Of a DNA stretch of 64,000 nucleotides, positions 1 to 64,000 are shown piece after piece. Location of the stretch: the NCBI RefSeq assembly GCF_004765815.2, contig NZ_SBIS02000008.1, forward strand, positions 62,001-126,000, written 5' to 3'. Source of the stretch: Halorussus salinus. GTDB lineage: Archaea > Halobacteriota > Halobacteria > Halobacteriales > Haladaptataceae. Every line of letters starts with the position of its first letter. Position 1 is the stretch's first letter. Both the position numbers and the translations under genes were made by a program. The notes under the pieces were generated by a model. The model did no database searches. It had not been told where the DNA came from and saw nothing but the letters and a program-made list of their open reading frames with translations.

Positions 1-742
1 GGAGGGCGGCCAGCGCGTCGTGGTCGTCTGCCGGACGCTCCGGGCCGACGCGGGCGTCTCCCCCGCCGACTTCGAGGAGGCCCTGCGCGCGTGGGCGGCC
101 GTGGACGACCATCCGCACGTCGCGCCCGTCCTCGCTCGCGGCCCGACGCCGCGGCCGTGGCTCGCCACGGAGTTTCTGGACGGCGGGAGCCTCCGGGACC
201 ACGTCGGCTCGGTCGGCTTCGAGCGCGCGGTCTGGTACGCTCACTGTCTCGCCACCGCGGTCTCCCACGCCCACGCTCGCGGCGTCGTCCACGGCGCGCT
301 TCGCCCGAGCGCGGTCGGGTTCTCCCGGACGCTCGGCGCGTGGCCCGTCCCGAAGGTCGGCGAGTGGGCCTTCGGCGACCTCCTCGGGGCGGTGCAGGAG
401 CTTCCGGCACCGCCCGCCTTCGCCGCTCCGGAACACCTCGCGCCCGACGAGTTCGGCGGGCCGGACTCCTCGACGGACGTGTACCAACTCGGCGCGCTCT
501 GTTACGCGCTGTTCGCTGGCCGCCCGCCCTTCGTCGGCGAGACCGAAGCCGTGGTTCGGGAGGTCCGGGTGTCGGACCCGCCGCCCGCCAGCGCGTTCGC
601 CGACGGGGTGCCCGACGAGATAGACGCCCTCCTCTCGCGGGCGCTGGCCAAAGAGAAGCAGGCGCGCTTCGAGACGGCCGAGGACTTCCGGCGGGAGTTG
701 GAGGTCGTCGCGGGGAACCTGTCGCTGTCCTTCGAGTTGTAG
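1..742 (+). CDS. Protein kinase-like domain protein, C-terminal part (probable pseudokinase), 5' truncated
   Basis: The reading frame is open from the window edge (codons start at base 2), so the N-terminus, glycine loop and lysine region lie outside. The visible part follows the C-lobe of a Ser/Thr kinase: a hinge-like stretch (LATEFLDGGSL), the catalytic-loop equivalent HGALRPSAV, an APE-like FAAPEHL and the subdomain IX segment DVYQLGALCYALFAGRPPF. Active kinases carry HRDLKPxN and DFG. Here the catalytic Asp is Ala, the Asn is Val, and the DFG position reads GEW. By family knowledge this predicts loss of phosphotransfer and a scaffold or sensor role. Haloarchaeal proteins of this type often carry beta-propeller or other domains that cannot be seen here. 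Confidence 0.8.
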   Translation, partial: EGGQRVVVVCRTLRADAGVSPADFEEALRAWAAVDDHPHVAPVLARGPTPRPWLATEFLDGGSLRDHVGSVGFERAVWYAHCLATAVSHAHARGVVHGALRPSAVGFSRTLGAWPVPKVGEWAFGDLLGAVQELPAPPAFAAPEHLAPDEFGGPDSSTDVYQLGALCYALFAGRPPFVGETEAVVREVRVSDPPPASAFADGVPDEIDALLSRALAKEKQARFETAEDFRRELEVVAGNLSLSFEL

Positions 743-824
743 ACCGCCTTTCGAGTTTCAGAATCCGGATTCGACCCTCTCGCTCGGAGACGCGACGCTC
801 TCGGGGTCGGCGCGGTCGCCCTCG

Positions 825-1064
825 CTATCGTCCGCCCGCCGGGCCGTCGTCGTGGAAGTACAGCACCCGCTCGCCCTCGCTTCTGGCGCGCTCCTCCTCC
901 ACGTCGTACCGACTCGCGCACCGCCGCGCGTACTTCGTCAGGGCGGAGAACGGCGGCCCGCCGAACACGTCCGCCCAGCGGTCGCCCCGCGAGACGACGA
1001 CGCGCTGGTCGTAGGCTTTACCGCAGACCGGGCAGGGCGTCTCGTCCGGGTCGTGGGAGTGCAC
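825..1064 (-). CDS. Small CPxCG-type zinc-finger-like protein
   Basis: This 79-residue protein starts at a GTG (VHSHDPDETPCPVCGKAYD). The same frame stays open upstream to 1202, but that extension is basic and unlike a haloarchaeal protein, so the GTG is preferred. One CPVCG knuckle lies near residue 11 and a lone Cys follows in ARRCASR; a second complete CxxC is missing, so a full zinc site would need dimerisation or other ligands. The rest is charged (DVEEERARSEGERVLYFHDD). Small CPxCG proteins are abundant in haloarchaea and mostly uncharacterised. It is divergent from the membrane protein gene at 1183. Confidence 0.55.
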   Translation of the reverse strand: MHSHDPDETPCPVCGKAYDQRVVVSRGDRWADVFGGPPFSALTKYARRCASRYDVEEERARSEGERVLYFHDDGPAGGR

Positions 1065-1147
1065 ACCAAGCGATAGGTGCGCCGAGGCTTTCAATCTCCC
1101 GGCGCTGGCGGGGACCTCGCCTCCCGATTCGGACCGAATTCCGCCCG

Positions 1148-1157
1148 TATTTAAGTA
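1148..1157 (+). promoter_or_regulatory. TATA-like promoter element of the gene at 1183
   Basis: TATTTAAGTA lies about 30 bp before the ATG at 1183, the spacing expected for a leaderless haloarchaeal transcript. Confidence 0.6.
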
Positions 1158-1182
1158 TCCTCGATTCGTCGCCCCGACACGA

Positions 1183-1923
1183 ATGGCGCTCGCGCCCCTC
1201 ACCGCGCACGCCTCCGGCGACCCCAGCGCCGCGGTCGTCCACTTCCTCGCGTCGGTCCTCGTGACCGCGGCGGCGGCGTTCTTTGGCTACTACGCCGTCC
1301 TGAACCTCCGGCTGAATCGGTTGGACTCCCAGACGCCGTTCTGGCGCTACCTCGCGGCGGTCGGAGCGACGGCGGGTATCTACGGTCTCCTCGGTATCGC
1401 GGCGACCGTGGTCCACTCGCGGGCGCTGACCGCGTTCGGTCACGGGGCCTTGCTGTTCTGCATCGTCTTCCTCGCGTTCTCGATGCGAGAAGTGTACTAT
1501 GAGTCGGCGCTCGCGCCCGCCCCGGACGAACAGCGGTTCTCGCTGGAGACGCTCCGGCGCGTCGAGGCCGGGTTCGTCGTCGTCATCCTCGTGGAGTGGG
1601 TCGCGGTCCTGCTGGTCGAGCAGTCGCTCGTCGCGCAACTCGTCAAGGGCGTCGGGAGCGTGGCGTTCGCGGCCTACGGCGTCGTCTTCGCCGAGAAATT
1701 GGAGGCGATGGCGCGCGGGACCGCGCTCGACACCATCCGGCGACACCTCCTGCTCGTGTTGGTCGCGCTCGGGGTCCTCGGCGTCGCGGACCTCGGCGTC
1801 GTCGCGGGCCTCAGCCCCGTCGTCGTGCAGGCGACCGAGAGCGTCTTCGTCGTCCTCGTGGCTGGCTTCCTCGTGACCGCGACCGTCCGCCTCCAGCAGA
1901 ACGTCGAAGGATTGGCGCGGTAG
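1183..1923 (+). CDS. Haloarchaeal multi-spanning membrane protein of unknown function
   Basis: This 246-residue protein is mainly hydrophobic, with about seven predicted membrane helices. The first is near residues 18-40 and the last near 220-240, with short charged loops (RLNRLDSQTPFWRY; EALAPAP-like acidic loop near 107-117). The seven-helix layout without extramembrane domains resembles haloarchaeal sensor-type membrane proteins, but no retinal-binding lysine signature or other diagnostic motif was seen. The ATG is supported by the upstream TATA element. It appears monocistronic. Function is not assigned. Confidence 0.7.
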   Translation: MALAPLTAHASGDPSAAVVHFLASVLVTAAAAFFGYYAVLNLRLNRLDSQTPFWRYLAAVGATAGIYGLLGIAATVVHSRALTAFGHGALLFCIVFLAFSMREVYYESALAPAPDEQRFSLETLRRVEAGFVVVILVEWVAVLLVEQSLVAQLVKGVGSVAFAAYGVVFAEKLEAMARGTALDTIRRHLLLVLVALGVLGVADLGVVAGLSPVVVQATESVFVVLVAGFLVTATVRLQQNVEGLAR

Positions 1924-2004
1924 TTCTCGTCGGGCGTCTCTTTCGCCGAACTGGTCGGAAACCATTAGTATCCGTGCGTGGTGGCCAACTCCGGGGGTTG
2001 ACAG

Positions 2005-3285
2005 ATGGGAACACACGACGACACGCTATCGAGACGCACGTACCTCAGAGCGACTGCCGGGGCGAGCGCGGCGGGACTCGGGAGTCTGACGGGACTCCTC
2101 GGCCAACAGATGAACACCTTGGAGGTCCAGCACTGGTGGACCGGCGGCGACGGGGCGGACGCCATCGGGGCCTTGTTCGAGGGGTTCCAGCAACAGTATC
2201 CCGACATCCAAGTGAACCAGAACCCGGTGTCGGGCGGCGCGGGCCAGAACTTGCAGACAGTCATCAAGAAGCGCGTGCTGAACGACAACCCGCCGAGTTC
2301 GTGGCAGGCGTGGCCGGGGGCGAACCTGTTACCGTACACTCGGGCGAACAAACTGGAGGACATCGAGGAGTCGGTGTGGTCTCGAAACGGCATGAAAGAC
2401 GCCTACCTGCAGGGGCCGAAAGACGCCGCCCAACCGTCGGGCAACTACGTCACGGTGCCGCTGAACATCCACCGCATCAACAACCTGTTCTACAACGTCT
2501 CGGTCGTCGAGGAGGCTGGCGTGGACCCCGCGTCCATCTCGAAGCCGAGCGACCTCGTGGGCGCGTTGGAACAGGTCAGCAACAACACCGACGCCGCGGG
2601 GATGGCTCACCAGACCCAATCGGGGTGGTCCACGCTCCAGCTCTGGACGACCGTCCTGCTCGGCGAACACGGACTCGACACCTACACGGCGTTCACGCAG
2701 GGGAACGTCCAACAGAACCAGCAGGCCATCAAGAACTCGCTCCAGATAGTCAAGGACTACCGGCAGTACTTCAACGAGGACGCCGGGTCGGTCGGTTGGA
2801 CCGAGGCCAACACCAAGGTCATCGACGGGAACGCCGGGTTCTTCCATCAGGGCGACTGGGCCGCGGGGATGTACCGCGGCCAGAGCGGGTTCGAGTTCCC
2901 GGACGCGTGGAACCACGTCACGTTCCCCGGCACGGAAGGCCAGTACATGCTCAACATGGACTCGTTCCCCTTCCCGACGAACAATCCATCACCGGAAGCG
3001 ACGACCCGGTTCCTGCGCTACGTCGGGAGCGTGGACGCCCAGCGCCGGTTCAACCCGAAGAAGGGGTCGATTCCGCCCCGGACCGACGTGCCACAGGACG
3101 CGTTCGGTCCGTTCCTCCAAAGTCAGATGCAGGAGTTCAAGAACTCGGAGGCACAGCCGCCCTCGACCGCGCACGGATTGGCGGTAGACCCCGAGACGCT
3201 GACGAATCTCGAAGACGCGATGGCGACGTTCATCTCGTCGTGGAACGTGGACCGGACGTATCAGGCGATGACGCAAGCGTTCTAG
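2005..3285 (+). CDS. Tat-exported ABC transporter substrate-binding protein (carbohydrate type)
   Basis: This 426-residue protein has a twin-arginine signal (LSRRTYLRATAGASAAG) without a lipobox Cys, then a family-1 extracellular solute-binding fold. Typical features are LEVQHWWTGGDGADAI near residue 40, a ligand-cleft segment rich in Gln, Trp and Asn, and the conserved FFHQGDWAAGMYRG near 275. Proteins of this family bind sugars or sugar derivatives outside the cell and hand them to a membrane permease. No permease or ATPase gene is adjacent: the neighbours are a membrane protein and a MarR-like regulator. Either it works with a transporter encoded elsewhere or the operon has been broken up. 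Confidence 0.9.
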   Translation: MGTHDDTLSRRTYLRATAGASAAGLGSLTGLLGQQMNTLEVQHWWTGGDGADAIGALFEGFQQQYPDIQVNQNPVSGGAGQNLQTVIKKRVLNDNPPSSWQAWPGANLLPYTRANKLEDIEESVWSRNGMKDAYLQGPKDAAQPSGNYVTVPLNIHRINNLFYNVSVVEEAGVDPASISKPSDLVGALEQVSNNTDAAGMAHQTQSGWSTLQLWTTVLLGEHGLDTYTAFTQGNVQQNQQAIKNSLQIVKDYRQYFNEDAGSVGWTEANTKVIDGNAGFFHQGDWAAGMYRGQSGFEFPDAWNHVTFPGTEGQYMLNMDSFPFPTNNPSPEATTRFLRYVGSVDAQRRFNPKKGSIPPRTDVPQDAFGPFLQSQMQEFKNSEAQPPSTAHGLAVDPETLTNLEDAMATFISSWNVDRTYQAMTQAF

Positions 3286-3297
3286 TAGCTCGACGGC

Positions 3298-3307
3298 TTT
3301 CTTTTTT
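3298..3307 (+). terminator. T-rich transcription terminator after the substrate-binding protein gene
   Basis: TTTCTTTTTT lies 13 bp after the stop codon of the gene ending at 3285. Archaeal RNA polymerase terminates at such T-runs. The following gene is on the other strand. Confidence 0.5.
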
Positions 3308-3514
3308 CGACCGCGGCCTCCGCCTCTCCGACCGGAGCAGTCGCTACGCGAGTAGAATCAGGGCGGCGGAGACCGCCCCGGTTGTCAGAGGCACAGTTTG
3401 AGTACGACTCCCTGCCTGCGACGCCGGGGCGTCTGACAGGCGTCTCGAAATCCGTCCAACAGACGGTTAGGTGTACTGCATGGTATGCCGCTTCTTTAAG
3501 TACTCCGCCGGGGG

Positions 3515-3817
3515 TCACGCCGGGAGGTCGGCCTCCTCGGGAGCCTCGACGGACCGCCGCTCGTACAACCGCTTGCGTGCGTCGGGGACGTACAACTGTT
3601 CTACGACGAGTCCTTCGTCTTCGAGTTTACTCAGCGCGTCGCGGGTCGTCCGTGCTGGCAGGAGTGCCTCCTCGCGTATCTGGCCCTGCGTCAGCGGCGC
3701 GTCGGCTTGCTCTAACACCTTGTAGACGAGTTTCGAACTCGGCGGCAGGCTCAGAAGGCGCTCGAAGCGTTGCTCCGGTGTGGTCTCCGGGTCACTGCCC
3801 GTGGCAAAAACGATCAC
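3515..3817 (-). CDS. MarR-like winged-helix transcription regulator
   Basis: This 100-residue protein contains a winged helix across residues 20-90: LLSLPPSSKLVYKVLEQADAPLTQGQIREEALLPARTTRDALSKLEDEGLVVE, ending in a basic wing (PDARKRLYERR). The helix-turn-helix core is QGQIREEALLPARTTRDALSKL. Very similar short regulators are common in haloarchaea. No ligand domain is present, so it probably acts as a simple dimeric DNA-binding protein. It is convergent with the substrate-binding protein gene and divergent from the HalX regulator at 4156; the target is unknown. Confidence 0.85.
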   Translation of the reverse strand: MIVFATGSDPETTPEQRFERLLSLPPSSKLVYKVLEQADAPLTQGQIREEALLPARTTRDALSKLEDEGLVVEQLYVPDARKRLYERRSVEAPEEADLPA

Positions 3818-4155
3818 TGGTCTTCGACATAGCCAACCTCTGCTATCGTCTCTACCGACTTAGTTGTTCCGCAAACGATATCGAAAAAAGATGTTGTGCG
3901 TCCGACTCGTCCTCGTAGTTGTGGGGGTCGCGGGAAATACGACACGTATCTGATTAGAGACGGTTCGAACGGGTCGTCGGCCCTACGACCCTGCCGTCTC
4001 CGATTCGAGACTAGCGTTTTAACGCGGTGTAGCTGTCCTGAGTCCACCGATTTCTGTCGTCGGGATGGTTTCGAACGCGTAACCACAAGATATAAGTCCA
4101 TCTTGTTGCATGATTCAGTCAGTAACCAGAGGCGACACGACTTCCGCCCATTACC
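3818..4155. other. Intergenic region between divergent regulator genes
   Basis: No convincing coding frame is present. It holds the promoter sides of the MarR-like gene (minus) and the HalX gene (plus). A short three-CG hexamer run (CG at 3870, 3876, 3882) is seen but is too short to class with the arrays described below. Confidence 0.6.
4089..4096 (+). promoter_or_regulatory. TATA-like element of the HalX regulator gene
   Basis: GATATAAG lies 60 bp before the ATG at 4156. This predicts a start of transcription near 4118 and a leader of roughly 35 nt, unlike the mostly leaderless neighbours. Confidence 0.5.
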
Positions 4156-4719
4156 ATGTCTCCCGACCAATCGACCGTTCTCGTCGTCGACGACGAGCAA
4201 GACGTTGCCGACCTCTACGCGATGTGGTTGCAAGACGACTATCGCGTGCTGAGTGCCTACGAGGGCGACGAAGCACTCGAAGTCCTCGACGACACTGTGG
4301 ACGTGGTTCTCCTCGACCGCCGGATGCCCGGCCAGTCCGGCGACGAAGTACTTGAGGTCATCCGCGACCGCGACCTGAACTGTCGCGTCGTCATGGTGAC
4401 GGCGGTCAAACCCGACTTCGACATTCTGGAGATGGGTTTCGACGACTACCTCGTCAAACCGGTCTCGAAAGACGAACTCCACGAGATAGTCGAGCAGATG
4501 CTCACGCGCGTCGATTACGGCGCGCAACTACAGGAGTACTACTCGCTGGTCTCGAAGAAGGCGGTCCTCGAAGCCGAGAAAGACTCCGAGGAGCTACAGA
4601 AAAACGACGAGTACGCGGCACTCGAAGCCGAAATCGAAGATTTGGGGGAGGAAGTTGACGACACCCGCGAGCAGTTGGACGACCACGACGACTTCGTGGG
4701 CGCGTTTCAGGACCTCTGA
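4156..4719 (+). CDS. HalX-domain response regulator
   Basis: This 187-residue protein has a receiver domain (about 1-118) with the acidic pair D12/D13, the phospho-acceptor Asp54 in VLLDRRMPG, the switch Thr82 in MVTAVKP and the conserved Lys101 in DYLVKPVS. A HalX domain follows (about 120-187), starting LQEYYSLVSKKAVLEAEK and ending in a predicted acidic coiled coil (ALEAEIEDLGEEVDDTREQLDDH). HalX regulators are specific to halophilic archaea and have no recognised DNA-binding domain. Output is thought to be by protein contact. No histidine kinase is adjacent, so this is an orphan regulator. Confidence 0.93.
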   Translation: MSPDQSTVLVVDDEQDVADLYAMWLQDDYRVLSAYEGDEALEVLDDTVDVVLLDRRMPGQSGDEVLEVIRDRDLNCRVVMVTAVKPDFDILEMGFDDYLVKPVSKDELHEIVEQMLTRVDYGAQLQEYYSLVSKKAVLEAEKDSEELQKNDEYAALEAEIEDLGEEVDDTREQLDDHDDFVGAFQDL

Positions 4720-4742
4720 GTGCCCGAATTCGACGTTTTCTC

Positions 4743-5711
4743 CTACTCCTCACTGCCGCCGGACGCCTGCTGGCCTAACACTTCCGACCGACTCCGCAGG
4801 AGCGTCGTGAGGTGGTCCTCGTCCTCGAAGACCGTCGTCTCCGCGTCGGGCAACCGCTCGCCCAGTCGTCGCGCCCCCGCGACCGGGACGTTCTCGTCGC
4901 GGGCACCGTGCCAGAGTCTGACCGGCACCGTCACGTCGGCCAGCGAGAAGTCCCACTCTTCGACCGCCTGTGCGCTCTCGGTCCGCATTCCCTCGCACCG
5001 GTCGCCGAGCGCGCGAACGAAGTCCCGCCGGACGACCGCGGCCTCCTCGTCGGGTACCTCGTCCGTATCTGCGGTGTACTGTCCGACAACGACCGAGGAG
5101 GGCCCGCGCTCGGCGACCCACGTCTGGACGCCAACGAGACCCCGGAACGCGCGCGGCGTTCGCTCGGCCAGCGTCCCCAGCAGGCGAATCGCCGCGGGGG
5201 TCTCGTCGGCGAGCGACGGCGGGGCCGCGCCCGACACGAGGTCTATCTCCCGCACTAACTCGTCGCAGGTTGCGCCGACCGCGAGCGCGTGGGCCGCCCC
5301 GCCGGAGAACGCGACGAGGCCAACATCCGAGACGCCCGCGTCGTCCAGCACCGCGCGCAGATACTCGGCGGCGTCGGTCGGCGTCCGGTCGGGCCACGGC
5401 GTCGAGTCGCCGTAACCGGGTCGCTCTATCGCCAGCAGTCTGACCCCGCGCCGCCGGGCCTCCTCGGCGTACAGTTCCCCGAGGAGGTGCGACCCCGGCG
5501 TCCCGTGGAACAGCGCGACCGGCGTGGGGTCGGTCTCGTCGGCGGTCGCTCCGGTTCCCGTCCCCGAGTCGTCCGACGCTCTAGCGGTCGCGCCGTACTC
5601 GGCGTACGCGACGGTCCGCCCGTCGCCGACCGAGACGGTCTCGACCCTCGGCTCGGCGGTCTCGTCGTCGGACTCCTCGGCGGTCGCTCGCTCGGCGGGT
5701 TCCGCGTTCAT
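4743..5711 (-). CDS. Alpha/beta hydrolase
   Basis: This 322-residue protein has the alpha/beta-hydrolase pattern: oxyanion segment ALFHGTPGS (68-76), a nucleophile elbow VAFSGGAA with Ser136, an acid in LWHGARDENVP and a catalytic His in FEDEDHLTTL near the C-terminus. Residues 42-63 form an acidic low-complexity insert (SDDSGTGTGATADE) before the oxyanion strand, probably a surface loop. The family includes esterases and C-C bond hydrolases; nothing here fixes the substrate. It shares an 86-bp divergent promoter region with the HTH_10 regulator at 5798, which may control it. Confidence 0.85.
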   Translation of the reverse strand: MNAEPAERATAEESDDETAEPRVETVSVGDGRTVAYAEYGATARASDDSGTGTGATADETDPTPVALFHGTPGSHLLGELYAEEARRRGVRLLAIERPGYGDSTPWPDRTPTDAAEYLRAVLDDAGVSDVGLVAFSGGAAHALAVGATCDELVREIDLVSGAAPPSLADETPAAIRLLGTLAERTPRAFRGLVGVQTWVAERGPSSVVVGQYTADTDEVPDEEAAVVRRDFVRALGDRCEGMRTESAQAVEEWDFSLADVTVPVRLWHGARDENVPVAGARRLGERLPDAETTVFEDEDHLTTLLRSRSEVLGQQASGGSEE

Positions 5712-5765
5712 GGTCGTCGCTTGGAAGCCGAGCCCGGTGTATATTCTCCCGGATTGAGACGGTTA

Positions 5766-5774
5766 TTTATAAAT
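5766..5774 (+). promoter_or_regulatory. TATA-like element of the HTH_10 regulator gene
   Basis: TTTATAAAT is centred 28 bp before the GTG at 5798 and supports that GTG as the start of a leaderless message. Confidence 0.65.
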
Positions 5775-5797
5775 ACGTCGCGTGGGTTTCCTCGGTC

Positions 5798-6442
5798 GTG
5801 AAGCGCGTCTCCTTCGGCGTCCGCTACTCCGGCGAACTGGCCCACCCGATTCACCGTCGGATGATGGCGGGCCACGCAGTCTCACGGATGGAGCTGCTGA
5901 TGTGGGGGCCGATGTCGTCGGTGCGGACGCTCTCGTGGTTCGACGCCGCCCCCGACGAGACCGCCGACGTGCTGAAATCTGCCGAGTCGGTCGTCTCGAC
6001 CCACCTCGTCGCGGGCGACGGTGGCACCTACGCGTTCCTCGGTCAGTCCGAGTACGAACTCGGCGGGCCGGTCCTCGAGTTGGTCGCGCGGTCGCGGGTC
6101 GTCTTCCTCCCGCCGGTCGTGTTCCGGGACACCGGCCGGGTCACGTTCGAGGCCGTCGGCCAGTCCGACCTCCTCGGCGCGTTCTACGACGACCTCGCCG
6201 GGACCCTCGACGCCGAAATCGAGGCGGTCCACGACTTCTCGCGGTGGTCGTCGCCGACCGACGTGACCGACCGCCAGCGCGCCGCGCTGGAGGCCGCCGT
6301 CGAAGTCGGCTACTACGAGGTGCCCCGGACCGGCACGGTCGAGGAGGTAGCCACAAAACTGGACTGTGCGAGCAGTACCGCCGGAGAACTGCTTCGACGC
6401 GCGGAATCGGCGGTGCTGACCGCGTTCGTGGCTTCGGGGTGA
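5798..6442 (+). CDS. Bat-type HTH_10 transcription regulator
   Basis: This 214-residue protein ends in the bacterio-opsin-activator HTH: VTDRQRAALEAAVEVGYYEVPR followed by TVEEVATKLDCASSTAGELLRRAESAVL. The N-terminal 150 residues are the usual variable sensing or dimerisation part of short family members (EYELGGPVLELVARSRVVFLPP). No PAS or GAF domain is evident. The GTG start is set by the TATA element. Such regulators usually control nearby or scattered metabolic genes; the divergent hydrolase is the obvious candidate target (inference). Confidence 0.88.
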   Translation: MKRVSFGVRYSGELAHPIHRRMMAGHAVSRMELLMWGPMSSVRTLSWFDAAPDETADVLKSAESVVSTHLVAGDGGTYAFLGQSEYELGGPVLELVARSRVVFLPPVVFRDTGRVTFEAVGQSDLLGAFYDDLAGTLDAEIEAVHDFSRWSSPTDVTDRQRAALEAAVEVGYYEVPRTGTVEEVATKLDCASSTAGELLRRAESAVLTAFVASG

Positions 6443-6476
6443 TGCTCCGCGGACCTCCGGAGTGAGGCTGGTCCCG

Positions 6477-6821
6477 TTACGACTGCTCCGGATTGTCCAA
6501 GTGATAGAGCAGGTCGTAGTCGCCGACGTTCTCGCCGTTTTCGAGTACTTCCCGCATCACGCGCTCGTGTTCTCGGTCGATGGCGTGCGAGGAGTTCTCG
6601 TAAACCTCGTAGACTCGCTCGATGTCGTCGGCTTTCATGTAGTACACCAAGAAGTCGCCCTCGTCGGTGTGTTCGACGAACGCGGTCTCGGCGTGCATCC
6701 CCTCGTCTCGCAGCGTCTCGACCGCTTCCTCCTCGCGCTCGCGGATTTCCCGCGCCCACTCTTCGAGTCGTTCGGTCTTTCCGGCCGCTATCTTCTGTTT
6801 CGAGAGTACTACGTCCGCCAT
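6477..6821 (-). CDS. DUF6176-like protein
   Basis: This 114-residue acidic protein has a ferredoxin-like pattern: VVLSKQKIAAGKTERLEEWAREI, then TAFVEHTDEGDFLVYYMKADDIERVYEVYENS, then a C-terminal helix and LLYHLDNPEQS. The 'KTERLxEW', 'FVExTDEGDFLVYYM' and 'HxIDREHxxVM' signatures match my knowledge of DUF6176, a family of small dimeric alpha-beta-barrel-type proteins of unknown role. It is convergent with the HTH_10 gene. The name rests on recall, not a search. Confidence 0.7.
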   Translation of the reverse strand: MADVVLSKQKIAAGKTERLEEWAREIREREEEAVETLRDEGMHAETAFVEHTDEGDFLVYYMKADDIERVYEVYENSSHAIDREHERVMREVLENGENVGDYDLLYHLDNPEQS

Positions 6822-6928
6822 ATACTCTCTGGAACTGACACGATTATAAACGCTCTCGTCCGAGAGGTTCGATTCTCTCCTGCCTTGTCGGTGACGCCCG
6901 ACGGTCGAAATTCGTCAAGCAGTCGGGT

Positions 6929-7180
6929 TCAATAGATGGTAGTCGAATTCCGGTCTGTGCGCCCGTACCGTATCACGAACAACCCCGAAGCGACGAGAAC
7001 CGAGCCACAGAGCGCGAGAACGCCCCCGAGAATCGCATCGAGGGTTCCCCCGAGCGTACCGAGACCGTAGCCCGACACCACGAGTTCCGTTCGTCCGGTC
7101 GCGACGAGTCCCAGCGGAACGGCACCTATCGAGATTGCAGTCACGCCGAGAACGACATCTCCGATTCGCTCCCGGTTCAC
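6929..7180 (-). CDS. Small two-helix membrane protein
   Basis: This 83-residue protein has hydrophobic stretches at about 8-28 and 45-70, with a glycine-rich turn (GYGLGTLGGTLDAILGG) between and a basic C-terminus (RYGRTDRNS). No family was recognised. It stands alone between the DUF6176-like and pyroglutamyl peptidase genes. Confidence 0.5.
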   Translation of the reverse strand: MNRERIGDVVLGVTAISIGAVPLGLVATGRTELVVSGYGLGTLGGTLDAILGGVLALCGSVLVASGLFVIRYGRTDRNSTTIY

Positions 7181-7339
7181 GAGTGAGACGACGGCTGGCT
7201 TTCGGTTGTCTCTTTCGCTGTCCTCCGTTAGCTCTGGTGGCCGTTCTCGGCGTTCCGACTCGCGGTTCTCGACGTTCCGGACCGCAGTTCTCGGCTTACC
7301 GTCCCGCAGTTTCCGGAGGTCCGTATCACAGGATGCGAT

Positions 7340-8005
7340 TTACGAACTGACTTCCGGTTCGCCGACCGTCACCTCGAACGTCCGCCGAATCGCGTCGGCC
7401 TGTACGTCCAGTGGGAGACTCGGCTCGACGCCGCCGCCGCTGGTCGCCTCGCCGTCTCGGGCTTTCTCCGCGGCACCCTCGGGCGTCAGCGGCAGATGCA
7501 CGAATCCCATCGGCACGTTGTCGCGGTCCTCGGCCTCCAACTGCGCGCGGGTCCGGTAGAGGATGTTGTTGCACAGGTGCGTCCCGGCGGTGTTGGACAC
7601 GCGGGCCGGAACTCCCGCGTCGAGGAGTTCCGCCACGACCTCGACCACCGGGAGCGTGGCGAAGTAGGCGGCGGGCGCGGCCTCGTCGGTCAGGATACGC
7701 TCGTTTCGGGGGACCTCCTCGGCGTTGTCCGGAATTCCGGCGCAGTCGGCGACGTTGACGCCGACGCGCTCGACACTGACCGCGGCTCTGCCCGCGGCGA
7801 GACCAGTGGCGACGACGGCGTCGGGGTCGTGTTCCGCGAGGAGGGCGGCCATCTCGTCGCCCGCGCGGTCGAACTCCACGGGGAGGACTTCGCCGACGAC
7901 CTCGCGGTCAGCGACGGTCTCGCCGTCGAGCCTGCGAGCGAGTTCCGCGCTCGGATTGCGGTCGTGGTCGCCGAACGGTTCGTAGCCGGTGAGCAGGAGC
8001 GTCAT
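7340..8005 (-). CDS. pcp: Pyroglutamyl-peptidase I (cysteine peptidase C15)
   Basis: This 221-residue protein is the usual length for Pcp, which removes N-terminal pyroglutamate from peptides in the cytoplasm. It starts with the family hallmark LLTGYEPFGDHDRNPS. The catalytic triad is visible as Glu79 in VERVGVNVADC, Cys145 in TAGTHLCNNILY and His170 in GFVHLPLTPE. The C-terminus is somewhat more acidic than bacterial forms. The gene is flanked by unrelated small genes on the same strand with gaps of more than 130 bp, so it is probably transcribed alone. Confidence 0.96.
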   Translation of the reverse strand: MTLLLTGYEPFGDHDRNPSAELARRLDGETVADREVVGEVLPVEFDRAGDEMAALLAEHDPDAVVATGLAAGRAAVSVERVGVNVADCAGIPDNAEEVPRNERILTDEAAPAAYFATLPVVEVVAELLDAGVPARVSNTAGTHLCNNILYRTRAQLEAEDRDNVPMGFVHLPLTPEGAAEKARDGEATSGGGVEPSLPLDVQADAIRRTFEVTVGEPEVSS

Positions 8006-8141
8006 ATCGGGTGGTGGTTCGCGCCGGGTCTTGGTTCTTGGCTCTCCGGCACTCGATTTTCCGATTCGTCCACACGATATAAATTCTATGGCGATATACG
8101 AAGGTTCGTGCAGTCGTTCTCTACGCCTCTCTGAACGTCGG

Positions 8142-8378
8142 TTACTCGTCGGTACGCTTCACGCACGGCCGCCAGTAGACTTTCCCGCTGGCGCTCGCCT
8201 TCTTCGAGTCGAGGTCACCGACGAACACGAGGTCTTCCAGTTTGTTCCGAGCGGTGTTTCGATGGCAGTTCAACTCCTCCGCCAACTCCGGTGCGGTGAA
8301 CGGTTCGCATCGGTCGTCGTTTTCTTCGAACACGTCGAGTACGTCGTCGGTAGTGATTCGCGGTTTCCGACCAGCCAT
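8142..8378 (-). CDS. Small winged-helix DNA-binding protein
   Basis: This 78-residue protein consists of one helix-turn-helix: ITTDDVLDVFEEN, then APELAEELNCHRNTARNKLEDLVFVGDL, then a wing ending SGKVYWRP. The NCHRNTARNKLEDL recognition helix is typical of short haloarchaeal HTH proteins. It has no sensor domain. It is divergent from the 63-residue acidic protein at 8528, and the AT-rich 150 bp between them may be its operator region (inference). Confidence 0.75.
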   Translation of the reverse strand: MAGRKPRITTDDVLDVFEENDDRCEPFTAPELAEELNCHRNTARNKLEDLVFVGDLDSKKASASGKVYWRPCVKRTDE

Positions 8379-8527
8379 TTGTTGCCGCTACGCACAATTG
8401 TGTGTTGTCAGTGCAGGAAGCGGAGAATCGAATGTGCATAGCGATATGAATGCCTGATTACGGTGTGTAGATGGCCCAATCAAAGGATTTATGATTAATG
8501 TGTGTGACGACAAGAATGGAGGAAGCC

Positions 8528-8719
8528 ATGAATACTCCCACAACAGTCCGACGACGACTCGAACACGTACAGGCAATCATCGACACTGCAACTGAACACA
8601 TCGACTCCCCCGGCGACGAGTACGCACTCACTCGGGCGCAAGGTCTCTTAGAGCAGACTTTCGCCGATTTAGACGACTTTGAATCCGACCAGAACGCCGA
8701 TTCGAACTCGGACGAGTAA
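8528..8719 (+). CDS. Small acidic protein of unknown function
   Basis: This 63-residue protein (MNTPTTVRRRLEHVQAIIDT...) is mostly two helices with an acidic tail (DLDDFESDQNADSNSDE). Three in-frame ATGs are possible (8498, 8516, 8528). The last is chosen because GGAGGAAG ends four bases before it, a good Shine-Dalgarno match. ATTTATGA near 8488 is a TATA candidate that would instead favour 8516. No family was recognised; the length and divergent HTH partner would suit a small regulatory pair. Confidence 0.55.
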   Translation: MNTPTTVRRRLEHVQAIIDTATEHIDSPGDEYALTRAQGLLEQTFADLDDFESDQNADSNSDE

Positions 8720-8822
8720 ACGACCCAGCGAGTAGACCAACGGCAAGTTAAGTGCCTGTAGCCACTGTAGAGGAACCTATAGTTATCTCAAGCAACGCTA
8801 TATGGTTCTCTCGCCGACCCCG

Positions 8823-9818
8823 TCATCCACTCGGGAACAGCAGGAGGTGCCCGGCGAGGAAGACGAAGTAGCCGACGACGAACCACGTCGCGTGGTGTCG
8901 GCGAAGTTCGCCGTCGGCGACGCGCGCGACGTAAACCGTCGCGGCTAGCGCGACGAGGAGCATCACCGGCAGGTCCCACAGCACCACCGCCGGGGGAACC
9001 CGGTAGCTCGAAATCGCCGCGCCCAGTCCCACCGCGACCAACAGGTTCACCACGTTGCTCCCGACCAGCGTCCCGAACGCCAAGGTGGGCCGTCGCCGCC
9101 GAATCGACTCCCCGACCGTCGAGAGTTCCGGGAGCGCCGACCCGACGCCCAGCGTGACGATGCCGACCAGCGACCCGCCGAGGCCGAGACTCGCCACCAG
9201 CAGTTCGAGCGCCGAGAGCGCGACGAACGCGCTGGCCAGCACGACCGCCAGCGCGGCGACCGCGACCGCGGCGTCGATGCGCACGTCGCCCACCTCGTCT
9301 TCCCACTCCTCGGGAAAGGTCACGCGCTGGCCGCGGTCGTAGGTGTAGTAGAGGTACACCAGAAACGCGCCGACCAGTAGCAGTCCGTCGGCCCGCGATA
9401 CCGTGCCGTCGGCCGCCAGCGTCAGCGCCAGTCCGATGGCCAGCACCATCGGTACGTAACTCGACCGGACGAACGCCCGCGAGACGGTCACTCGGCCCGC
9501 GCTCAGCAGGAGGACCCCGACCAACAGCAACTGCTGTGTCGCCGACGAACCGACAGAGCCGCCCAGCACCGTCGCCGAGGCGACCTCGTAGTCCAGCGTC
9601 CCCGAGAGGATGCCCAGCGACGCGATGACGTGCGAGGAGATTTCCGGCAGACTCGTCCCGACCGCGACGACCGTCAGGCCGACGACCTCCTCGGAGACGC
9701 CGTAGCCCTGCGCGACGTTCACCGACCGCTCGACGGCGACGCGCGCGCTCGCCACCAACAGCGCGAGCGCGACCCCGCCGACCAGCACCGCGCCGATGGT
9801 CTCGGCCGTGACCGCCAC
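8823..9818 (-). CDS. Sodium/calcium exchanger family membrane protein
   Basis: This 331-residue protein has about ten helices and the two inverted alpha-repeats of the CaCA family. Repeat 1 reads VVAVGTSLPEISSHVIASL; repeat 2 reads TLGVGSALPELSTVGESI followed by GTLVGSNVVN. In known exchangers the ion site uses the Glu of each GTSLPE-like motif plus residues of the GSN motif. Here the first GSN motif is altered to GGSVGSSATQQ, so one half-site lacks the usual Asn. The gene lies 72 bp downstream of the P-type ATPase in the same direction, consistent with a calcium-efflux operon. Confidence 0.88.
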   Translation of the reverse strand: MAVTAETIGAVLVGGVALALLVASARVAVERSVNVAQGYGVSEEVVGLTVVAVGTSLPEISSHVIASLGILSGTLDYEVASATVLGGSVGSSATQQLLLVGVLLLSAGRVTVSRAFVRSSYVPMVLAIGLALTLAADGTVSRADGLLLVGAFLVYLYYTYDRGQRVTFPEEWEDEVGDVRIDAAVAVAALAVVLASAFVALSALELLVASLGLGGSLVGIVTLGVGSALPELSTVGESIRRRRPTLAFGTLVGSNVVNLLVAVGLGAAISSYRVPPAVVLWDLPVMLLVALAATVYVARVADGELRRHHATWFVVGYFVFLAGHLLLFPSG

Positions 9819-9890
9819 GCTCCTCGGTTCGACGGACGGAGGGGTAAGCGTTCTCGTCGGCCGAAACCGGCCGGTCTCTCGTCTGCTGGT

Positions 9891-12725
9891 CTACTCGCTG
9901 ACGAACTGACCGAGACCCACCCGGCCGACCAGCGCCAGCGCGACGAACGCGACGAACCCCACGGCTATCCACGACCACGACGCGAGTTCGAGCGCGACGA
10001 CGCCGAACGCCTCCCGAACCGGCGTGTAGAGGATGGCCAACTGGAGCGCCAGCGTGAGACCGATTGCGCCCAACAGCCACCGGTTCGAGAGTGCCGAGAG
10101 GTCGTAGCGCGACCGGATGAGCTGAATCCGGACCAACTCGATGACGACGAGGAAGGTAAACAGCGTCGTCTGGGCGACGACGAGCGTCGCCAGTCCCAGC
10201 CCGTAGAAGAACACGCCGAGACCGGTTACGGTCATCAGGACGCCGATGAACCCCACCGAGGCCAGCACCCTGTCGTTGACGACGCGCTCGCTGGCCTCGC
10301 GGGGCGGGCGCTCCATTACGTCCTCGGCCTTGGGGTCCGCGCCGAGCGCCAAGGCCGGGAGACCGTCGGTGACGAGATTTATCCACAGGAGCATGACTGG
10401 CGTCAGGACCACCGCCTCCGCGCTCCCGGCGAACGTCTCGGGGAACAGCGCGGCCCCCACGAGCGCGCCGACGAACACCACCAACACCTCGCCCGCGTTC
10501 GCCGACAGGAGATAGTTGACGAACTTCCGCACGTTGTCGAACACGCCGCGGCCCTCCGCCACGGCGTCCCGAATCGTCCGGAAGTTGTCGTCGCGCAACA
10601 CCACGTCGGCGGCGGTCCGGGCCACGTCGGTCCCGCGCTGGCCCATCGCCACGCCCACGTCGGCGCGCTTCAGCGCGGGCGCGTCGTTCACGCCGTCGCC
10701 GGTCATCGCCACGGTGTGGTCGTTGTCCTGTAACGCGCCCAGTATCCGGACCTTGTGGCTCGGCGAGACCCGCGCGAACACCTCGACCTCCTCGACGCGC
10801 TCGGCCAACTCGCCTTCGGACAACGCCTCGACCTCCGGGCCAGCCATCGCGCCCGCCGGGTCGAAGCCCAACTCCGCGCCGATGGCCTTCGCCGTCTCGA
10901 CGTTGTCGCCGGTCGCCATCACGGTCCGAATCCCCGCGCCGCGACAGTCCGCGACCGCCTCCGCTACCTCGGGTCTCGGCGGGTCCATCAGTCCCTGCAA
11001 CCCGAGAAACGTCAGTCCCTCCTCTAACTCGTCGTCCGGCGCGTCGAGGTCCACGCCCGTCTTCCGGGCGAACCCCAGCACGCGGAGCGCGTCGCTGGCC
11101 AACCGGGCGTTCGTCGCCAGAATCTCGTCGCGGCGGTCGTCGGTCAGCGCCACGACTTCGCCGTCCGCCAGCACCGAGTCGCATCGGGACAGAATCTCCT
11201 CCGGTGCGCCCTTGACGTGGGCCGTCGGGTCGGCGTTCGACGCGGAGACGCTCCCACTATCGTTTCCGTTTACGCCTACGTTTACGCTTTCATTTACGTT
11301 TCTGTCAACGCTTTCGTTTTCGCTCATCCCCGAATCGGCGGTATCGTTCTCTCCTTGGCCACCCGCTTCGCGGCCGTCGCCGCGGGTCACGACCGTCATA
11401 CGCTTTCGCTCCGAGGAGAACGGAATCTCGCGCACCCGGTCGCCGTCGAAGGCGACGCCAGCCTCGTCGGCCGCCCGGCGGAGCGCCACCTCGGTCGGGT
11501 CTCCTCGGTAGCCCTCCGGCGTGCGCTCGGCGTCGTTGCATATCGCGCCCGTTCGAAGAAGCGCCGCGAGCGCGGGCGGGATTTTGTCGCTCGTCGGTGA
11601 CGCGCCGTCGGTCCGCGCGTCCGCCTCCACCTCCGCGTGCGCTTGTTCGCCGCTCGACAGGACGTACGTCTCGCTCCCCGCGTAGGCCCGCCGGACGGTC
11701 ATCTCGTTTTCGGTCAGCGTCCCGGTCTTGTCAGTGACGATAACGTCCACCGAGCCGAGGCTCTCGACCACCGGCAGTCGCCGGACTAGCGCGTCCCGCC
11801 GGAGGAGTCGCCGGGACCCGAGCGCGAGCGTCAGTGTGACCACGGCGGGCAGTCCCTCGGGTACCGCCGCGACCGCGAGCGTGACCGCGACCAGCAGGAC
11901 TGCGATGGGCGACGATTGGGTGAACACTAACTGGACCACGGCGACGAGCGCGATGACGCCGAGTGTCAACCCCGCGATTCGCCTGCCCAGCGCGTCGACC
12001 TCCTTCTGAAACGGGGTCGGCGGCTCGTCGGTCGCGCCCAACTGCGCGGCGATGGCTCCGACTTGGGTCTCCATCCCGGTCGCCACGGCGATGGCGGTGC
12101 CCCGGCCGTCCACCGCGTGAGTGTTCATGAACACCATGTCGGTCCGGTCGGCAGGTGGTGCGTCCGCGGGGACCTCCTCGGTCGTCTTCTCGACGCTCGC
12201 GCTCTCGCCGGTCAGCGCCGACTCGTCGGCCGCGAGTCGCTGGGTCTCGACGAGTCGCCCGTCGGCCGGAATTACGTCACCCTGCTCGACGACGAACACG
12301 TCGCCGGGAACGACCTCGCGGGCGTCTACGGTCCGCTTCTCACCGTCCCGAACCACCGTCGCGTCCGGCGTCGAGAGCGACCGGAGCGCCCGAATCGACT
12401 TCTCCGTGCGGTAGTCCTGCACGAACCCGAACAGCCCGTTTGCCAGCAGGATAGCCGCGATGAGTCCGGCCTCGGCGTACTCCGGCGTCTGGCCCGGCAG
12501 GAAGCCGACCGCCAGCGACAGCGCCGCCGCGACCACCAGCAGGTAGGTCAGCCAGTTGCGGAACTGGGCGACGAACAGGCCGAGCGCCGACGCGCGCTCG
12601 GCGTCCCGTATCTCGTTGGGGCCCCACTCGTCGTACCGTCGTCTGGCTTCCTCTTCGCTCAGGCCTGCCTCGTCGGCGTCGAGACGCTCGAAGACCTCCT
12701 TCGGGGCTCGGGCGTGCCAGTCCAT
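9891..12725 (-). CDS. P2-type cation-transporting ATPase (probable Ca2+ pump)
   Basis: This 944-residue pump starts at MDWHARAPKEVF. The frame is open further upstream to 12878, but that Lys/Arg-rich extension is translated hexamer repeat. Domains in order: cation-ATPase N-terminus (1-60), actuator with TGES (172-175), M4 with PEGL (Glu290), phosphorylation site DKTGT (Asp332), nucleotide domain with KGAPEE (505-510), hinge TGDGVND (685-691), M5 with Asn743/Glu746 and M6 NLVTDG (783-788). The PEGL Glu with M6 Asn/Asp matches SERCA/PMR1-like calcium or manganese pumps. Residues about 451-500 are a low-complexity insert, of which 467-489 is encoded by a CG-hexamer array. Confidence 0.93.
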   Translation of the reverse strand: MDWHARAPKEVFERLDADEAGLSEEEARRRYDEWGPNEIRDAERASALGLFVAQFRNWLTYLLVVAAALSLAVGFLPGQTPEYAEAGLIAAILLANGLFGFVQDYRTEKSIRALRSLSTPDATVVRDGEKRTVDAREVVPGDVFVVEQGDVIPADGRLVETQRLAADESALTGESASVEKTTEEVPADAPPADRTDMVFMNTHAVDGRGTAIAVATGMETQVGAIAAQLGATDEPPTPFQKEVDALGRRIAGLTLGVIALVAVVQLVFTQSSPIAVLLVAVTLAVAAVPEGLPAVVTLTLALGSRRLLRRDALVRRLPVVESLGSVDVIVTDKTGTLTENEMTVRRAYAGSETYVLSSGEQAHAEVEADARTDGASPTSDKIPPALAALLRTGAICNDAERTPEGYRGDPTEVALRRAADEAGVAFDGDRVREIPFSSERKRMTVVTRGDGREAGGQGENDTADSGMSENESVDRNVNESVNVGVNGNDSGSVSASNADPTAHVKGAPEEILSRCDSVLADGEVVALTDDRRDEILATNARLASDALRVLGFARKTGVDLDAPDDELEEGLTFLGLQGLMDPPRPEVAEAVADCRGAGIRTVMATGDNVETAKAIGAELGFDPAGAMAGPEVEALSEGELAERVEEVEVFARVSPSHKVRILGALQDNDHTVAMTGDGVNDAPALKRADVGVAMGQRGTDVARTAADVVLRDDNFRTIRDAVAEGRGVFDNVRKFVNYLLSANAGEVLVVFVGALVGAALFPETFAGSAEAVVLTPVMLLWINLVTDGLPALALGADPKAEDVMERPPREASERVVNDRVLASVGFIGVLMTVTGLGVFFYGLGLATLVVAQTTLFTFLVVIELVRIQLIRSRYDLSALSNRWLLGAIGLTLALQLAILYTPVREAFGVVALELASWSWIAVGFVAFVALALVGRVGLGQFVSE
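11261..11326. repeat. (CGNNNN)n hexamer array A, inside the P-type ATPase gene
   Basis: CG starts at 11261, 11267, 11273, 11279, 11285, 11297, 11309, 11315 and 11321; the two missing positions (11291, 11303) read CA and TG, as single transitions would give. Intervening tetramers are TTTC, TTTA, CCTA, CTTT, TCAA, TTTT. The array is in frame with the gene on the minus strand (two codons per unit) and encodes residues 467-489 of the nucleotide-domain loop, rich in Asn, Val, Glu and Ser. Confidence 0.9.
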
Positions 12726-12828
12726 CGAACGGTTCTCTCCTCGAACGGTGTCCAGCGTCGAAAGTGTACGGGACGGCTCGTCGGGTCCCGGCACGTCGAA
12801 TTTCACCTCGGAAAACTGGCGTCTTCGG

Positions 12829-12866
12829 CGTTTGCGCTTTCGTTTACGCAATCGAAAACGTAAACG
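12829..12866. repeat. (CGNNNN)n hexamer array B, upstream of the P-type ATPase gene
   Basis: CG starts at 12829, 12835, 12841, 12847, 12853, 12859 and 12865, seven without a break. Spacers are TTTG, CTTT, TTTA, CAAT, AAAA, TAAA. It lies about 105 bp before the chosen ATPase start, in a region that would be leader or promoter. Confidence 0.9.
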
Positions 12867-12929
12867 CTTTTTTAGCAAGCTTAGTCGCGTTCGTTCCGAC
12901 TACGAGAGTGGCGTCGCTCGTCGGTAGCG

Positions 12930-12969
12930 TCGAAAGAAAACACCTCGTGTACCCCTACCCGAGGTGTTT
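12930..12969 (-). terminator. Hairpin plus T-rich tract, downstream of the DUF192 lipoprotein gene
   Basis: AAACACCTCG (12938-12947) and CGAGGTGTTT (12960-12969) form a perfect 10-bp stem with a 12-nt loop. Read on the minus strand the stem runs into TTTTCTTTCG. It sits 57 bp after the stop of the minus-strand gene at 13026, so an intrinsic terminator is the simplest reading. The stem could also act as a protein-binding inverted repeat. Confidence 0.5.
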
Positions 12970-13025
12970 CGTTCCTCACACGGATTCTATAAATGCTTTG
13001 TGTTCGGGACCGCCGGACGAAACGC

Positions 13026-13649
13026 TCACCAGTTCAGCCACGACAGCCAGCCGGTCGATTCGGCCTCCGGGGGCTGGCCCTCGAACACCAACTCCGTTCC
13101 GGGACCGACGCCGGTCCGGTTGGCGAACCCGCGCGGGAGTTCCACGACGTACTTGGCCTCTCCGTCGCTCGGGTAACTCTCTAACTCGCTCGTGGAGGCG
13201 TTGGGCTGTGTCCGGGCGTGCTGGACGTTCAACACGGTGTTGTCGGGACCCACGAATATCATGTCGAGCGGAACGAGGGTGTTTTTCATCCAGAACGACA
13301 CCTGCTGGGCGTTCTCGTAGACGAACACCATCCCGGTCCGGTTGGCTAACTCCTCGCGGTGCATCAGCCCCGACTGGCGCTCGCCCGGCTCGTCGGCGAC
13401 CATCAGTGAGACGGTGACGTTCTCGCCGTCCTCCACGACGAACGTCGCGTTGACGGTCCGCTCTACGTCGGTCGTGGTCGGCGGCGGGTCGGTCGTCGTC
13501 CGGTCCGCCGTCTCAGGATTTGCTGTCGGCTCTACGGTCGTCGCCGTCTCCTGTCCGTTGGTGTCGTCTGTCGCCGTGCCGCCGAACCCTCCGGCGCATC
13601 CCCCGAGGAGTACCATGACCCCCACCAGAACCGCGGCGTACCTTCTCAT
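13026..13649 (-). CDS. DUF192 domain lipoprotein
   Basis: This 207-residue protein has a lipoprotein signal (MRRYAAVLVGVMVLLGGCAG, lipobox Cys18) and a Thr/Asp-rich linker to about residue 65. The DUF192 domain follows: SLMVADEPGERQSGLMHREEL, GMVFVYENAQQVSFWMKNT, PLDMIFVGPD and FANRTGVGPGTELVFE. DUF192 proteins are small beta-rich secreted proteins found in bacteria and archaea; their biochemical role is unknown. This one should be anchored outside the membrane by lipid. It follows the DUF456 gene in the same direction after an 81-bp gap, so the two may be cotranscribed. Confidence 0.9.
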   Translation of the reverse strand: MRRYAAVLVGVMVLLGGCAGGFGGTATDDTNGQETATTVEPTANPETADRTTTDPPPTTTDVERTVNATFVVEDGENVTVSLMVADEPGERQSGLMHREELANRTGMVFVYENAQQVSFWMKNTLVPLDMIFVGPDNTVLNVQHARTQPNASTSELESYPSDGEAKYVVELPRGFANRTGVGPGTELVFEGQPPEAESTGWLSWLNW

Positions 13650-13730
13650 GTCACGCTACTACTTCCCGGTCGGACAAAAAGGTTGAGCGCGACGGGCGGT
13701 GCGAGCGGGGACGCGAGACCGACCGGCGCG

Positions 13731-14207
13731 TCAGAGCGCGACCAGCAGGAACCCGCCCAGTAGCGAGAGTGTGACGACCAACTGGACCACCGCGGACCCG
13801 AGGACCCCGACCGCGGCGAACACCGCCGCCCGTGCCCCCTGTCCGGCGTTCCGCGTCCGGTAGTACTCCGCGGCGAAGACGGTGACCGCGATTCCGACGA
13901 CGAGCGCGGCGGGACCCGCGACGAAGAACAGCGGGATGCTCACTACCGTCGCCAAGAGCGTCGTCTTCTTCGAGGCTCCTCCGGCGCTCGCGGCGAGCGC
14001 GCCCCCAAGCTGGTCGGCGAGGATGGCGGCGAGACCGACCAGCGTGAACGCGACCAGTACGAGGAGGCCCGGCGTCGCGAACCCGCTCGACCACCAGTAG
14101 AGGTAGACGCCGACGAGCGAGAGGCCAGCACCGGGGACAGCGGGAACGACGCTCCCGACGACGCCAGCGAGCAGTAAAACCACGGCGGCGACGAAGAATA
14201 GGTCCAT
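13731..14207 (-). CDS. DUF456 family membrane protein
   Basis: This 158-residue protein has four hydrophobic segments. The family pattern is clear: LLLAGVVGSVVPAVPGAGLSLVGVYLYWW at the N-terminus, then AAILADQLGGALAASAGGASKKTTLLATVVSIP and a C-terminal helix. The start at 14207 (MDLFFVAAVV) is chosen because the frame continues upstream only into basic residues encoded by array C. DUF456 proteins resemble small-molecule or ion channel-like glycine-zipper proteins, but the function is not established. It is divergent from the parA operon. Confidence 0.85.
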   Translation of the reverse strand: MDLFFVAAVVLLLAGVVGSVVPAVPGAGLSLVGVYLYWWSSGFATPGLLVLVAFTLVGLAAILADQLGGALAASAGGASKKTTLLATVVSIPLFFVAGPAALVVGIAVTVFAAEYYRTRNAGQGARAAVFAAVGVLGSAVVQLVVTLSLLGGFLLVAL

Positions 14208-14286
14208 GCGCGTCCGTAGACGCTTCGCGAGGTTAGCGGTTGTGGCTCGGTACGCGAGCGACCGGGACGCGAACCACGCGCATTTT

Positions 14287-14324
14287 CGTTTGCGTAAACG
14301 CATTCGAAAACGCAACCGTAAATG
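14287..14324. repeat. (CGNNNN)n hexamer array C, between the DUF456 gene and parA
   Basis: CG starts at 14287, 14293, 14299, 14305, 14311 and 14317, then TG at 14323. Spacers are TTTG, TAAA, CATT, AAAA, CAAC, TAAA. It lies about 30 bp upstream of the parA TATA box and is in the same 6-bp register as array D (78 bp, 13 units, apart). Confidence 0.88.
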
Positions 14325-14353
14325 TTCTTTCTCCAACACTCGTCTGACGAAGG

Positions 14354-14360
14354 ATTAAAT
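14354..14360 (+). promoter_or_regulatory. TATA-like element of the parA operon
   Basis: TTAAATA lies 31-37 bp before the ATG at 14391, predicting transcription to start close to the start codon. Confidence 0.65.
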
Positions 14361-14364
14361 ACGT

Positions 14365-14388
14365 CGTTTGCGTTTGCGCAAACGCAAA
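14365..14388. promoter_or_regulatory. Array D / perfect 22-bp palindrome in the parA promoter (putative operator)
   Basis: CG starts at 14365, 14371, 14377 and 14383. Bases 14367-14388 are a perfect palindrome of half-site TTTGCGTTTGC. It fills the space between TATA box and start codon, so a bound protein would block transcription. It is built from the same hexamers as the arrays. An autoregulatory operator is inferred. Confidence 0.7.
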
Positions 14389-14390
14389 TC

Positions 14391-15281
14391 ATGTCTCGGT
14401 CCATCCGCGCCTGCACCTTCCTCGACAAGGGAGGGACGGGCAAGACCACGACGGCCGCCCACCTCGGCGTCGCGCTCGCCGAACGCGGCCACGACGTGTT
14501 GCTCATCGACCTCGCGGGCAAACAGGGCGACCTCGTCAAGCACTTCGGGCGATGGGAGACCGTCGAGCGCCAGATAGACGAGGACGACGACTGGCCGAAC
14601 ATTTCGACGGTCTTTCAGGACCAGTGGGACGCCATCGCCGAGAAGTTGGGCGACGCCGCAGTCGAGGACCTCATCTTGGAGACCGACGAGGGCGTCGATC
14701 TGATTCCGGCCCATCCGGGCCTCGACAGCCTCGACGCCGAACTCGGCAACATCGACGACGCCCACGACCGCTACTCCCGGCTCGACTCGTTCTTGAACGA
14801 GTACGTCGAACCGCTGGGTTACGACGCCATCCTCATCGACCTGCCGGGCCTGACGAACAACGTCAGCTACAACGGCTTGTGGGCCGCGCGGAACGTCATC
14901 GCGCCGGTCGAGATGGGACCGTTCGAGTCCGAACAGGCCGAAGCGTTGCGCGCGGACCTCGACAAGATCGGCGCGAACTTCGACGTGGACGTGAAACTGG
15001 CGATGGTCCTCCCGAACAAGGTGGACACGCGAACGACACTCGCCGAGGAGTACCTCGACGCCTTCGAGGAGGCCTACCCCGAGGCGTTCGTCTCCTCGCA
15101 CGTCCCCGTCAGTCAGGACATCCGGAACGCCGCCGAGTCGGGCCGGACCGCGTTCGCGCTCGAAGAGCCGTCCACGACCGCCCAACGCGCACGCGAGTCG
15201 TTCCTCGACAACGCCGAGACGCTGGTCGAGCGACTCCGGGAGCGCGAGCGCGCCGCCCCGGCGGGAGGTGAGGTGGCGTGA
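14391..15281 (+). CDS. parA: ParA/Soj family ATPase
   Basis: This 296-residue protein has the deviant Walker A box of ParA/MinD proteins (FLDKGGTGKTTTAAHL, signature Lys13 and Lys18), switch-like DLAGKQGDLVKHFG (Walker A') and Walker B ILIDLPGLTNN. ParA proteins bind DNA non-specifically with ATP and move or position DNA or other cargo with the help of a partner that binds a specific site. The start is fixed by TATA spacing; an open upstream extension to 14322 is repeat-derived. The stop overlaps the start of the next gene (GTGA), so the two are translationally coupled. CG-hexamer arrays flank the operon on both sides. Confidence 0.93.
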   Translation: MSRSIRACTFLDKGGTGKTTTAAHLGVALAERGHDVLLIDLAGKQGDLVKHFGRWETVERQIDEDDDWPNISTVFQDQWDAIAEKLGDAAVEDLILETDEGVDLIPAHPGLDSLDAELGNIDDAHDRYSRLDSFLNEYVEPLGYDAILIDLPGLTNNVSYNGLWAARNVIAPVEMGPFESEQAEALRADLDKIGANFDVDVKLAMVLPNKVDTRTTLAEEYLDAFEEAYPEAFVSSHVPVSQDIRNAAESGRTAFALEEPSTTAQRARESFLDNAETLVERLRERERAAPAGGEVA

Positions 15282-15670
15282 GCGACCCCGACCTCGAAGA
15301 ACTCCGCCAGCAGACTCAGCGCACCGACCGCCTCGCGGAACCCGACGCCCGCGAGGACGGGACCGAAGACTTGGTGGAGGATTTGGTCGAAGCCCTCGGC
15401 GCTATCGACTCGGGCGAACAGGCCAAGACCTTCGCCGCCAGAGACGAGTCGGTGACGGCGCTTCTCTCGACGCTGGACGACCGCCAGCACGACCTCGAAG
15501 CCGTCGGCACCGCGCTACAGGGCGCGCTCGGCCGCGAAATCGAAACCGACTCGCTGGACCGGAGCGAAATCGTCCGCCTCGCAGTCCGGCTCGGCCTCCG
15601 AGAGGCCGCGCCGGAGTACCTCGACCTCCTCGCCGACGCGTCCGGCGAGTACGCTCGCAGAAACGTCTGA
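15278..15670 (+). CDS. Small partner protein encoded with ParA (putative centromere-binding protein)
   Basis: This 130-residue acidic protein starts at a GTG overlapping the parA stop by 4 nt. The N-terminal two thirds is helical and charged (DLEELRQQTQRTDRLAEPD; EDLVEDLVEALGAIDSGEQ). The C-terminus IETDSLDRSEIVRLAVRLGL (88-107) looks like the strand and first helix of a ribbon-helix-helix fold, although I cannot confirm this by eye. ParB itself (HTH, CTP-binding) is not present. In many plasmid and archaeal systems the ParA gene is followed by a small site-specific DNA-binding protein, and this is the natural candidate here. Confidence 0.75.
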   Translation: MSDPDLEELRQQTQRTDRLAEPDAREDGTEDLVEDLVEALGAIDSGEQAKTFAARDESVTALLSTLDDRQHDLEAVGTALQGALGREIETDSLDRSEIVRLAVRLGLREAAPEYLDLLADASGEYARRNV

Positions 15671-15692
15671 CGGGGCTTTCTTCTACTGTTCA

Positions 15693-15778
15693 CGACAACG
15701 TTTTCGCAATCGTTTACGCTTCTGTTTTCGGCTACGTTTTCGTTTTCGAAATCGGAAACGTCTCCGAGTCCGAAAACG
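15693..15778. repeat. (CGNNNN)n hexamer array E, directly downstream of the parA operon
   Basis: Fifteen consecutive 6-bp positions from 15693 to 15777: fourteen are CG and one (15723) is TG. Spacers include TTTT, CAAT, TTTA, CTTC, GCTA, AAAT, GAAA, TCTC, AGTC, AAAA. It begins 22 bp after the stop of the partner gene and holds no gene. Confidence 0.93.
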
Positions 15779-15914
15779 ACGGAGGGGATTCGTTCGTGAC
15801 GACGCTATCGACGCCGGTTTTCGGTCTCAGTCGCGCGACGCGAGTGACTGCCCACCGCTCTCGCGGACACGTCTCTCGACTATCGGTGCGGACGGGTCCC
15901 TTACTTGACAGAAA

Positions 15915-15958
15915 CGTTTGCGTAAACGATAGCGAAAACGCAATCGTAAACGAACTCG
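15915..15958. repeat. (CGNNNN)n hexamer array F
   Basis: CG starts at 15915, 15921, 15927, 15933, 15939, 15945, 15951 and 15957. Spacers are TTTG, TAAA, ATAG, AAAA, CAAT, TAAA, AACT. It lies 85-125 bp upstream of the gene at 16042. Confidence 0.9.
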
Positions 15959-16041
15959 GTCGCCGAGGTCGCGTTCCGAACGTGGCTCGCTCCTGACACG
16001 CGGCGTGGTGATTGATAACGCACGAGGGCGTAGCGCGGGTC

Positions 16042-16431
16042 GTGACCGACGACGCGCCGACGTTCGACATCCCCCGGCGGCCCGAACGGGTCTACCCCCG
16101 CGAGGGCGGCGTCGAATACGAGGGCGGGACGGTGTTCCGACTCTCGCCCGACGCCGAGGTCTCCGAGGAGACGTTGGCGTCGCTCGTGGAGGCGGTTCTG
16201 GAGGGCGAGCGATACACCTACGGCGACTGGTTCGAACTCCCTGCCCCGGTGTATCTGGTCCACGACGAGCGCCACTCGACGGCGTTCCGGGTCGTGGTTC
16301 GCTACGGGGACGTGGAGTTTCACGTCCTGCCCAACACCGCCGCCGAGGCCCTGCGAGGGTTGTACTCGCGGCTTCGGGAGTCGAGCGACTTCGATTGGCG
16401 CGTCGATTGCGAGACGACGCGGCCGGAGTGA
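16042..16431 (+). CDS. Haloarchaeal protein of unknown function
   Basis: This 129-residue protein starts at GTG (VTDDAPTFDIPRRPERVYP). The frame is open 10 codons upstream to a TTG at 16012, but ATTGATAA lies there at TATA distance from the GTG. The body alternates strands and helices (EGGTVFRLSPDAEVSEETL; GDWFELPAPVYLVHDERH; FRVVVRYGDVEFHVLPNT). No catalytic pattern or metal site is evident. It precedes the winged-helix regulator at 16503, which has its own promoter. Confidence 0.65.
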   Translation: MTDDAPTFDIPRRPERVYPREGGVEYEGGTVFRLSPDAEVSEETLASLVEAVLEGERYTYGDWFELPAPVYLVHDERHSTAFRVVVRYGDVEFHVLPNTAAEALRGLYSRLRESSDFDWRVDCETTRPE

Positions 16432-16471
16432 GCGTCCGGATAGAGCGAGCGAAGGAGCGGAGCGCGGTACC

Positions 16472-16479
16472 TTTTTATC
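16472..16479 (+). promoter_or_regulatory. TATA-like element of the gene at 16503
   Basis: TTTTTATC lies 24-31 bp before the ATG, fitting a leaderless transcript. Confidence 0.55.
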
Positions 16480-16502
16480 GCCACCGCGATACCCCCTCAG
16501 TA

Positions 16503-17168
16503 ATGACGCTTCCCACGACCGACGACGCGACCTTGCGGACGCGCGATACCGAGGAGCAGATGTGGGACCTCGCCGAGGAGGACCCCGCGGCGGCGCGCCG
16601 GGCCTACCCGAGCGGGTGGCTCTGGCTCACCGGCGAGGAGGCCGTTCGGTCGCTGTTGGCGGCGCTGTTGGACGCCGACACCGACGCTCGCTACGGCGTC
16701 GAGGACCTCGCCTCGCGCTCCGGACTCGGCGAATCGGCGGTCGAGACGGCCATCGAGGCGCTCATCTCGGTCGGCGTGTTGGTCGCCGACGAGGGCGCGT
16801 ATCGCATCAACGACTGCGCCATCGTCTATCACGCGGCGACGGAGCTATCGGCCGCGGTCGAGGCGACCGGCGCGCCCGACGACGAGTCGGGCTTCGAGTA
16901 TCTCGCGCGCCTCGAATCGGTGCGCCTGATGCTCGACGCGCTACTTGACGTGGACCCGGACCAGTCGCTCGAACAGGAGGACATCCACCGGTTGAGCGGC
17001 GTCTCCCGAAAGCGGGTGTGGCACCACGTCGAGAAGTTGGTCGATTTGGGCGTGGTCGAGGAGTCGGGCGACGAGTACGCCGTCGGCGGCGCGACCCCCG
17101 TGGTCCGGTGGATTCAGTCGCTCGACGCGGCGGTCGTCGGTGCGACGCTCGCTCCGTCCCACCCCTGA
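16503..17168 (+). CDS. Double winged-helix regulator-like protein
   Basis: This 221-residue protein has two helix-turn-helix regions. The first is about 60-100 (YGVEDLASRSGLGESAVETAIEALISVGVLV) and the second about 150-200 (LEQEDIHRLSGVSRKRVWHHVEKLVDLGVVEE). Each is followed by a wing-like strand, and the N-terminal 50 residues are acidic with a Trp-rich patch (GWLWLTGEEAV). Two HTH domains in one chain suggest binding of a long or pseudo-symmetric site as monomer or dimer. No ligand domain was seen. It lies convergent to the PadR gene; the target is unknown. Confidence 0.75.
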   Translation: MTLPTTDDATLRTRDTEEQMWDLAEEDPAAARRAYPSGWLWLTGEEAVRSLLAALLDADTDARYGVEDLASRSGLGESAVETAIEALISVGVLVADEGAYRINDCAIVYHAATELSAAVEATGAPDDESGFEYLARLESVRLMLDALLDVDPDQSLEQEDIHRLSGVSRKRVWHHVEKLVDLGVVEESGDEYAVGGATPVVRWIQSLDAAVVGATLAPSHP

Positions 17169-17213
17169 GTGCGGTCCCACTTTGCGGTCCCACTTCGCGG
17201 TCCGCTGAGTCGG

Positions 17214-17507
17214 TTACGCGGTCGCTTCTCGGGGCAAATCCACGTATTGGGTCTCCCACTCGCGGCGCGCTTCTATCTCTCGGGTTCCGCGGCGAGTCAG
17301 CGTGTAGTAGTTGGTCCGGCGGTCGCGCTGGCCCTTCTCCACGAAGCCCTTGTCCACGAGCGTATCGAGGTTCGGGTACAGTCGGCCGTGATGAATCTCT
17401 TTCTCGTAGTACGATTCCAGTTCGTCTTTGATAGCGAGGCCGTGCGGTTCGTCGAGGCCCGCGATGACGTACAGCAAGTCCCTTTGGAAGCCTGTCAGGT
17501 CGTACAT
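17214..17507 (-). CDS. PadR family transcription regulator
   Basis: This 97-residue protein is a short PadR-type winged helix: LTGFQRDLLYVIAGLDEPHGLAIKDELESYY, then HHGRLYPNLDTLVDKGFVEKG and the wing RRTNYYTLTRRGTREIEAR. The GRLYPNLDTLV recognition segment is the family hallmark. The C-terminal dimerisation helix is reduced, as in other haloarchaeal short PadR proteins. The start at 17507 is preceded by GGGGAG, a Shine-Dalgarno-like sequence; the open frame beyond it is not protein-like. PadR proteins are usually repressors of efflux or stress genes; no such gene is adjacent. Confidence 0.9.
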   Translation of the reverse strand: MYDLTGFQRDLLYVIAGLDEPHGLAIKDELESYYEKEIHHGRLYPNLDTLVDKGFVEKGQRDRRTNYYTLTRRGTREIEARREWETQYVDLPREATA

Positions 17508-17609
17508 CTTCTCCCCTTTTAGACCGGAATTTCCGTACCGGCAAAAGGATGATGGCCGAATCGAACGACCGGAACTGTCACGGCCGGAAGATAGCAAAAT
17601 CGCCGGACG

Positions 17610-18344
17610 TTATCGGTCCGCGGTCGTTAAGCATTCCATACTCACGGATTCGAGCCACGTCTCCGCGACCGACGAGTCGCCGGTCCGGCTCGCACGAGGA
17701 ATGGCAACGATGCGCATTTCGTCGCCGTCCGACACGCCGTCGGCCAAGTCGTGTTCGAGCAGTAGCGGGACCGCCGTCTCACCGGTAGGGTCCCGGAGGC
17801 GAACCTCTCGGGCGTCCACGTACTCACTAGCGTCTGGCGCGAACGAGAGGTAGCCGACCGAACTGCACCGCGGGCACTTGGCGTGGCTCCGGAACTCGCG
17901 CCCGCGCTGGGCGACGTATCGCGTGACCTCCTCGCACTTGGCACACCGGAACCCTGCGCGAACGACCTTCGGCCGAAGCTGGCCGGTCTCGGCGACGACT
18001 CCTCGGGTGGTGTGGAGTTGGTTCAGGTGTTCCGCCCGGAGGTCTCCGAGCGCGAGTTCGCTCTCGGCGGGGAGGTCGCTGACCCGGAGGTACACGTCCC
18101 GCATCTCGCGGTCCGCGTCGTCGGCCAGAAAGCGCCCGAGCGCGGCCTTCCCCGCCCGGAGCGCCTCGTCGGGGTTCGTCAGGAGCGGCCGGACGAACTG
18201 GTAGTCGTGGCCGAATCGCTCGCAACTCACCGACAGGGCGCGCTCGTCGGGGTACCGCTCCACGAACCGGCGCACCGACTCGCCGCGGTCACGATACACG
18301 TACTCGTACCACTTCTCGGTCAGGTCGCCGCTTCGCGCCGACAT
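17610..18344 (-). CDS. Orphan MCM N-terminal-domain protein (no AAA+ ATPase)
   Basis: This 244-residue protein aligns by eye with the N-terminal region of the archaeal MCM helicase: helical A domain (about 1-95, ending YLRVSDLPAES), then the OB fold (LNQLHTTRGVVAETGQLRPKVVRAGFRC) with a zinc finger of Cys134, Cys137, Cys157 and Cys160 (CAKC...CPRC). The strand segment SEYVDAREVRLRDPTGE and DLADGVSDGDEMRIVAIPRA follow. It stops where the AAA+ motor should begin, with a proper stop codon. In MCM this part forms hexamers and binds DNA. It could be a regulator of MCM loading or an independent ssDNA/dsDNA-binding protein (inference). Confidence 0.85.
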   Translation of the reverse strand: MSARSGDLTEKWYEYVYRDRGESVRRFVERYPDERALSVSCERFGHDYQFVRPLLTNPDEALRAGKAALGRFLADDADREMRDVYLRVSDLPAESELALGDLRAEHLNQLHTTRGVVAETGQLRPKVVRAGFRCAKCEEVTRYVAQRGREFRSHAKCPRCSSVGYLSFAPDASEYVDAREVRLRDPTGETAVPLLLEHDLADGVSDGDEMRIVAIPRASRTGDSSVAETWLESVSMECLTTADR

Positions 18345-18465
18345 GGGGTGGCGTTCTCGCGTTGCGGCCTTTGTTACACGGCTCCTGTCGAGCGATGCGT
18401 CCGGTTAGCGCCGCCCTGTGGTCGCGGCCTCCTCGGGCGATTTCCCCGCATTTCGGTCATATCTC

Positions 18466-18531
18466 CGTTTTCGTTTACGTTTACGAATCCGTTTCGCAAT
18501 CGTTTTCGCAATCGGCTCCGGATTCGTTTCG
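18466..18531. repeat. (CGNNNN)n hexamer array G, upstream of the FAD/Fe-S oxidase gene
   Basis: CG starts at 18466, 18472, 18478, 18484, 18490, then after a one-base slip at 18495, 18501, 18507, 18513, 18519 and 18525, ending with CG at 18530. Spacers are TTTT, TTTA, TTTA, AATC, CAAT, TTTT, CAAT, GCTC, GATT. It lies between the divergent MCM-like and oxidase genes. Confidence 0.9.
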
Positions 18532-18600
18532 GGGGCGTTCCCGGTTCGTCTTCGGCTCGGTCTCCGGACCGGCGAGCGCGAGCGTTCACACTGCACCCGT

Positions 18601-18608
18601 AATTTATG
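18601..18608 (+). promoter_or_regulatory. TATA-like element of the FAD/Fe-S oxidase gene
   Basis: AATTTATG lies 25-32 bp before the ATG at 18633. This argues for that ATG rather than the upstream in-frame ATG at 18606, which overlaps the element. Confidence 0.65.
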
Positions 18609-18632
18609 ACTCTTCACGTGTCATACGGTGTC

Positions 18633-21600
18633 ATGTCTTCCCCTCCCGCGGACGCCCCCGACTTCGAGTCCTACCGGGACTCGCTCGGTATCGAGGTACC
18701 CGACGACCCCGACCACGCCGAACTGGCGGCCGACCTCCGGCGGGCCTGCGAGGGCGCGGTCCGGTTCGACGAGTACAGCCAGATTCTCTACGCCACCGAC
18801 GGGAGCGTCTACGAGGAGCGTCCCGCGGGAGTCGTCTTCCCGACGGACGCCGACGACGTGGCGGCCGCGACCGAAGTCGCGGCCGCCCACGACGCGCCGG
18901 TCCTCCCTCGCGGCGCGGGGTCGTCGCTCGCGGGCCAGTCGGTGGGGTCGGGCTGTGTCGTCCTCGACCTCTCGCGGCATCTGGACGCGATTCTTGAGGT
19001 GGACCCCGACCGGAAGCGCGCGGTCGTCCAGCCCGGCGTCGTGCAGGACGACCTCGACTCCCGGCTGGCCGACGACGGCCTGAAGTTCGCGCCCGACCCG
19101 GCCTCCTCGAACCGAGCGACTGTCGGGGGCGGCATCGGCAACAACTCGACGGGCGCACACTCGGTCCGGTACGGCATCACCGACGCCTACGTCGAGGAGG
19201 TCGAAGCCGTCCTCGCGGACGGAAGTCGGATTCGCGCCCGCGAGGTCGAACTCGACGGGCCGGAGTGGGAGCGAATCGTGGCGAAGGACGACCGCGAGGC
19301 CGCGATTTACCAAACGGTTCGGTCGCTGGTCGAGGAGAACGAAGCCGAAATCGAGGACAAGTACCCGAAACTCAAGCGGTCGGTGTCGGGCTACAACCTC
19401 CACAAGTGTATTTACGTAAACGAAAACGGAAACGAATGCGTAAACGTTGCCAAGCTGTTCGTCGGCGCGGAGGGGACGCTGGGCACCGTCACGGAGGCGA
19501 CGCTCTCGCTGGTCTCGCAACCCGACGAGACCGCGCTGGCGCTGTACTGCTTCTCGGACCTGCTGTCGGCGATGGAGGCCGTGCCGGTCGCGCTCGACTA
19601 CGACCCGAGCGCGGTCGAGTTGATGGACGACGAGGTGTTCCGACTGGCCCGCGAGTCCACCGAGTACGCGCAGTACGCCGAGCCGATTCCCGACGACGCC
19701 GCGGCCGCGCTGATGCTGGAGTTCGATTCGGAGGTGAAAGTCGATTTGGAGGAGGCCGTCGCGGAGACGAATGCCGAGTTCGTCCACGCGGGCGCGGCCT
19801 TCGACGTGTTGGAGGCTTACGACGAGGAGGCCCAGTCGAAGCTCTGGAAGCTCCGGAAGGCGGCGATTCCCCTGCTGATGAGCATGGCGGGCGACCCCAA
19901 ACCCTATCCCTTCATCGAGGACGCGTCGGTTCCGCCCGACGAGTTGGCCGAGTACGTGCAGGGTTTCGAGGGAGTTCTGGAGGCCCACGACACCTCGGCG
20001 GCGTACTTCGCCCACGCCGGGAGCGGGACCCTCCACGTCCGCCCCGTGCTGAACCTCAAGGAATCGGCGGGCGTCGAGAAGATGCAGTCCATCGCCGAGG
20101 ACGTGACCTCGCTCGTGTTGGACCACCGCGGGTCGTTCTCGGGCGAACACGGCGACGGCCTCGCACGGACGCAGTTCAACCCCAAATTGTACGGTCCGGA
20201 GCTGTGGGCCGCGTTCAAGCAACTCAAGACCTCGTTCGACCCAGACTGGCGGATGAACCCCGGCAAGGTCGTCTTCCGGGACTCGCCCGACGACGTGGGA
20301 CCGACCGGTCCCGGCGCGGCCGCCGAGCGCGGCGTCGGCGCGGACATGCGCGAGAATTTGCGCTACGGCCCGGCCTACTCGTCGCTGGAACCCGCCACCG
20401 AGCAGGACTTCTCGGCGGAGGGCGGCTTCTCGCACCTCGTGGAACTGTGCAACGGCTGTGGTACCTGCCGCCAGACCGACTCGGAGGTGATGTGTCCGTC
20501 CTACCGCGGGATGGACGACGAGATGGCCACGACCCGCGGCCGGGCGAACATGCTCCGAGCCGCGATTTCGGGCGAACTTCCGCCCGACGAAATCTACAGC
20601 GAGCGATTCCAGAAGGAGGTGCTGGACCTCTGTCTGGGGTGTAAGGGCTGTCAGAGCGACTGCCCGACCGGAGTGGACCTCGCCAAACTCAAGGCCGAGG
20701 TCAAGCACCGCTACCACGAGGAGGAAGGCGCTGGCCCCCGCGAACGACTCTTCGCCGAGGTTGACCGCCTCGCTCGCGTCGGCTCTGCGCTCGCGCCGGT
20801 CTCAAACTGGCTGGCCGACCTCCCCGGCGCGGGCCTGCTCGCCGAGAAGACGCTCGGCATCGCCCGCGAACGCGACTTCCCCGAGTTCGCGGGCCAGTCG
20901 TTCGCGTCGTGGTTCGCGGCCCGCGGCGGCCCACGGATTCCGGCCTCGGAGGCCGCGGACCGGGTTCTGCTCGTGCCCGACACCTACACGAACTACGTCT
21001 ACCCCGCGACGGGCCGGGCCGCGGTGCAGGTCCTCGAAGCCGCCGGGGTCCGCGTCGAGGTGCCCGACGCCGACCCGAGCGGTCGCCCGGCGTACTCGGA
21101 GGGCTTCCTCGACGTGGCCCGAGAGCGCGCCGCGGCCAACGTCGCTCGGTTCGCGCCCCGCGTCCGCGAGGGCTGGTCGGTCGTCTACCCCGAACCCTCC
21201 GACGCCGCGATGGTGCAGGACGAGTACCGGGACCTCCTGCCCGACTCGTCGGCCGCCGACCTCCTCGCCGAGAACGCTTACGGCGTCTGCGAGTACCTCG
21301 ACGTGACGCGCCGGGACGACGCCATCGACTTCGACGCGCCCGACGTTCGGCTGGCGTACCACGGCCACTGCAACCAGAAGGCGCTGGGTACTGCTGGTCA
21401 CGCCGCGGGGCTCCTCTCGCGGGCGGGCTACGACGTGGCCGCGCTCGACTCGGGCTGTTGTGGCATGGCCGGAAGCTTCGGCTACCACGCCGAACACTAC
21501 GACCTCTCCCAGTCCATCGGCGACATCCTGCGCGACCGGATTTCCGAAGCGGACGCCGACGAGGTGGTCGCGCCCGGCGCGTCCTGTCGGTCGCAACTGG

Positions 21601-21659
21601 ACACCGAGCGCCCGACCCACCCCGTCGAGGAGTTGGCCGCGGCGCTTCCACGCCGATAG
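18633..21659 (+). CDS. FAD-binding and Fe-S oxidoreductase (D-lactate/glycolate dehydrogenase type)
   Basis: This 1008-residue membrane-associated type enzyme fuses the GlcD and GlcF/GlpC modules. An FAD-binding 4 domain (about 50-290) carries LPRGAGSSLAGQSVGSG and GIGNNSTGAHSVRYG. The FAD-oxidase C-domain follows to about 550, with EHGDGLARTQFNP. Two ferredoxin motifs come next, CNGCGTCRQTDSEVMCPS (about 605) and CLGCKGCQSDCPT (about 667). The C-terminal Cys-rich half has HGHCNQK and SGCCGMAGSFGYH. The likely reaction is oxidation of D-lactate or another 2-hydroxyacid, passing electrons to quinone. Residues 261-272, just before GAEGTLG, are encoded by a CG-hexamer array. Confidence 0.92.
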   Translation: MSSPPADAPDFESYRDSLGIEVPDDPDHAELAADLRRACEGAVRFDEYSQILYATDGSVYEERPAGVVFPTDADDVAAATEVAAAHDAPVLPRGAGSSLAGQSVGSGCVVLDLSRHLDAILEVDPDRKRAVVQPGVVQDDLDSRLADDGLKFAPDPASSNRATVGGGIGNNSTGAHSVRYGITDAYVEEVEAVLADGSRIRAREVELDGPEWERIVAKDDREAAIYQTVRSLVEENEAEIEDKYPKLKRSVSGYNLHKCIYVNENGNECVNVAKLFVGAEGTLGTVTEATLSLVSQPDETALALYCFSDLLSAMEAVPVALDYDPSAVELMDDEVFRLARESTEYAQYAEPIPDDAAAALMLEFDSEVKVDLEEAVAETNAEFVHAGAAFDVLEAYDEEAQSKLWKLRKAAIPLLMSMAGDPKPYPFIEDASVPPDELAEYVQGFEGVLEAHDTSAAYFAHAGSGTLHVRPVLNLKESAGVEKMQSIAEDVTSLVLDHRGSFSGEHGDGLARTQFNPKLYGPELWAAFKQLKTSFDPDWRMNPGKVVFRDSPDDVGPTGPGAAAERGVGADMRENLRYGPAYSSLEPATEQDFSAEGGFSHLVELCNGCGTCRQTDSEVMCPSYRGMDDEMATTRGRANMLRAAISGELPPDEIYSERFQKEVLDLCLGCKGCQSDCPTGVDLAKLKAEVKHRYHEEEGAGPRERLFAEVDRLARVGSALAPVSNWLADLPGAGLLAEKTLGIARERDFPEFAGQSFASWFAARGGPRIPASEAADRVLLVPDTYTNYVYPATGRAAVQVLEAAGVRVEVPDADPSGRPAYSEGFLDVARERAAANVARFAPRVREGWSVVYPEPSDAAMVQDEYRDLLPDSSAADLLAENAYGVCEYLDVTRRDDAIDFDAPDVRLAYHGHCNQKALGTAGHAAGLLSRAGYDVAALDSGCCGMAGSFGYHAEHYDLSQSIGDILRDRISEADADEVVAPGASCRSQLDTERPTHPVEELAAALPRR
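19415..19446. repeat. (CGNNNN)n hexamer array H, inside the FAD/Fe-S oxidase gene
   Basis: CG starts at 19415, 19421, 19427, 19433, 19439 and 19445 with spacers TAAA, AAAA, GAAA, AATG, TAAA. It is read in frame as YVNENGNECVNV between the conserved SGYNLHK and KLFVGAEGTLG of the FAD domain, a loop that varies among relatives. Confidence 0.85.
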
Positions 21660-21798
21660 CGAGCCACGCGGTCGGACTCCGGCTCCCCCCTACAAATTTC
21701 ATCTATATATCTCAGAAAACAAACGGTCCAGTTATCTCATTTGATAACGACCGAATAGATTTAAATCTCCAGCACGTGTCAGTTCCTACAGTAACGAA

Positions 21799-22077
21799 AT
21801 GCAACCGATGGAAGTCGCCTACGTCGTACTCAGTGCCGTCCTCGTCGTCGCGGGTCTCACGCTGGTCGCGAAGTCGGCCCGCGCGTATCTAGAGACCGAT
21901 AGTCGGTCGATGCTCCTGTTGACCATCGGGTTCTCGCTGGTCGTCGCCGCGGCGGTGGCGACGACCTACAGCGCGTTCGTGACCGACTTCGAGCGGAGTC
22001 GCGTGTTGCTCACGGTCAACTACGCGGTGACGACGCTCGGGTACGTCTTCATCGTGACGAGCGTTCGGGCGCAGTAA
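21799..22077 (+). CDS. Small three-helix membrane protein (DUF7521-like)
   Basis: This 92-residue protein has three hydrophobic segments, at about 5-25 (VAYVVLSAVLVVAGLTLVAK), 40-60 (MLLLTIGFSLVVAAAVATTY) and 72-88. The loop carries the motif ARAYLETDSRSM. It resembles the small haloarchaeal membrane proteins I know as DUF7521, often found near HTH regulators; the assignment is from memory. The preceding AT-rich stretch contains ATTTAAAT about 40 bp before the ATG as a promoter candidate. Confidence 0.65.
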   Translation: MQPMEVAYVVLSAVLVVAGLTLVAKSARAYLETDSRSMLLLTIGFSLVVAAAVATTYSAFVTDFERSRVLLTVNYAVTTLGYVFIVTSVRAQ

Positions 22078-22175
22078 CTGGGTTTTCTGTCTCTGATTTC
22101 CACTCGCCTTTCGCCTCCCGACACCGCCCTGCCGACTCGGAAACCTACTTGCCGGGCGACGCCCACCGTGTTCGT

Positions 22176-22946
22176 ATGTCAGATAGCTCCACGCTCAGGC
22201 GACGACTCCGCGACGGCGACTCGGTGGTCGGCCACTGGCTCTCGGTCGCCCACCCCGCGGTCGCGGAGGTCTGCGCCCGCGAGGCCGACTTCGCGGTCGT
22301 GGACACCGAACACGCGCCGACCGACCTCGCCGACGTGGCGAACGTCGCTCGCGCGGTCGAATCCGCGGGCGAGGCGGCCCTCCTCGCTCGCGTCGCGGAC
22401 AACGACCCCGTGCGAATCAAGCGCGTGTTGGACACCGGCGTTTCCGGTGTCTTGGTCCCGATGGTCGAGTCCGCCGAGGAGGCCCGCCGCGCGGTCGAAG
22501 CGACGCGCTACCCGCCGGAGGGCGTCCGGGGCATCGCGGGGTCGCGGGCCAACGACTACGGCCGGAACCTCGCCGCGCAGGTCCGCGGCGACGAGGGGAC
22601 GCCCGCCGTGGTCCTCCAAATCGAGACCGACGAGGCCGTCGCCGAGGCCCGCGACATCGCCGCGGTCGAGGGCGTGGACGCCCTGCTGGTCGGCCCGGCG
22701 GACCTCTCGGGGTCGCTGGGCGTCTTCGGCGAGTACGAGAGCGACCGCTTCCGCGAGACCGTCGAGTCGGTCCTCGCGCGCGCCCACGACGCCGACACGC
22801 CGGTCGGTACGTTGGCGACCGACGAGAGCGAGATTCGACTGTGGGCCGACTACGGCTACGACTACCAAATCGTCGGCACCGACGCGGGCTATCTCGCCGA
22901 CGGCGCGGAGCGCGCACGACTGACCTACGAGGACGCGATGCGATGA
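22176..22946 (+). CDS. HpcH/HpaI aldolase family protein
   Basis: This 256-residue TIM-barrel lyase of the 2-keto-3-deoxy-sugar-acid aldolase family starts at MSDSSTLRRRLRDGDSVVGHW. Family motifs are DFAVVDTEHAPTD (substrate and base region), LARVADNDPVRIKRVLDTG, GVLVPMVESAEEARRAV, the metal-ligand Glu in VVLQIETDEAV and VGPADLSGSLG with the second metal Asp. Such enzymes perform divalent-metal-dependent aldol cleavage of 4-hydroxy-2-oxo acids in the cytoplasm; the exact substrate cannot be read from the sequence. Its stop overlaps the next start (ATGA), so it is cotranslated with the threonine-synthase-like enzyme. Confidence 0.9.
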   Translation: MSDSSTLRRRLRDGDSVVGHWLSVAHPAVAEVCAREADFAVVDTEHAPTDLADVANVARAVESAGEAALLARVADNDPVRIKRVLDTGVSGVLVPMVESAEEARRAVEATRYPPEGVRGIAGSRANDYGRNLAAQVRGDEGTPAVVLQIETDEAVAEARDIAAVEGVDALLVGPADLSGSLGVFGEYESDRFRETVESVLARAHDADTPVGTLATDESEIRLWADYGYDYQIVGTDAGYLADGAERARLTYEDAMR

Positions 22947-24289
22947 CGGACTCGCCCGAGACCGCCCTCGATTCGCTCGACCTGACCTGCTACCGGTGCG
23001 GCGCGACCGCCTCCTTCCCCGACCGCAAGCGGTGCGACTGCGGCGAACCGCTCTGGTTCGACACCGACGGAGCCGCCGCCGAGTTCGCGTGGCCCGACGC
23101 CGAGACGACCGCGGGAGCGAAATCGGCCGTCCGGCGCTACGCCGACCTCCTGCCCTTCGACTCCGAATCCGGCGGAGCCATCGAGGGCGTGAGCGCCGCC
23201 GCGGGCGCGACGCCGCTGGTCCGCGCGTCGGGACTCGACAACGACGCGGGATGCCGACTCTGGCTCAAAGACGAGAGCGAGAACCCGACGGGGAGTTTCA
23301 AGGACCGGGGGAGCGCGGTGGGCGTGGCGTGGGCCGCCGAGGCGGGCCGCGAGTGGGTCGGTACCGTCTCGCACGGAAACATGGCGATGAGCGTCGCGGC
23401 GACCGCCGCGGGAGCGAGTTCCGGAGACCCCGACGCCGACTCGCCGCGCGCGCTCGTTCTCGTGCCCGACGACATCTCCGGCGAACGACTCGCGGCCATC
23501 GCGCAGTACGACCCCGCGCTCGTCCGGGTCGCGGGCGACTACGGCCGTCTCTACCACGAGACGCTGGCCGCCGACGCGCCCGTGGAGTTCGTCAACTCCG
23601 ACACTCCTCTGCGCGTGGCCGGGCAGAAGACCACGGCGCTGGAAATCTGCGAGGCGTTCGCTCGCGGGGCGTCCGCCCGCGAAATGCGCGGTCGGCGGGA
23701 CCGCGCGCCGGACGACTCCTCCGCGTCCGAGGTCCCCTCAGTGCCGGACGCCATCGTCCTCCCCGTCTCCAGCGGCGGCCACGCCAGCGCGACGTGGAAG
23801 GCTCTGCGGGAGTTGCGGGCCGCGGGTCTCCTCGCCGAGGAGGCCCTCCCGAGACTCTACTTCGTGCAGGCGGCGGCCTGCGACCCCATCGCGGCGGCGT
23901 TCCGCGACGAGCGCGAGTCGGTGACGCGAGCGACCGAGACCGGCGAGACGGTCGCCTACTCCATCGCCAACGCCGACCCGCCGAGCGGGACGCGGGCGCT
24001 CGCGGCGGCCCGCGCAACCGGCGGCGCGGTCCTCTCGGTGCCCGACGACGAGATTCTGGACGCGAAAGCCACCCTCGCTCGAAACGCGGGCTTCTGCGTC
24101 GAACCGGCCTCGGCGACCGCGCTGGCCGGGATTCGACGACTCTCCGACGCGGGCGAACTCGCGGCCGACGACGCGGTGGTCGCGGTGCTGACCGGCACGG
24201 GGTTCCGGGAGTTGGACGCCGCCAGTGCGGACCCGGAGACGGTTGCACTCGCCGACCTGCCTGACCGACTGGCGGCGCTCACTCGGTAG
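22943..24289 (+). CDS. Threonine synthase-like PLP enzyme
   Basis: This 448-residue protein starts with a zinc ribbon (Cys16, Cys19, Cys31, Cys33: CYRCGATASFPDRKRCDCGE) followed by a fold-type II PLP enzyme. The PLP lysine is Lys120 in ENPTGSFKDRGSAV, the phosphate or cofactor loop is VSSGGHASATWKAL, and the C-terminal cofactor region is VAVLTGTGFRE. Threonine synthase converts O-phosphohomoserine to threonine. Haloarchaea usually carry several paralogues, so this may be a side-branch enzyme. Coupling to the aldolase is unusual for a threonine pathway and suggests a role in hydroxy-amino-acid metabolism (inference). A polar insert at about 245-270 (RGRRDRAPDDSSAS) is not conserved in bacteria. 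Confidence 0.85.
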   Translation: MTDSPETALDSLDLTCYRCGATASFPDRKRCDCGEPLWFDTDGAAAEFAWPDAETTAGAKSAVRRYADLLPFDSESGGAIEGVSAAAGATPLVRASGLDNDAGCRLWLKDESENPTGSFKDRGSAVGVAWAAEAGREWVGTVSHGNMAMSVAATAAGASSGDPDADSPRALVLVPDDISGERLAAIAQYDPALVRVAGDYGRLYHETLAADAPVEFVNSDTPLRVAGQKTTALEICEAFARGASAREMRGRRDRAPDDSSASEVPSVPDAIVLPVSSGGHASATWKALRELRAAGLLAEEALPRLYFVQAAACDPIAAAFRDERESVTRATETGETVAYSIANADPPSGTRALAAARATGGAVLSVPDDEILDAKATLARNAGFCVEPASATALAGIRRLSDAGELAADDAVVAVLTGTGFRELDAASADPETVALADLPDRLAALTR

Positions 24290-24335
24290 CGTCGCGTGGT
24301 GGCGCTCACCGGGCGACGCCGCGTAGCGCCGCGGC

Positions 24336-24575
24336 CTACTCGTCGGCGAAGATTATCTCGGCTATCTCGCGGCGCTCGCCGTCCGGGTCGTCGTTCTCGT
24401 ACTTGTAGCGGACGCCGGACTCCTCGTCCTCGGCGGCCCGGTGCGAGCCGTCACAGAAGGGGTAGTTCTCCGAGAGACCGCAGAGACAGACCGCGACGTT
24501 TCCTTTCTCGTCGTCCAAGTCCTCCTCGTCCAGCTTGAGCGGGCCGGTTGCGTCGTGGGTGATTTCGCGGGCCAT
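24336..24575 (-). CDS. CDGSH iron-sulfur domain protein
   Basis: This 79-residue protein contains the CDGSH [2Fe-2S] motif with three Cys and one His ligand: CLCGLSENYPFCDGSH (about 30-45). The rest is acidic (LKLDEEDLDDEKGNVA) and ends in IAEIIFADE. CDGSH proteins handle electrons or Fe-S clusters in the cytoplasm. It lies 25 bp downstream of the old-yellow-enzyme gene in the same direction, so it may serve that flavoprotein as redox partner (inference). Confidence 0.92.
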   Translation of the reverse strand: MAREITHDATGPLKLDEEDLDDEKGNVAVCLCGLSENYPFCDGSHRAAEDEESGVRYKYENDDPDGERREIAEIIFADE

Positions 24576-24600
24576 GCCGTCGGGTAGGGAGCCGAGACGC

Positions 24601-25947
24601 CTAATCTTTGTTCTCCTCGTCGTCTCCTCGCGGATTTTCGTCGCGGTCGTACGCGCCCTCGCGTCGCAACTCGCCGCGCTCGGCCAGCACCGCGGGCGTC
24701 CGGCAGACGCCGTTCGCGCCCGTCACTTGCGGGACGGTGCAGTTGTTGCAGTTCTCGCAGACGACCGCGGCGCGCTCCGAGTCCAGAATCCGGGCGGGCA
24801 GGCGCGGCTCAGCGTAGAAGGGCCGTCCCATCCCCACCGCGTCGCAGGCGGGCGATTTCTCTCCGTCGCTCTCGAGGAGACCGTCGATTTGCTCCCGCGA
24901 GCGAATCCCGCCCTCCAGCAGGACCGGCGCGGCCACGCGCTCGCGGACGCGCCGGGCGAGGTCGGCGTTCCACGCCGGTTCGAAGTCGTAGAGCGCGCCC
25001 TCGACGCGGTTGGCGGCCGCGACGAGCGCGGCCTTCCAGCGACTGCCGAACGCCGCGACGTACCCCTCCCTGAACGTCGAGTCGCGCCACGCGCGCTCGG
25101 GAAATCGCCCGCGGACGATGCTCATGTCCCAGAACGTCGAGACGCGGACCGGGACGAGCGCGTCGTAGCCGATGCGGTCGAGTCGAACCGAGATTTCGAC
25201 GGCGTCGTCGGCCGAGAGGGTGGGACCGATACCCGGCGGAGCCTCGGTCTCGGCGGGCACCTTGGCGATAACCGGGAGGTCGCCAGCGCGTGCGCGAATC
25301 TCGTCGTACACGACCTCGAAGAAGCGCACGCCGTCGGCGAACTCGTCGTCCCGGTCGTTGTAGAACGGCGAGAGGAACTGCTGGAGAAGCCCCATGTTCG
25401 CGCCCGCGAGGTGGATGCCGTCGTAGCCAGCGTCGGCGGCGTTCGCCGCCGCGCGGCCGAACTCCGCGGCGAGGTCGTAGACCTCCTCGGTCGAGAGGAC
25501 CCGCGCGTCGTAGTCGAGCAACCCGAGGCGGTCGGCGGCCCGGAGCGGCCACGGCGGTTTCGACACCGCGAGCTGGCGGAGGTCGGGGTTCGCGCGCCGG
25601 TACTCGGCGTGCCACGTCTCCATGCTCCGGAGGCCGCCGGTGTCCAACTGCGCGAAGATGCGCCCGCCGTGGGCGTGGATTCGCTCGGGCACCGACGAGA
25701 GTCCGGCGACGAACTCCGGATCCGCGAACGGCGTCATCCCCGGCGCGACCCGGCCGCCCGACTCCCGGACGGGGGCCGCGCCCTGACAGACCAACCCCGC
25801 GCCAGCGGCCGCCGCGGGTTCGAGTTCCGCGCCGAGGAGGTCGGCGGCGTCGGCCTCCTCGCCAGCACACTCCAACAGCGGTGCGCGGTAGAGTCGATTC
25901 GGGAGTTCCACGCCGCCGATGTCGAGGGGAGTTTCGAGTTTGGGCAC
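24601..25947 (-). CDS. Old yellow enzyme-type NADH:flavin oxidoreductase
   Basis: This 448-residue FMN-binding TIM barrel carries PLDIGGVELPNRLYRAPL at the N-terminus, the FAQLDTGG region, AAANAADAGYDGIHLAGANM and LLQQFLSPFYNDRDDEF, and phosphate-binding LLEGGIRSREQI with VGMGRPFYAEP. After the barrel is CENCNNCTVPQVTG plus a later Cys, which resembles the [4Fe-4S] ligand set of 2,4-dienoyl-CoA reductase-type members, but the second flavin/NAD domain of those enzymes is absent. The usual His/Asn substrate pair of OYE appears replaced (LAGANM). Substrate unknown; probably an ene-reductase or demethylase-like enzyme. Confidence 0.88.
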   Translation of the reverse strand: MPKLETPLDIGGVELPNRLYRAPLLECAGEEADAADLLGAELEPAAAAGAGLVCQGAAPVRESGGRVAPGMTPFADPEFVAGLSSVPERIHAHGGRIFAQLDTGGLRSMETWHAEYRRANPDLRQLAVSKPPWPLRAADRLGLLDYDARVLSTEEVYDLAAEFGRAAANAADAGYDGIHLAGANMGLLQQFLSPFYNDRDDEFADGVRFFEVVYDEIRARAGDLPVIAKVPAETEAPPGIGPTLSADDAVEISVRLDRIGYDALVPVRVSTFWDMSIVRGRFPERAWRDSTFREGYVAAFGSRWKAALVAAANRVEGALYDFEPAWNADLARRVRERVAAPVLLEGGIRSREQIDGLLESDGEKSPACDAVGMGRPFYAEPRLPARILDSERAAVVCENCNNCTVPQVTGANGVCRTPAVLAERGELRREGAYDRDENPRGDDEENKD

Positions 25948-26175
25948 GTTCGCGTCTCAATTCGGTGGGTCTCGGGGAAAGTGTTTGGCCGACGGTGCGT
26001 CGCGCTCGGAGGCGCGCCCGCGGCCGCCGGTCGGATAGCGAGCGGACTGAATCGCCGGTCCACCGATTTCGGCCACCTGACTGAGATAACTGTATTCGCT
26101 CTTATGTAGAAACGACACCAAAGGGTGACGTGAACTGGCCGAACGAGTTCTCTCTGAGGGGACCCTGATTCCTAT

Positions 26176-26183
26176 GTATAAAG
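26176..26183 (+). promoter_or_regulatory. TATA-like element of the GIDE-like gene
   Basis: GTATAAAG lies 25-32 bp before ATG 26208, which supports that start over the in-frame GTG at 26196. Confidence 0.6.
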
Positions 26184-26207
26184 TACATCCAACCGGTGCA
26201 GACGTAT

Positions 26208-27032
26208 ATGGTTGAAGCGGTGAGGACTATTTTGGGGGTGATTCTACTTGCTAGCTCTTTGTGGTTGGGCTACCGAGCCATCACGGCCGGGATACTCTAC
26301 CGATTGGTGTCGGCATCCGAAACCGAGAGTCCATCAACGCTCGCCGGTGGCGAGACCGTCGCCATAGAGGGGACGGTGAACGTCAAGGACTCGCCGCCAC
26401 TAAGCAACTCTCTCCCGACCGATGAAGCGAAGTCGATTGGTGCGTACGTGTGGCGGCTCAAGGAATCCGAGTCCCATAATTACAATCTCGATGCCGAAGA
26501 GCCCGGAGCGGATACGAATATGGTCACGTATGCATCCGGGATCGAGTCCGGGACGTTTTCCGTTGACGACGGTCGGCGCGAGATTCGTATCGACACAGAC
26601 TGGTTGGCCGAGACCCACGACAGCGCCGATATCACGACAGTGTCTCCGGATTGGACCGTATCGACCTTTCTGTCGAAGCGTAGCTGGAGATCGCAGTACA
26701 TCCATCTGGAGGAACACGGGACTGTCAACCCCATTCCCATTATGAAGTACATCTTCGATGCGGACGCACCCGAGGAGATCCCCGACGACGAGTATTTCGA
26801 GGCGAGAACCATTCTCGACGGCGAGATGCTGGCCGTCTGCGGGGAAGTCACGATTGCTCAGGGGACCCCCGTGGTCCGGGGAAGCGACGAGACGCCGCTA
26901 CTGCTTTCTGATAAAGGGTTTGATGAATTCAGCAGTAATCTTCGCAGGCAACTCCTAAAGTACGGACTGGCCTCGGGTGGGTTTGTGGTTATCGCCAGCC
27001 TCACGCTGGCAAACGGATTGGGGCTCGTATGA
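26208..27032 (+). CDS. GIDE-like membrane protein
   Basis: This 274-residue protein has one membrane helix at each end: residues 6-28 (RTILGVILLASSLWLGYRAI) and 250-272 (LASGGFVVIASLTLANG). The middle contains GGETVAIEGTVNVKDSPPLSNSL and EMLAVCGEVTIAQGTPVVRG. This two-helix layout with a beta-rich middle matches the GIDE family, whose eukaryotic members (MUL1) carry an added RING finger; none is present here. Base composition is visibly lower in G+C and codon choice more relaxed than in neighbours, so horizontal acquisition is possible. Function in archaea is unknown. Confidence 0.65.
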   Translation: MVEAVRTILGVILLASSLWLGYRAITAGILYRLVSASETESPSTLAGGETVAIEGTVNVKDSPPLSNSLPTDEAKSIGAYVWRLKESESHNYNLDAEEPGADTNMVTYASGIESGTFSVDDGRREIRIDTDWLAETHDSADITTVSPDWTVSTFLSKRSWRSQYIHLEEHGTVNPIPIMKYIFDADAPEEIPDDEYFEARTILDGEMLAVCGEVTIAQGTPVVRGSDETPLLLSDKGFDEFSSNLRRQLLKYGLASGGFVVIASLTLANGLGLV

Positions 27033-27599
27033 GATGCGCCGCCGTCGGTTGCTCAGCGAGAGACGGTTACAGAGGAGCGACACACACGGATGGTACATAC
27101 GCGGCTGCTACTGGTACTGATATCGTCTCTCACGATTTTACTACCCTCACAGTCCGCGCTGATTCTTCATAGACTCTGTACTGACTGCATCGGGAGGGAA
27201 CCCGTCACATTCTGTGGATTTCAACAGATCCGGTCTTTCCGCGGTTCTACATAAGAGTGACTGTATTTGTGTGTACAACAACTCTATATTGCTAAAGAAA
27301 CGAATTTCAATTCCCTACCCAAACACTTATTACCTCCCGCAACTAATTATTACATGTAGAAAATACACGAAACAAAATCGCCGCTTTTTTCTATCAGTTT
27401 CGCGTAGCTTCTGCTCCGGCGCTCGAATCCGCGAGGTTCGGGTGCGCTCGCAGGCGAACTCGTTCCGACTCGTCTCGAACAGCCTCGCCTCTCGGTTTCG
27501 CGGCCGGACCGGTGGCTCGCCGCCGTCCGACCCGCCGAGGAGGTGTCCTACCAGTTGCGACCACCGACAGCAACGACTCTCGACAGTCACGACTCCACC
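27033..27599. other. A/T-richer non-coding stretch
   Basis: This stretch contains the most A/T-rich DNA of the window (about 27210-27400, with TTGCTAAAGAAACG and ACTAATTATTACATG). A 54-codon ATG frame at 27090-27254 begins with a hydrophobic stretch (RLLLVLISSLTILLP) but has no support beyond being open. No repeat, att site or transposase was seen. It separates the GIDE-like gene from the Nudix-like operon. Confidence 0.5.
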
Positions 27600-28262
27600 A
27601 TGTCCGACGACACACCATCGACCGACCCGGCAGTGACCGACGACCGACCGCCCACGGACTCCTCGGCGACCGACGCCCCGGCCGCCGACGACGCCTCGGC
27701 CGACGACGACGACCCGACGCTCGACTCGCTCGCCGACCCCGCGAGCCTGCACGACCGCGAGGAGGTCCCGTTCACCGACGAGACCGCCGTCCACGACGAC
27801 CGCGACCACTGCAACATCGACGTTGACGGCAGAGCCGTCGTCGGCGTGACGAACGACGCGGGCGAGGTCTTGCTGGCGGTCCACCGCGAGGAGGCCGTCG
27901 CCATGCTCCCGCACGGCCCCGTCGAGTCGGGCGACGACTGGCTCGCGACCGCCCGCCGGAACGTCGAGACGACGACCGACCTCCCCTTCGAAATCGACGG
28001 CGTGGAGGCCGTGCGCGAAATCGACCACTTCGTGGAGGGCGAGGAGGAACCGCACGCCACGACCTACGGCGTCGTCTTCCGCGCCTCGCTCGCTGGCGAC
28101 CCTGCGGACGCGGACGACTCCGCGGACGACCCGGCGGACATAGCCGACCCCGGTACCGACGACAACGACCACTGGGACGCCGACTGGTTCGACGCGGTTC
28201 CGGAGAACACGCCGCCGGGGTCCGGTCTCGTGGCCGACGACATCCGACTGTTCGTGAACTGA
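27600..28262 (+). CDS. Nudix-fold protein with degenerate Nudix box
   Basis: This 220-residue protein has a disordered acidic N-terminus (1-70, Asp/Thr/Ala-rich) and then a Nudix-like domain: VVGVTNDAGEVLLAVHREEA, MLPHGPVESGDDWLATARRN, VETTTDLPFEIDGVEAVREI and TTYGVVFRASLAG. In active Nudix hydrolases the box ends REUxEExGU. Here the Glu after Arg-Arg is Asn and the two metal-binding Glu are Thr-Thr. Loss of catalysis is therefore predicted, leaving a binding or regulatory role. The methyltransferase gene follows 20 bp downstream. The start was chosen at MSDDTPSTD; the frame is open a little further upstream. Confidence 0.75.
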   Translation: MSDDTPSTDPAVTDDRPPTDSSATDAPAADDASADDDDPTLDSLADPASLHDREEVPFTDETAVHDDRDHCNIDVDGRAVVGVTNDAGEVLLAVHREEAVAMLPHGPVESGDDWLATARRNVETTTDLPFEIDGVEAVREIDHFVEGEEEPHATTYGVVFRASLAGDPADADDSADDPADIADPGTDDNDHWDADWFDAVPENTPPGSGLVADDIRLFVN

Positions 28263-28282
28263 CCGCGGCCTTCCACTCTCGC

Positions 28283-29044
28283 ATGACAGACTCGACCCGC
28301 GACGACCCGACTCACCACGACCAAACACACGACGCGACCATCGACTGGCACCGCTTCTGGACCGACGCCGAGGGCGACCACCGCGAGAGCGCCCGCCCCG
28401 GCGAGACCCACGGCATGGCCGACCTGCTTGACCGCTTGTTCGAGCGGACTAAATATCCGGACTCGTTTGCGGCGGTGGGGTGCGGCCCCGCCGACTGCCC
28501 GCTCGAACTCGCCGAGCGCCACCCGGACCTCGACGTGTTCGCTTACGACGCCACCGAGTCGGCGCGCCGCGAGGCCCGCGAGCGCGCGGCCGACCACGAC
28601 CTCCCGAACGTCACCATCGAGGAGGCCACCCTGCCCGCGTTCGACCCCGACCGGTCGTTCGACGCGGTGTACTGCTACGCGGTCCTCCACTACGTCGAGG
28701 AGGCCGCCCGCGCCGTCCGGAACCTCTACGACGCGGTGGCACCCGGCGGCCTCCTCGTGTTCAACTACCCCAACCGCTTCACGCGGGCCGAGTGGGACCG
28801 CGAATCGACCGGCGACGGCGTCCTCGCGGACCGCCCCGACTTCCGCGAGCGATTCCAACTCCTGCTGGAGGGGCGCAACCTCCTGAGCTACGACCGCATC
28901 GAAGCCGAACTCGGCGCGCGTCCGCGGAGTTTCTGGTCGGCCGCGGACGCCGAGGAGTACTGGTCGCGCGAGGAGACCCCGCCGGAGGTCCGGACCGGCC
29001 TCACCGACGCCGCCATCAACCCCTGCGTCTGCGTCCCGAAGTAG
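28283..29044 (+). CDS. Class I SAM-dependent methyltransferase
   Basis: This 253-residue protein has a Rossmann-type methyltransferase core: motif I FAAVGCGPADCPLELAE (about 67-83, glycine pattern VGCGPA), motif II VFAYDATESARREA, motif III/IV DRSFDAVYCYAVLHYVEEAA and post-motif VAPGGLLVFNYPNRF. The LHYVEEAA and PGGLLVF segments match small-molecule methyltransferases of the Methyltransf_11 type. The N-terminus is His/Asp-rich. Substrate unknown. It lies in an apparent operon with the degenerate Nudix protein and is followed by hexamer array I. Confidence 0.9.
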   Translation: MTDSTRDDPTHHDQTHDATIDWHRFWTDAEGDHRESARPGETHGMADLLDRLFERTKYPDSFAAVGCGPADCPLELAERHPDLDVFAYDATESARREARERAADHDLPNVTIEEATLPAFDPDRSFDAVYCYAVLHYVEEAARAVRNLYDAVAPGGLLVFNYPNRFTRAEWDRESTGDGVLADRPDFRERFQLLLEGRNLLSYDRIEAELGARPRSFWSAADAEEYWSREETPPEVRTGLTDAAINPCVCVPK

Positions 29045-29060
29045 CCGTTTCGGGCGCTCT

Positions 29061-29176
29061 CGACACCGTTTTCGATTTCGTAAGCGTTCTCGTTTTCGAT
29101 AACGAAATTGTTCGCGTTTTCGTTTTCGATTGCGTAAACGTATTCGTTTCCGCAAACGTTTACGTTTTCGAAAACG
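29061..29176. repeat. (CGNNNN)n hexamer array I, the longest array
   Basis: Twenty consecutive 6-bp positions from 29061 to 29175: nineteen are CG and one (29109) is TG. Spacers are almost all A/T: TTTT, ATTT, TAAG, TTCT, ATAA, AAAT, ATTG, TAAA, TATT, TTTC, CAAA, TTTA, AAAA. It fills most of the space between two convergent genes. Confidence 0.95.
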
Positions 29177-29229
29177 AACTGCCCCCTCGCGCCGACGCTC
29201 CGCAAAAGCCCCGAAAATCGAGGTTGCAC

Positions 29230-30777
29230 TCAGGCCGACCCGCACGAGCCTTCGTACAGCTTCACCCGATTCGTCGGGTCTGGCCCGTCGAGCCGAATCG
29301 GCTGTTCGACGTAGTAGAGCGCGACGCGCTCGACGCGCTCGTCGTGGTTCGCATTCCACTCCTCGCAGAGGTAGTCGGCGAAGTGCGGTCGGAGCGGTTC
29401 GGCCGCGCTCGCCCGGAGGTCCATCGTGTACTTGAACCACCTGACGTTCCGGTAGCTCGCGGCCACGTCGGGGGGTTCGTCCCACCTGACCTCGCGGTCG
29501 TGGAACACGTCGACGCGCTCGCCCGACGCCAGTCGTCCCGGCGCGACGTACCACCCGTCAGCGGTCCGCGGCTCGGGCGCGAACATGTCCCAGCGGTACT
29601 CCTTCGGGTCGGCCGACTCGCTCACGCCGTCGGGCAGGGCGACGTACCCGAGCGCCGCCGCGTTCCAGACGAGAACTAGCGCCAGCAGACTCCCGACGAC
29701 CGGTCCGCGGAGTCTCCGCGCCCGCCGGCGGACTCCTCGGCGCACGCCGAGAGAACTGCGTCGCTCCGGAAGCAGGGGGTCGATTCGCGCGCCGAGGTCG
29801 GCGTCGTCGGCCCAGTCGTCGAGTCGGGTGCCGAGACGCGACTGTCGGAGCTTCGCGCTCGCGGCGTCCCAGAACACCGGCGGGAGGAACGGAATCAGGC
29901 CCGCGATGGACAGGAACGGGAAGACGCCGAGGCGCATCGTCAGCGCCATCCCGAGGTGCATCCCGACGAACAGCGCGGCGAACGCGGCCCGCGCCCACCC
30001 CGTCAACAGCAGGAGGCCGACCGACGTGACGACTAACCCGAGCCACACTCTGTCGAAAGCTCTGAGCAGGGTCGGATACTGGGCCAGCACGCCGCCGAGT
30101 CGCACGGTCAACTGGTCCAAGCCGAACACGTACAGAATCGCGTCGCCGTTCAGCCACAGGTCGCCGCGGAGCTTGTAGACGGCGTTCGTGGCGTAGACCA
30201 GCACGACCTGCACCAACAGCGCGGCCGACGCGACGTTGGCGATTCGCCTCAACGCTCCGGTCGTTCGATTTCGGTCGCCCTGCGCTCCGGCGCGCGTCCG
30301 TCGGAGCGCGTCCACGGACCACCGACTCCCGAGGGGCAGGAACGCGCCCCACAGCAACAGGCGGCGGAGCATCGAGTCGCCGCCGTTCAGCAGGACCGGG
30401 TTCCGCGCGTGGAGCGAGACCACCAGCACGAACGAGACCACCGTCGCCAGTCGCGTCCGGTAGCCGACCAGTAGCGCGACGGCGAACGCGCCCGAGACGA
30501 GAAAGAGCAGGCCGACCGCCCACGGCGACCCGACGTGGGCGTGAATCGAGAGGGCGGCGATGCCGCCGAACTCCTCGCGGAGGACCGACCGCGGCAGGAC
30601 CCCCGCGTCGGTGTAGAACGCCACGAGGTCCCGCGACCTGAGCGCGAGGTCCGCCAGCAGGAGGAGTCCCAGCGAAATCCGGAGCGCGGCCAGCGCCCGC
30701 GGGTCCACGCCGAACCGGCGAGCGAGCCACCTCCCGCCCCGGTCTCCGAGTCGCGCCGCGAACGAACGCGCGTCCAT
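29230..30777 (-). CDS. HTTM domain membrane protein (vitamin K gamma-carboxylase-like)
   Basis: This 515-residue protein has four to eight membrane helices in the HTTM arrangement: RFGVDPRALAALRISLGLLL near 23-42, then VGLLFLVSGAFAVALLVGYRTRLA, SLHARNPVLLNGGDSMLRRL and VVLVYATNAVYKLRGDLWLNGDAI. The 'RNPVLLNGGD' and 'YKLRGDLWLNGDA' segments are typical of bacterial and archaeal HTTM proteins. The soluble C-terminal part (about 370-515) includes DMFAPEPRTADGWYV and ends at GSCGSA. These proteins are distant relatives of the vitamin K-dependent gamma-glutamyl carboxylase; the archaeal substrate is unknown. It is convergent with the methyltransferase. Confidence 0.88.
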   Translation of the reverse strand: MDARSFAARLGDRGGRWLARRFGVDPRALAALRISLGLLLLADLALRSRDLVAFYTDAGVLPRSVLREEFGGIAALSIHAHVGSPWAVGLLFLVSGAFAVALLVGYRTRLATVVSFVLVVSLHARNPVLLNGGDSMLRRLLLWGAFLPLGSRWSVDALRRTRAGAQGDRNRTTGALRRIANVASAALLVQVVLVYATNAVYKLRGDLWLNGDAILYVFGLDQLTVRLGGVLAQYPTLLRAFDRVWLGLVVTSVGLLLLTGWARAAFAALFVGMHLGMALTMRLGVFPFLSIAGLIPFLPPVFWDAASAKLRQSRLGTRLDDWADDADLGARIDPLLPERRSSLGVRRGVRRRARRLRGPVVGSLLALVLVWNAAALGYVALPDGVSESADPKEYRWDMFAPEPRTADGWYVAPGRLASGERVDVFHDREVRWDEPPDVAASYRNVRWFKYTMDLRASAAEPLRPHFADYLCEEWNANHDERVERVALYYVEQPIRLDGPDPTNRVKLYEGSCGSA

Positions 30778-30860
30778 GATACGCCGCGTTATCAGCTACG
30801 ACTTGTAAACGTAGCGAAGCGAGCGCCCGCGAGCGGAGGGCGACGGCGGACGGCGACCGA

Positions 30861-30868
30861 AGTTAAGT
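30861..30868 (+). promoter_or_regulatory. TATA-like element of the KhtT-type gene
   Basis: AGTTAAGT lies 24-31 bp before the ATG at 30892, consistent with a leaderless transcript for the antiporter operon. Confidence 0.5.
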
Positions 30869-30891
30869 CCGGAGCCGTCGTAGAACGCGGT

Positions 30892-31371
30892 ATGACGGTC
30901 TACGAGACGGACCTCCCCGGCGTCGGGCGGAAGTTCGAGTACGAGATCGACGGCGAGGACCGTCTCGTCGTCCTCATCCACCACGACGGCAAGCGCGAGG
31001 TGTTCCGGCGACCGTCCCCCGAGGCCGACAGCGAGAAGCTCTTCGAACTGTCCGACCAGCAGGCCCGCGAGTTCGGCACCCTGCTAGAGGGCGCGTACTT
31101 CCAGCCCGTGGACTTGGAGCGCGCGCAGGTGCCCCTCGGCGACGAACTCATCGAGTGGCACGACGTGGGGGCGGACTCGCCGGTCGTCGGCAAGTCGTTG
31201 AGCGACTGCGGCATCCGTCGCCGGACCGGCACCACCGTCCTCGCGGTCCAGCGCGACGACGAGACGGTCGGCAACCCCGAGCCGGGATTCGAGTTGGCGG
31301 CGGGCGACGTGGTGGTCGCCTTGGGGACGCGGGCCGAACACGAGACGCTGACCGACCTTCTGTCCGAGTGA
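30892..31371 (+). CDS. khtT: TrkA-C domain regulatory subunit of a K+/H+ antiporter (KhtT type)
   Basis: This 159-residue cytoplasmic protein has an N-terminal small domain (VYETDLPGVGRKFEYEIDGEDRLVVLIHHDGKREVF is the family start; quoted here only in part as LPGVGRKFEYEI and VLIHHDGKREVFRR). A TrkA-C domain follows (about 85-155: DSPVVGKSLSDCGIRRRTGTT, GFELAAGDVVVALG). In Bacillus KhtT gates the KhtU antiporter and senses cyclic di-AMP and pH. The same gene order here (regulator, then CPA2 antiporter) supports that role. The stop overlaps the next ATG (TGATG). Confidence 0.88.
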   Translation: MTVYETDLPGVGRKFEYEIDGEDRLVVLIHHDGKREVFRRPSPEADSEKLFELSDQQAREFGTLLEGAYFQPVDLERAQVPLGDELIEWHDVGADSPVVGKSLSDCGIRRRTGTTVLAVQRDDETVGNPEPGFELAAGDVVVALGTRAEHETLTDLLSE

Positions 31372-31428
31372 TGGCGGGGGTCTTCGCGGAATCGGATTGA
31401 TGATGGAAATCCTCACGGAGGCCGACTG
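31371..31428 (+). other. Two coupled nine-codon mini-ORFs between khtT and khtU
   Basis: Three TGATG stop-start overlaps occur at 31369, 31398 and 31427, exactly 29 bp apart. They delimit MAGVFAESD (31371-31400) and MMEILTEAD (31400-31429) before the antiporter start MAEVLVELG. The three starts resemble each other, so the mini-ORFs look like decayed tandem copies of the antiporter 5' end. Confidence 0.6.
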
Positions 31429-32616
31429 ATGGCGGAAGTCCTCGTGGAGTTGGGCATCGCCTTTACGGTCCTCGCTATCGCTGGCGCGCTCGCGGCTCGC
31501 CTCGACCAGTCGGTCATCCCGGCGTACATCCTCGCGGGCGTCGTCGTCGGCCCGAACCCGCCCCACTCCCTCGGCCCGGTAGACCTGACGTTAGTCTCGC
31601 GCTGGCAGATTCTCGACGTGGGCGCGGAGTTGGGCGTCGTCTTCCTCCTCTTTTTCCTCGGGTTGGAGTTCAGCCCGGACCGCCTGCTCGCCCGGCCGAC
31701 GAGGCTCCTCGGCGTCGGCGCGACCGACTTCCTCGTCAACTTCGGCGTCGGGGCGGCCATCGCGGCGCTGTTCGGTTTTCCTCTACTCACTGCGCTGTTC
31801 CTCGCCAGCATCGTCTACATTTCCTCCAGCGCGGTCGTCACGAAATCCTTGGTCGAACGCGGGTGGATAGCCGACCCCGAGAGCGACGTGATACTGGGGA
31901 CGCTGGTCTTCGAGGACCTGCTCATCGCGGTCGTCCTCGCCGTCCTGACCGCGGTCGCGCTCGGCGGTGGCGGCGTCGGCGCGGTCCTCGCGTCGGTCGG
32001 CACCGCCGCCGCCTTCCTGCTCGTTCTCGCGGCCGTCGCGGTGTACGGCACGCCCTACGTCGAGCGCCTGCTCTCGGTCGAGGCCGACGAACTCTTCTTG
32101 CTGTTCGCGGTCGGCATAACCACACTCGTCGCGGGCGAGGCGCTCGTGCTGGGCGTCAGCGAGGCCGTCGCGGCCTTCTTCGTGGGCATCGCCTTCGGCC
32201 AGACCGACCACGCCGAGCGACTGGAGACCGTCGTCGGCCCGACCCGCGACCTCTTCGCCGCGGTCTTCTTCTTCACCATCGGTCTCTCGACGGACGTGAC
32301 GACGTTCCTCGACGTGGGGTTGCTCCTCGTCGTCGCCGTCGTGGCGACCGGTCTCTCGAAGGTAGCCAGCGGTCTCCTCGGCGGTCGATTCTACGGCCTG
32401 AACCGGCGGCGCTCGCTCCGTGTCGGTGTCGGCTTGGTCCCCCGAGGAGAGTTCTCGCTGGTCATCGCCTCGCTGGCGACCACGGCGGGCGCGACCATCC
32501 CGCGCACCGACGAACTCGCGTCGTTCACGGTGGGGTACGTCCTCGTGATGAGCGTCCTCGGGACGGTGGCGATGCGCTACGCCGACGAGTTCACCGCGTT
32601 CACGGGCGGCGAGTAA
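31429..32616 (+). CDS. khtU: CPA2-family K+/H+ antiporter (KhtU type)
   Basis: This 395-residue protein has about 12 membrane helices of the Na+/H+-exchanger (KefB/KhtU) type. Family signatures are IPAYILAGVVVGPNP near residue 24, VFLLFFLGLEFSPDRL near 70, SIVYISSSAVVTKSLVERG, and VILGTLVFEDLLIAVVLAV with the conserved Asp of the transport site. No C-terminal TrkA-N domain is fused, fitting regulation by the separate KhtT-like subunit upstream. The likely role is K+ efflux in exchange for protons at alkaline pH or after osmotic change. Confidence 0.9.
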   Translation: MAEVLVELGIAFTVLAIAGALAARLDQSVIPAYILAGVVVGPNPPHSLGPVDLTLVSRWQILDVGAELGVVFLLFFLGLEFSPDRLLARPTRLLGVGATDFLVNFGVGAAIAALFGFPLLTALFLASIVYISSSAVVTKSLVERGWIADPESDVILGTLVFEDLLIAVVLAVLTAVALGGGGVGAVLASVGTAAAFLLVLAAVAVYGTPYVERLLSVEADELFLLFAVGITTLVAGEALVLGVSEAVAAFFVGIAFGQTDHAERLETVVGPTRDLFAAVFFFTIGLSTDVTTFLDVGLLLVVAVVATGLSKVASGLLGGRFYGLNRRRSLRVGVGLVPRGEFSLVIASLATTAGATIPRTDELASFTVGYVLVMSVLGTVAMRYADEFTAFTGGE

Positions 32617-32630
32617 TCAGGAGCCCCGCG

Positions 32631-33188
32631 TCACTTCCACTTGATGGAACATCCGCGCGAGGGCATGAACTCCAAGTCAACGTCGTCGCCCGCCAGCACC
32701 GCGTCGATGGCGTCTCGAATGTAAATCTCGGTCGGCTCGTCGTCGGGGTTCAGCGCGTCGTCCAGTCGGCCGTGGTACGCCAGCGTGAACGTGTCGCCGC
32801 CGTTCCTGAGCAAAAATGGGTCGGGCGTACACTCCGCGCCGTAGGCCTCCGCGACTTCTTGGGTCTCGTCGCGGAGGTAGGCGTCGTAGCGAACGGTTCC
32901 GTCCTCGACGTACTCGACCATCTTCTCGAACGAATCGTCGGGGTACTCGTCGGCGTCGTTGGGGTTGATACCGACCACCGCGGCGTCGTCGTACTCTGCG
33001 GCCACGTCGTTCAGCAGGTCGAACTTGGCCTGCGCGTAGGGGCAGTGGTTGCAAGTGAACACCAACAGCACGGCGTCGTAGTCGGCGAAGTCCGCGAGCG
33101 TGTGGATCTCGCCGTCGGTGCCCTCCAACTCGAAGTTGGGGACCGGTTCGCCCCGCTCCAACTTCTCCGTGGATTCTTTCATGACCAT
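32631..33188 (-). CDS. Thioredoxin-fold redoxin (AhpC/TSA type)
   Basis: This 185-residue protein has a thioredoxin fold with the redox pair in FTCNHCPYAQAKF (Cys46, Cys49). It continues with AAVVGINPNDADEYPDDSF and the cis-proline region ECTPDPFLLRNGG. CNHCPY-type redoxins are widespread and thought to reduce peroxides or disulfides; the proof is only by family. A further Cys lies near the C-terminus (SRGCSIKWK). The second Met (third codon) is an equally good start. It follows the GST-like gene in the same direction with a 45-bp gap, so the two may form a redox operon. Confidence 0.9.
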   Translation of the reverse strand: MVMKESTEKLERGEPVPNFELEGTDGEIHTLADFADYDAVLLVFTCNHCPYAQAKFDLLNDVAAEYDDAAVVGINPNDADEYPDDSFEKMVEYVEDGTVRYDAYLRDETQEVAEAYGAECTPDPFLLRNGGDTFTLAYHGRLDDALNPDDEPTEIYIRDAIDAVLAGDDVDLEFMPSRGCSIKWK

Positions 33189-33233
33189 GCGAGGAGGTTC
33201 GCGCGCGCCGAAAAAATAGGTTCCCCTCGCGGT

Positions 33234-34235
33234 TCAGTCGGTCGAGACGCTGGCCTCCTCGGCCAGTCCGCCCGGCAGTTCGTCGCGGTCGTGGGGTGTC
33301 TCGAAGTCCACGTCGGGACCCTTCGGCACGATTTGCTTGGGGTTGAGGTCGGTGTGGCTCCGGTAGTAGTGTTCCTTGATGTGGTCGAGATTCACCGTCT
33401 CGGCGACGCCGTCGGTCTGATAGAGGTCACGGAGGTATGGCCACAGGTTCTCGTAGTCCGCGATTTGCCGAACGTTGCACTTGAAGTGAGTGTGGTACAC
33501 CGCGTCGAACCGAATCAGCGTCGTGAACATCGCCACGTCGGCCTCGGTGAGTCGGTCGCCGACGAGGTACCGTTGGTCGGCCAGCAGGTCGTCGTAGCGG
33601 TCCAGCGCGTCGAACAGTTCGGTGACGGCCTCGTCGTAAGCTTCTTGGGTCCCGGCGAACCCGGCGCGATAGACGCCGTTGTTGATGGGGTCGTAGATGT
33701 CCTCGATGGTCTCGTCCACCTCGTCGCGGTAGCCCTCGGGGTAGAGGGTCACGTCGCGCTCGGCCACCTCGTCGAAGGCCGTATCGAGCATCCGCATTAT
33801 CTCCTCGGATTCGTTGTTCACGATGGTCTCGCGCTCTTTGTCCCACAGGACGGGAACCGTGACCCGGCCCGTAAAGTCGGGGTCGGCGGCGACGTAGGTC
33901 TCCCGGAGGTAGTCGAAACCGTTGATGTGGTCCTCGGTGCATCCCTCCTTCTCGGGGCTGAACTCCCAGCCGTCGTTCTCGCGGTAGGGGTCCACGACCG
34001 ACACCGAGATAGCGTCTTCGAGGCCCTTGAGTTTGCGCGTGACGAGCGTCCGGTGCGCCCACGGGCACGCCAGCGAGACGTAGAGGTGGTAGCGCCCGGC
34101 CTCGGCCGGGAACTCGGCGTCGGGGTCGGCCTCGACCCACTCGCGAAAGCTCGTCTCCTGTCGGTCGAAGTTGCCCTCCTCGTCGGTGGATTCGTAGGCG
34201 TCGGTCCGCCACTCGCCGTCCACGAGCATGTTCAT
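33234..34235 (-). CDS. Glutathionyl-hydroquinone reductase-like GST (Xi class)
   Basis: This 333-residue protein shows the hallmarks of the YqjG/ECM4 family: ETSFREWVEADPDAEF, the catalytic Cys57 in SLACPWAHRT, FDYLRETYVAADPDFTGRVTVPVLWD, NNESEEIMRML and the C-terminal helical domain with RYLVGDRLTEADVAMFTTL and FDAVYHTHFKCN. The family reduces glutathionyl-hydroquinones. Haloarchaea use gamma-glutamylcysteine instead of glutathione, so the in vivo thiol probably differs (inference from known haloarchaeal biochemistry). Confidence 0.93.
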   Translation of the reverse strand: MNMLVDGEWRTDAYESTDEEGNFDRQETSFREWVEADPDAEFPAEAGRYHLYVSLACPWAHRTLVTRKLKGLEDAISVSVVDPYRENDGWEFSPEKEGCTEDHINGFDYLRETYVAADPDFTGRVTVPVLWDKERETIVNNESEEIMRMLDTAFDEVAERDVTLYPEGYRDEVDETIEDIYDPINNGVYRAGFAGTQEAYDEAVTELFDALDRYDDLLADQRYLVGDRLTEADVAMFTTLIRFDAVYHTHFKCNVRQIADYENLWPYLRDLYQTDGVAETVNLDHIKEHYYRSHTDLNPKQIVPKGPDVDFETPHDRDELPGGLAEEASVSTD

Positions 34236-34389
34236 ACCTTCGGGTAGGTGCCGACGTTCAAAAGGGCCACCGCTCGCGGCAGTCGAGACCTGAAACCGAT
34301 TTCACCCGATGGATTCGATTCACGCGGCTCTCCTCAGTTTCAAAGAATAGGCCCAACCTTTCTTGGAACTGTAGCACTCAGAATCTTCT

Positions 34390-36195
34390 ATGGTCGAAGC
34401 AGGACAACTCGTACTCACCGCCGTCATGGGCGTGCTGTTGTTCGCAGTCGCCGCCTACATCCTGCGAATCGAGGACTGGCGGTCTTACACGCCGCTTTCG
34501 GGAGGAGGCGGCGGTGCGTACCGCGAGGGCGCGGAGGTGACACACGACGAGAAACCCGGCGGCTTGGCGCGCTGGCTGACCACCGTGGACCACAAGGACA
34601 TCGGGCTGATGTACGGTCTCTACGGCCTCGTCGCGTTCGCGTGGGGTGGCATCGCCATCCTGTTGATGCGGACCGAACTGTTGACGCCCGAGTCCGCCAT
34701 CATCGGCGCGAACTTCTACAACTCGCTGCTGACCTCCCACGGTATCACGATGCTGTTCCTGTTCGGGACGCCCATCATCGCGGCGTTCGGCAACTACTTC
34801 ATTCCCTTACTCATCGGCGCGGACGACATGGCGTTCCCGCGGGTCAACGCCATCGCGTTCTGGCTGTTGCCGCCCGGCGCGCTCCTCATCTGGTTCGGCT
34901 TCTTCGCCGCGCCGCTGGGCGTCGGTATCGACCCCTCACAGACCTCGTGGACGATGTACACGCCGCTGTCGGTCGAGCAGACCAACCCCGGCGTGGACCT
35001 GATGCTGTTGGGTCTCCACCTCACGGGGGTCTCGGCGACGATGGGCGCGATAAACTTCATCGCGACCATCTTCACCGAGCGCGGCGAGGAGGTCGGCTGG
35101 GAGAGCCTCGACATCTTCTCGTGGACGATGCTCACCCAGTCGGGACTCATCCTGTTCTCGTTCCCGCTGTTGGGGAGCGCGCTCGTCATGCTCCTGTTGG
35201 ACCGCAACTTCGGGACCACCTTCTTCGCGGCCGAAGGCGGCGGACCCCTACTGTGGCAACACCTGTTTTGGTTCTTCGGCCACCCCGAGGTCTACATCCT
35301 CGTTCTGCCGCCGATGGGGCTGGTGAGCCTCATCTTGCCCAGATTCTCCGGGCGCAAACTCTTCGGGTTCAAGTTCGTCGTCTACTCGACGCTGGCAATC
35401 GGCGTCCTCTCCTTTGGCGTGTGGGCACACCACATGTTCGCCACCGGAATCGACCCCCGGATTCGCGGGAGTTTCATGGCCGTCTCGCTCGCTATCGCGG
35501 TTCCGTCGGCGGTCAAAGTGTTCAACTGGATCACGACGATGTGGAACGGGAAGTTGCGTCTCACGGCACCGATGCTGTTCTCCGTCGGGTTCGTCCAGAA
35601 CTTCATCATCGGCGGCGTGACCGGAGTGTTTCTCGCGTCGATTCCGGTGGACCTCGTGCTGCACGACACCTACTACGTCGTCGGGCACTTCCACTTCATC
35701 GTCATGGGTGCCATCGCGGTCGCCGGATTCGCGGGCATCTACTACTGGTTCCCGCTCTACACCGGTCGGATGTACCAGCGCACCCTCGCCAAGTGGCACT
35801 TCTGGCTGACGATGGTCGGGAGCAACGTCACGTTCTTCGCGCTCCTGTTGCTCGGCTACGGCGGAATGCCCCGGCGCTACGCGACCTACGCGTTCGGCAA
35901 CCCCGAAATCGTCCAAACGTTCACGAATCTCCACCAGATAGCCACGCTCGGCGCGTTCATTATGGGCTTCGGCCAACTCATCTTCGTCTGGAACATCGTG
36001 ACCTCGTGGCTGGAGGGCCGCCGCGTCGAGAGCGGCGACCCGTGGGACCTCGAAGACGACGGCCTGAAGACCAAAGAGTGGGCGTGGTTCGAGCGCAAGC
36101 GCGAGACCGCCATCACCGACGGCGGTGAGGACGAAGCAGTCACGGACGGCGGTGAGGACGACGAGCCGACCGGTCCCGAGTCGGCCGACGACTGA
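34390..36195 (+). CDS. Haem-copper oxidase subunit I, standalone
   Basis: This 601-residue protein has an extra N-terminal helix and the segment YILRIEDWRSYTPL before the subunit I core (DHKDIGLMYGLYG). Haem and copper ligands are present: SHGITMLF (low-spin haem), WFFGHPEVYI (CuB His and cross-linked Tyr), WAHHMF (CuB) and GHFHFIVMG (haem a3 and a). The C-tail is acidic with a repeat (ITDGGEDEAVTDGGED). Terminal oxidase subunit I reduces O2 at the membrane. No subunit II or III is adjacent; neighbours are a GST and NikR. It is distinct from the fused subunit at 52975, so this organism has at least two oxidases. Confidence 0.93.
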   Translation: MVEAGQLVLTAVMGVLLFAVAAYILRIEDWRSYTPLSGGGGGAYREGAEVTHDEKPGGLARWLTTVDHKDIGLMYGLYGLVAFAWGGIAILLMRTELLTPESAIIGANFYNSLLTSHGITMLFLFGTPIIAAFGNYFIPLLIGADDMAFPRVNAIAFWLLPPGALLIWFGFFAAPLGVGIDPSQTSWTMYTPLSVEQTNPGVDLMLLGLHLTGVSATMGAINFIATIFTERGEEVGWESLDIFSWTMLTQSGLILFSFPLLGSALVMLLLDRNFGTTFFAAEGGGPLLWQHLFWFFGHPEVYILVLPPMGLVSLILPRFSGRKLFGFKFVVYSTLAIGVLSFGVWAHHMFATGIDPRIRGSFMAVSLAIAVPSAVKVFNWITTMWNGKLRLTAPMLFSVGFVQNFIIGGVTGVFLASIPVDLVLHDTYYVVGHFHFIVMGAIAVAGFAGIYYWFPLYTGRMYQRTLAKWHFWLTMVGSNVTFFALLLLGYGGMPRRYATYAFGNPEIVQTFTNLHQIATLGAFIMGFGQLIFVWNIVTSWLEGRRVESGDPWDLEDDGLKTKEWAWFERKRETAITDGGEDEAVTDGGEDDEPTGPESADD

Positions 36196-36203
36196 CCTCC
36201 GAC

Positions 36204-36632
36204 CTACTCCCCGCCAGCGAACGGCCCGACCTCGTCTACCGGAATCACGGAGTAATCGACCGTGAGGGTGTCTTGGGCCGCCCGAATCTTGCCGACGAAC
36301 GTCGAGATGTCTTCGAGTTGGCCTTCGAGGATGAACAGTTCCATGCAGTAGTGGTCGCCGACGTGGTTGTGAACGTTCGAGGCGACCAGTCCGTCGTACT
36401 CGTGGCGCAGTTCCATCATGCGCTGTTCGACCGTGGAGTTCTCGTAGTTGAACAGCACGGTGACGACGCCCATCAGGTCGCGGTCTTCGAGTTTCTTGTC
36501 CTCGAACTCGCCCAGCAGATTGCGCCCGGCCTCCCGGAAGACCTCGCTCCGGCCGGTGTAGCCGTGTTCGTCGGCGAACTCGTCGATTCGGTCGAGCAGT
36601 TCGTCCGGCATCGAGATACTGACGACTGTCAT
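36204..36632 (-). CDS. NikR-like nickel-responsive regulator (CopG family)
   Basis: This 142-residue protein has an N-terminal ribbon-helix-helix ([22 protein letters not shown] then [14 protein letters not shown]) and an ACT-like C-terminal regulatory domain ([26 protein letters not shown]). The nickel-site pattern H..H-x5-C is visible as [15 protein letters not shown], with His from RHEYD completing it. In nickel-bound form NikR represses nickel uptake genes. No nickel transporter or urease lies in the window, so its target is elsewhere. It is convergent with the standalone oxidase subunit. Confidence 0.88.
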
Positions 36633-36715
36633 GTATTAACGGAGTGGTCGGAAAATAATAGCTCTTAGCATTCGAGTCCGCTTCCGACCTCCCGAGTTGC
36701 TAACTCTACCGACGG

Positions 36716-37786
36716 TCACTGCTCCTGTTTCGGCGTCGTGAACGGAATCGTCGCCGCGGTGCGCTCGGTCACGGTGGCGATGCGGACGATGAACGCCAGC
36801 AGGAGTGCCAGCGGGAGGAACGCGATACCGACCACGACCGGCATCAGGACGTTGCTGTGGTGGGTCAGCGCGGTGCCCTCCGCGGCCGTGAACCCGAGCA
36901 ACGCGAGGACCAGCGCCACCTCCGCGGGGAACCCGGCGTAGAGCAACACCCGCGAGAGCGACGATAGCTCCTCCTGCAAGTACAGCGATTTGAAGTACTG
37001 GCGCGCCACGTCCACCTTCTGGAGGTGGTCGATGAGGTTGTCGAGCGCGTCCATCACCGTCTCGGGTAACTCGTCGCCGTGAGTCGCCCGAATCCGCCGG
37101 ATGCGGTTTATCTGCTGGGCGTAGTTCGTCGTCAGCGTCACCGACAGCACGCGGAACGTGTCGGGGTCGGACTCGTCGAGGATGTGTTCGACGTGGTCGG
37201 CGTGGTCGGTCAGCGCCTCGACCGTCTCGTCCACCTCGGTCCGGACCTCGTCGCCGACCGCGCCGAAGGTCATCCCGCCGATTCGCTGGGCCTCCCGGCG
37301 CGTGTTGGCGAACAGCAGTTCGAGGAAGCCCAGCGGCTTGACCGGCGCGACGCCGCCCGCGTGTTCCTCGACCTCCTCGCGGTACTCGATGACCTCGTCT
37401 ATCTGCGAGCGGAGTTGTCCCGGCGTACTCAGCTCCCGCGAGAGGAGCAACTGGTTGATGGAGACGACCACCGTCACCAGCGTCAGGTTCCCGCCGATGA
37501 GCGAACTCATGACGTAGAACGCGGGCTGTTGGCGCGCCATCGGAATCAGCCCGAGGAGTTCGGCCGCGACCAGCAGGCCGACCGTCGCCGCCAGTAGCAA
37601 GCCCGCGACGACGAGTCTGCTCCCGTCCAGCAAGAGCCACTCCCGCAGGTTCCGCGCCTTCTCACGCAGTCCGACTCCGTCGTCGCCGCTCCCCGTGAGG
37701 TCGGTCAACTCGCCGTCGATTCCCCCGGATAGCTCGTCGGTCTCCGAGCGGGTCGAGTCGTCCTCGCGCCGGTCGCCCTCGCTCAT
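36716..37786 (-). CDS. Haloarchaeal membrane protein of unknown function
   Basis: This 356-residue protein has an acidic N-terminus, two helices at about 58-80 and 88-112 (VVAGLLLAATVGLLVAAELL; LIGGNLTLVTVVVSINQLLL), a long charged cytoplasmic segment with predicted helices (115-280) and two C-terminal helices (VALVLALLGFTA; VVVGIAFLPLALLLAFIVRI). The pair-of-helices, soluble core, pair-of-helices layout recalls small mechanosensitive or bestrophin-like channels, but no signature supports either. Transcribed towards the NikR-like gene. Confidence 0.65.
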   Translation of the reverse strand: MSEGDRREDDSTRSETDELSGGIDGELTDLTGSGDDGVGLREKARNLREWLLLDGSRLVVAGLLLAATVGLLVAAELLGLIPMARQQPAFYVMSSLIGGNLTLVTVVVSINQLLLSRELSTPGQLRSQIDEVIEYREEVEEHAGGVAPVKPLGFLELLFANTRREAQRIGGMTFGAVGDEVRTEVDETVEALTDHADHVEHILDESDPDTFRVLSVTLTTNYAQQINRIRRIRATHGDELPETVMDALDNLIDHLQKVDVARQYFKSLYLQEELSSLSRVLLYAGFPAEVALVLALLGFTAAEGTALTHHSNVLMPVVVGIAFLPLALLLAFIVRIATVTERTAATIPFTTPKQEQ

Positions 37787-37858
37787 CCACCCCCGATACG
37801 GGAGTGGGCGTAAAAACGGTGATTGCCGCGCTCCTACTCCGAGGAGGGTCCCCGCGCT

Positions 37859-40800
37859 TCAGGCCCGGTAGCGCGCCACCAGCGCGGCTCCTATCAGCGC
37901 GGCGACGGCCGCCCCGACGCCGAAGCCGGGGATGCCGGGCGCGGGGTTCCCGCCGCCGTCGCCCTCGGCCTGCGAGACCGCCAGTTCGGCCGTCCGCCCG
38001 TTCACGTCCACGGTGTAGTTACCCGCGGCGTCCACGCGCTGGACGAAGGTGACTTCCTCCGTCTCGCCCGCGGGCACGCGCACGGACTCGTTGGCTAGCT
38101 CCTCGTCGAACATCGTCAGCGCCACGGCCTCCTCGCCAGCCTGCCCGCCGGTGTTCTCGACCGTTGCAGTGACCTCGACTCGCTCGCCCGCCGCGATGGC
38201 CGAGGAGTTCAGCGTCACGTCGGTCACCGCGGTCTCGGCCGGGAGCGTCTCTTTGACTGTCAGACTCCCTGCCGTCGCGTCGCCGACCGTCGCCTCGTAC
38301 TCGCCGGGCGAGGGCGCGGTCCCGGTCAGGGTCAGCGTCGCCGTCTCGCCCGCCCCGACCTCGACGCGCTCCGAGGCGAGCGAGTTCCCGTCAACGGTGA
38401 GGTTCACGGTCGCGCTCCGGGCCGCGGTCCCCGCGTTCCGGACGGTCACGTTCGCGGTCACGTCGTCGCCGGTCGCCACGGTCCCGGCCGCGAGTTCGGC
38501 GTCGGTCACCGACAGCGGTTCGGTCGCGCCGACCGCGAGCGCGCCCAGCGAGTCGGTCGTCGCCTTCAGTCGCACCGAATCGGTACTCGACCCGACGACC
38601 GTCGCGTCTATCTCCCGCCAGTCGCTCGTCTCGTCGTCGTACTGGTAGACCGATACGTCGTCGCCCGACGCCAGCGCGCCGAGCGCGGCCCGCTCGACGC
38701 CGAACTCGACGGTGGCCTCCTCGACCTCGGCGTCGAAGTACTCCGCGTCGAAGTCCAGATACGCCAGCGCGTCGCCGCCCGCGGTCAGCGCCGTGGTCTC
38801 CTCGGGCGCGTCGCTCCTCGCCGCGGTCCGGAAGACGACGTGCGCGTCGTCGCCGGTCGGGTCCACCGTCAGTCGCTCGAAGGTGACGCCGGACCCTTCG
38901 ACCGCCACGTTCGCGGGCAGGTCGGCCGCCACCGTCTCGTCGTCCTGCCCGTTCCGCACGTCGATAGCCGCGGCGTTCTCGCCGGTCCGCTTCGTCTCGG
39001 TCAGCATCGGCGGCGGACCGAGGCTTTCGCCTCCGCCGCCTCCACCGCCACCGCCGCCACCGCCGGAGACGGCCTTCTTCTCGGGCTTGACCTCGATTTC
39101 GGTCGTCGCGTTGTCGCTGTTACCGTCGTCGTCCACGACCGTCACCGACGCGGTGTAGGTGTCGGAACTGCCGTAGGTGTGGGTCGCGGTGGCGTTCTCG
39201 GCGGTCGTGTTCTCCTCGTACTGTCCGTCGCCGTCGAAGTCCCAGCGGAACGCCTCAATGGCACCCTCGTCGGTCGAATTGCTCGCGTCGAAGGTGACGC
39301 TCTTCCCGACGCGGGTCTCGTCGGTCGCCGAGAGCGCGGCGCTCGGTTTGCCGGTCACTTCGACCGACCACTCGCTTTCGTTCTGCTGGCCCGCGGCGTC
39401 GGTCACGACGAGTCGGACCGTCGCGCTCCCCTGCTGGTCGAACGAGTAGTTCGCCCGCGGGCCGGTCCGTTCGACGCTATCGCCGTCCTGACTGAACGTC
39501 CACGCGTAGGAGACCGGTTGGCTCTCGTCGGTCGCGCTCGCCGAGACGCCGAGCGTCCCGGCCACGGACACCTCGCTTGGCACGTCTGCGCTCGTAATCT
39601 CGGGGGCGCTCGCGTTCGTCGCGGTGACGTTCACGCTGGCCGTGTCGCTGTTGCCGTTGTTGTCGGTGACGGTCAGGTCCACGCGGTACTCGCCAGCCGA
39701 GTCGAACGTGACTTCGGTCCGGTCGGCCGAGGAGTCCGCCACCGTCCCGCCAGACGCGCTCCAGCGGTAGGACGCGACGGTTCCGTTCCCGTCGCTACTC
39801 CCCGTCGCGTCGAGGGTTATCGGCGCGCCCGCCTCGACCTCGGTTGGGTTCGCCTCGGCGCTCGCCTCGGGGTCGTCCTGCGCGACGACCCGTATCGTCT
39901 TCGTCACGTTCGCGGCGTTGCCCGCGCGGTCGGTGACGGTCAGCGAGACCGTCTTCTCGCCGGTCGAGGAGAACGCCCGCGTCGGGGCCTCGTCGCTCGC
40001 CCCCGACCCGTCGATGTCCCAGTCGTAGCTCGCTATCGCCACGTTGTCGCTACTCGCGCCCCCGTCGAAGGCGACGGTCTCGCCGACGACGTGGGTCCCG
40101 CCGTCGCCCTCGCTCGACACCGCGAAGTCGGCGTTCGGCGGTCGGTCCGCGCGGACCTCGACCGTCGCGGACGCCGACACCGACCGCCCGTCTGCGGTCA
40201 TCGTCACGGACGCCTGCGCCGTGGTGGCGTTCTCGTAGGTGTGGGCGACCTCGTTGGTCTGGGTGGTCTCCTCGGCCTCGCCGTCGCCGTCGAAGTCCCA
40301 GCGGTACTCGTCCGCGCCCTCGCCCGCGGTGAACGTCACGCTCGCTCCGGCCTCGACGGTCTCGGAACTCGCCGAGAGACTCTCTTCGAGGTTCACGCAG
40401 GACGCGCCGCGCTCGATGACGACCGGTTCGCCCATCCGAAGGTCCTTCATCTCGCCGTCCATGTCGTCGTGACCGGCGTTGTGGCGAACCATCCACTCCT
40501 CGATGTCGCCGGTGAACGAGGCGTCGATGGTGACGCTCTCTCCTCGGTCCAAGTTCTCGAACCCGCGGTACGCGCCGCCGTCGGTCCCGCTCGCGCCCCA
40601 CGTCCAGAAGATGTCGAAGTACCCGCCGGTGAACTCACGCAGGGGCTGGGACTCGTACCGCGCTTCGCGGTGGCCGTACCGAACGTCACCGTCGGTGTAG
40701 TAGTCGTCCATGTCCTCGCGGGGGTACATGTCGTCGATGTACGCCCACTCGCCGCTGGGCAGGTCGTCGAAGGTCCAGTCGGCCGTGCCGCCGCCGGGTG

Positions 40801-41404
40801 CGGGCTCGAAGAACCCGTCTCCGGGGCCGTGTTCACCGTTGTACGGGTTGTGCGAGGAGATTCGGGTGTTCTCGTCCAGTTTGTCGTGACGGATGACGAG
40901 GCTCACCTCGCCGTTCGCGTTCTCGTAGAACCAGAGGTGGCTGTGGCCGTCGTGGGACCAGTTGTACTTCCCGTAGGTCCCGTACTCCCACGGCTCGTGT
41001 CGGAACTGGTTGTTGAGGTAGGGCGCGTAGTAGTCCGTCTGTCCCCAGTTGTCTACGCTCTCCCGGTCGTAGTCCCTGTCGTTGCGGTACCGATAGTCCA
41101 TCTGCGACTCGATGGACTCGAACCCGTCCCAGTCGGGGTTCTCGAAGTCCCCGTACACGTCGGCGTCGGGATACTCTTGGACCTCCCGTAGCTCGACTTC
41201 GGGGACCATCTTCGGGTGGTCGTGAGCGTACGGACTCACTTCGTAACAGACCGACGTGCCGGGCTGTCGCACCGTGTAGACCGGTCCGTCGTCGTGGTCC
41301 GCTCGCGCCGTTCCCACCAGTCCGACGATGCTCGCGGGAAGCACCGACGAGACCATCAGTACCGCCAGCGTGATACTCAGAATCGTGGTTTTGTCGACGT
41401 TCAT
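37859..41404 (-). CDS. Large PKD-repeat surface protein with PGF-CTERM anchor
   Basis: This 1181-residue secreted protein has a Sec signal (1-35, ILSITLAVLMVSSVLPASIV) and an N-terminal domain rich in Tyr, Trp, Asp and His (to about 350). Five PKD-type repeats follow (about 350-800, e.g. YRWDFDGDGEAEE and FRWDFDGDGQYEE), then a run of 12 glycines. Next are a PGF-pre-PGF domain (about 820-980), two CARDB-like domains and the sorting tail PGIPGFGVGAAVAALIGAAL followed by RYRA. PGF-CTERM proteins are processed by archaeosortase A and attached to a membrane lipid at the cell surface. Probably adhesive or cell-wall associated; no enzyme domain is recognised. Confidence 0.9.
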   Translation of the reverse strand: MNVDKTTILSITLAVLMVSSVLPASIVGLVGTARADHDDGPVYTVRQPGTSVCYEVSPYAHDHPKMVPEVELREVQEYPDADVYGDFENPDWDGFESIESQMDYRYRNDRDYDRESVDNWGQTDYYAPYLNNQFRHEPWEYGTYGKYNWSHDGHSHLWFYENANGEVSLVIRHDKLDENTRISSHNPYNGEHGPGDGFFEPAPGGGTADWTFDDLPSGEWAYIDDMYPREDMDDYYTDGDVRYGHREARYESQPLREFTGGYFDIFWTWGASGTDGGAYRGFENLDRGESVTIDASFTGDIEEWMVRHNAGHDDMDGEMKDLRMGEPVVIERGASCVNLEESLSASSETVEAGASVTFTAGEGADEYRWDFDGDGEAEETTQTNEVAHTYENATTAQASVTMTADGRSVSASATVEVRADRPPNADFAVSSEGDGGTHVVGETVAFDGGASSDNVAIASYDWDIDGSGASDEAPTRAFSSTGEKTVSLTVTDRAGNAANVTKTIRVVAQDDPEASAEANPTEVEAGAPITLDATGSSDGNGTVASYRWSASGGTVADSSADRTEVTFDSAGEYRVDLTVTDNNGNSDTASVNVTATNASAPEITSADVPSEVSVAGTLGVSASATDESQPVSYAWTFSQDGDSVERTGPRANYSFDQQGSATVRLVVTDAAGQQNESEWSVEVTGKPSAALSATDETRVGKSVTFDASNSTDEGAIEAFRWDFDGDGQYEENTTAENATATHTYGSSDTYTASVTVVDDDGNSDNATTEIEVKPEKKAVSGGGGGGGGGGGGESLGPPPMLTETKRTGENAAAIDVRNGQDDETVAADLPANVAVEGSGVTFERLTVDPTGDDAHVVFRTAARSDAPEETTALTAGGDALAYLDFDAEYFDAEVEEATVEFGVERAALGALASGDDVSVYQYDDETSDWREIDATVVGSSTDSVRLKATTDSLGALAVGATEPLSVTDAELAAGTVATGDDVTANVTVRNAGTAARSATVNLTVDGNSLASERVEVGAGETATLTLTGTAPSPGEYEATVGDATAGSLTVKETLPAETAVTDVTLNSSAIAAGERVEVTATVENTGGQAGEEAVALTMFDEELANESVRVPAGETEEVTFVQRVDAAGNYTVDVNGRTAELAVSQAEGDGGGNPAPGIPGFGVGAAVAALIGAALVARYRA

Positions 41405-41543
41405 CTCACTGCTACCGGACCGTATTCGCGTATTTCCCTTTGTTATGGACTCTCTGGGCGTTTCTCTGGGAATTGCTACGCGTCTACAGACCGAGCGTGC
41501 GGTCGTTCAGGTCGCGTGTACCGTCGCGTAGGTGGCGGTTACG

Positions 41544-41625
41544 GGACCGAGCGCGGTCCGATTTGCGCGTCCGAACGGCGTCGGAACTACCGGACCGAGC
41601 GCGCCCCGATTTGCGCGTCCGAACG
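41544..41625. repeat. Two direct repeats of about 34 bp upstream of the surface protein gene
   Basis: Copies at 41544-41577 and 41592-41625 share GGACCGAGCGCG, then CCGATTTGCGCGTCCGAACG, with two mismatches between; period 48 bp. A weaker third copy begins near 41489 (GACCGAGCGTGCGGTCG). They lie between the start of the PKD protein gene and the end of the beta-helix protein gene, so they could be regulator binding sites. Confidence 0.7.
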
Positions 41626-41665
41626 CAGTCCGAATCTCGGGATGAATCACGCCCCGAAAAATGCC

Positions 41666-42268
41666 TCAGTTCGCGCGCTGAATCCTGATGTCGTTGTCCG
41701 AGATGTCGTTGCCCGAGAGTTTCACCGTCCCGCCCGCGGCCGAGACACCGACGAGGTTGTCCGTGACGGTGCTGTTCTCGACGGTGGCCTCCTCGGCGTT
41801 CTCGACGCGGACGCCGTAGGTGTTCGAGAAGCTTTCGACGCTCTCTATCGTCGCCGTCGAACCGTTCGTCACGAGGAGGCCCGAGTGCCAGTCGTCCACC
41901 GCGACGTTCCGGACGGTCACACCCTGCGCGCCCACGACGGCGATGCCCTTGGTGTGGCTCACTCCTCGGCCGTCGATTTCGTGGCCGTCGCCGTCGAAGG
42001 TCACGTCGTCGGCGGTAATCTCGATGCAGGCCTTCGAGATGGCGGTCTTGCCGCCGTTCTCGATGTTCGTCGTGAGGACGTAGGTGCCCGGTTCGTCGAT
42101 GGTCGTGCAGGAATCGACGGTCTGACGGGCCGCGTCGGTCGAACTCGATGCCGCTGTGTCGAACGGAGTCGCGCCGGGTCCGGTCGCGCCCGCGAACGCC
42201 GCGCCGCTCACGGCGACGACGAGCGTGGCCACGAGGAGGCCGACCCGACGAACGTCTCGGGAGGTCAC
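41666..42268 (-). CDS. Secreted right-handed beta-helix protein (NosD-like), short
   Basis: This 200-residue protein has a Sec signal (VGLLVATLVVAVSGAAFAGA) and then SCTTIDEPGTYVLTTNIEN. Parallel beta-helix coils follow: ITADDVTFDGDGHEIDGRG, GVTVRNVAVDDWHSGLLVTN, TATIESVESFSNTYGVRVEN and ATVENSTVTDNLVGVSA. The fold is that of periplasmic copper-binding NosD and pectate-lyase-like proteins. With only about seven coils it is shorter than usual and stops soon after. Its opening segment CTTIDEPGxYxLT is shared with the longer protein at 44814. Confidence 0.82.
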   Translation of the reverse strand: MTSRDVRRVGLLVATLVVAVSGAAFAGATGPGATPFDTAASSSTDAARQTVDSCTTIDEPGTYVLTTNIENGGKTAISKACIEITADDVTFDGDGHEIDGRGVSHTKGIAVVGAQGVTVRNVAVDDWHSGLLVTNGSTATIESVESFSNTYGVRVENAEEATVENSTVTDNLVGVSAAGGTVKLSGNDISDNDIRIQRAN

Positions 42269-42577
42269 GCTCCCGGCAACGACCGGCCGGTAGTTATACC
42301 CACGGTGCGGTTCGACCGTTTCCGCCCGGAAACGAAACGATAAGCAGGGGCTAATCGGTCGGAGACGCGACGCGAGCGTGTCCTTTGCTCGCGCCGTCGT
42401 CCCCGGTGCGGGTCGAGTTCGGCGGTCTCGACCGCGTTCCGCGGGTCGGGGTCGGTCTGGTTCGTTCGAGTCGGGGTCGTTGGCCGTTCGAGTCGGGTCG
42501 AGGTCGGTCGGGGGTCGGTTCGTCGGTCGAGTGTCGCTTCGGTCGGCGAGTCGAACTCGGCCGGGTTCGGACCGCGA
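42269..42577. other. Low-complexity GTCGG-rich intergenic stretch
   Basis: From about 42400 to 42560 the plus strand is dominated by overlapping GGTCGG, GAGTCGG and TTCG words (for example GGGTCGGGGTCGGT). Frames through it are open only because of this composition and code for Arg/Pro-rich or Ser-rich runs. No gene or regular period was found. Confidence 0.5.
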
Positions 42578-42721
42578 CTACCGGCCGTCGGTTCGGCACT
42601 CCTCGCAGACGGCCACCTCCGCGGCTATCGGCCCGTCGTCCGGACCGACCGGCAGGACCGTTATCGGAACGTACTCCCGGCAGTACGCACAGCGTTCGAT
42701 GGCCGTGATGTGCGTGTCCAT
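42578..42721 (-). CDS. 47-residue zinc-ribbon microprotein
   Basis: The frame reads MDTHITAIERCAYCREYVPI, then TVLPVGPDDGPIAAEVAV and CEECRTDGR before a TAG stop. Two CxxC knuckles (CAYC at 11-14, CEEC at 39-42) are spaced as in a zinc ribbon. The length and layout match the small CPxCG-like proteins abundant in haloarchaea, some of which have been linked to biofilm and stress phenotypes. It is divergent from the XPB-type helicase gene, 145 bp away. Confidence 0.7.
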   Translation of the reverse strand: MDTHITAIERCAYCREYVPITVLPVGPDDGPIAAEVAVCEECRTDGR

Positions 42722-42866
42722 ATGGCTTTCGTCAAACCCCCACTACTCAAATGTTACTCCGGCTGTCAACCTAACGAAATAAACCTTGTGGCCAGTTGTT
42801 GGAAAAACAACGACAGAATCGAACGGAACACAAGCCGTTTGTTCGTCGGTCCCGTACTGCTGTTCA

Positions 42867-44753
42867 GTGACCGACGCAGACGACGAGACCGACGAGGAGG
42901 TCCCGGACGAGACGGACGACGCGGACGGGGCGGCCGACGAGACCGTGGCGGTCGAGGACTTCCACGACGCGGTCGAGCAGTTCGGCCGCCCGGTCGTCAC
43001 CGCCGAGGAGGTCGCCCGCGCGCTGGACTCCTCGCAGGCGGCGACCGACGACGCGCTGGCGGGTCTCGCGGAGGGCGAGGGCGTCGAACGCCTCGACGTG
43101 TCCAACGACCCCGTGGTCTGGTACCCGACCGACTGGGGGAAGTTGGCCGACCGCGAGCGCGTGGTCGTGTTCCCGAAGCGCCGCGAGTTGGTCGTGGACC
43201 AACCGACCCAGTTCACCCGCGCGCAACTCTCGCAGTTCGCTCACCTCGTGGACACCACCCGCGACGGCGGCTACATGTACGAGATTCGCCAAGAGGACGT
43301 GTGGGCCGCGCCCTTCGACGACTTCGAGGACCTGCTGGGCACCGTCCGGGACGTGCTTCCCGAGCGGTCTCCTCACCTCGAAGAGTGGATAGAGAGCCAG
43401 TGGAAGCGCGCCCGCCAGTTCGTCCTGACGACCGACGATGAGGACGGCTACGTCGTCCTCGAAGCCGCGAGCGAGGACCTGATGGGCAACGTCGCGCGCC
43501 AAAAACTCGACTCGGGACAACTCCGCGCGCCGCTCTCGGACACCGAGAGCTGGGTCGCCGAGGAGTCCGTCGCCGAAGTCAAGCGCATCCTCTACGAAGC
43601 GGGGTATCCGGTCCGCGACGAGCGGGACCTCGAAACCGGCGAGCAACTGGACGTGGACCTGCGGCTTCGCCTCCGGGACTACCAGCAGGGGTGGGTCAAC
43701 CAGTTCGTGGAACAGAAGTCGGGCGTCCTCGTCGGCCCGCCGGGGAGCGGCAAGACCGTGGCCGGGATGGGTGCCATCGAAGCGGTCGGCGGCGAGACCC
43801 TAATTTTGGTCCCCGGCCGGGAACTCGCCAGCCAGTGGCACGAGGAACTGTTGACCCACACCACGCTCGCGCCCGAGCAAATCGGCGAGTACCACGGCGG
43901 CCAGAAGGACGTGCGCCCCGTCACCATCGCGACCTACCAGACCGCCGGGATGGACCGCCATCGACAGCTGTTCGACCAGCGGGAGTGGGGGCTGATTATG
44001 TATGACGAGTGTCAGCATATCCCGAGCCGGGTTTATAAAAGGTCCGCGAATCTCCAGAGCAAACATCGCTTGGGATTGACAGCCACACCGGTCCGCGAGG
44101 ACGACAAGGAAGAGGAGATATTCACCCTCATCGGCCCGCCCATCGGCACCGACTGGGACGCGCTGTTCGAGGCCGGATACGTCCAAGAACCCGAGGTCCA
44201 GATTCGCTACGTGCCGTGGGACGACGAGACGTACCGTCACGAGTACGGGAGCGCGGAGAGCCACGAGAAGCGCCAAATCGCGGCGAGCAACCCCGCGAAA
44301 CTGGACGAGATTCGCCACCTGCGCGCTGAACATCCCAACGCGAAGACCCTGATTTTCGTGGAGTACCTCGACCAAGGCGACCAACTGGCCGAGGAGTTGA
44401 ACGTCCCGTTCATTTCCGGGGAGATGCGCCACGCGCGCCGCGAGCGCCTCCTCCAGCAGTTCAAGTCGGGCGAGCGCGATACCTTGGTCGTCTCGCGGGT
44501 CGGCGACGAGGGCATCGACTTGCCCGACGCCGAGTTGGCCATCGTCGCGTCCGGCCTCGGCGGGTCCCGGCGACAGGGCGCACAGCGGGCCGGGCGGACG
44601 ATGCGCCCGACCGGCAACTCCCGGATGTACGTCCTCGCCACGCGCGGGACGACCGAGGAGGACTTCGCGCGCCGCCGGATGCAACACCTCTCGGCGAAGG
44701 GGGTCCGCGTGACCGAGCAGGGCGCGGAAGCGGTCGAGGACCGGCGGCCGTAA
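42867..44753 (+). CDS. XPB/Rad25-type DNA helicase
   Basis: This 628-residue superfamily 2 helicase starts at GTG (VTDADDETDEE). The N-terminal 250 residues are acidic and carry a wHTH-like segment (EVARALDSSQAATDDALAGLAEGEGVERL) and the damage-recognition-like region. The motor follows: Q-motif RDYQQGWV, Walker A VGPPGSGKT (about 290), motif Ia LVPGRELASQW, motif II DECQ (about 380, DEAH-box variant), motif III GLTATPVRED, and C-lobe ISGEMRHARRERLLQQF, VGDEGIDLPDA and RAGRTMRP. XPB proteins act in nucleotide excision repair and promoter opening. Haloarchaea carry several paralogues; this one is flanked by two beta-helix genes rather than repair genes. Confidence 0.9.
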   Translation: MTDADDETDEEVPDETDDADGAADETVAVEDFHDAVEQFGRPVVTAEEVARALDSSQAATDDALAGLAEGEGVERLDVSNDPVVWYPTDWGKLADRERVVVFPKRRELVVDQPTQFTRAQLSQFAHLVDTTRDGGYMYEIRQEDVWAAPFDDFEDLLGTVRDVLPERSPHLEEWIESQWKRARQFVLTTDDEDGYVVLEAASEDLMGNVARQKLDSGQLRAPLSDTESWVAEESVAEVKRILYEAGYPVRDERDLETGEQLDVDLRLRLRDYQQGWVNQFVEQKSGVLVGPPGSGKTVAGMGAIEAVGGETLILVPGRELASQWHEELLTHTTLAPEQIGEYHGGQKDVRPVTIATYQTAGMDRHRQLFDQREWGLIMYDECQHIPSRVYKRSANLQSKHRLGLTATPVREDDKEEEIFTLIGPPIGTDWDALFEAGYVQEPEVQIRYVPWDDETYRHEYGSAESHEKRQIAASNPAKLDEIRHLRAEHPNAKTLIFVEYLDQGDQLAEELNVPFISGEMRHARRERLLQQFKSGERDTLVVSRVGDEGIDLPDAELAIVASGLGGSRRQGAQRAGRTMRPTGNSRMYVLATRGTTEEDFARRRMQHLSAKGVRVTEQGAEAVEDRRP

Positions 44754-44813
44754 CCCGACTTACCCGCCCGAACCGACCGAATAACGAGGTGTCCGGAGGT
44801 CGATTCGGCTCCC

Positions 44814-45893
44814 GTGTCTCGCGCGCTCGCGGTCGCCGTCGCGCTCTTGCTCGCTTCGACTCCGGTCGCGCCGAGCGTCGCCGCTGTACAGACCGACCTT
44901 CCCGATACTGCCCGACCCGCCCCGACGCCCATCGACGCCTGCACGACCATCGACGAACCGGGCCGATACGCGCTCACCGCCGACCTGCGGAACGTCTCTG
45001 CCGGGCAGTGTCTCCGGATTCGGGCGAGCGACGTGGCGCTCCTCGGCCGCGGCCACCTCGTGGACGGCCGAGGAGATTTCGGTACGGCCGGAGTCTCGGT
45101 CGGGACGTGGGCGCGCCGTCTCTCGAACGTCACGGTCCGCAATCTCACCGTCGCCGACTGGGACGACGCCGTGCGCCTGACCGCGGCCGACGGGGGCGAG
45201 TTGGCTGACGTGACCGCCACCCGGAGCCGCGTCGGGGTGCGACTCTACGGCGCGAGCGGGAACCGACTCCTTGACGTGCGCGCGACCGACAACGCGGTCC
45301 ACGGCGTCTCGTTACTGGACGACAGCGACGGGAACCGCGCGCACAACGTGACCGCCGCCGGAAACGCGCTGTTCGGGGTCCACTTCGGGGCGGACTCCTC
45401 GGGCAACGCCGTCCGGAACGTGACCGCCCGAGGGAACGAGTACGGCGTCGTCGCAGTCGGCGTGGACGACAACCGCGTCGTCGGCGGGAGCGCGGTCGGA
45501 AACCGCATCGCGGGCGTCTGGCTCTCGGCGGCCGACGGCAACCGCGTCGCGGACCTCCGCCTCCGCAACCGCTTCTACGGCGCGTTTCTCGCCGACGGCG
45601 CGGCGAACAACTCGCTAGTGGGCAACCGCGCCGAGGAGACCCCGGTCGGGTTCCGCCTCCGGAACAGCGACGAGAATCTGCTCCGGAACAACACCGCCAG
45701 CGGCAACCGCGACGGGTTTCTGCTCATCGAGAGCGACCGGAACGCCGTCGTCGGCAACCGCATCGTGGACAACCGCCGCGGCGTCTCGCTGTTGGCCTCC
45801 GACGACAACCGAGTCGAGGGGAATCTCCTCCGCGGGAACGGCCGGGCGTTCGTCGTCGCCCGCGGGAGCGAGAACAACAGCGTTCCGGAGTGA
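44814..45893 (+). CDS. Secreted right-handed beta-helix protein (NosD-like)
   Basis: This 359-residue protein has a Sec signal (LAVAVALLLASTPVAPSVAA) and the shared opening DACTTIDEPGRYALTADLRN. About 12 parallel beta-helix coils follow with the repeated pattern N-x-(V/L)-x-(D/N)-N-x2-x-x-G (e.g. GNRIAGVWLSAADGNRVADL; GNRIVDNRRGVSLLASDDNR). The coils resemble NosD and carbohydrate-binding/sugar hydrolase (CASH) repeats. No lipobox or C-terminal anchor was seen, so it is probably released. Start is GTG at 44814. It has the same direction as the helicase, 60 bp away. Confidence 0.85.
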   Translation: MSRALAVAVALLLASTPVAPSVAAVQTDLPDTARPAPTPIDACTTIDEPGRYALTADLRNVSAGQCLRIRASDVALLGRGHLVDGRGDFGTAGVSVGTWARRLSNVTVRNLTVADWDDAVRLTAADGGELADVTATRSRVGVRLYGASGNRLLDVRATDNAVHGVSLLDDSDGNRAHNVTAAGNALFGVHFGADSSGNAVRNVTARGNEYGVVAVGVDDNRVVGGSAVGNRIAGVWLSAADGNRVADLRLRNRFYGAFLADGAANNSLVGNRAEETPVGFRLRNSDENLLRNNTASGNRDGFLLIESDRNAVVGNRIVDNRRGVSLLASDDNRVEGNLLRGNGRAFVVARGSENNSVPE

Positions 45894-45972
45894 GGTTCGC
45901 CGAGCGCCCGCTCTCGCGCTCGTTCTCACCGATTTCGGTCACGCCTCGTCACGCTCCACTCGTACACTCGAC

Positions 45973-45980
45973 GTTTAAGT
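45973..45980 (+). promoter_or_regulatory. TATA-like element of the tRNA-binding protein gene
   Basis: GTTTAAGT lies 24-31 bp before ATG 46004, giving a leaderless message and setting that start within a longer open frame. Confidence 0.6.
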
Positions 45981-46003
45981 CACGCGCCGGTCTATCGTGT
46001 CCC

Positions 46004-46327
46004 ATGACCGAAGACCTGTTCGAGACGACGTTTCGCGTCGGCGAAGTCGTGGACGCCGAGGAGTTCCCCGAGACGAACAAACCCGAGATGGCGAAACTCC
46101 GAATCGACCTCGGCGACGAAGAAGTACAGTCTGTCGCCCAGACGGGGTACAACTACGACCCCGCGGACCTCGTGGGGCGGCAGGTCCTCTGTGCGACCAA
46201 CCTCGGGTCGGTGCGCATCGCGGGCGAGAAGTCGGAAGTCCTCACGGTCGGCGTGCCCGACGACGACGGGAATCCGGTCCTCGTCGGTCCCGACGAGGAG
46301 GTTCCCCTCGGCGGCCAGTTGTACTGA
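46004..46327 (+). CDS. CsaA-like tRNA-binding domain protein
   Basis: This 107-residue protein consists of one EMAP/tRNA-binding OB fold: FRVGEVVDAEEFPETNKPEMAKLRIDLGDEE, then QTGYNYDPADLVGRQVLCATNL and SEVLTVGVPDD. Segment KLRIDLGDEE and the 'LVGRQVLCATNL' strand are as in CsaA and the C-terminal domain of methionyl-tRNA synthetase. Such free domains bind tRNA or act as chaperone-like factors. It stands alone with its own promoter. Confidence 0.88.
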   Translation: MTEDLFETTFRVGEVVDAEEFPETNKPEMAKLRIDLGDEEVQSVAQTGYNYDPADLVGRQVLCATNLGSVRIAGEKSEVLTVGVPDDDGNPVLVGPDEEVPLGGQLY

Positions 46328-46349
46328 TTCTCCCTCGCGCGCCGACCGG

Positions 46350-47552
46350 TCACTCGCTCCCGAAGGCGTGTCGCTTGACCTTCGTCGCCCACTCGGGCCA
46401 CTCGCGGCGTTGCTTCACGTCCACCTGCGCGTCCCCGGACATCGCCTTGATGGCCTTCGCGTCGGCCTCGTTCCAGACCGCGCCGTCCTCGTGGAACAGA
46501 CCGTTGATGATGCCGCGCTTGCGCATGTAGCGGACGTAGGCCGGTTTCACCATCAGCGACCAGAAGAAGTTGCCGACGCCGTGGCGGTGGATGGTCGGCG
46601 CGATGGAGGCGTAGTCGGGTTGCCACTGGTCTACGGTCTCGTTGCTTCCCCACCCGTAGTTGGCGATGCGTTGCCACTCGGTCAGGTACACCGGCATGTC
46701 CAAGTCCTCGCCGAGTTGGACCGCGTTCGGAAGCAGGTCGTCGTAGATGGCCTCGTTGCTCGGGAAGTTGTAGTGGAACTGGAGGATGTCCGCGCCCCAG
46801 TCTACGTAGTCGGCGTTGTTGGCGAGGCTGGTCGAACCGACTGTCAGCGGGACCGAACCCCGATTTTTCGCCATCGTCTCGAACATCCCGCCGGCGAAGT
46901 TCTTCATGTCTTCGAGCCAGCCCGGTTCGTTCATCGCCTCGATGGCCAGCAGTCGGTCGTCGTCCTTCCAGCGGTCCATGAACCAGCGGACGAACTCGCG
47001 GGGTTCATCCCACAGCGACTCCTTCTGGATGACCTCGCTCCGCGGGGACTGGACCGGCGGTGCGGTCAGCGGGTCGGTGTCGTGGAGGTTCTCCTCGGTC
47101 GGTTCCTTCCCGACGCTCTCGAACAGGCCGAAGAGGACCTCGATGCCGCGGTCGTCGGCGGCCGAGAGGAAGTGGTCGATGGACCGCTCCAACTCCCGCG
47201 GACTCTCCAACCACTGCTCGTAGCTGACCCACGTCCGGACCGCGTTGATGTTTATTTGCTCGGCGTAGCCCAAGTCGCGCTCGATGACCTCCTCGTCGTA
47301 CTCGTGCCACATCTGGAACGTGTTCCACGCCCGCGCCGGGACGTAGAGGGCACCCCGAACGTCCACGGGTTCGACGTTCGACTGGGCCATCTCCTCGGGC
47401 GTCGTCTCGGTCGCGGTGGGGGTCGAAGTCGGGGACGAACCGGGGTCTCCGCCGCCGCTCCGTCGCCGATTCGTGTCGGTCGGGGCGGCACACCCCGCGA
47501 TTCCCGCGACGCTGGCCAACGAACTCGCTCGTAAGAACCTCCGACGATTCAT
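46350..47552 (-). CDS. Tat lipoprotein glycoside hydrolase (clan GH-A, GH5-like)
   Basis: This 400-residue protein has a twin-arginine lipoprotein signal (MNRRRFLRASSLASVAGIAGC, lipobox Cys21) and a Thr/Ser/Pro linker. A TIM-barrel glycosidase follows: RGALYVPARAWNTFQMW, INAVRTWVSYEQW, acid/base Glu in LLAIEAMNEPGW and nucleophile Glu in DMPVYLTEWQR. These match the two catalytic Glu of GH5-type endo-glucanases and mannanases. The substrate (cellulose, mannan or other) is not readable. It should be lipid-anchored outside the cell and could provide sugars to an ABC system such as that of the binding protein at 2005 (inference). Confidence 0.85.
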   Translation of the reverse strand: MNRRRFLRASSLASVAGIAGCAAPTDTNRRRSGGGDPGSSPTSTPTATETTPEEMAQSNVEPVDVRGALYVPARAWNTFQMWHEYDEEVIERDLGYAEQININAVRTWVSYEQWLESPRELERSIDHFLSAADDRGIEVLFGLFESVGKEPTEENLHDTDPLTAPPVQSPRSEVIQKESLWDEPREFVRWFMDRWKDDDRLLAIEAMNEPGWLEDMKNFAGGMFETMAKNRGSVPLTVGSTSLANNADYVDWGADILQFHYNFPSNEAIYDDLLPNAVQLGEDLDMPVYLTEWQRIANYGWGSNETVDQWQPDYASIAPTIHRHGVGNFFWSLMVKPAYVRYMRKRGIINGLFHEDGAVWNEADAKAIKAMSGDAQVDVKQRREWPEWATKVKRHAFGSE

Positions 47553-47660
47553 TGGACCGATTCACTACACCGACTGGTGTAAAAGTGTATCTACGTTGCG
47601 CGATAAGTCCGCGTTTAGAAACTGTATAAGCGCGTATTTCCGTCTTCTCGCCGACAGACG

Positions 47661-47996
47661 CTACCGCGCTCCTCGGAGGACGATTTCGGCGTCGCACTCG
47701 GGACACACGTCCCTGCTCGCGTCGAACTCGGTCTCGCAGAACGAACAGAGGAGGTCGTCCCCCTGCGACGAATCGCCCGCGGCCGCTCCGTCGGGCCGGG
47801 TTTCGTCCCCGTCAGCGACGGATTCGTCGTCCGGGCCGGACGCGGTGGTAGACCGCGCTACGGGTCCGCTTCCGGTCCCGGTGTCGTCGCTCTCGGCGTC
47901 GTCGAGCATCGAGTCGGCACCGTCGGCCGCCGAGTCGCCGTCGTCGGGTTCGTTGTCTCCTCGCAGTTCGCGCTTGATGTCCTCGAGTAGGTCCAT
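47661..47996 (-). CDS. Zinc-ribbon protein with acidic linker
   Basis: This 111-residue protein starts MDLLEDIKRELRGDNEPDDG. A long Asp/Ser/Gly-rich disordered stretch (12-80) leads to a C-terminal zinc ribbon with ligands in LLCSFCETEFDASRDVCPEC. The start at 47996 has GAGGAG about 10 bases upstream; an ATG at 48026 is the alternative (adds METWSRGADG). Many haloarchaeal proteins of this plan exist without known function; the ribbon may bind protein or nucleic acid. Confidence 0.65.
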   Translation of the reverse strand: MDLLEDIKRELRGDNEPDDGDSAADGADSMLDDAESDDTGTGSGPVARSTTASGPDDESVADGDETRPDGAAAGDSSQGDDLLCSFCETEFDASRDVCPECDAEIVLRGAR

Positions 47997-48205
47997 GCCA
48001 TCGGCTCCTCGGGACCACGTTTCCATTGTTATGGTCTCCCTTATCCGCCGTAAGAGACGCCTTCGACCGGTTTGGCTCCGCCTATACGGTTGCACGGCAC
48101 GCGAAACGACGACGAAGCGGGCGACGCGCCCGCGAAACGAAGAATACGGGGTGGTTCCGGTCGTGGTCGGCGTCGAATCGAGGCTACTCGGCCGGTGAGA
48201 CCGCG

Positions 48206-48514
48206 TTACGCCTCTCCGTCGAGCGTTCGGACCGCACGGCGGGCCGCGTAGAGCGCCAGCAGGGGCAGGGTCCGGGCGGTCACGACGACCGCCGCGGCGG
48301 CCGCCAGCAGGGCCAGCGGGTTGCCCGGCAGGCTCCCCAACAGGAGCGCGAGCGCGACGACGGCCGCGGTCGCACCCGCGGCGAAGGTCACTATCGCCGC
48401 GCCCGCGACGAGCGCGTGGACGCCCCACGCGCTGGCGGCGTCGCGGGTTCGCGTCGCGGCGGTCCGGAGTGTGGTTCTCGTCGGCAGGGTCGGTGGGTAG
48501 TTCGTGTATCGCAT
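48206..48514 (-). CDS. Small two-helix membrane protein
   Basis: This 102-residue protein has hydrophobic segments at about 32-60 (GVHALVAGAAIVTFAAGATAAVVALALLL-like, Ala/Val-rich) and 66-90, with a basic N-terminus (TRTTLRTAATRTRD) and C-terminus. No family was recognised. It lies downstream of the gene at 48659 on the same strand with a 144-bp gap containing a 25-bp tandem repeat, so cotranscription is uncertain. Confidence 0.55.
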   Translation of the reverse strand: MRYTNYPPTLPTRTTLRTAATRTRDAASAWGVHALVAGAAIVTFAAGATAAVVALALLLGSLPGNPLALLAAAAAVVVTARTLPLLALYAARRAVRTLDGEA

Positions 48515-48561
48515 CGGTCTGCGGTCGGTGGGTGTCGGTCGGCGGGCGGTGCGTCGTGTCG

Positions 48562-48611
48562 CGTCAGGTCGCGCCGCGACGTGGCACGTCAGGTCGTGCC
48601 GCCACGTGGCG
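48562..48611. repeat. Two tandem 25-bp repeats
   Basis: 48562-48586 and 48587-48611 are copies of CGTCAGGTCG-Y-GCCGC-S-ACGTGGC-R with three differences. Each contains an ACGTGG half of a palindromic-like core. They lie between two minus-strand genes. Confidence 0.65.
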
Positions 48612-48658
48612 CGTCCCCGAGGAGCCAGCCCCCGGAGGCGACGCGGGCGGCGCGTGGG

Positions 48659-48964
48659 CTACGCCGAGCGGTCGGTCTCGACGGCCGAGACCGCGCGGAC
48701 GCCGAACTGGTCGGCGACCGCCTCGCGGACGGCGTCGCGTTCGTCCTCGACGGCCTCCTCGACGTGGAGTCGGAGGCGAACCGAGGCGTCCACGCGCAGG
48801 TCGTTGAGCGTCGGCGTGACGCCCGAAACGTCGAGGACTTCGGTGCTATCGACCGCGGCGCTGCGGTCGAGGACGGTCACGATGCCGTCCTGTAGCGTGC
48901 CGTCGCCGCCGCGCGGGACGTGAACTTCGAGGTCGGCCGTCGCGTCGATGACGAGTGCGTTCAT
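48659..48964 (-). CDS. Small alpha/beta protein of unknown function
   Basis: This 101-residue acidic protein starts MNALVIDATADLEVHVPRGG and reads on as TLQDGIVTVLDRSAAVDSTE, VSGVTPTLNDLRVDASVRLR and VEDERDAVREAVADQFGVRA. Alternating strands with two C-terminal helices suggest a small alpha/beta sandwich. The frame is open 56 codons upstream through a repetitive Asp/Arg/Thr/His run (ATG at 49132), which is read as non-coding low-complexity DNA. No family recognised. Confidence 0.6.
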   Translation of the reverse strand: MNALVIDATADLEVHVPRGGDGTLQDGIVTVLDRSAAVDSTEVLDVSGVTPTLNDLRVDASVRLRLHVEEAVEDERDAVREAVADQFGVRAVSAVETDRSA

Positions 48965-49458
48965 TGTCGTGTGGTCGTCGTGAGTGCGGTCGTCCGTGGT
49001 GCAGTGGTCGTCTGCGGTGCAGCGGTCGCGGTCGTCTGCGGTGCGGTCGTTGTCGTCTGTCGTACGGTCGTGGTCGTCGCGTCGCGCACGTTCGCGGTCT
49101 GCGTCGTCGTGCGTGGTCCGGATAGGTGTCATCGGGTCGTGCGGTGGTGTGGTGAGTGTCGTCGTGTGCTGTCGTTACGTGCTGTCGCCGAGCGGTTCGG
49201 CCGGTCGTCTCGACTTCGGGCGACCACCTCTCGCCGGGCGAGTGTCGTCGCTGTCGGCGCGGAGATGGCTCTCCGGATGGGTCGCCGCCGCGCAGAGACG
49301 CGCCGAACTACCGGGTCAGTGGGTCGGAGAAGGGCGTGGTCGAACGGACCCCTCCGACGCGCGGCGCTCGCTTCCGAGTGGTAGCATCGAGAGGAAGCGA
49401 GCCGACCCGGCGGTTCGGTCGGCGCGACCGTCGAGGAGAGGGTCGCGTCCGAAACGCC
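48965..49458. other. Low-complexity region without a supported gene
   Basis: 48970-49100 is made of imperfect GGTCGTCTGCGGTGC-like words (GTCGTCTGCGGTGCAG, GTCGTCTGCGGTGCGG). On the minus strand they give an in-frame Asp-Asp-x-Thr/Arg run leading into the gene at 48964. The rest (49140-49450) is high-G+C sequence with only shadow frames. It may contain the leader of the gene at 48659. Confidence 0.5.
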
Positions 49459-49638
49459 TTACGCGGTCGGGGTGGTCCGTTCGAGGTGATAGGTATTCTC
49501 ACCCACGTCGCCCACCCAACCGGCGTGCTTGCGCATCGCCGAGAGAATCCCGGCGAGACGGGCGAACGCCGGGGTGCCGGAGCCGACACTTTCGGCGTCG
49601 CTACCGAAAGTGCGAACCCGGAGTGGTGGACAGACCAT
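49459..49638 (-). CDS. 59-residue protein of unknown function
   Basis: The frame reads MVCPPLRVRTFGSDAESVGS, then GTPAFARLAGILSAMRKHAG and WVGDVGENTYHLERTTPTA, stop TAA. It is supported by a very strong ribosome-binding sequence 7 bp upstream, a TTTTAATAG promoter candidate near 49707-49715 on the minus strand, and protein-like codon use. The C-terminal HAGWVGDVGENTYHLERT looks like a folded beta-hairpin. No family was recognised. The mRNA has unusual long-range complementarity between the ribosome-binding site and codons near the end. Confidence 0.6.
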   Translation of the reverse strand: MVCPPLRVRTFGSDAESVGSGTPAFARLAGILSAMRKHAGWVGDVGENTYHLERTTPTA

Positions 49639-49644
49639 GGGTGA

Positions 49645-49653
49645 ATCACCTCG
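49645..49653 (-). promoter_or_regulatory. Unusually strong Shine-Dalgarno sequence of the 59-residue protein gene
   Basis: On the minus strand CGAGGTGAT matches eight bases of the anti-Shine-Dalgarno complement (GAGGTGAT), six bases before the ATG. Most genes in the window are leaderless, so this is an exception. The same nine bases are perfectly complementary to 49482-49490. Confidence 0.6.
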
Positions 49654-49782
49654 CGCGCCCGGTCGGTCCGGGCGGCCGAAGTAATGCTTGCTATTATCGG
49701 TTATCTATTAAAACTGACTGAACTGTGTTGGCACGACACACGGAGAGGTCTCGGTCGCTCACGCCGGGTCAATCTTTATGCC

Positions 49783-49805
49783 TGTTACTGTCTAACAGAG
49801 TAACA
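49783..49805. promoter_or_regulatory. Inverted repeat in the promoter of the gene at 49819
   Basis: TGTTACTGT and ACAGAGTAACA form an imperfect inverted repeat around CTA, between the TATA candidate CTTTATG (near 49774) and the ATG at 49819. A repressor operator is possible. Confidence 0.4.
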
Positions 49806-49818
49806 GGAGCCGATAACG

Positions 49819-50256
49819 ATGGCCGAAACGGCGTATCTTGCGAGCGCACTGGTGACTGGGGTGGCACTCCTCGCGGTCTGGGCGTTCGTCGTCCGGATGG
49901 AAGACTGGCGACACTACGACCCGGCGTCCGCCGGGAGTGGCGGGTCGGCCCCTGCCGACGCCACGCGCGCAACCGATTCGGTCGCGGCGTGGGCGGCGGG
50001 CTTCTTCCTCCTCGTGCTGGTCGTTGGCGGCGGCACCGTCCTGCTGGTCAGCGACGCGGCGCTCGTCGCGGGCGTCGGCTGGATGGGCCTCGCGCTCGCG
50101 TTCGGGGCGCTTCTGGTCGGGTTCCTCCTGTGGGGAACCTACAGCTCCGCGCGCTTCCGCGGGCTTCAGAGCGCGCAGGCCGCGCTCCTGAGCGCGTGGG
50201 TGTTCGGGTCGCTGTTCGTCGCGGCCATCGTGGCGAAACTCGTCCTCGCGGGGTGA
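49819..50256 (+). CDS. Four-helix membrane protein related to the N-terminus of oxidase subunit I
   Basis: This 145-residue protein has helices at about 8-25, 58-78, 84-104 and 122-142. The start, ALLAVWAFVVRMEDWRHYDP, resembles the N-terminal extension of the standalone oxidase subunit at 34390 (AVAAYILRIEDWRSYTPL): a membrane helix followed by R-x-E-D-W-R-x-Y. It heads a pair with the gene at 50267 (10-bp gap) near the main oxidase cluster, so a role in oxidase assembly or as an accessory subunit is plausible (inference). Confidence 0.7.
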   Translation: MAETAYLASALVTGVALLAVWAFVVRMEDWRHYDPASAGSGGSAPADATRATDSVAAWAAGFFLLVLVVGGGTVLLVSDAALVAGVGWMGLALAFGALLVGFLLWGTYSSARFRGLQSAQAALLSAWVFGSLFVAAIVAKLVLAG

Positions 50257-50266
50257 CTATCGGGAG

Positions 50267-50554
50267 ATGAGTACCGCCGTCGCAGACGCCGAGGTGCGCG
50301 TGCCCGACGACGAGGAGCCTCCGCGCTGTCCCCACTGCCAGCGCCCGTTCCGGACCGACCAGTTGCGCGCGCTCCACGTCGGGGAGTTTCACGCCGCGGA
50401 CTGCACCGACGACCAGCGCGAGGCGTACGACGAGGCCCGCGAAGCCGAGCGCGAGGAGCTATTCGTCTACCACCTGAAGGTCGTCGCCGGACTCGTGGCC
50501 GTCTACGCCTTCTTCTTCCTGACGTACCTCGCCGTCTCGATGGCCCAAGCCTGA
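50267..50554 (+). CDS. C2H2-like zinc-finger membrane-anchored protein (DUF7410-like)
   Basis: This 95-residue protein has a single C2H2 finger, RCPHCQRPFRTDQLRALHVG, with a second His in EFHAADC. A helical acidic stretch (DQREAYDEAREAEREELF) and one C-terminal membrane helix (VVAGLVAVYAFFFLTYLAV) follow. The plan matches a haloarchaeal family I know as DUF7410, often beside cytochrome oxidase genes; the label is from memory. It is cotranscribed with the preceding membrane protein and may help oxidase assembly, for example in metal handling. Confidence 0.75.
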   Translation: MSTAVADAEVRVPDDEEPPRCPHCQRPFRTDQLRALHVGEFHAADCTDDQREAYDEAREAEREELFVYHLKVVAGLVAVYAFFFLTYLAVSMAQA

Positions 50555-50592
50555 GTCGGCGTGGCTCCGCTGGCTCGACCACGGTCCACCGG

Positions 50593-51795
50593 CTACGCCG
50601 GGTCGAAGGCGCGCAGGCGATGGTCGCCGTTCTCGCCTTCCGTGACGGCGAGGAGCGCGCCGTCCGCGACCGTCAACCCGCCGACCGGAACGCCGGGGAG
50701 GTCGCGCTTCCACGCGCGCTCGGGGTTCCCGCCGAGGAGTCCACCGCCCGCTCCGAGGGGGTACGCGGCCAGATAGCCGCCCTTCGAGTCGTCGTCGTAC
50801 TCCCCGCCGACGTAGAAGCGGTCGCCCGCCGCGGCTGGCGCGCAGTTGTACGTCCCGGAGCGAGTCCAGCGTTTTTCGCCGTTCCGCTCCCCGAGAACGG
50901 CGAGCGACGAGAGATTCACACCGACGACGGTGGACTCCGTGACCGCGAAGTGGTTGGCGGTGAACTCCGTTCGCCATCGGTCGGACCCGGCGTGCGCGCC
51001 GTTCTGTAACCTGTACACGTAGTCGCCGAACACCGAGACGACGACCGACCCGCCGTTCGCGACGGCGATATCTCGGACACCGCCCGCCACGCGTCGCCGC
51101 CAGAGCGGATAGAACGACTCGCCGTCTTCGTACAACTCGTAGACTTGTCCGCCGTTCGTGCCGACCATGACGGTTCCGCGCGTCCCGGCTAGCGCAGTCA
51201 CCGCGCCCACCGCGTCGTACGTGTAGACGACCGTTCCGTCGCCGGTCAGCGCGTAGACGCGCCCGGTGTCGTCGCCCGCGTAGATTCGGTCTCGGTCGAC
51301 CGCCGGGAGTATCTCGGCGTGGACCACTCCTCGGGTTTCGACCGACCACTGCTCGTCGCCCGTCTCCGCGTCGAGCGCCCGAAGAGTCTCGTCGGCGGAG
51401 AATCCTACGTAGACCGTTCCGTCGACCACTGTTGGCGCGACTATCGCGGGTCGGTCCGAGGGTGCGAACGACCACAGCTCGTCGCCGGAAGAGAGGTCGT
51501 AAGCGGCGAGACCGTCCGCCGACGCGACGAAGACTCGGCCGTCGGCGACGACCGGACGGCGGGCCTGCCACCCGATTTCCGTGTTCCAGCGTTCCGAGAC
51601 GCCGGTTCGTGGAGCGACGGCCTCGGGAGCGTACGCCGTCGATTGACGGCCGCGACCGGGGAACCGCCACTCGGTCTCCGCGTCGGTTCCGGGCGAGTAC
51701 TCCCGTCGGTCGTCGGCGAGACCGCTACAGCCAGCGATAGCTCCGGCACAACCGGCGGCGAGTCCGCCGAGGAGTTCGCGTCGAGAGGAGGGCAT
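50593..51795 (-). CDS. Tat lipoprotein with PQQ-like beta-propeller
   Basis: This 400-residue protein has a Tat-type lipoprotein signal (SSRRELLGGLAAGCAGAIAGC) and seven or eight PQQ-like beta-propeller blades, e.g. GRVFVASADGLAAYDLSSGD, GTVYVGFSADETLRALDAET and DRIYAGDDTGRVYALTGDG. Such propellers outside the cell often serve as scaffolds (as BamB does) rather than quinoproteins; no PQQ-ligand set was identified. It is convergent with the zinc-finger gene at 50267. Confidence 0.88.
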   Translation of the reverse strand: MPSSRRELLGGLAAGCAGAIAGCSGLADDRREYSPGTDAETEWRFPGRGRQSTAYAPEAVAPRTGVSERWNTEIGWQARRPVVADGRVFVASADGLAAYDLSSGDELWSFAPSDRPAIVAPTVVDGTVYVGFSADETLRALDAETGDEQWSVETRGVVHAEILPAVDRDRIYAGDDTGRVYALTGDGTVVYTYDAVGAVTALAGTRGTVMVGTNGGQVYELYEDGESFYPLWRRRVAGGVRDIAVANGGSVVVSVFGDYVYRLQNGAHAGSDRWRTEFTANHFAVTESTVVGVNLSSLAVLGERNGEKRWTRSGTYNCAPAAAGDRFYVGGEYDDDSKGGYLAAYPLGAGGGLLGGNPERAWKRDLPGVPVGGLTVADGALLAVTEGENGDHRLRAFDPA

Positions 51796-51888
51796 GGCCG
51801 GACGATTACGTCACCGATACAAAACGATTGTGAACTGCCGACCCGCGCGAACGCCCTTTTCGTGCCGAGACGCCGCGCGCTCGGTCGC

Positions 51889-52527
51889 CTACTCGGAGGG
51901 CCTAATCTCCGCGCCGTTCAGGTACACCGACGCGGGGCCGGTGACGCTGAACGACTCCATCTCGGTGCTGAACTCGTAGCCGTCGGCTCCTCGGACCGGG
52001 CCGACGTGCCCTCTCGCGGTCCGGCCTTCCACCTCGTCGCCCGCGGCCGATTCGAGCTTCCCGACGTAGCGACTCGCGGTGAACTCGTAGGCGGCCATCC
52101 CGCCGCCGTCGCTTCGGATTTCGAGTACGTCCGACCCCGGCCCGCCGGGAACGTCGTCGGCCGTCACCGCGCCGGGGAGCGCCGGGTAGTCGTCGTCGGT
52201 GACTTGGCTCCCGTCGCGGGTGATTCGGGCCGGACCGTTCAGTTCGAGCGCCGTAATCTCCCCGGAGTACCGGAAGGTGTCTACGCCGCGCTTCGGGCCG
52301 ACCCACCCGTAGGCTCTCGCGCCGTCCACGGTGTCGCTCCGGGAGCTTTCGGTCTTCGAGAGCGACCCGGTCACCGCGAACTCGTAGACGGCAACGCCGC
52401 CGCCCTCGCTCTCGACGGTGAGTTCCCGCCGGTCTCCTCGGAGGCTCCGTCTCAGCGTCTCGCCGCCCAGTACGCCCGCGACTGCTCGTTTCACGAATTT
52501 ACGGCGCGTTCGCGGTCCCCTACCCAT
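51889..52527 (-). CDS. Exported protein with two homologous halves
   Basis: This 212-residue protein has a Tat-like signal (GPRTRRKFVKRAVAGVLGG) and then two repeats of about 85 residues. The first runs from LTVESEGGGVAVYEFAVTGS to GEITALELNGPA; the second from LEIRSDGGGMAAYEFTASRY to TEMESFSVTGPA. Shared positions include S-x-GGG-x-A-x-YEF, K-x-ES and VGP-x-RG-x-D. The signal contains no lipobox, so the protein is probably free or cell-wall bound. It looks like a haloarchaeal secreted beta-sandwich duplication; function unknown. It is transcribed away from the oxidase genes' end with an 80-bp gap from subunit IV. Confidence 0.75.
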   Translation of the reverse strand: MGRGPRTRRKFVKRAVAGVLGGETLRRSLRGDRRELTVESEGGGVAVYEFAVTGSLSKTESSRSDTVDGARAYGWVGPKRGVDTFRYSGEITALELNGPARITRDGSQVTDDDYPALPGAVTADDVPGGPGSDVLEIRSDGGGMAAYEFTASRYVGKLESAAGDEVEGRTARGHVGPVRGADGYEFSTEMESFSVTGPASVYLNGAEIRPSE

Positions 52528-52607
52528 GCCCTGTCTCACGACGACGAGGAGGTTAACGCTACGGAACTGGCAGGTCCCGGAGAGGAGTCCGACGCCGACC
52601 GGACCGC

Positions 52608-52871
52608 TCAGAGTATCGAGTACGCCGCCGCCATCGTCAGCGCCAGCGCCGCCAGCAGGCCGACGAACATCGTGAACGTCACCGAGCGCGGTTCCCACTT
52701 CAGGTGCTGGTAGTACCACGCGACCAGCACCGCCTTCACGAACGACAGCGCGATGATTATCCAGAAGGCGGTCCAGTAGGGGAGTCCGCCCGACTGCTCG
52801 ACGAGGAGTTGCACCGTGGCGAAGGCGAACAACACGACGTAAATCGCGGTGTAAAGTTTCGTTCGGGTCAT
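52608..52871 (-). CDS. Cytochrome c oxidase subunit IV-like protein
   Basis: This 87-residue protein has three membrane helices (YTAIYVVLFAFATVQLLVE; AFWIIIALSFVKAVLVAWYY; FTMFVGLLAALALTMAAAY). The 'ALSFVKAVLVAWYYQHLKWEP' region is the signature of prokaryotic subunit IV (COX4_pro), a small helper subunit of haem-copper oxidases. It follows the fused subunit I-III gene in the same direction after a spacer containing a 15-bp tandem repeat. Confidence 0.9.
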   Translation of the reverse strand: MTRTKLYTAIYVVLFAFATVQLLVEQSGGLPYWTAFWIIIALSFVKAVLVAWYYQHLKWEPRSVTFTMFVGLLAALALTMAAAYSIL

Positions 52872-52890
52872 GGGTTCGTGATGGTGGTTA

Positions 52891-52950
52891 GGTCGGTGGT
52901 GGTTGGGTCGGTGATGGTTGGGTCGGTGATGGTTGGGTCGGTGATGGTGT
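52891..52950. repeat. Four tandem 15-bp repeats between oxidase genes
   Basis: Units GGTCGGTGRTGGTTG start at 52891, 52906, 52921 and 52936 (the last ends GTGT). They fill the spacer between the stop of the fused subunit I-III gene (52975) and the start of subunit IV (52871). Confidence 0.85.
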
Positions 52951-52974
52951 TGGGTGTTCGTCGTAGTTCGAGGG

Positions 52975-55557
52975 CTACAGGATGTAGAACAGCGGGAACA
53001 GGAACAGCCAGACGATGTCCACGAAGTGCCAGTAGAGACCGAAGTACTCCACCGGTTCGTCGTCGCCGTCCAGATACGCGCCGTTCCACGCGCGCACGAG
53101 GAGATATAACGTCACGACCAACCCCGCGACGACGTGGAGTCCGTGGAGGCCCGTGGTTAGGTAGAACGTCGAGGAGGCGACGTTCGTCCCGATGTCCCAC
53201 CCCTGTGGGAACGCCTCGGTGTGGACGTGGAACAGGTGGAGCCACTCTAAGGCCTTGTTCACGAGGAACGCGACCCCGAGGACGAGCGTCGTCGCGAGTG
53301 CGCCGACCAGTCCCCAGCGACTCCCCTTCTCGGCGGCGACGAGCGCGAGGACGACCGTGAAACTGCTCGTCAGCAGGAGGTAGGTGTTGATGAGTCCCGG
53401 CAAGGGGACGTGTGCCGCCGGAATCAGGTGGTGCCAGTCGGTCCACCCCTCCGCGACCCGGATGAAGGCGTACGAGCCGACGAACGCACCGAACAGCACC
53501 ACGTCGCTGGCGAGGAATATCCAGACGCCCAGCTTGGTGTTCCCGACCGCCTCGAACGGCCAACTCTCGCCGAAGGGACCGGTCGGCGCGTGGAATCGCT
53601 CCGCGGCCATCTTCACCAGCGCGGCGAGACCGCCGACCAGCCCGCCGACCGTGAGCGCGACGTAGAATCCGCCTTCGAGTCCGTCGGGGTAGCTCGCGCC
53701 CTGCATCCCCGAGAGACCGAGCAGGAGGACGAACGACGCGACGCCGACCGCGAACGGCCAGACGCTCGCGTGGCTCTCGCCGTGGTCGTCGTCGGTCAGC
53801 GCGGCGGAGGCGTGGCCCTGCGCGACCCCGCCGCCGTCGGCCTCGACGCCACTCCCGTCGGCCTCCAACTCCCCGCCGTCCGCGGCTCTCCCCGACCGCA
53901 GGAACTCCAGCGACCCGCTGGCGAACGAGGGTCTGCCGGGGAAGTTTTCGAGGGGCGGCGGCGAGGGAATCGCCCACTCGGTCGTGGTCGAGTACTGCCA
54001 CGGGTTGTCGTCGGCCTCCTCGCCCGCCCAGAGGCTCGCCGCGAGGTTGTAGAACATCACGAGGAACGACGCGCCCAGAACGAACCCGCCGACGGTGGCG
54101 AGTTGGTGCCACGTCACGAACGCCTCGGGGTAGACGAAATCGCGCCGAGGAGTCTCCCACGCGACGAACATCGGGAAGTACAGCAGATTGAACCCGACGA
54201 AGTACAGCGCGAAGTGGACCTTCCCCAAGAACTCGTCGTACATCTTGCCCGTCATTTTGGGGTACCAGTAGTAGAGACCACCGACCAGCGCGGTGACGCC
54301 CCCGACCATCACGTAGTGGAAGTGCGCGACGACCCAGTAGGTGCCCCGGAACTCGTAGTCCAACACGACCGCGCCGAGGAAGACGCCCGTGATGCCGCCC
54401 AAAATGAACAGGACGAGCGCGCCGAACGAGAAGAGGAACGGCGTCGTGAATCGCACCTTCCCTTTGACGAGCGTGTAGATGAGCGCGAACACCATCAGGT
54501 CGAACGGGAGGGATATCCCGATGGTCGTCGCCATGAACAGCGTCTTGATTTCGAGGTTGATGGAGGTCAGGAACATGTGGTGCATCCAGACGAGGAAGCT
54601 CTGGAGCGCGACCAGCACCATCGCGGCGATGAACCACTTGCGGCCGACCAGCCGTTTCCCGGTGAACGTCTGGAAGCACTCGGCCATCACGCCCAGCGCC
54701 GGGAAGAAGACGATGTAGACCTCCGGATGGCCGAAGAACCAGAACAGGTGCGCCCACAGTAGCGCCCCTGCGTGGCCCGTCGCCGCGAAGTACTGGGTGC
54801 CGAGCAGTCGGTCCGCGGACAGAATCATCAGCGCCGCCAGCAACGCGGCGAACGCGAACAGCATCATCCACGTCGTCAGCAGGATAGTCCACGTGAAAAG
54901 CGGCATTCGGCGCAGGGTCAGCCCCTCGGCGCGCATCCGGTGCATCGTCGTCAAGAAGTTGACCGACCCTATCGTCACCGACGCGGTGAACAACACGAGC
55001 GCCAGCACCGCGGTACTCGCGCCGATGTTGGGCGTGTAGACGGGTAGATTCAGCGGCGCGTACATCGTCCACCCGCCCGCGAAGGTGCCGCCTTGGAAGA
55101 ACGAGACTCCCAACAGAACCCCCGAGAACAGATACAGCCAGTACGACAGCGCGTTGAGTCGCGGGAAGGCGAGGTCCTTCGCGCCGATTTGGAGCGGCAC
55201 GACGTAGTTGGCGAACCCGAACGCGAACGGCGAGAGGAACCAGAACACCATGATGAGACCGTGCGCCGAGACGGCCTGATTGTACTGGAGCGGCTCCAGC
55301 AGACTCACGCCGGGCGTCCAGAGTTGCAGGCGCATCAACAGCGCCAGCACCCCGCCGAACACGAGGAAAAACAGCGCGGTGACGGTGTAGAGGACGCCCA
55401 CATCCTTGTGGTTGGTCGTGACTAGCCACCGCTTGACGCTCGCGGGGTCGGGCAGGTCGTGGTGGTGGTCCGCGCCGTGGGTCGCGTCGGCGTAGCCGCC
55501 GTCCCCGGCGGGGTCGACTCCGTCCGTAGCCGCGTCCTCGACGCTCTCGTCGCTCAT
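52975..55557 (-). CDS. Fused haem-copper oxidase subunits I and III
   Basis: This 860-residue protein has subunit I to about residue 590: TTNHKDVGVLYTVTALFF, SAHGLIMVFW (haem ligand), WFFGHPEVYI (CuB His/Tyr), LVWMHHMF and AHFHYVMVGG. A Gly/Asp/Glu-rich linker (about 595-650) is followed by subunit III: TKLGVWIFLASDVVLFGAF, HVPLPGLINTYLLLTSSFT and LTTGLHGLHVVAGLVVTLY. Fusion of I and III is known in several archaea and in caa3-type oxidases. It reduces O2 to water while pumping protons. The start overlaps the stop of subunit II by 4 bp (ATGA). Confidence 0.95.
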   Translation of the reverse strand: MSDESVEDAATDGVDPAGDGGYADATHGADHHHDLPDPASVKRWLVTTNHKDVGVLYTVTALFFLVFGGVLALLMRLQLWTPGVSLLEPLQYNQAVSAHGLIMVFWFLSPFAFGFANYVVPLQIGAKDLAFPRLNALSYWLYLFSGVLLGVSFFQGGTFAGGWTMYAPLNLPVYTPNIGASTAVLALVLFTASVTIGSVNFLTTMHRMRAEGLTLRRMPLFTWTILLTTWMMLFAFAALLAALMILSADRLLGTQYFAATGHAGALLWAHLFWFFGHPEVYIVFFPALGVMAECFQTFTGKRLVGRKWFIAAMVLVALQSFLVWMHHMFLTSINLEIKTLFMATTIGISLPFDLMVFALIYTLVKGKVRFTTPFLFSFGALVLFILGGITGVFLGAVVLDYEFRGTYWVVAHFHYVMVGGVTALVGGLYYWYPKMTGKMYDEFLGKVHFALYFVGFNLLYFPMFVAWETPRRDFVYPEAFVTWHQLATVGGFVLGASFLVMFYNLAASLWAGEEADDNPWQYSTTTEWAIPSPPPLENFPGRPSFASGSLEFLRSGRAADGGELEADGSGVEADGGGVAQGHASAALTDDDHGESHASVWPFAVGVASFVLLLGLSGMQGASYPDGLEGGFYVALTVGGLVGGLAALVKMAAERFHAPTGPFGESWPFEAVGNTKLGVWIFLASDVVLFGAFVGSYAFIRVAEGWTDWHHLIPAAHVPLPGLINTYLLLTSSFTVVLALVAAEKGSRWGLVGALATTLVLGVAFLVNKALEWLHLFHVHTEAFPQGWDIGTNVASSTFYLTTGLHGLHVVAGLVVTLYLLVRAWNGAYLDGDDEPVEYFGLYWHFVDIVWLFLFPLFYIL

Positions 55558-56372
55558 GCGGTCACCCCCTGCGATTGCTGTGCGTTCGCGGGTGCAACCT
55601 GCGCGCTCGCGCCCGAGGAGACCGCCGACGCGTTCCCGGCCCCGGCCGACGCGTTACTCGACGCCGACGTGTTCTCGTACCACGCCCGGTACTCGTCGGG
55701 TTCCATCACCACGATGTCGGCGGTCATGTACGAGTGGCCCGCGCCGCACAGCTCGAAGCATCTGGCCTCGTAGGTCCCCGTCTCGTCGGCGATGAACCAC
55801 GTGTCGGTCTCTTGGCCGGGAATCGCGTCGGTCTTCACCCGTAACTCCGGGACCCCGAAGGTGTGGAACACGTCGTCGGAGGTCACCGTGAGGTTGACCG
55901 CCGCTCCTCGGGGCACGCGCAGGGTGTTCGCGGTGTGGCCGTTCGGGTAGACGAACTCCCACCCGAAGCGAAAGCCGACGACCTCGACTTCGAGGCCCTC
56001 CTCGCCCTCGGTCGGGGGACTCTGCTCGACGTACAGCAGGGTGCCGTACGTCCACGCGATGAGCGAGATGACGATGATGGCGCTCAGACCGAACGAGTAG
56101 AACAGCTTTCGTCCGCCCCCGCTCCCCGACGGCAGGTCGCCCAATCGCGGCGACTCGGCGTCGTCGGCCGCTCGCCCGCTCCCGTCGCGGTACTTGTAGG
56201 CGTTGTACACCATGTATCCCACCACGACGACGCAGACGAGCGTCCCCAGCGCCAGAAACACCGTGAATATCTCGCGGAACACTTCCACCCGCGACCCTCT
56301 CGGTACGAGCCCGGACTGGGCCGAGACGAGGTCGCCGACTGCGACGAGTGCCGCTCCGACCGACGGTGTCAT
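55554..56372 (-). CDS. Haem-copper oxidase subunit II
   Basis: This 272-residue protein has two helices (about 30-55 and 95-118) and then a cupredoxin domain exposed outside: EVEVVGFRFGWEFVYPNG, DDVFHTFGVPELRVKTDAIP and the CuA site CFELCGAGHSYM, with His of DVFHTFG completing it. The C-terminal tail is Ser/Ala/Asn-rich. It accepts electrons, probably from halocyanin-type blue copper proteins, and passes them to subunit I. The ATG at 56372 (MTPSVGAAL) is preferred to that at 56387, which lies too near the TATA element. Confidence 0.94.
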   Translation of the reverse strand: MTPSVGAALVAVGDLVSAQSGLVPRGSRVEVFREIFTVFLALGTLVCVVVVGYMVYNAYKYRDGSGRAADDAESPRLGDLPSGSGGGRKLFYSFGLSAIIVISLIAWTYGTLLYVEQSPPTEGEEGLEVEVVGFRFGWEFVYPNGHTANTLRVPRGAAVNLTVTSDDVFHTFGVPELRVKTDAIPGQETDTWFIADETGTYEARCFELCGAGHSYMTADIVVMEPDEYRAWYENTSASSNASAGAGNASAVSSGASAQVAPANAQQSQGVTA

Positions 56373-56393
56373 GTACGTTGGTAACATTACCCG

Positions 56394-56404
56394 AATACTT
56401 ATCT
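56394..56404 (-). promoter_or_regulatory. TATA-like element of the oxidase operon
   Basis: On the minus strand AGATAAGTATT is centred about 27 bp before the subunit II ATG at 56372. Confidence 0.6.
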
Positions 56405-56469
56405 ATTTCCCATAAATGTTCGTGACATAAGACGCAACGTTTTTCGCTTGGTAAGTGGTATCGTATTCC

Positions 56470-57000
56470 ATGGAAAACGACGAACCGGAAGTGACGACCG
56501 AGTTTCCCGAGGAGATGACGGAGGGGACGGAGCCGGACTTCGACAACTTGTGGGGTATCGTCACCGACGGACTCATCGGTGCGGTCGGGGGGTTGGTGGG
56601 TACCGGGTCGCTGACGGTGGGCCTGCTCATCGCGGCGTCGCTGGGGGTCTTCGACATCAACGAGTTCGCCACGCTGGCCGAACTCACCGGCCTGAACGCG
56701 CTGTTCGAGTCGAACCCCGCGGCCGTCGGCTACGTCCTGTTCCTGCTGGGCGGGATGGTGATGTGGCCGCTGTTGTTCGCGTCCATCGGGTCGTACCTCC
56801 CCGGCGACAGGTTCGCGCTGAAGGGTCTCCCCTTCGGCTTCGTGCTGTGGACCGGGTTCGCGCCCGCCTTCTACTCGGACTACACCGGTCTCGCGCTGGT
56901 GCTGTACCTCCTGTTCACGCTCGGTGGCCACTTCGCGTACGGGTTCACGCTCGGAGCCGTCTTCGACTACCTCGGCGACCGACCGGAGACGCTGGTCTGA
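56470..57000 (+). CDS. DUF6789-like membrane protein
   Basis: This 176-residue protein has an acidic N-terminus (ENDEPEVTTEFPEEMTEG) and four or five membrane helices (GLIGAVGGLVGTGSLTVGLL; VGYVLFLLGGMVMWPLLFAS; FGFVLWTGFAPAFYSDYTGL; HFAYGFTLGAVFDYLGD). It resembles the haloarchaeal family I recall as DUF6789, commonly beside oxidase genes, which suits its position divergent from the oxidase operon. A role in oxidase assembly is inferred from context only. Confidence 0.75.
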   Translation: MENDEPEVTTEFPEEMTEGTEPDFDNLWGIVTDGLIGAVGGLVGTGSLTVGLLIAASLGVFDINEFATLAELTGLNALFESNPAAVGYVLFLLGGMVMWPLLFASIGSYLPGDRFALKGLPFGFVLWTGFAPAFYSDYTGLALVLYLLFTLGGHFAYGFTLGAVFDYLGDRPETLV

Positions 57001-57129
57001 CCCGGCCGCCGGACAACACTTATCCAACTGCTTCGCGTACGTGGGTCGGTACCATCTCTCCGACGAGGTGGTCCTCCCACGCGACCACCGGACGGGGATG
57101 GGCCTACGACACGACAGGGAGCGTCCGAG

Positions 57130-58515
57130 ATGACCGACACCTACTACTTCGTCAGCGACCTCCACATCGGCGGCGACGAGCAGTTAGAACACGTCGATTT
57201 TCTGGACGAACTCCTCGCGTTCCTCCGTGACCTCGAAACGACCGACGAGGAGGCCGAGCTAATCATCAACGGCGACGCGTTCGGCCTCTGGGAGTTCACC
57301 GAGGTCGAGGGTCCCGCGAAGTTCGACGCGCTCGTGGATAGCTACCCCGAACTGTTCGAGCAGTTGCGCGCGACCGGCGAGGAGGTCCCCATCACGCTCA
57401 TCCCCGGCAATCACGACTACGAACTCGCGGCCTACGACGAGTACGTCGAGCGGTTGGCGGCGTACAACGTCACGTTGGAACAGGAGGTGTCGCTCACCCG
57501 CGAGGTTGGCGACTACGAGGTCTACGTCGAACACGGGATGCAACGCGACCCGAACAACCGCATCCCCGACTTCGGCAACCCCTACGCGAACCCGCCGGGC
57601 TACTTCGTGAATCGCCAGATTACGAGTCGCGCGGGACGCCTCTCGGGGCGCGGGAAGTACAACTGGCTCAAGGACATCCAAGCGGTGACGCCGATGACCC
57701 GGATTCCCGACTGGATGATGTCGAACTACTTCTACCGCGAGATGAGCGCGTGGCTCCGGTACGCCGCGGTCCCGTTTCTCCTGCTGTTCAACTTCGGACT
57801 CCTCTACGTCGCCGTCTTCGTCCTCGCGGAGACCGGCGTCTGGTCGCTCCCGATGCGGACCGTCGAGGGCGCGCTCGGCCTCCTCGGGCCGGTTGGCCGA
57901 CTCGTGGACCTCTTCCTCGCGGCGAACCTCGTCCTCGTCGGACTGCTGGTCGCCGTTTCGATTCCACTGTACGTGTTCGCCAGAGACGTGCGCAAGACGC
58001 TCCGGCGGTTCGGTCTCGTCCGCTCGGACGACGAGACCGACGCCGCCGAGGAGTACGGTCCGGCCGGGAAGTACGTCGAGGGTGCCAGAGCGGTGTTCGC
58101 GGAGTCCCCCGAGACCGCCGTCTTCGTCTATGGCCACACCCACCGCGTCTCGCTGACCGAGGTCGAGGACCGCGTGATTCTCAACACCGGGACGTGGCTC
58201 AAGCGTCTCCACCGGAAGAATCCGGTGGTCGGTATCCTGCCACCGGTGTTCTACTCGTCGTACCGACTCAACTACTTCCGACTCTCGCCCGCCGAGGACG
58301 GGCGCGTCGTCGTGGAGTACGAAGTCGTGGACAAGGAGAATCCGAGCGAGGAGACCCTGCTTCAGCGGTTGGTCACGCGCTCGCCGACGCGCCGGGAGTC
58401 GATACCCGACCGGACCGTCGTCGGTCCCGACGCCGGAGAGCGAGGAGCGACCAGCGAGTCCACCCCCGGTCGGGAGGGCGAGACCGTCGAGGAGAGACAG
58501 TCGGGACGCAGTTAG
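57130..58515 (+). CDS. Membrane-associated metallophosphoesterase
   Basis: This 461-residue protein has the calcineurin-like dimetal core: FVSDLHIGGDEQ, INGDAFGLWEF, LIPGNHDYE and, after an insertion, VYGHTHRVS. The insertion (about 200-300) contains two membrane helices (YAAVPFLLLFNFGLLYVAVF; LFLAANLVLVGLLVAVSIPL), so the catalytic domain should be membrane-bound and facing the cytoplasm. The C-terminal 60 residues are disordered. Related proteins hydrolyse UDP-diacylglucosamine or nucleotides; the substrate here is unknown. Confidence 0.9.
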   Translation: MTDTYYFVSDLHIGGDEQLEHVDFLDELLAFLRDLETTDEEAELIINGDAFGLWEFTEVEGPAKFDALVDSYPELFEQLRATGEEVPITLIPGNHDYELAAYDEYVERLAAYNVTLEQEVSLTREVGDYEVYVEHGMQRDPNNRIPDFGNPYANPPGYFVNRQITSRAGRLSGRGKYNWLKDIQAVTPMTRIPDWMMSNYFYREMSAWLRYAAVPFLLLFNFGLLYVAVFVLAETGVWSLPMRTVEGALGLLGPVGRLVDLFLAANLVLVGLLVAVSIPLYVFARDVRKTLRRFGLVRSDDETDAAEEYGPAGKYVEGARAVFAESPETAVFVYGHTHRVSLTEVEDRVILNTGTWLKRLHRKNPVVGILPPVFYSSYRLNYFRLSPAEDGRVVVEYEVVDKENPSEETLLQRLVTRSPTRRESIPDRTVVGPDAGERGATSESTPGREGETVEERQSGRS

Positions 58516-58766
58516 CGGACACGTGTAGCGTTCTGAGAGAACGAAACGTATTTGCGGGAAACGACGCGGATGCCTTCGAGCGGCGGAACGACCGGGTATT
58601 CGAGCGTTGCGTCAGCGAGCGACGCCGGTCGCGTCGTCGCCGACCTGCGCTACTCTACTCCCGTTCCCGACGGTAGTATCCCGTTGACGCTCCGCGTGCG
58701 AACTGAACGAATCAGAACGATAGGCGCTATTTTTGCTCCGAGACGGCGTCGTAACCTTCGAGAATC

Positions 58767-59360
58767 ATGAGTTCGAACACCACTTTCGGAGTCGAATCGA
58801 CCCGCATCGGAAGCCGCCGCGCCGCGACGGTCGGCGGAATCGTCATCGCCGTTCTCGGCCTGTTCGCGGTGGTATTCCCGTTTTTCACGGGCCTGTCGCT
58901 GTCGATACTGCTCGGCGCGCTCCTCGTGGTCGGCGCGCTCGTCCACGCCGCCCACGCCTTCTCCGCGGGGTCGCTCGGAAACTTCGTCTGGCAGGTACTC
59001 CTCGCTGGCCTCTACGCCGTCGCTGGCATCTCGTTCATGGCGAACCCGGTCGTCGGACTGGCCACGCTGACCGTCCTCGCCATCGGGTTCTTCCTCGCCG
59101 ACGGCGTCGTCGAACTCGTGTGGGGGTTCCAGAGTCGAGGAGAACCGGGGAGCAAGTGGCTCCTCGCCAGCGGTGCCATCTCGCTCCTGTTCGGCGGCCT
59201 CCTCTGGACCGGCTTCCCGACCACCGCGTTCTGGGCCGTCGGCGTACTCCTCGGCGTGAACCTGCTCGCCACCGGCGTCTCGCTGATCGTGGTCGGACGC
59301 GGAGCCGGAGCGGCGAGCGACCCCGAGGTCTCGACCGGAAAGCAGGGCCAGCAGATGTGA
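58767..59360 (+). CDS. HdeD family membrane protein (paralogue 1)
   Basis: This 197-residue protein has six helices of the HdeD/DUF308 family, arranged as three pairs: GGIVIAVLGLFAVVFPFFTG, SLSILLGALLVVGALVHAAH, AVAGISFMANPVVGLATLTV and LGVNLLATGVSLIVVG. E. coli HdeD is linked to acid resistance at high cell density; in haloarchaea the role is unknown. It is highly similar to the protein at 63166 on the opposite strand, so the 5-kb segment between is bracketed by diverged copies. Confidence 0.9.
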   Translation: MSSNTTFGVESTRIGSRRAATVGGIVIAVLGLFAVVFPFFTGLSLSILLGALLVVGALVHAAHAFSAGSLGNFVWQVLLAGLYAVAGISFMANPVVGLATLTVLAIGFFLADGVVELVWGFQSRGEPGSKWLLASGAISLLFGGLLWTGFPTTAFWAVGVLLGVNLLATGVSLIVVGRGAGAASDPEVSTGKQGQQM

Positions 59361-59591
59361 GGGCGAATCGACCATCCGGCCGCGACGGCGGTCGCTATCG
59401 CGGCCGGAAGACGGAACGACGCGATTTCTTCGCTGTATCGTACAGCCTGCGCGACCCGCCCTCTCGGTCGGCGAGAGAGTCGCCCGGCGGTTGCTCTCGT
59501 TCGGGTCGTAATCCCCAGTAACACGGCTCCGTGACGGCTTGAAACTGTCAACCGTACCACGACTTATTGTCGAGACCGTCGTCCACGCGCT

Positions 59592-60959
59592 ATGCGTCTC
59601 GTACAGGTGTTGATACCCGAGGGCAAGCGCGAAGGCGTCCTCGCGGCGCTCGACGACGAGGGTATCGACTACGCCGTCTTCGACGAAGTTGGCCGTGGCG
59701 ACTTCGAGGCGATGGCGCAGTTTCCCGTGCCCCCGAGCGGCGTCGAACCGGTGCTGGAGCGACTGACCGATGCGGGGGTCCGGGAAGACGCTTACACCAT
59801 CGTCTTGCCGACCGAAACCGTCGTCTCCCAGCGCCTCTCGGAGCTGGTCGAGCGGTTCCCCGGCCTGCGAATCTCCCGCGAGGAGCTGTACGCCAGAGCG
59901 CAGGACCTCGCGCCCGCCAACTCCACGTTTTTCGCGTTCCTGATTCTGAGTACCGTCATCGCCACCACGGGGCTACTGCTCGACTCGGCGGCGACCATCA
60001 TCGGCGCGATGGTCGTCGCGCCCCTGATGGGACCGGCCATCTCCGCCAGCGTCGGGACGATTCTGGACGACCGCGAGATGGCCGCCCGCGGCGTCAGATT
60101 ACAGGTCGCCGGTCTCGTGGCGGCCATCCTGACCGCCGCGTTCATGGGGTGGATGCTTCGGGAGACGATTCTCGTCGCGCCGGGACTCGACATCCGGACC
60201 ATCCCGCAGGTCGCCGAGCGGACGAGTCCGAACTTTCTCTCGCTGTTTCTCGCGGTCGGGTCCGGTCTCGCGGGGGCCATCAGCATCATGCGCGGCTCCG
60301 GTTCGACGCTCGTCGGCGTGGCCATCGCCGTGGCGTTGGTTCCCCCGGCGGCCACCTCCGGCCTCGGCGTCGCGTTCGGGAATCCGGGCGTCGCCGTCGC
60401 CGGGGCCGTCCTCGTCTTGGTCAACCTCCTCGCCATCAACCTCTCGGCGCTCGTCCTGTTCTACTGGGCGGGGTTCAGACCGCTCGACGCCGAGCAGTTC
60501 GAGGGCGTCAAGTCGTCGTTGTTCTCGCGCGTCGCGGCCATCGCCGTCGGCATCGCCCTCCTCTCGCTGGTCCTCGGTGCGGTCACGTGGACCACGTTTC
60601 AGACCCAGTCGTTCGAGCGAGAGGCACAAAACGACTTCCAGCGGATATTCGACGACGTGACCACCGAGGGCGTCGAACTCGTCTCGGTCACGGTCGAGTA
60701 CGAACCCGTGGACCTTCTCCTCGGGAACGAACCGCGGGTGGATGTCCTCGTCGCGGTGCCCCGCGACCTCGACGTGCCGCCCGACCTCGCCCAGCGATTC
60801 GACGACAGGCTGACCGACCGACTCGGCCGTGACGTGGTCGTCCGCGTCGGATTCGTGGAAGCTCAAATCTCCGAGGGCGAGCCGCGAGGGTCGCCGTTCG
60901 AGGCCGCCGAAGCGCCCCGACCGGTGACCGGTTGGTCACTTCGAGCCGCGAGTGCGTGA
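59592..60959 (+). CDS. DUF389 (TIGR00341) membrane protein
   Basis: This 455-residue protein has an N-terminal ferredoxin-like domain (MRLVQVLIPEGKREGVLAAL; YAVFDEVGRGDFEAM; VLERLTDAGVREDAYTIVLP). The DUF389 membrane core follows with STVIATTGLLLDSAATIIGA, MVVAPLMGPAISASVGTILD and VALVPPAATSGLGVAFGN. A soluble C-terminal domain completes it. Haloarchaea often have this family in groups with HdeD and DUF1269 genes. Function is unknown; transport across the membrane is likely from the PPAATSGLG re-entrant-like loops (inference). Confidence 0.92.
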   Translation: MRLVQVLIPEGKREGVLAALDDEGIDYAVFDEVGRGDFEAMAQFPVPPSGVEPVLERLTDAGVREDAYTIVLPTETVVSQRLSELVERFPGLRISREELYARAQDLAPANSTFFAFLILSTVIATTGLLLDSAATIIGAMVVAPLMGPAISASVGTILDDREMAARGVRLQVAGLVAAILTAAFMGWMLRETILVAPGLDIRTIPQVAERTSPNFLSLFLAVGSGLAGAISIMRGSGSTLVGVAIAVALVPPAATSGLGVAFGNPGVAVAGAVLVLVNLLAINLSALVLFYWAGFRPLDAEQFEGVKSSLFSRVAAIAVGIALLSLVLGAVTWTTFQTQSFEREAQNDFQRIFDDVTTEGVELVSVTVEYEPVDLLLGNEPRVDVLVAVPRDLDVPPDLAQRFDDRLTDRLGRDVVVRVGFVEAQISEGEPRGSPFEAAEAPRPVTGWSLRAASA

Positions 60960-60980
60960 CGAAACGGACTCCGGAACCCC

Positions 60981-60996
60981 GCCCTCGAACGAGGGC
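60981..60996 (+). terminator. Short hairpin after the DUF389 gene
   Basis: GCCCTCG and CGAGGGC form a 7-bp stem around AA, 21 bp after the stop at 60959. There is no T-run, so termination is only a possibility. Confidence 0.3.
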
Positions 60997-61159
60997 ATTC
61001 CGGACTCCCGAACGAGGCTACTTCGGAATCGTGACGACGTTCAACGCGTCCGTACCCCTCCGAAACCCCGGTTATTTCGCGGAAGAGTATCGTTTTCGGC
61101 CTGAACGCTCGACACCGTATAACACGACCCTCGTAGAACGGTAGCCGGGGAGACAGACC

Positions 61160-61657
61160 GTGAGTGAACTCGTTGTGCTAAATTTCGAAGGAAAAGAACG
61201 GGCGTTCGAGGCCCGAGACAAGCTGTTCGAGTTGCAGAAACAGCAACTGATAACGCTGAAAGACGCCGCGGTCGTCTTTCGCAAGGAGAACGGCAAGGTA
61301 GACGTGAAGCAGGCCCAGAGCCTCGTCGGTGCTGGCGCGCTCGGCGGCGCGTTCTGGGGGATGCTCATCGGACTGCTGTTTTTCATGCCGTGGCTGGGGT
61401 TGGCCATCGGTACGATTACCGGCGCACTCAGCGGCAAGGTCGCCGATTACGGCATCGACGACGAGTTCATCAAAGAGGTCGGCGACACCATCGAACCCGG
61501 TGACTCCGCGCTGTTCCTGCTGGTCGAGGATGTCGTCGCCGACCGCGTCGTCGAGGAGATGAAGGAGTTCGACCCCGAGGTCGTTCGGACGAACCTCTCG
61601 ACGGAGGACGAGCAGAACCTCCGCGACGCGTTCGCCGCCGAGGAGATAGAGGCCTGA
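61160..61657 (+). CDS. DUF1269 family membrane protein
   Basis: This 165-residue protein starts at GTG (VSELVVLNFEGKERAFEARD). It has an N-terminal alpha/beta part and KDAAVVFRKENGKVDVKQAQ, then a glycine-zipper helix pair GALGGAFWGMLIGLLFFMPW and LGLAIGTITGALSGKVADYG. The C-terminal part GDSALFLLVEDVVADRVVEE is typical of the family. It may insert peripherally or oligomerise in the membrane; no function is established. CCGTATAAC about 45 bp before the start is the promoter candidate. Confidence 0.92.
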   Translation: MSELVVLNFEGKERAFEARDKLFELQKQQLITLKDAAVVFRKENGKVDVKQAQSLVGAGALGGAFWGMLIGLLFFMPWLGLAIGTITGALSGKVADYGIDDEFIKEVGDTIEPGDSALFLLVEDVVADRVVEEMKEFDPEVVRTNLSTEDEQNLRDAFAAEEIEA

Positions 61658-61883
61658 CCGCCGTCGTCCGCGTCTACTGCTGTCGGCGACTCTTCGAGCG
61701 ACGGTCGCGGCGCGGACCGGCGATGTCGGGAGTCGGTCCGCCCGGAAAGCGACCGTTTCTCCGCTCCTCTCGCCGTGGCGATAGTTGGACGATAGCAACC
61801 GTTTTTCGGACTCTCGGCCGAACAGCGCGTATTCAGGGGACTCGTCGCGCCGACGCGACCGTCCTCTCGGGGGACGCTCGACC

Positions 61884-62489
61884 ATGAGTCAACAGCTACC
61901 GGAGGAGTGGTTTATCAAAGACACCAGAGTCAACGCCGCCATCGCGTGGCTCCTCGTCGGCCTGCTCGTCGCCGTGGCGATAACCGCGCTCTTGGAGTTC
62001 CTCCTCGTCCGGATGGCGCTCGCGGCCGTCGCGGCGTTCGTCGCTATCGCACCCGCGCTCGTTCGCCGGACGTGGACCCACACGATACCGTGGCCGCTCC
62101 TGTTAGTTTGCTCGCTCCCGCTGGCCGCCGGAGCAGTCGGACTCGGGTTCTTCGCCGACTTCGTGACTGGACTGAGCATCGCCGCGCTCGGGATGCTCGT
62201 GGTCGTCGCGCTCCAACTGACGAGTTCGGTGCGCATGACGCCGAACTTCGCGGTGTTCTTCGTCGTCCTCGCGACGATGGCGACAGCCGGGTTCTGGGCG
62301 GTCGGGTCGGCGGCCTCCGCGAAGTACCTCGGCACGGCGTTCGTCGAGACCAACGACGACCTGATGGAACTGTTCACCGCGGCCACGCTCGCGGGGGTCG
62401 TCGCTGGCGGCCTCTTCAGGCTCTACTTCCGGCGGCGACTCCGGGCGAACCTCGAACGCGCTGGCGGCGAGGAGGTGACCGCTCCGTGA
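61884..62489 (+). CDS. Haloarchaeal membrane protein of unknown function (first of a coupled pair)
   Basis: This 201-residue protein starts MSQQLPEEWFIKDTRVNAAI and has six membrane helices (AWLLVGLLVAVAITALLEFL; WPLLLVCSLPLAAGAVGLGF; NFAVFFVVLATMATAGFWAV). The loop RMALAAVAAFVAIAPALVRRTWTHTIPW, in part, and ETNDDLMELFTAATLAGVVAG are conserved-looking but unassigned. The stop overlaps the next GTG (GTGA), so it is coupled to the protein at 62486. Confidence 0.75.
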   Translation: MSQQLPEEWFIKDTRVNAAIAWLLVGLLVAVAITALLEFLLVRMALAAVAAFVAIAPALVRRTWTHTIPWPLLLVCSLPLAAGAVGLGFFADFVTGLSIAALGMLVVVALQLTSSVRMTPNFAVFFVVLATMATAGFWAVGSAASAKYLGTAFVETNDDLMELFTAATLAGVVAGGLFRLYFRRRLRANLERAGGEEVTAP

Positions 62490-63154
62490 GCATCCGGAAC
62501 CGCCTCCACGTCTCCGACCGAGTGCAGGCGAGTCTCGTTAGAATCCTCCAAGCGGTGATGGTCGGCATCTTCGTCGCAGGGTTGTACCTCGGTAATCCCG
62601 GCATCGCGGTCAACGCCGCCGTCGGGCTTCTCGTCACGCTCCTCCCGGCGGTGTTAGAGCGGCGATACCAGTTCACGATGGACGTGGCGCTCGTCCTCTG
62701 GATCACGCTCGCGATGTTCCTCCACGCGCTCGGGACGCTCCCGCTTCCCGGACTCGGCTTCCTGAGTCCCTACAAGGCCGTGTGGTGGTGGGACCACATG
62801 ACTCACGCGCTCTCGTCGTCGCTGGTCGTCGGGTCGGCCTACGCGGTGACACGAGCCTTGCAGGAACACACCGAGTACATCCACATGGGACCGAAGTTCA
62901 CCTTCGCGTACCTGCTGGTGTTCGTGATGGCGTTCGGCGTCTTCTGGGAACTCATCGAGTTCTACATCGCCGTGAGCGCCCAACTCCTCGGCATCCCGCG
63001 AGTCCTCACGCAGTACGGACTCGACGACACGATTTTGGACCTCTTCTACAACACGCTGGGCGGTCTGCTGGTCGCCATCTTCGGGACGGTCCACCTGACC
63101 GGGGTCTCCGACCAGCTACTGGGGCGGCTCGAATCGGGGTCTGCGAAACGATGA
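62486..63154 (+). CDS. Haloarchaeal membrane protein of unknown function (DUF2238-like)
   Basis: This 222-residue protein has six helices. Key segments are VALVLWITLAMFLHALGTLP, KAVWWWDHMTHALSSSLVVG, FVMAFGVFWELIEFYIAVSA and DDTILDLFYNTLGGLLVAIF. The motifs WDHMTHALS, FWELIEF and D-x3-D-L-x2-N-x2-G match the pattern I associate with DUF2238/YjdF-type membrane proteins, in which buried His, Glu and Asp could bind a metal or carry protons. Translation is coupled to the preceding gene. Confidence 0.78.
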   Translation: MSIRNRLHVSDRVQASLVRILQAVMVGIFVAGLYLGNPGIAVNAAVGLLVTLLPAVLERRYQFTMDVALVLWITLAMFLHALGTLPLPGLGFLSPYKAVWWWDHMTHALSSSLVVGSAYAVTRALQEHTEYIHMGPKFTFAYLLVFVMAFGVFWELIEFYIAVSAQLLGIPRVLTQYGLDDTILDLFYNTLGGLLVAIFGTVHLTGVSDQLLGRLESGSAKR

Positions 63155-63165
63155 GGAATCGTCTC

Positions 63166-63750
63166 TCAGGCACCTTGTCCGCGCTCGCCGCCGGGTAGCT
63201 CGTCGTCGGCGGTTCGTCCGTTCGACATCCCGAGCGCGACCAACGAGATACCGGTGACGAGGAGGTTCACCCCGAAGAGGAGGCCGACGGCCCACAGCGC
63301 GGTCGAGGGGAATCCCGCCCAGAGGAGGACCGCCGCGAGCAGTGACGCGACGCCGCTCGCGAGGAGCCAGAGCCACCCGTCGTTGCCGCGGCCAGCGAGC
63401 GCCCACCCGACTTCCACCGCGCCGTTCACGAGGAAGAACGCGACGACGAGGAGGGTGAGCGTAGCCAGTCCGACGACCGGGTTCGCCATCAGCGAGATGC
63501 CAGCGAATCCGTAGAGGACGCCAAGCGCGACCTGCCAGACCGCACCCCAGAGACTCCCGGCCGAGAAGGCGTGACCCACGTGGACGATGGCACCGACGAC
63601 GAGGAGCGCACCGAGCAGTATCGACAGCGAGAGACCCGTGACGAACGGGAACAGAATCGCGAGGACGCCCAGTACCGCGACGATTGCACCGGCGGCGACG
63701 CCGCCGCGTGGCCGTTCTCCTTCCATCTCGAAATTCGTAGTTTGGTTCAT
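63166..63750 (-). CDS. HdeD family membrane protein (paralogue 2)
   Basis: This 194-residue protein has the same six-helix plan as the protein at 58767: GAIVAVLGVLAILFPFVTGL, SLSILLGALLVVGAIVHVGH, GFAGISLMANPVVGLATLTL and LLFGVNLLVTGISLVALG. It is nearly colinear with paralogue 1. The start at 63750 (MNQTTNFEMEGERP) is chosen over a longer open frame whose extra N-terminus is not protein-like. It converges on the DUF2238-like gene with only 11 bp between stops. Confidence 0.9.
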   Translation of the reverse strand: MNQTTNFEMEGERPRGGVAAGAIVAVLGVLAILFPFVTGLSLSILLGALLVVGAIVHVGHAFSAGSLWGAVWQVALGVLYGFAGISLMANPVVGLATLTLLVVAFFLVNGAVEVGWALAGRGNDGWLWLLASGVASLLAAVLLWAGFPSTALWAVGLLFGVNLLVTGISLVALGMSNGRTADDELPGGERGQGA

Positions 63751-63799
63751 GATGGTTCCCGTCTCCGGTTCCACGTCCTCGACCAAAAAGACCGCAAAT

Positions 63800-63824
63800 C
63801 GTTCTAGAATCGTTCTAGCGTTCT
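63800..63824. repeat. Short direct repeats upstream of the second HdeD gene
   Basis: CGTTCTAG occurs at 63800 and 63811 (one helical turn apart) and CGTTCT again at 63819. The first includes the palindrome TTCTAGAA. They lie 50-75 bp before the ATG at 63750 (minus), where a regulator could bind near the promoter. The rest of 63751-64000 shows no gene. Confidence 0.45.
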
Positions 63825-64000
63825 CCGATACGGTTTCGAGCCTTCGAATCGACGTAGGCTTCGTTGAACCGACGGTGCTGTCGGCGATTCGACCAACGAC
63901 GCTCCGGTCGCTCGCCGACGAGTCCGGCCGAACGGACGCGTTGAACGCCGCGTCGCGTCGATTGCTCGGGACCGCTCGGGCCACCGCCGATTACCGTTCG

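Follow-up and report, generated by a model that had tools for sequence, protein, structure and literature searches.

A ParA ATPase, a small putative adaptor and replicon-specific hexamer arrays: a candidate type-Ib-like partition system of Halorussus plasmids and its haloarchaeal relatives

The window, by which we mean the whole stretch of 64,000 nucleotides of Halorussus DNA that was analysed, contains a gene pair surrounded by nine CG-phased hexamer arrays with an A/T-rich middle, a short candidate operator included (Table 1). The upstream gene, parA, encodes a protein with the deviant Walker A motif KGGTGKTT and a P-loop beginning near residue 12, without an N-terminal DNA-binding extension or HTH, and thus of the short ParA type. 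Its identification as ParA in an earlier note on this DNA was borne out by matches to AAA_31 (E=7.8e-19) and CbiA (1.7e-16) in Pfam, to the ParA-like partition protein phrog_164 in PHROG (6e-38) and to Soj/ParA chains in the PDB. Its start had to be moved, the ORF caller's 14322 being an upstream ATG. The second gene overlaps parA by 4 bp (GTGA), in agreement with the translational coupling that had been claimed for the two. Its product, here called the partner, has one clear copy in its own genome. It matched no family in Pfam and NCBIfam, PDB sequence and profile searches found no homologue, and there was no match in the phage records searched. A ParB-CTPase fold was likewise not detected by Pfam or NCBIfam in this protein of 130 aa.

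Table 1. Coordinates of the gene pair and the hexamer arrays in the window.
Feature	Position	Strand	Description
parA	14391-15281	+	296-aa ParA/Soj-type P-loop ATPase
partner gene	15278-15670	+	GTG start; 130-aa acidic protein
array A	11243-11322		inside P-type cation ATPase CDS (9891-12878, minus strand)
array B	12823-12872		at P-type ATPase gene start
array C	14281-14324		about 1.0 kb upstream of partner start; candidate centromere; position kept in relatives
array D	14365-14389	+	candidate operator; dyad GTTTGCGTTTGCGCAAACGCAAA abutting parA ATG
array E	15687-15778		directly 3' of partner gene; 14 phased CG
array F	15909-15964		phased-CG run
array G	18460-18532		intergenic, about +3.2 kb; offset conserved
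array H	19409-19452		inside FAD-linked oxidase gene (18606-21659); encodes YVNENGNECVNV
array I	29055-29182		20 phased CG

A phased-CG scan recovered the arrays that the earlier note had placed upstream (C and D) and downstream (E and F) of the pair. Array E is the longest of those adjoining the operon, a TATA-like AAGGATTAAAT stands upstream of the array D dyad, and the genes on either side of array I encode a methyltransferase (28283-29044) and an HTTM-domain protein (29230-30777). The longer arrays have 5-20 phased CG each, and their units are heterogeneous (CGTTTG, CGCAAA, CGTAAA and others), with only the CG and the WW kept. In a period scan of the window, nine runs were found at period 6 and four at its multiple 12, compared with 0-1 runs at periods 4, 5 and 7-11 and none at 7; runs at period 3 are attributable to codons. 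At a threshold that 11 clusters pass in a 520-kb stretch of the replicon, Markov-1 sequences of the same length gave none. The intragenic arrays A and H are translated in frame as peptide insertions rich in Asn, Val, Glu and Ser, and centromere sites within coding sequences are apparently tolerated by the host genes. Between arrays F and G, the minus strand encodes a 244-aa protein that has the MCM OB domain only (17610-18344; Pfam 5.9e-14).

The arrays are restricted to a single replicon. Of the 11 contigs that make up the 4.75-Mb genome, the window belongs to C5 (523,896 bp), and when the plus strand of the whole genome was searched with a strict pattern (CGNWWN x5 + CG), 13 of 13 sites fell on C5, 12 of them within 12829-29176 of the window and one at C5:408274, while the reversed pattern, used as a control, gave 0. 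Allowing up to two mismatches raised the number to 54 sites and, among the matches listed, all were on C5 except three weak two-mismatch sites on C1. The earlier note had limited the sites to 14 kb, which proved too narrow, as the same replicon has further sites at a distance of 200-330 kb. Four other Halorussus genomes (G012, G013, G017 and G020) gave the same picture, with 44 of 44 strict sites on the partner's contig. The complete Halorussus genomes have the pair on a plasmid of 303-558 kb, such as the circular plasmid unnamed1 of H. aquaticus (434,135 bp). The replicon that carries the pair is a secondary replicon or plasmid, rather than the main chromosome.

The earlier note would have been refuted by genomes that have close relatives of the two genes but no arrays. 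None turned up in Halorussus, where 14 of 14 loci with both genes, their partners 73-99% identical, have arrays. The arrays of these 14 species lie at about -2.4, -1.0, +0.4 to +0.8, +3.2 and +4.2 kb from the partner start; most of the other loci have one at -2.0 to -2.7 kb, comparable to array B, and in most species there are further arrays some +10 to +18 kb away. When the alignment was read by eye, the bases within the arrays varied between species and the CG and WW phasing persisted. The dyad before the parA ATG was present in 14 of 14 loci with one base altered in one species, and such near-invariance is expected of an operator. Array H or its peptide is kept in most relatives that have the FAD-linked oxidase gene. 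A search for related loci with the single partner protein returned six loci, all of them Halorussus. Elsewhere in the genus, G016 has a 9-CG array (L104, G016:C2:242001-262000, 10371-10420) on a 532-kb replicon; no partner was detected in this genome, and the array has no clear parA close by, possibly after a recent loss or replacement of the system.

The chromosomes of haloarchaea that have no partner do contain perfect repeats of hexamers such as CGATTC and CGTTTC, and the arrays might in principle be neutral hexanucleotide microsatellites that stand near parA by chance. We rejected this explanation, to which we give next to no credence, because the arrays are heterogeneous and replicon-confined, and because their offsets are held in 14 species while the bases change. 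The best-supported reading is the one that the earlier note had proposed on the basis of a ParA, a small partner and flanking repeats, namely partition; for the nucleoid-organising role that it had named as well, we found no direct support.

The sequence pattern of the partner resembles that of ribbon-helix-helix (RHH) proteins, with a strand and a helix followed by a DRSExxRLAxR segment like helix B, here DRSEIVRLAVRLG. Pfam RHH_1 was matched weakly by 7 of 38 family members (best E 0.013), and in hhalign comparisons with RHH_1 proteins from the same genome the putative helix B was the only part to align, with probabilities of 21-55% and single-comparison E values of 1e-4 to 1e-3. In AF2 models of the partner the helices are confident (pLDDT about 90), and residues 50-56 are unpaired, so that the single chain forms no ribbon, as would be expected if one chain of an intertwined dimer were modelled alone. 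A Foldseek search of the PDB with two of these models gave nothing significant. The C-terminal domain is probably a dimeric RHH. The earlier note had pointed to residues 88-115, which look like helix B; we reject these as the main recognition element and prefer residues 50-56 (K-T-x-A-x-R-D), before the domain's first helix, as the best candidate for the DNA-contacting segment. The predicted DNA-reading strand reads K50-T-F-A-A-R-D56 in the window. At the N-terminus, residues 1-30 have a pLDDT of 52-56, as for a flexible tail, and contain an Arg18 that is invariant among the 27 homologues compared.

A short ParA, an adaptor with an RHH domain and a flexible tail bearing an ATPase-activating Arg, and short repeats are the components of type Ib partition systems (PMC5016525). 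We consider it highly likely that the locus encodes a partition system resembling type Ib. In such a system the partner would bind replicon-specific arrays serving as centromere and operator and would recruit ParA. Partner dimers would align side by side along the CGNWWN arrays, with the strand residues K50, T51, A53 and R55 reading the hexamers. The bound arrays near the operon, together with some up to 14 kb away, would make up the centromere, and binding to the conserved short array at the parA start would allow the partner to repress its own operon. The flexible tail with Arg18 may touch nucleoid-bound ParA-ATP and stimulate its ATPase, and the copies of the replicon would then travel along a ParA gradient. 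Relatives on other plasmids, with other strand residues and matching cores, would avoid cross-binding between co-resident replicons.

Such relatives are widespread. A search with alignment A1, in which 11 candidates were scored per genome so that the count is a lower bound, found them in at least 81 of 391 sampled Halobacteria genomes and 32 of 86 genera. They occur on named plasmids, including PL47 of Haloquadratum walsbyi, pHME505 of Haloferax mediterranei, NC_006392 of Haloarcula marismortui, those of Halobacterium salinarum and others, where they are annotated as 'hypothetical protein', usually beside a 'ParA family protein'. A ParA relative lies directly upstream of the partner in 80 of 81 family loci, and in most loci a motif-agnostic scan for self-similarity at lags of 6 and 12 gave a signal immediately after the partner gene or just ahead of parA. 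The array cores of these loci differ from those of Halorussus. The CG hexamer site of the earlier note holds for Halorussus but is one among at least four array types in the wider family. Across the class, the partner is present in 31 of 66 genomes with CG-pattern arrays versus 81 of 391 overall (P about 1e-7 by Fisher's test). The calculation makes no correction for kinship among the loci, and common hexamer repeats weaken the signal; we regard this co-occurrence as supporting evidence only and base no claim of significance on the P value. On plasmid unnamed1 of Halococcus dombrowskii (L182, 2111-4190), a gene with a ParB N-terminal domain follows the parA-partner pair, in what is possibly a three-gene operon version. 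Dispersed, heterogeneous CG(GTAT/CTAT/ATAC) arrays were seen in G123 (contigs C37, C38, C51 and C71), where no partner was detected, and in G036 (C2:100327-113410), which has a distant partner at C2:101384; these arrays suggest further diverged members of the family.

The positions of the arrays also invite a reading in which the partner acts chiefly in transcription regulation or nucleoid bridging, the arrays are regulatory and ParA positions something else, since sites are found at gene starts and within genes, up to 14 kb away, and since the sites of Sulfolobus SegB, a protein linked to chromosome organisation, are mostly intragenic (PMC12284271). However, the arrays are strictly on one replicon and clustered about parA, family members stand in an operon with parA on many plasmids, and the strongest array in other genera flanks the operon itself, and we consider this reading improbable in comparison with partition.

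We sorted the family loci by their seven residues 50-56 and defined classes by K50-x-x-[A/S]53-x-[R/W]55. Loci of the A..R class (KT[FIV]A[AV]RD) have CGN(TT/AA)N arrays in 22 of 23 cases (score 17-18 of 18), with the exception of L150 (KTIALRD), which has no ParA upstream. CGN(AT)N arrays go with the S..R class (K[TS]LS[VLA]RD; 8 of 10 loci, score 16-18), the exceptions being L148, with a truncated partner, and L097. In the S..W class (K..S.W), 24 of 25 loci have a CTATAG per 12 bp (score 16-18; exception L156). Cross-class scores were 10-13 for CTATAG outside S..W and 12-15 for CGN(TT/AA)N in S..W loci. The same preferences were seen in hexamer counts: 597 hexamers of A..R loci included TT 213, AA 190, AT 59 and TA 53 times, whereas AT made up 44 of 64 in S..R loci. 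Pairs of CTATAG in S..W loci were spaced at 12, 24 and 36 bp in 160, 98 and 52 cases, with at most nine at any other spacing, and no such pairs at 12, 24 or 36 bp were present in A..R loci. The triple CTATAG-N6-CTATAG-N6-CTATAG occurs in 5 of 391 genomes, and in four of these it is on the contig of an S..W partner, within about 13 kb. G357, which has a perfect triple of this kind (C26:35189) and no partner detected in the genome, shares its genus label with two genomes that have S..W partners.

Outside these three classes, the strand QSFGAKD of L168 is accompanied by the core CGN(TA)N, and partners with NLT[LIM]R (L151, L152, L154, L155, L157, L159-L165, L167 and L169) have TGTAT/GTATC repeats at 13- and 26-bp spacing. 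CTATAG recurs at 13 bp in L158 and L166 (T53, Y55). A 13-bp unit may accompany Thr at position 53. For a hold-out we used 15 plasmid loci outside the rule-forming set, seven of which have K50 and a classifiable strand. The predicted array was present in five of the five with K50 and a ParA (L184, L185, L187, L189 and L190), which include close relatives of training loci and are not fully independent. The two failures, L181 and L183 (KTVSVW), have no good arrays, and a ParA is not annotated beside their partners. Strands with R50 or Q50 (L182 and L192) depart from the simple rule, and residue 50 therefore seems to matter too; L126/L139 and L102/L103 likewise depart from it.

As a description and a prediction rule, the association between strand and core is strong. 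It is weak as a phylogenetically controlled test because the classes are clade-structured and few contrasts are available. In a tree built without the strand columns the classes were largely clades, with at least six changes among five classes, few of them well supported, and tests on independent pairs offered 1-3 contrasts, too few for significance. Strand and array inherited together by shared descent could also explain the association. The proposal that residues 50-55 are a decodable specificity element in which changes at A/S53 and R/W55 switch the core, giving each replicon a private centromere and a predictable, re-programmable incompatibility, seems to us evenly balanced between true and false.

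The same association bears on the question of whether the arrays might be iterons of a replication origin, or else Orc1/Cdc6 sites, with the parA-partner pair a mere neighbour. Halorussus replicons with the pair have their own Orc1/Cdc6, and on some Haladaptatus plasmids (G003:C8, G009:C29, G001:C7 and G009:C4) an orc1/cdc6 gene is found at about 1-3 kb from the partner. Against this, the array core tracks the partner's strand residues and ParA adjoins the partner in nearly every family locus, and we hold origin sites to be very unlikely in general. For Halorussus we rejected them because tens of kilobases separate the arrays from the best-scoring orc1.

We compared the partition reading with known systems. 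As in pSM19035 delta/omega and TP228 ParF/ParG, a small ParA without an N-terminal DNA-binding domain is followed by a small downstream adaptor. The N-terminal tail, of low confidence in AF2 and with a conserved Arg, resembles that of type Ib adaptors (PMC5016525), which double as repressors (PMC5016525, PMC9499535). Short degenerate repeats near the operon, promoter included, are a further likeness to type Ib, those of TP228 having AT-rich spacers. In pSM19035, at least four contiguous heptads are required for ParA activation (PMC9499535); unlike omega's contiguous 7-bp unit, the haloarchaeal unit is 6/12 bp, and 13 bp in one class. The haloarchaeal system also differs from pSM19035 and TP228 in being archaeal, in an adaptor without detectable sequence relation and with an extra helix between its putative helices A and B, in arrays on both sides of the operon that spread over about 18 kb and even into genes, and in a core sequence that, within the family, changes with the strand residues. 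The bacterial type Ib system parABC of pB171 has its repeat clusters, parC1 and parC2, on either side of parAB. The haloarchaeal clusters share this arrangement with pB171, in an archaeal rather than a bacterial setting. So far as sequence tells, the haloarchaeal system would work like type Ib; we do not claim full membership because the fold is weakly supported and the repeat unit differs.

The closest archaeal analogue is SegAB of the Sulfolobales, in which the gene of a ParA homologue overlaps that of a small DNA-binding partner, the RHH protein SegB, and the sites lie just upstream of segA and scattered, mostly within genes (PMC12284271, PMC5120986). SegB recognises one 13-bp palindrome, TCTAGA-S-TCTAGA, in chromosomal DNA, whereas the sites in the window are tandem CGNWWN arrays on plasmids. 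No SegB chain appeared among the PDB profile hits of the partner up to E=10, from a library that may hold none, and the 13-bp spacing of the T53 subclass recalls the 13-bp SegB site as a lead only. AspA-ParB-ParA of pNOB8 is likewise an archaeal plasmid partition system with a small non-ParB centromere binder (PMC9178275), but it consists of three proteins, including a ParB-like/CENP-A-like chimaera, compared with two proteins here, and its site is of another kind. The earlier note knew of no described archaeal system with such a site, and our search of open-licence papers also found none, nor any description of the adaptor, its arrays or any haloarchaeal plasmid centromere.

In a review of archaeal segregation, the segregation of halophile chromosomes and megaplasmids and the centromeres of archaeal plasmids were listed as outstanding questions (PMC5120986). 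The locus offers a concrete, genetically testable answer to these for a family whose members occur on the plasmids of numerous haloarchaeal genera, among them those of the model Haloferax mediterranei and of Haloarcula marismortui; in both, the adaptor carries no more informative annotation than 'hypothetical protein'. The association of strand and core predicts array sequence, plasmid compatibility and re-targeting by mutation. If residues 50-55 do specify the core, haloarchaeal multipartite genomes would be kept by a diversified family of ParA/adaptor partition systems, and a core that changes in step with adaptor residues would explain how several plasmids are told apart in one cell.

Follow-up and report, generated by a model that had tools for sequence, protein, structure and literature searches.

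The control of MCM loading in archaea is poorly understood, and the locus described here raises a question within this subject, namely what purpose a gene might serve that encodes the N-terminal domain of MCM and nothing of its motor. The gene lies in a stretch of 64,000 nucleotides of Halorussus salinus (hereafter, the window), inside a 524-kb contig of a 4.75-Mb genome assembled in 11 contigs. The original prediction saw here a standalone MCM N-terminal domain with helical A domain, OB fold and intact zinc finger, considered it functional rather than decaying, and connected it with a parA operon and with nearby sequence arrays. The open reading frame runs from ATG to TAA on the minus strand and encodes a protein of 244 amino acids, called MCM-N in the following, with these parts:

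17610-18344, minus strand: MCM-N, standalone MCM N-terminal domain (domain matches, predicted fold, 23 orthologues)
18090-18323, minus strand: helical A domain, residues 8-85 (AF2 helices 5-18, 21-30, 48-56 and 58-72; alignment to MCM)
17841-17975, minus strand: C4 zinc subdomain, residues 124-168 (Cys134/137/157/160 invariant in 24/24; net charge about +8 in Halorussus orthologues)
17769-17795, minus strand: stub of the allosteric communication loop (ACL), residues 184-192, RDPTGETAV (MCM counterpart QESPExLRxGExPx)
17631-17681, minus strand: C-terminal end of the OB fold with shortened beta9-beta10 (NT) hairpin, residues 222-238 (alignment, AF2 model)

The protein is confirmed to be an MCM N-terminal domain, composed of helical A domain, OB fold and C4 zinc finger, and nothing further. 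In particular, Pfam MCM_OB matches residues 101-218 (E 5.9e-14, above the curated cut-off), NCBIfam MCM aligns residues 24-222 to model positions 25-233 of 682, that is, to its N-terminal third only, and the MCM N-domains 4me3 and 1ltl are recovered as PDB sequence matches (E about 1e-15; profile E 1.5e-29). The zinc ligands Cys134/137/157/160 and the LRPKV...FRC core are exactly those originally described. The AAA+ motor, with its Walker A/B motifs and arginine finger, is absent, as the protein stops after the OB fold, 6 residues past the NT hairpin region. The A domain goes undetected by Pfam MCM_N and is visible in the predicted fold only. Specifically, AF2 supplied with the orthologues and with the N-domains of full MCMs gave a model with pLDDT 88.8 and pTM 0.85, superseding a run on the orthologues alone (pLDDT 57). 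Residues 3-239 of this model align to 1ltl_A, a chain of the MCM N-domain dodecamer of M. thermautotrophicus (Z 27.1, rmsd 2.0 Å, 229 residues), Foldseek returns a TM of 0.86 against an MCM N-domain, and MCM chains fill the structure search among the matches listed. MCM-N thereby has the A, zinc and OB subdomains characteristic of MCM, and shares both this fold and the C4 zinc site with the MCM N-domains of known structure (1LTL, 4POF/4POG, 4ME3). Identity is about 21-23% in structural alignments; to the N-domains of haloarchaeal MCMs it averages about 27%.

The stop ahead of the motor is genuine. A frameshift or a split MCM gene, considered as a candidate, is ruled out because the 16 Halorussus orthologues stop near the same place, a PadR gene starts about 100 bp downstream, and the motor is elsewhere: the only one of this genome resides inside the full-length MCM on another contig, and a search revealed neither an orphan MCM motor in the genome nor a motor adjoining MCM-N. 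The full-length MCM is a frame of 1521 amino acids (G000:C6, about 137402-141316) whose P-loop domain matches fall in three separate pieces, a pattern that suggests the presence of two inteins. As a separate observation, plasmid NZ_CP035122 of H. pelagicus carries, just upstream of a full plasmid MCM, a 225-aa C-terminal MCM fragment comprising AAA lid and WH and annotated as MCM (L127:1495-2172), which is perhaps the leftover of a replacement or duplication.

An intact orthologue of MCM-N is found in 16 of the 18 Halorussus genomes. The other 15 proteins are 64-89% identical to that of the window, and all 16 have open frames, the four cysteines and a nearly identical stop position. The two negative genomes are G009, a single contig which is also devoid of a close parA orthologue, and G011, which is 62% complete. 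Median dN/dS over the 120 Halorussus pairs, computed according to Nei-Gojobori and without correction for GC bias, is 0.26; the two closest pairs give 0.14-0.15. The stretch next to the zinc knuckle, residues 161-180, is strongly constrained (pN/pS 0.148). Seven closed Halorussus records place the gene on plasmids of 303-558 kb. When 392 genomes of the order were screened with a profile, eight standalone MCM-N genes came up beyond Halorussus, all in one second haloarchaeal family, where the gene is sporadic (8/125 genomes). Among 393 genomes sampled from the phylum, no further one emerged above threshold; all other matches there sit in frames of at least 689 amino acids and correspond to full MCM. 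The majority of haloarchaea, and of the second family as well, are without MCM-N. A virus origin was also considered and rejected, as a search of IMG/VR detected no relative. The 24 proteins form one clade (support 100/100), with those of the second family as sister to those of Halorussus, and the four zinc cysteines are invariant throughout. Since intact orthologues occur in 16/18 Halorussus genomes, dN/dS is about 0.26 and the cysteines are kept in 24/24, the sequences indicate that MCM-N is under purifying selection in Halorussus and is no decaying relic; orthologue search and codon comparison, both proposed with the original prediction, bear out its preference for function. These results also correct the database labels, 'minichromosome maintenance protein MCM' or 'hypothetical protein', which in RefSeq vary for the same protein (NZ_CP035120 and NZ_CP044524 against NZ_CP096660 and NZ_CP119810).

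A motorless MCM is in itself a known kind. Four haloarchaeal proteins of 312-315 amino acids containing MCM N-domain sequence only were described by Kristensen et al. 2014 (PMC3972481); the pHALXA03 gene examined here agrees with one of these, Halopiger xanaduensis F8DET6 (315 aa), in both length and organism. Like MCM-N, these outliers (PMC3972481) are MCM N-domains without a motor. However, the N-only MCMs that we examined are plasmid-borne, measure 315-324 amino acids, possess a C-terminal tail which by eye resembles a WH domain, and are preceded by a gene for a protein of ~790 amino acids, whereas MCM-N has about 244 amino acids, ends with the OB fold and is stably kept through a genus. 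Three plasmid N-only MCMs group at 100/100 inside haloarchaeal MCM, apart from the clade of 24, and an AU test speaks only marginally against a single origin (p 0.049); the MCM-N lineage probably arose separately. The literature found describes neither this lineage nor its conservation or residue losses. The plasmid genes form a recurring pair, a protein of ~790-820 amino acids followed directly by the motorless MCM with its WH-like tail, at Halopiger pHALXA03 (L131:70-3394), H. vallis unnamed4 (L066:3419-6789) and Haloarcula JP-L23 (L125:1-3400). The larger protein gives no informative Pfam match and its Halopiger representative, which includes a Walker-A-like stretch (PRSGKDST), no PDB match; possibly, the pair combines an ATPase for plasmid replication or transfer with a partner derived from MCM.

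The surroundings of MCM-N in the window comprise the following elements:

18369-18386, minus strand: conserved promoter element AGGAGCCGTGTAACAAAG, 24 nt before the MCM-N ATG, probable TATA region
18466-18495, no strand assigned: array G, made up of five phased CGNNNN units, in the gap that separates the MCM-N and oxidase genes
18606-21659, plus strand: FAD/Fe-S oxidase gene, divergent upstream neighbour (neighbourhood comparison)
17214-17507, minus strand: PadR-family regulator, downstream of MCM-N, with its own conserved upstream region (PF03551, E 1.2e-16)
16476-17168, plus strand: two-wHTH protein, ancestral neighbour (neighbourhood comparison)
16012-16431, plus strand: 139-aa protein, ancestral neighbour (neighbourhood comparison)
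14322-15670, plus strand: parA and a 130-aa partner gene, with no consistent link to MCM-N

A TAACAAAG box stands at the aligned place in 16/16 Halorussus, and CTACCAAAG or a similar sequence occupies roughly the same place upstream of the genes of the second clade. MCM-N is thus probably transcribed from its own promoter, and its mRNA is predicted to be leaderless because the TATA-like box of the window gene lies just 24 nt before the ATG. A regulon sharing this motif was considered and discarded; the motif has one exact site, the others carrying 1-2 mismatches.

In all 16 Halorussus carriers, PadR comes after MCM-N on the same strand, with the genes for the two-wHTH and 139-aa proteins beyond it. 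The FAD oxidase, PadR and wHTH genes also stand together, without MCM-N, in four genomes of sister genera; three of these have the 139-aa gene in view as well, and oxidase and PadR are only 345-394 bp apart. No MCM-N remnant was found at the empty sites of relatives (best HMM score 3 bits). The block is therefore older, and MCM-N either came into it or was cleanly lost. In the second family, an ArgZ-like gene lies beside MCM-N in 7 of 8 cases, with MsrB nearby or, in one genus, aIF2beta, and some relatives lacking MCM-N still keep ArgZ and MsrB close. In that one genus (L085, L086, L088, L089 and L090), the aIF2beta gene, which encodes an eIF2B/5 domain and TRAM, follows MCM-N on the same strand after gaps of 46, 46, 75, 46 and about 242 bp, respectively. 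The neighbours in both clades are non-replication genes and, as the neighbour blocks also exist without MCM-N, synteny points to no function for it. Proximity to Orc1/Cdc6 was likewise discarded as a lead, these genes being on the same replicon and tens to well over a hundred kb away.

Residues were compared between the 24 MCM-N and 31 full MCMs. Pf R124 is one of two arginines that grip single-stranded DNA (PMC3970758); its position is occupied by K in 29/31 MCMs, is basic in none of the 24 MCM-N and is acidic in 19 of them. The position of Pf R186 is R in 28/31 MCMs against 7/24 MCM-N, so that the MSSB basic pair for ssDNA is not preserved. Coupling between N-tier and motor runs through the allosteric communication loop (PMC4619765), the deletion of which is not tolerated in Haloferax volcanii (PMC3972481); in MCM-N this loop is about 7 residues shorter and has lost the QE-PE motif in 24/24, while the NT hairpin is about 4 residues shorter than in MCM. 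The features predicted to mediate ring contacts appear partly kept. Specifically, 20 of the 24 proteins have Y, and the other 4 have C, at the position of Pf F179, a residue needed for MCM hexamers (PMC4627082). The RPKV strand, which in Pf MCM-N forms the sheet between subunits, is conserved in Halorussus; the second clade varies more along it and preserves only the P throughout. Finally, the zinc subdomain, whose net charge in haloarchaeal MCM is -0.9, reaches +7.7 in Halorussus MCM-N and +4.4 in the second clade, the acidic residues of MCM at 129, 133 and 156 being replaced by R/R/K in Halorussus. MCM-N hence differs from archaeal MCM in having no AAA+ or WH domain, no preserved ACL or ssDNA-binding residues, and a basic zinc subdomain. 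The original prediction had envisaged an N-tier able to bind DNA: the N-domain fold agrees with this, but ordinary N-tier behaviour appears unlikely because the ssDNA Arg/Lys pair and the motor-coupling loop are lost. These losses, along with the basic zinc subdomain of Halorussus, suggest that MCM-N is probably an accessory or regulatory zinc/OB protein and no working helicase tier.

The reading that we prefer, with a probability of roughly 40%, is that MCM-N descends from the MCM N-terminal domain as a domesticated paralogue which, having shed the motor, would contact the MCM ring of its own cell at the N-face or N-tier, either capping the zinc-finger face or entering the ring as a motorless subunit. 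Such a contact might limit or time the assembly of the ring or of the double hexamer, and MCM-N would act like a decoy subunit with no DNA-translocating part. The MCM N-domain fold, the purifying selection, the RPKV strand and the aromatic residue at the F179 position support this model. Against it stand the non-replication neighbours, the distance of Orc1/Cdc6, the many haloarchaea without the gene, and the basic zinc subdomain, which would suit the binding of nucleic acid no less than contact with an acidic haloarchaeal MCM. Eukaryotic MCM-BP, a diverged MCM-like protein that binds MCM subunits, offers a functional analogy only. The wider claim, that haloarchaea evolved a dedicated motorless MCM subunit, a putative decoy N-tier regulating ring or double-hexamer assembly and separate from the plasmid N-only MCMs, is rather doubtful. 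PfMCMN constructs of the same extent as MCM-N form hexamers and bind DNA in vitro (PMC3970758, PMC4627082), but MCM-N is a natural gene whose key DNA-binding residue is replaced mostly by acidic ones. As a natural MCM N-domain without coupling loop or ssDNA pair, it would be a probe of N-tier roles besides unwinding, and it would lend itself to a simple genetic test, be it in Halorussus or in Haloferax volcanii, whose MCM N-domain has already been mutated (PMC3972481).

A different possibility, which we hold tentatively, is that MCM-N works outside the MCM world as a nucleic-acid binder of OB-plus-zinc-ribbon type, binding through its basic zinc subdomain and not through the OB channel. The Mcm10 internal domain and RPA DBD-C have such an OB-plus-zinc arrangement and bind ssDNA and replication proteins; MCM-N would operate in a similar manner in repair, transcription or translation. 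For a protein of an acidic proteome, the zinc subdomain has shifted strongly in charge, and this shift, the R/R/K replacements, the constraint on residues 161-180 and the place of the gene just before aIF2beta in one genus of the second family are consistent with this role. On the other hand, charge alone is no proof of binding, the aIF2beta neighbourhood is confined to that genus, and the A domain, which is MCM-specific and would be needless for a plain OB-zinc binder, has been kept. Neither the Mcm10 internal domain nor RPA DBD-C was recovered as a relative by the searches made.

It is improbable that MCM-N serves in defence or plasmid competition by co-assembling with the MCM helicases of plasmids or viruses and so poisoning them. 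These hosts often have MCM genes on plasmids, and motorless N-domains should be natural dominant negatives, but the carriers H. vallis and H. pelagicus also hold plasmid MCMs, inheritance of the gene within Halorussus is stable and shows no turnover of the kind seen in islands, and there is neither an IMG/VR relative nor, by eye, any defence neighbour. Far less probable is an N-tier that cooperates in trans with a separate motor. Separately expressed halves of MCM do so in vitro (PMC4619765), but the coupling loop is lost in 24/24 and there is no orphan motor, the sole one of the genome being part of full-length MCM, and a helicase tier of this kind is consequently unlikely.

Equally hard to sustain is the proposal, contained in the original prediction, that MCM-N belongs to a parA segregation system or binds the CG-phased arrays. 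The positions had been correctly read: parA occupies 14322-15281, the parA/partner pair ends 1.9 kb from MCM-N, and array G sits 122 bp upstream of its ATG. Moreover, parA is within 5 kb of MCM-N in 14/16 carriers, and similar arrays lie upstream of it in most Halorussus. However, the PadR, two-wHTH and 139-aa genes separate the pair from MCM-N, parA is not nearby in two carriers and is rearranged in one of the 14, the second clade has other neighbours, and the sister genera keep the block without MCM-N. As for the arrays, MCM-N is present without them at the H. halophilus locus and at the second-clade loci checked, and the ten of the window are spread over several different genes. The weakest reading, a decaying MCM fragment, could invoke the missing motor and WH and the sporadic occurrence in the second family, but it is refuted for Halorussus by the selection described above, the intact frame and four cysteines in 24/24, and the conserved promoter.

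The ten arrays of the window consist of phased CGNNNN units in which NNNN is A/T-rich, and base-shuffled sequence contains none. They include those at 12829-12870, 14287-14388, 15693-15956, 18466-18495, 19415-19444 and 29067-29180, and one array falls within the reading frame of the FAD oxidase, where it encodes YVNENGNECVN.
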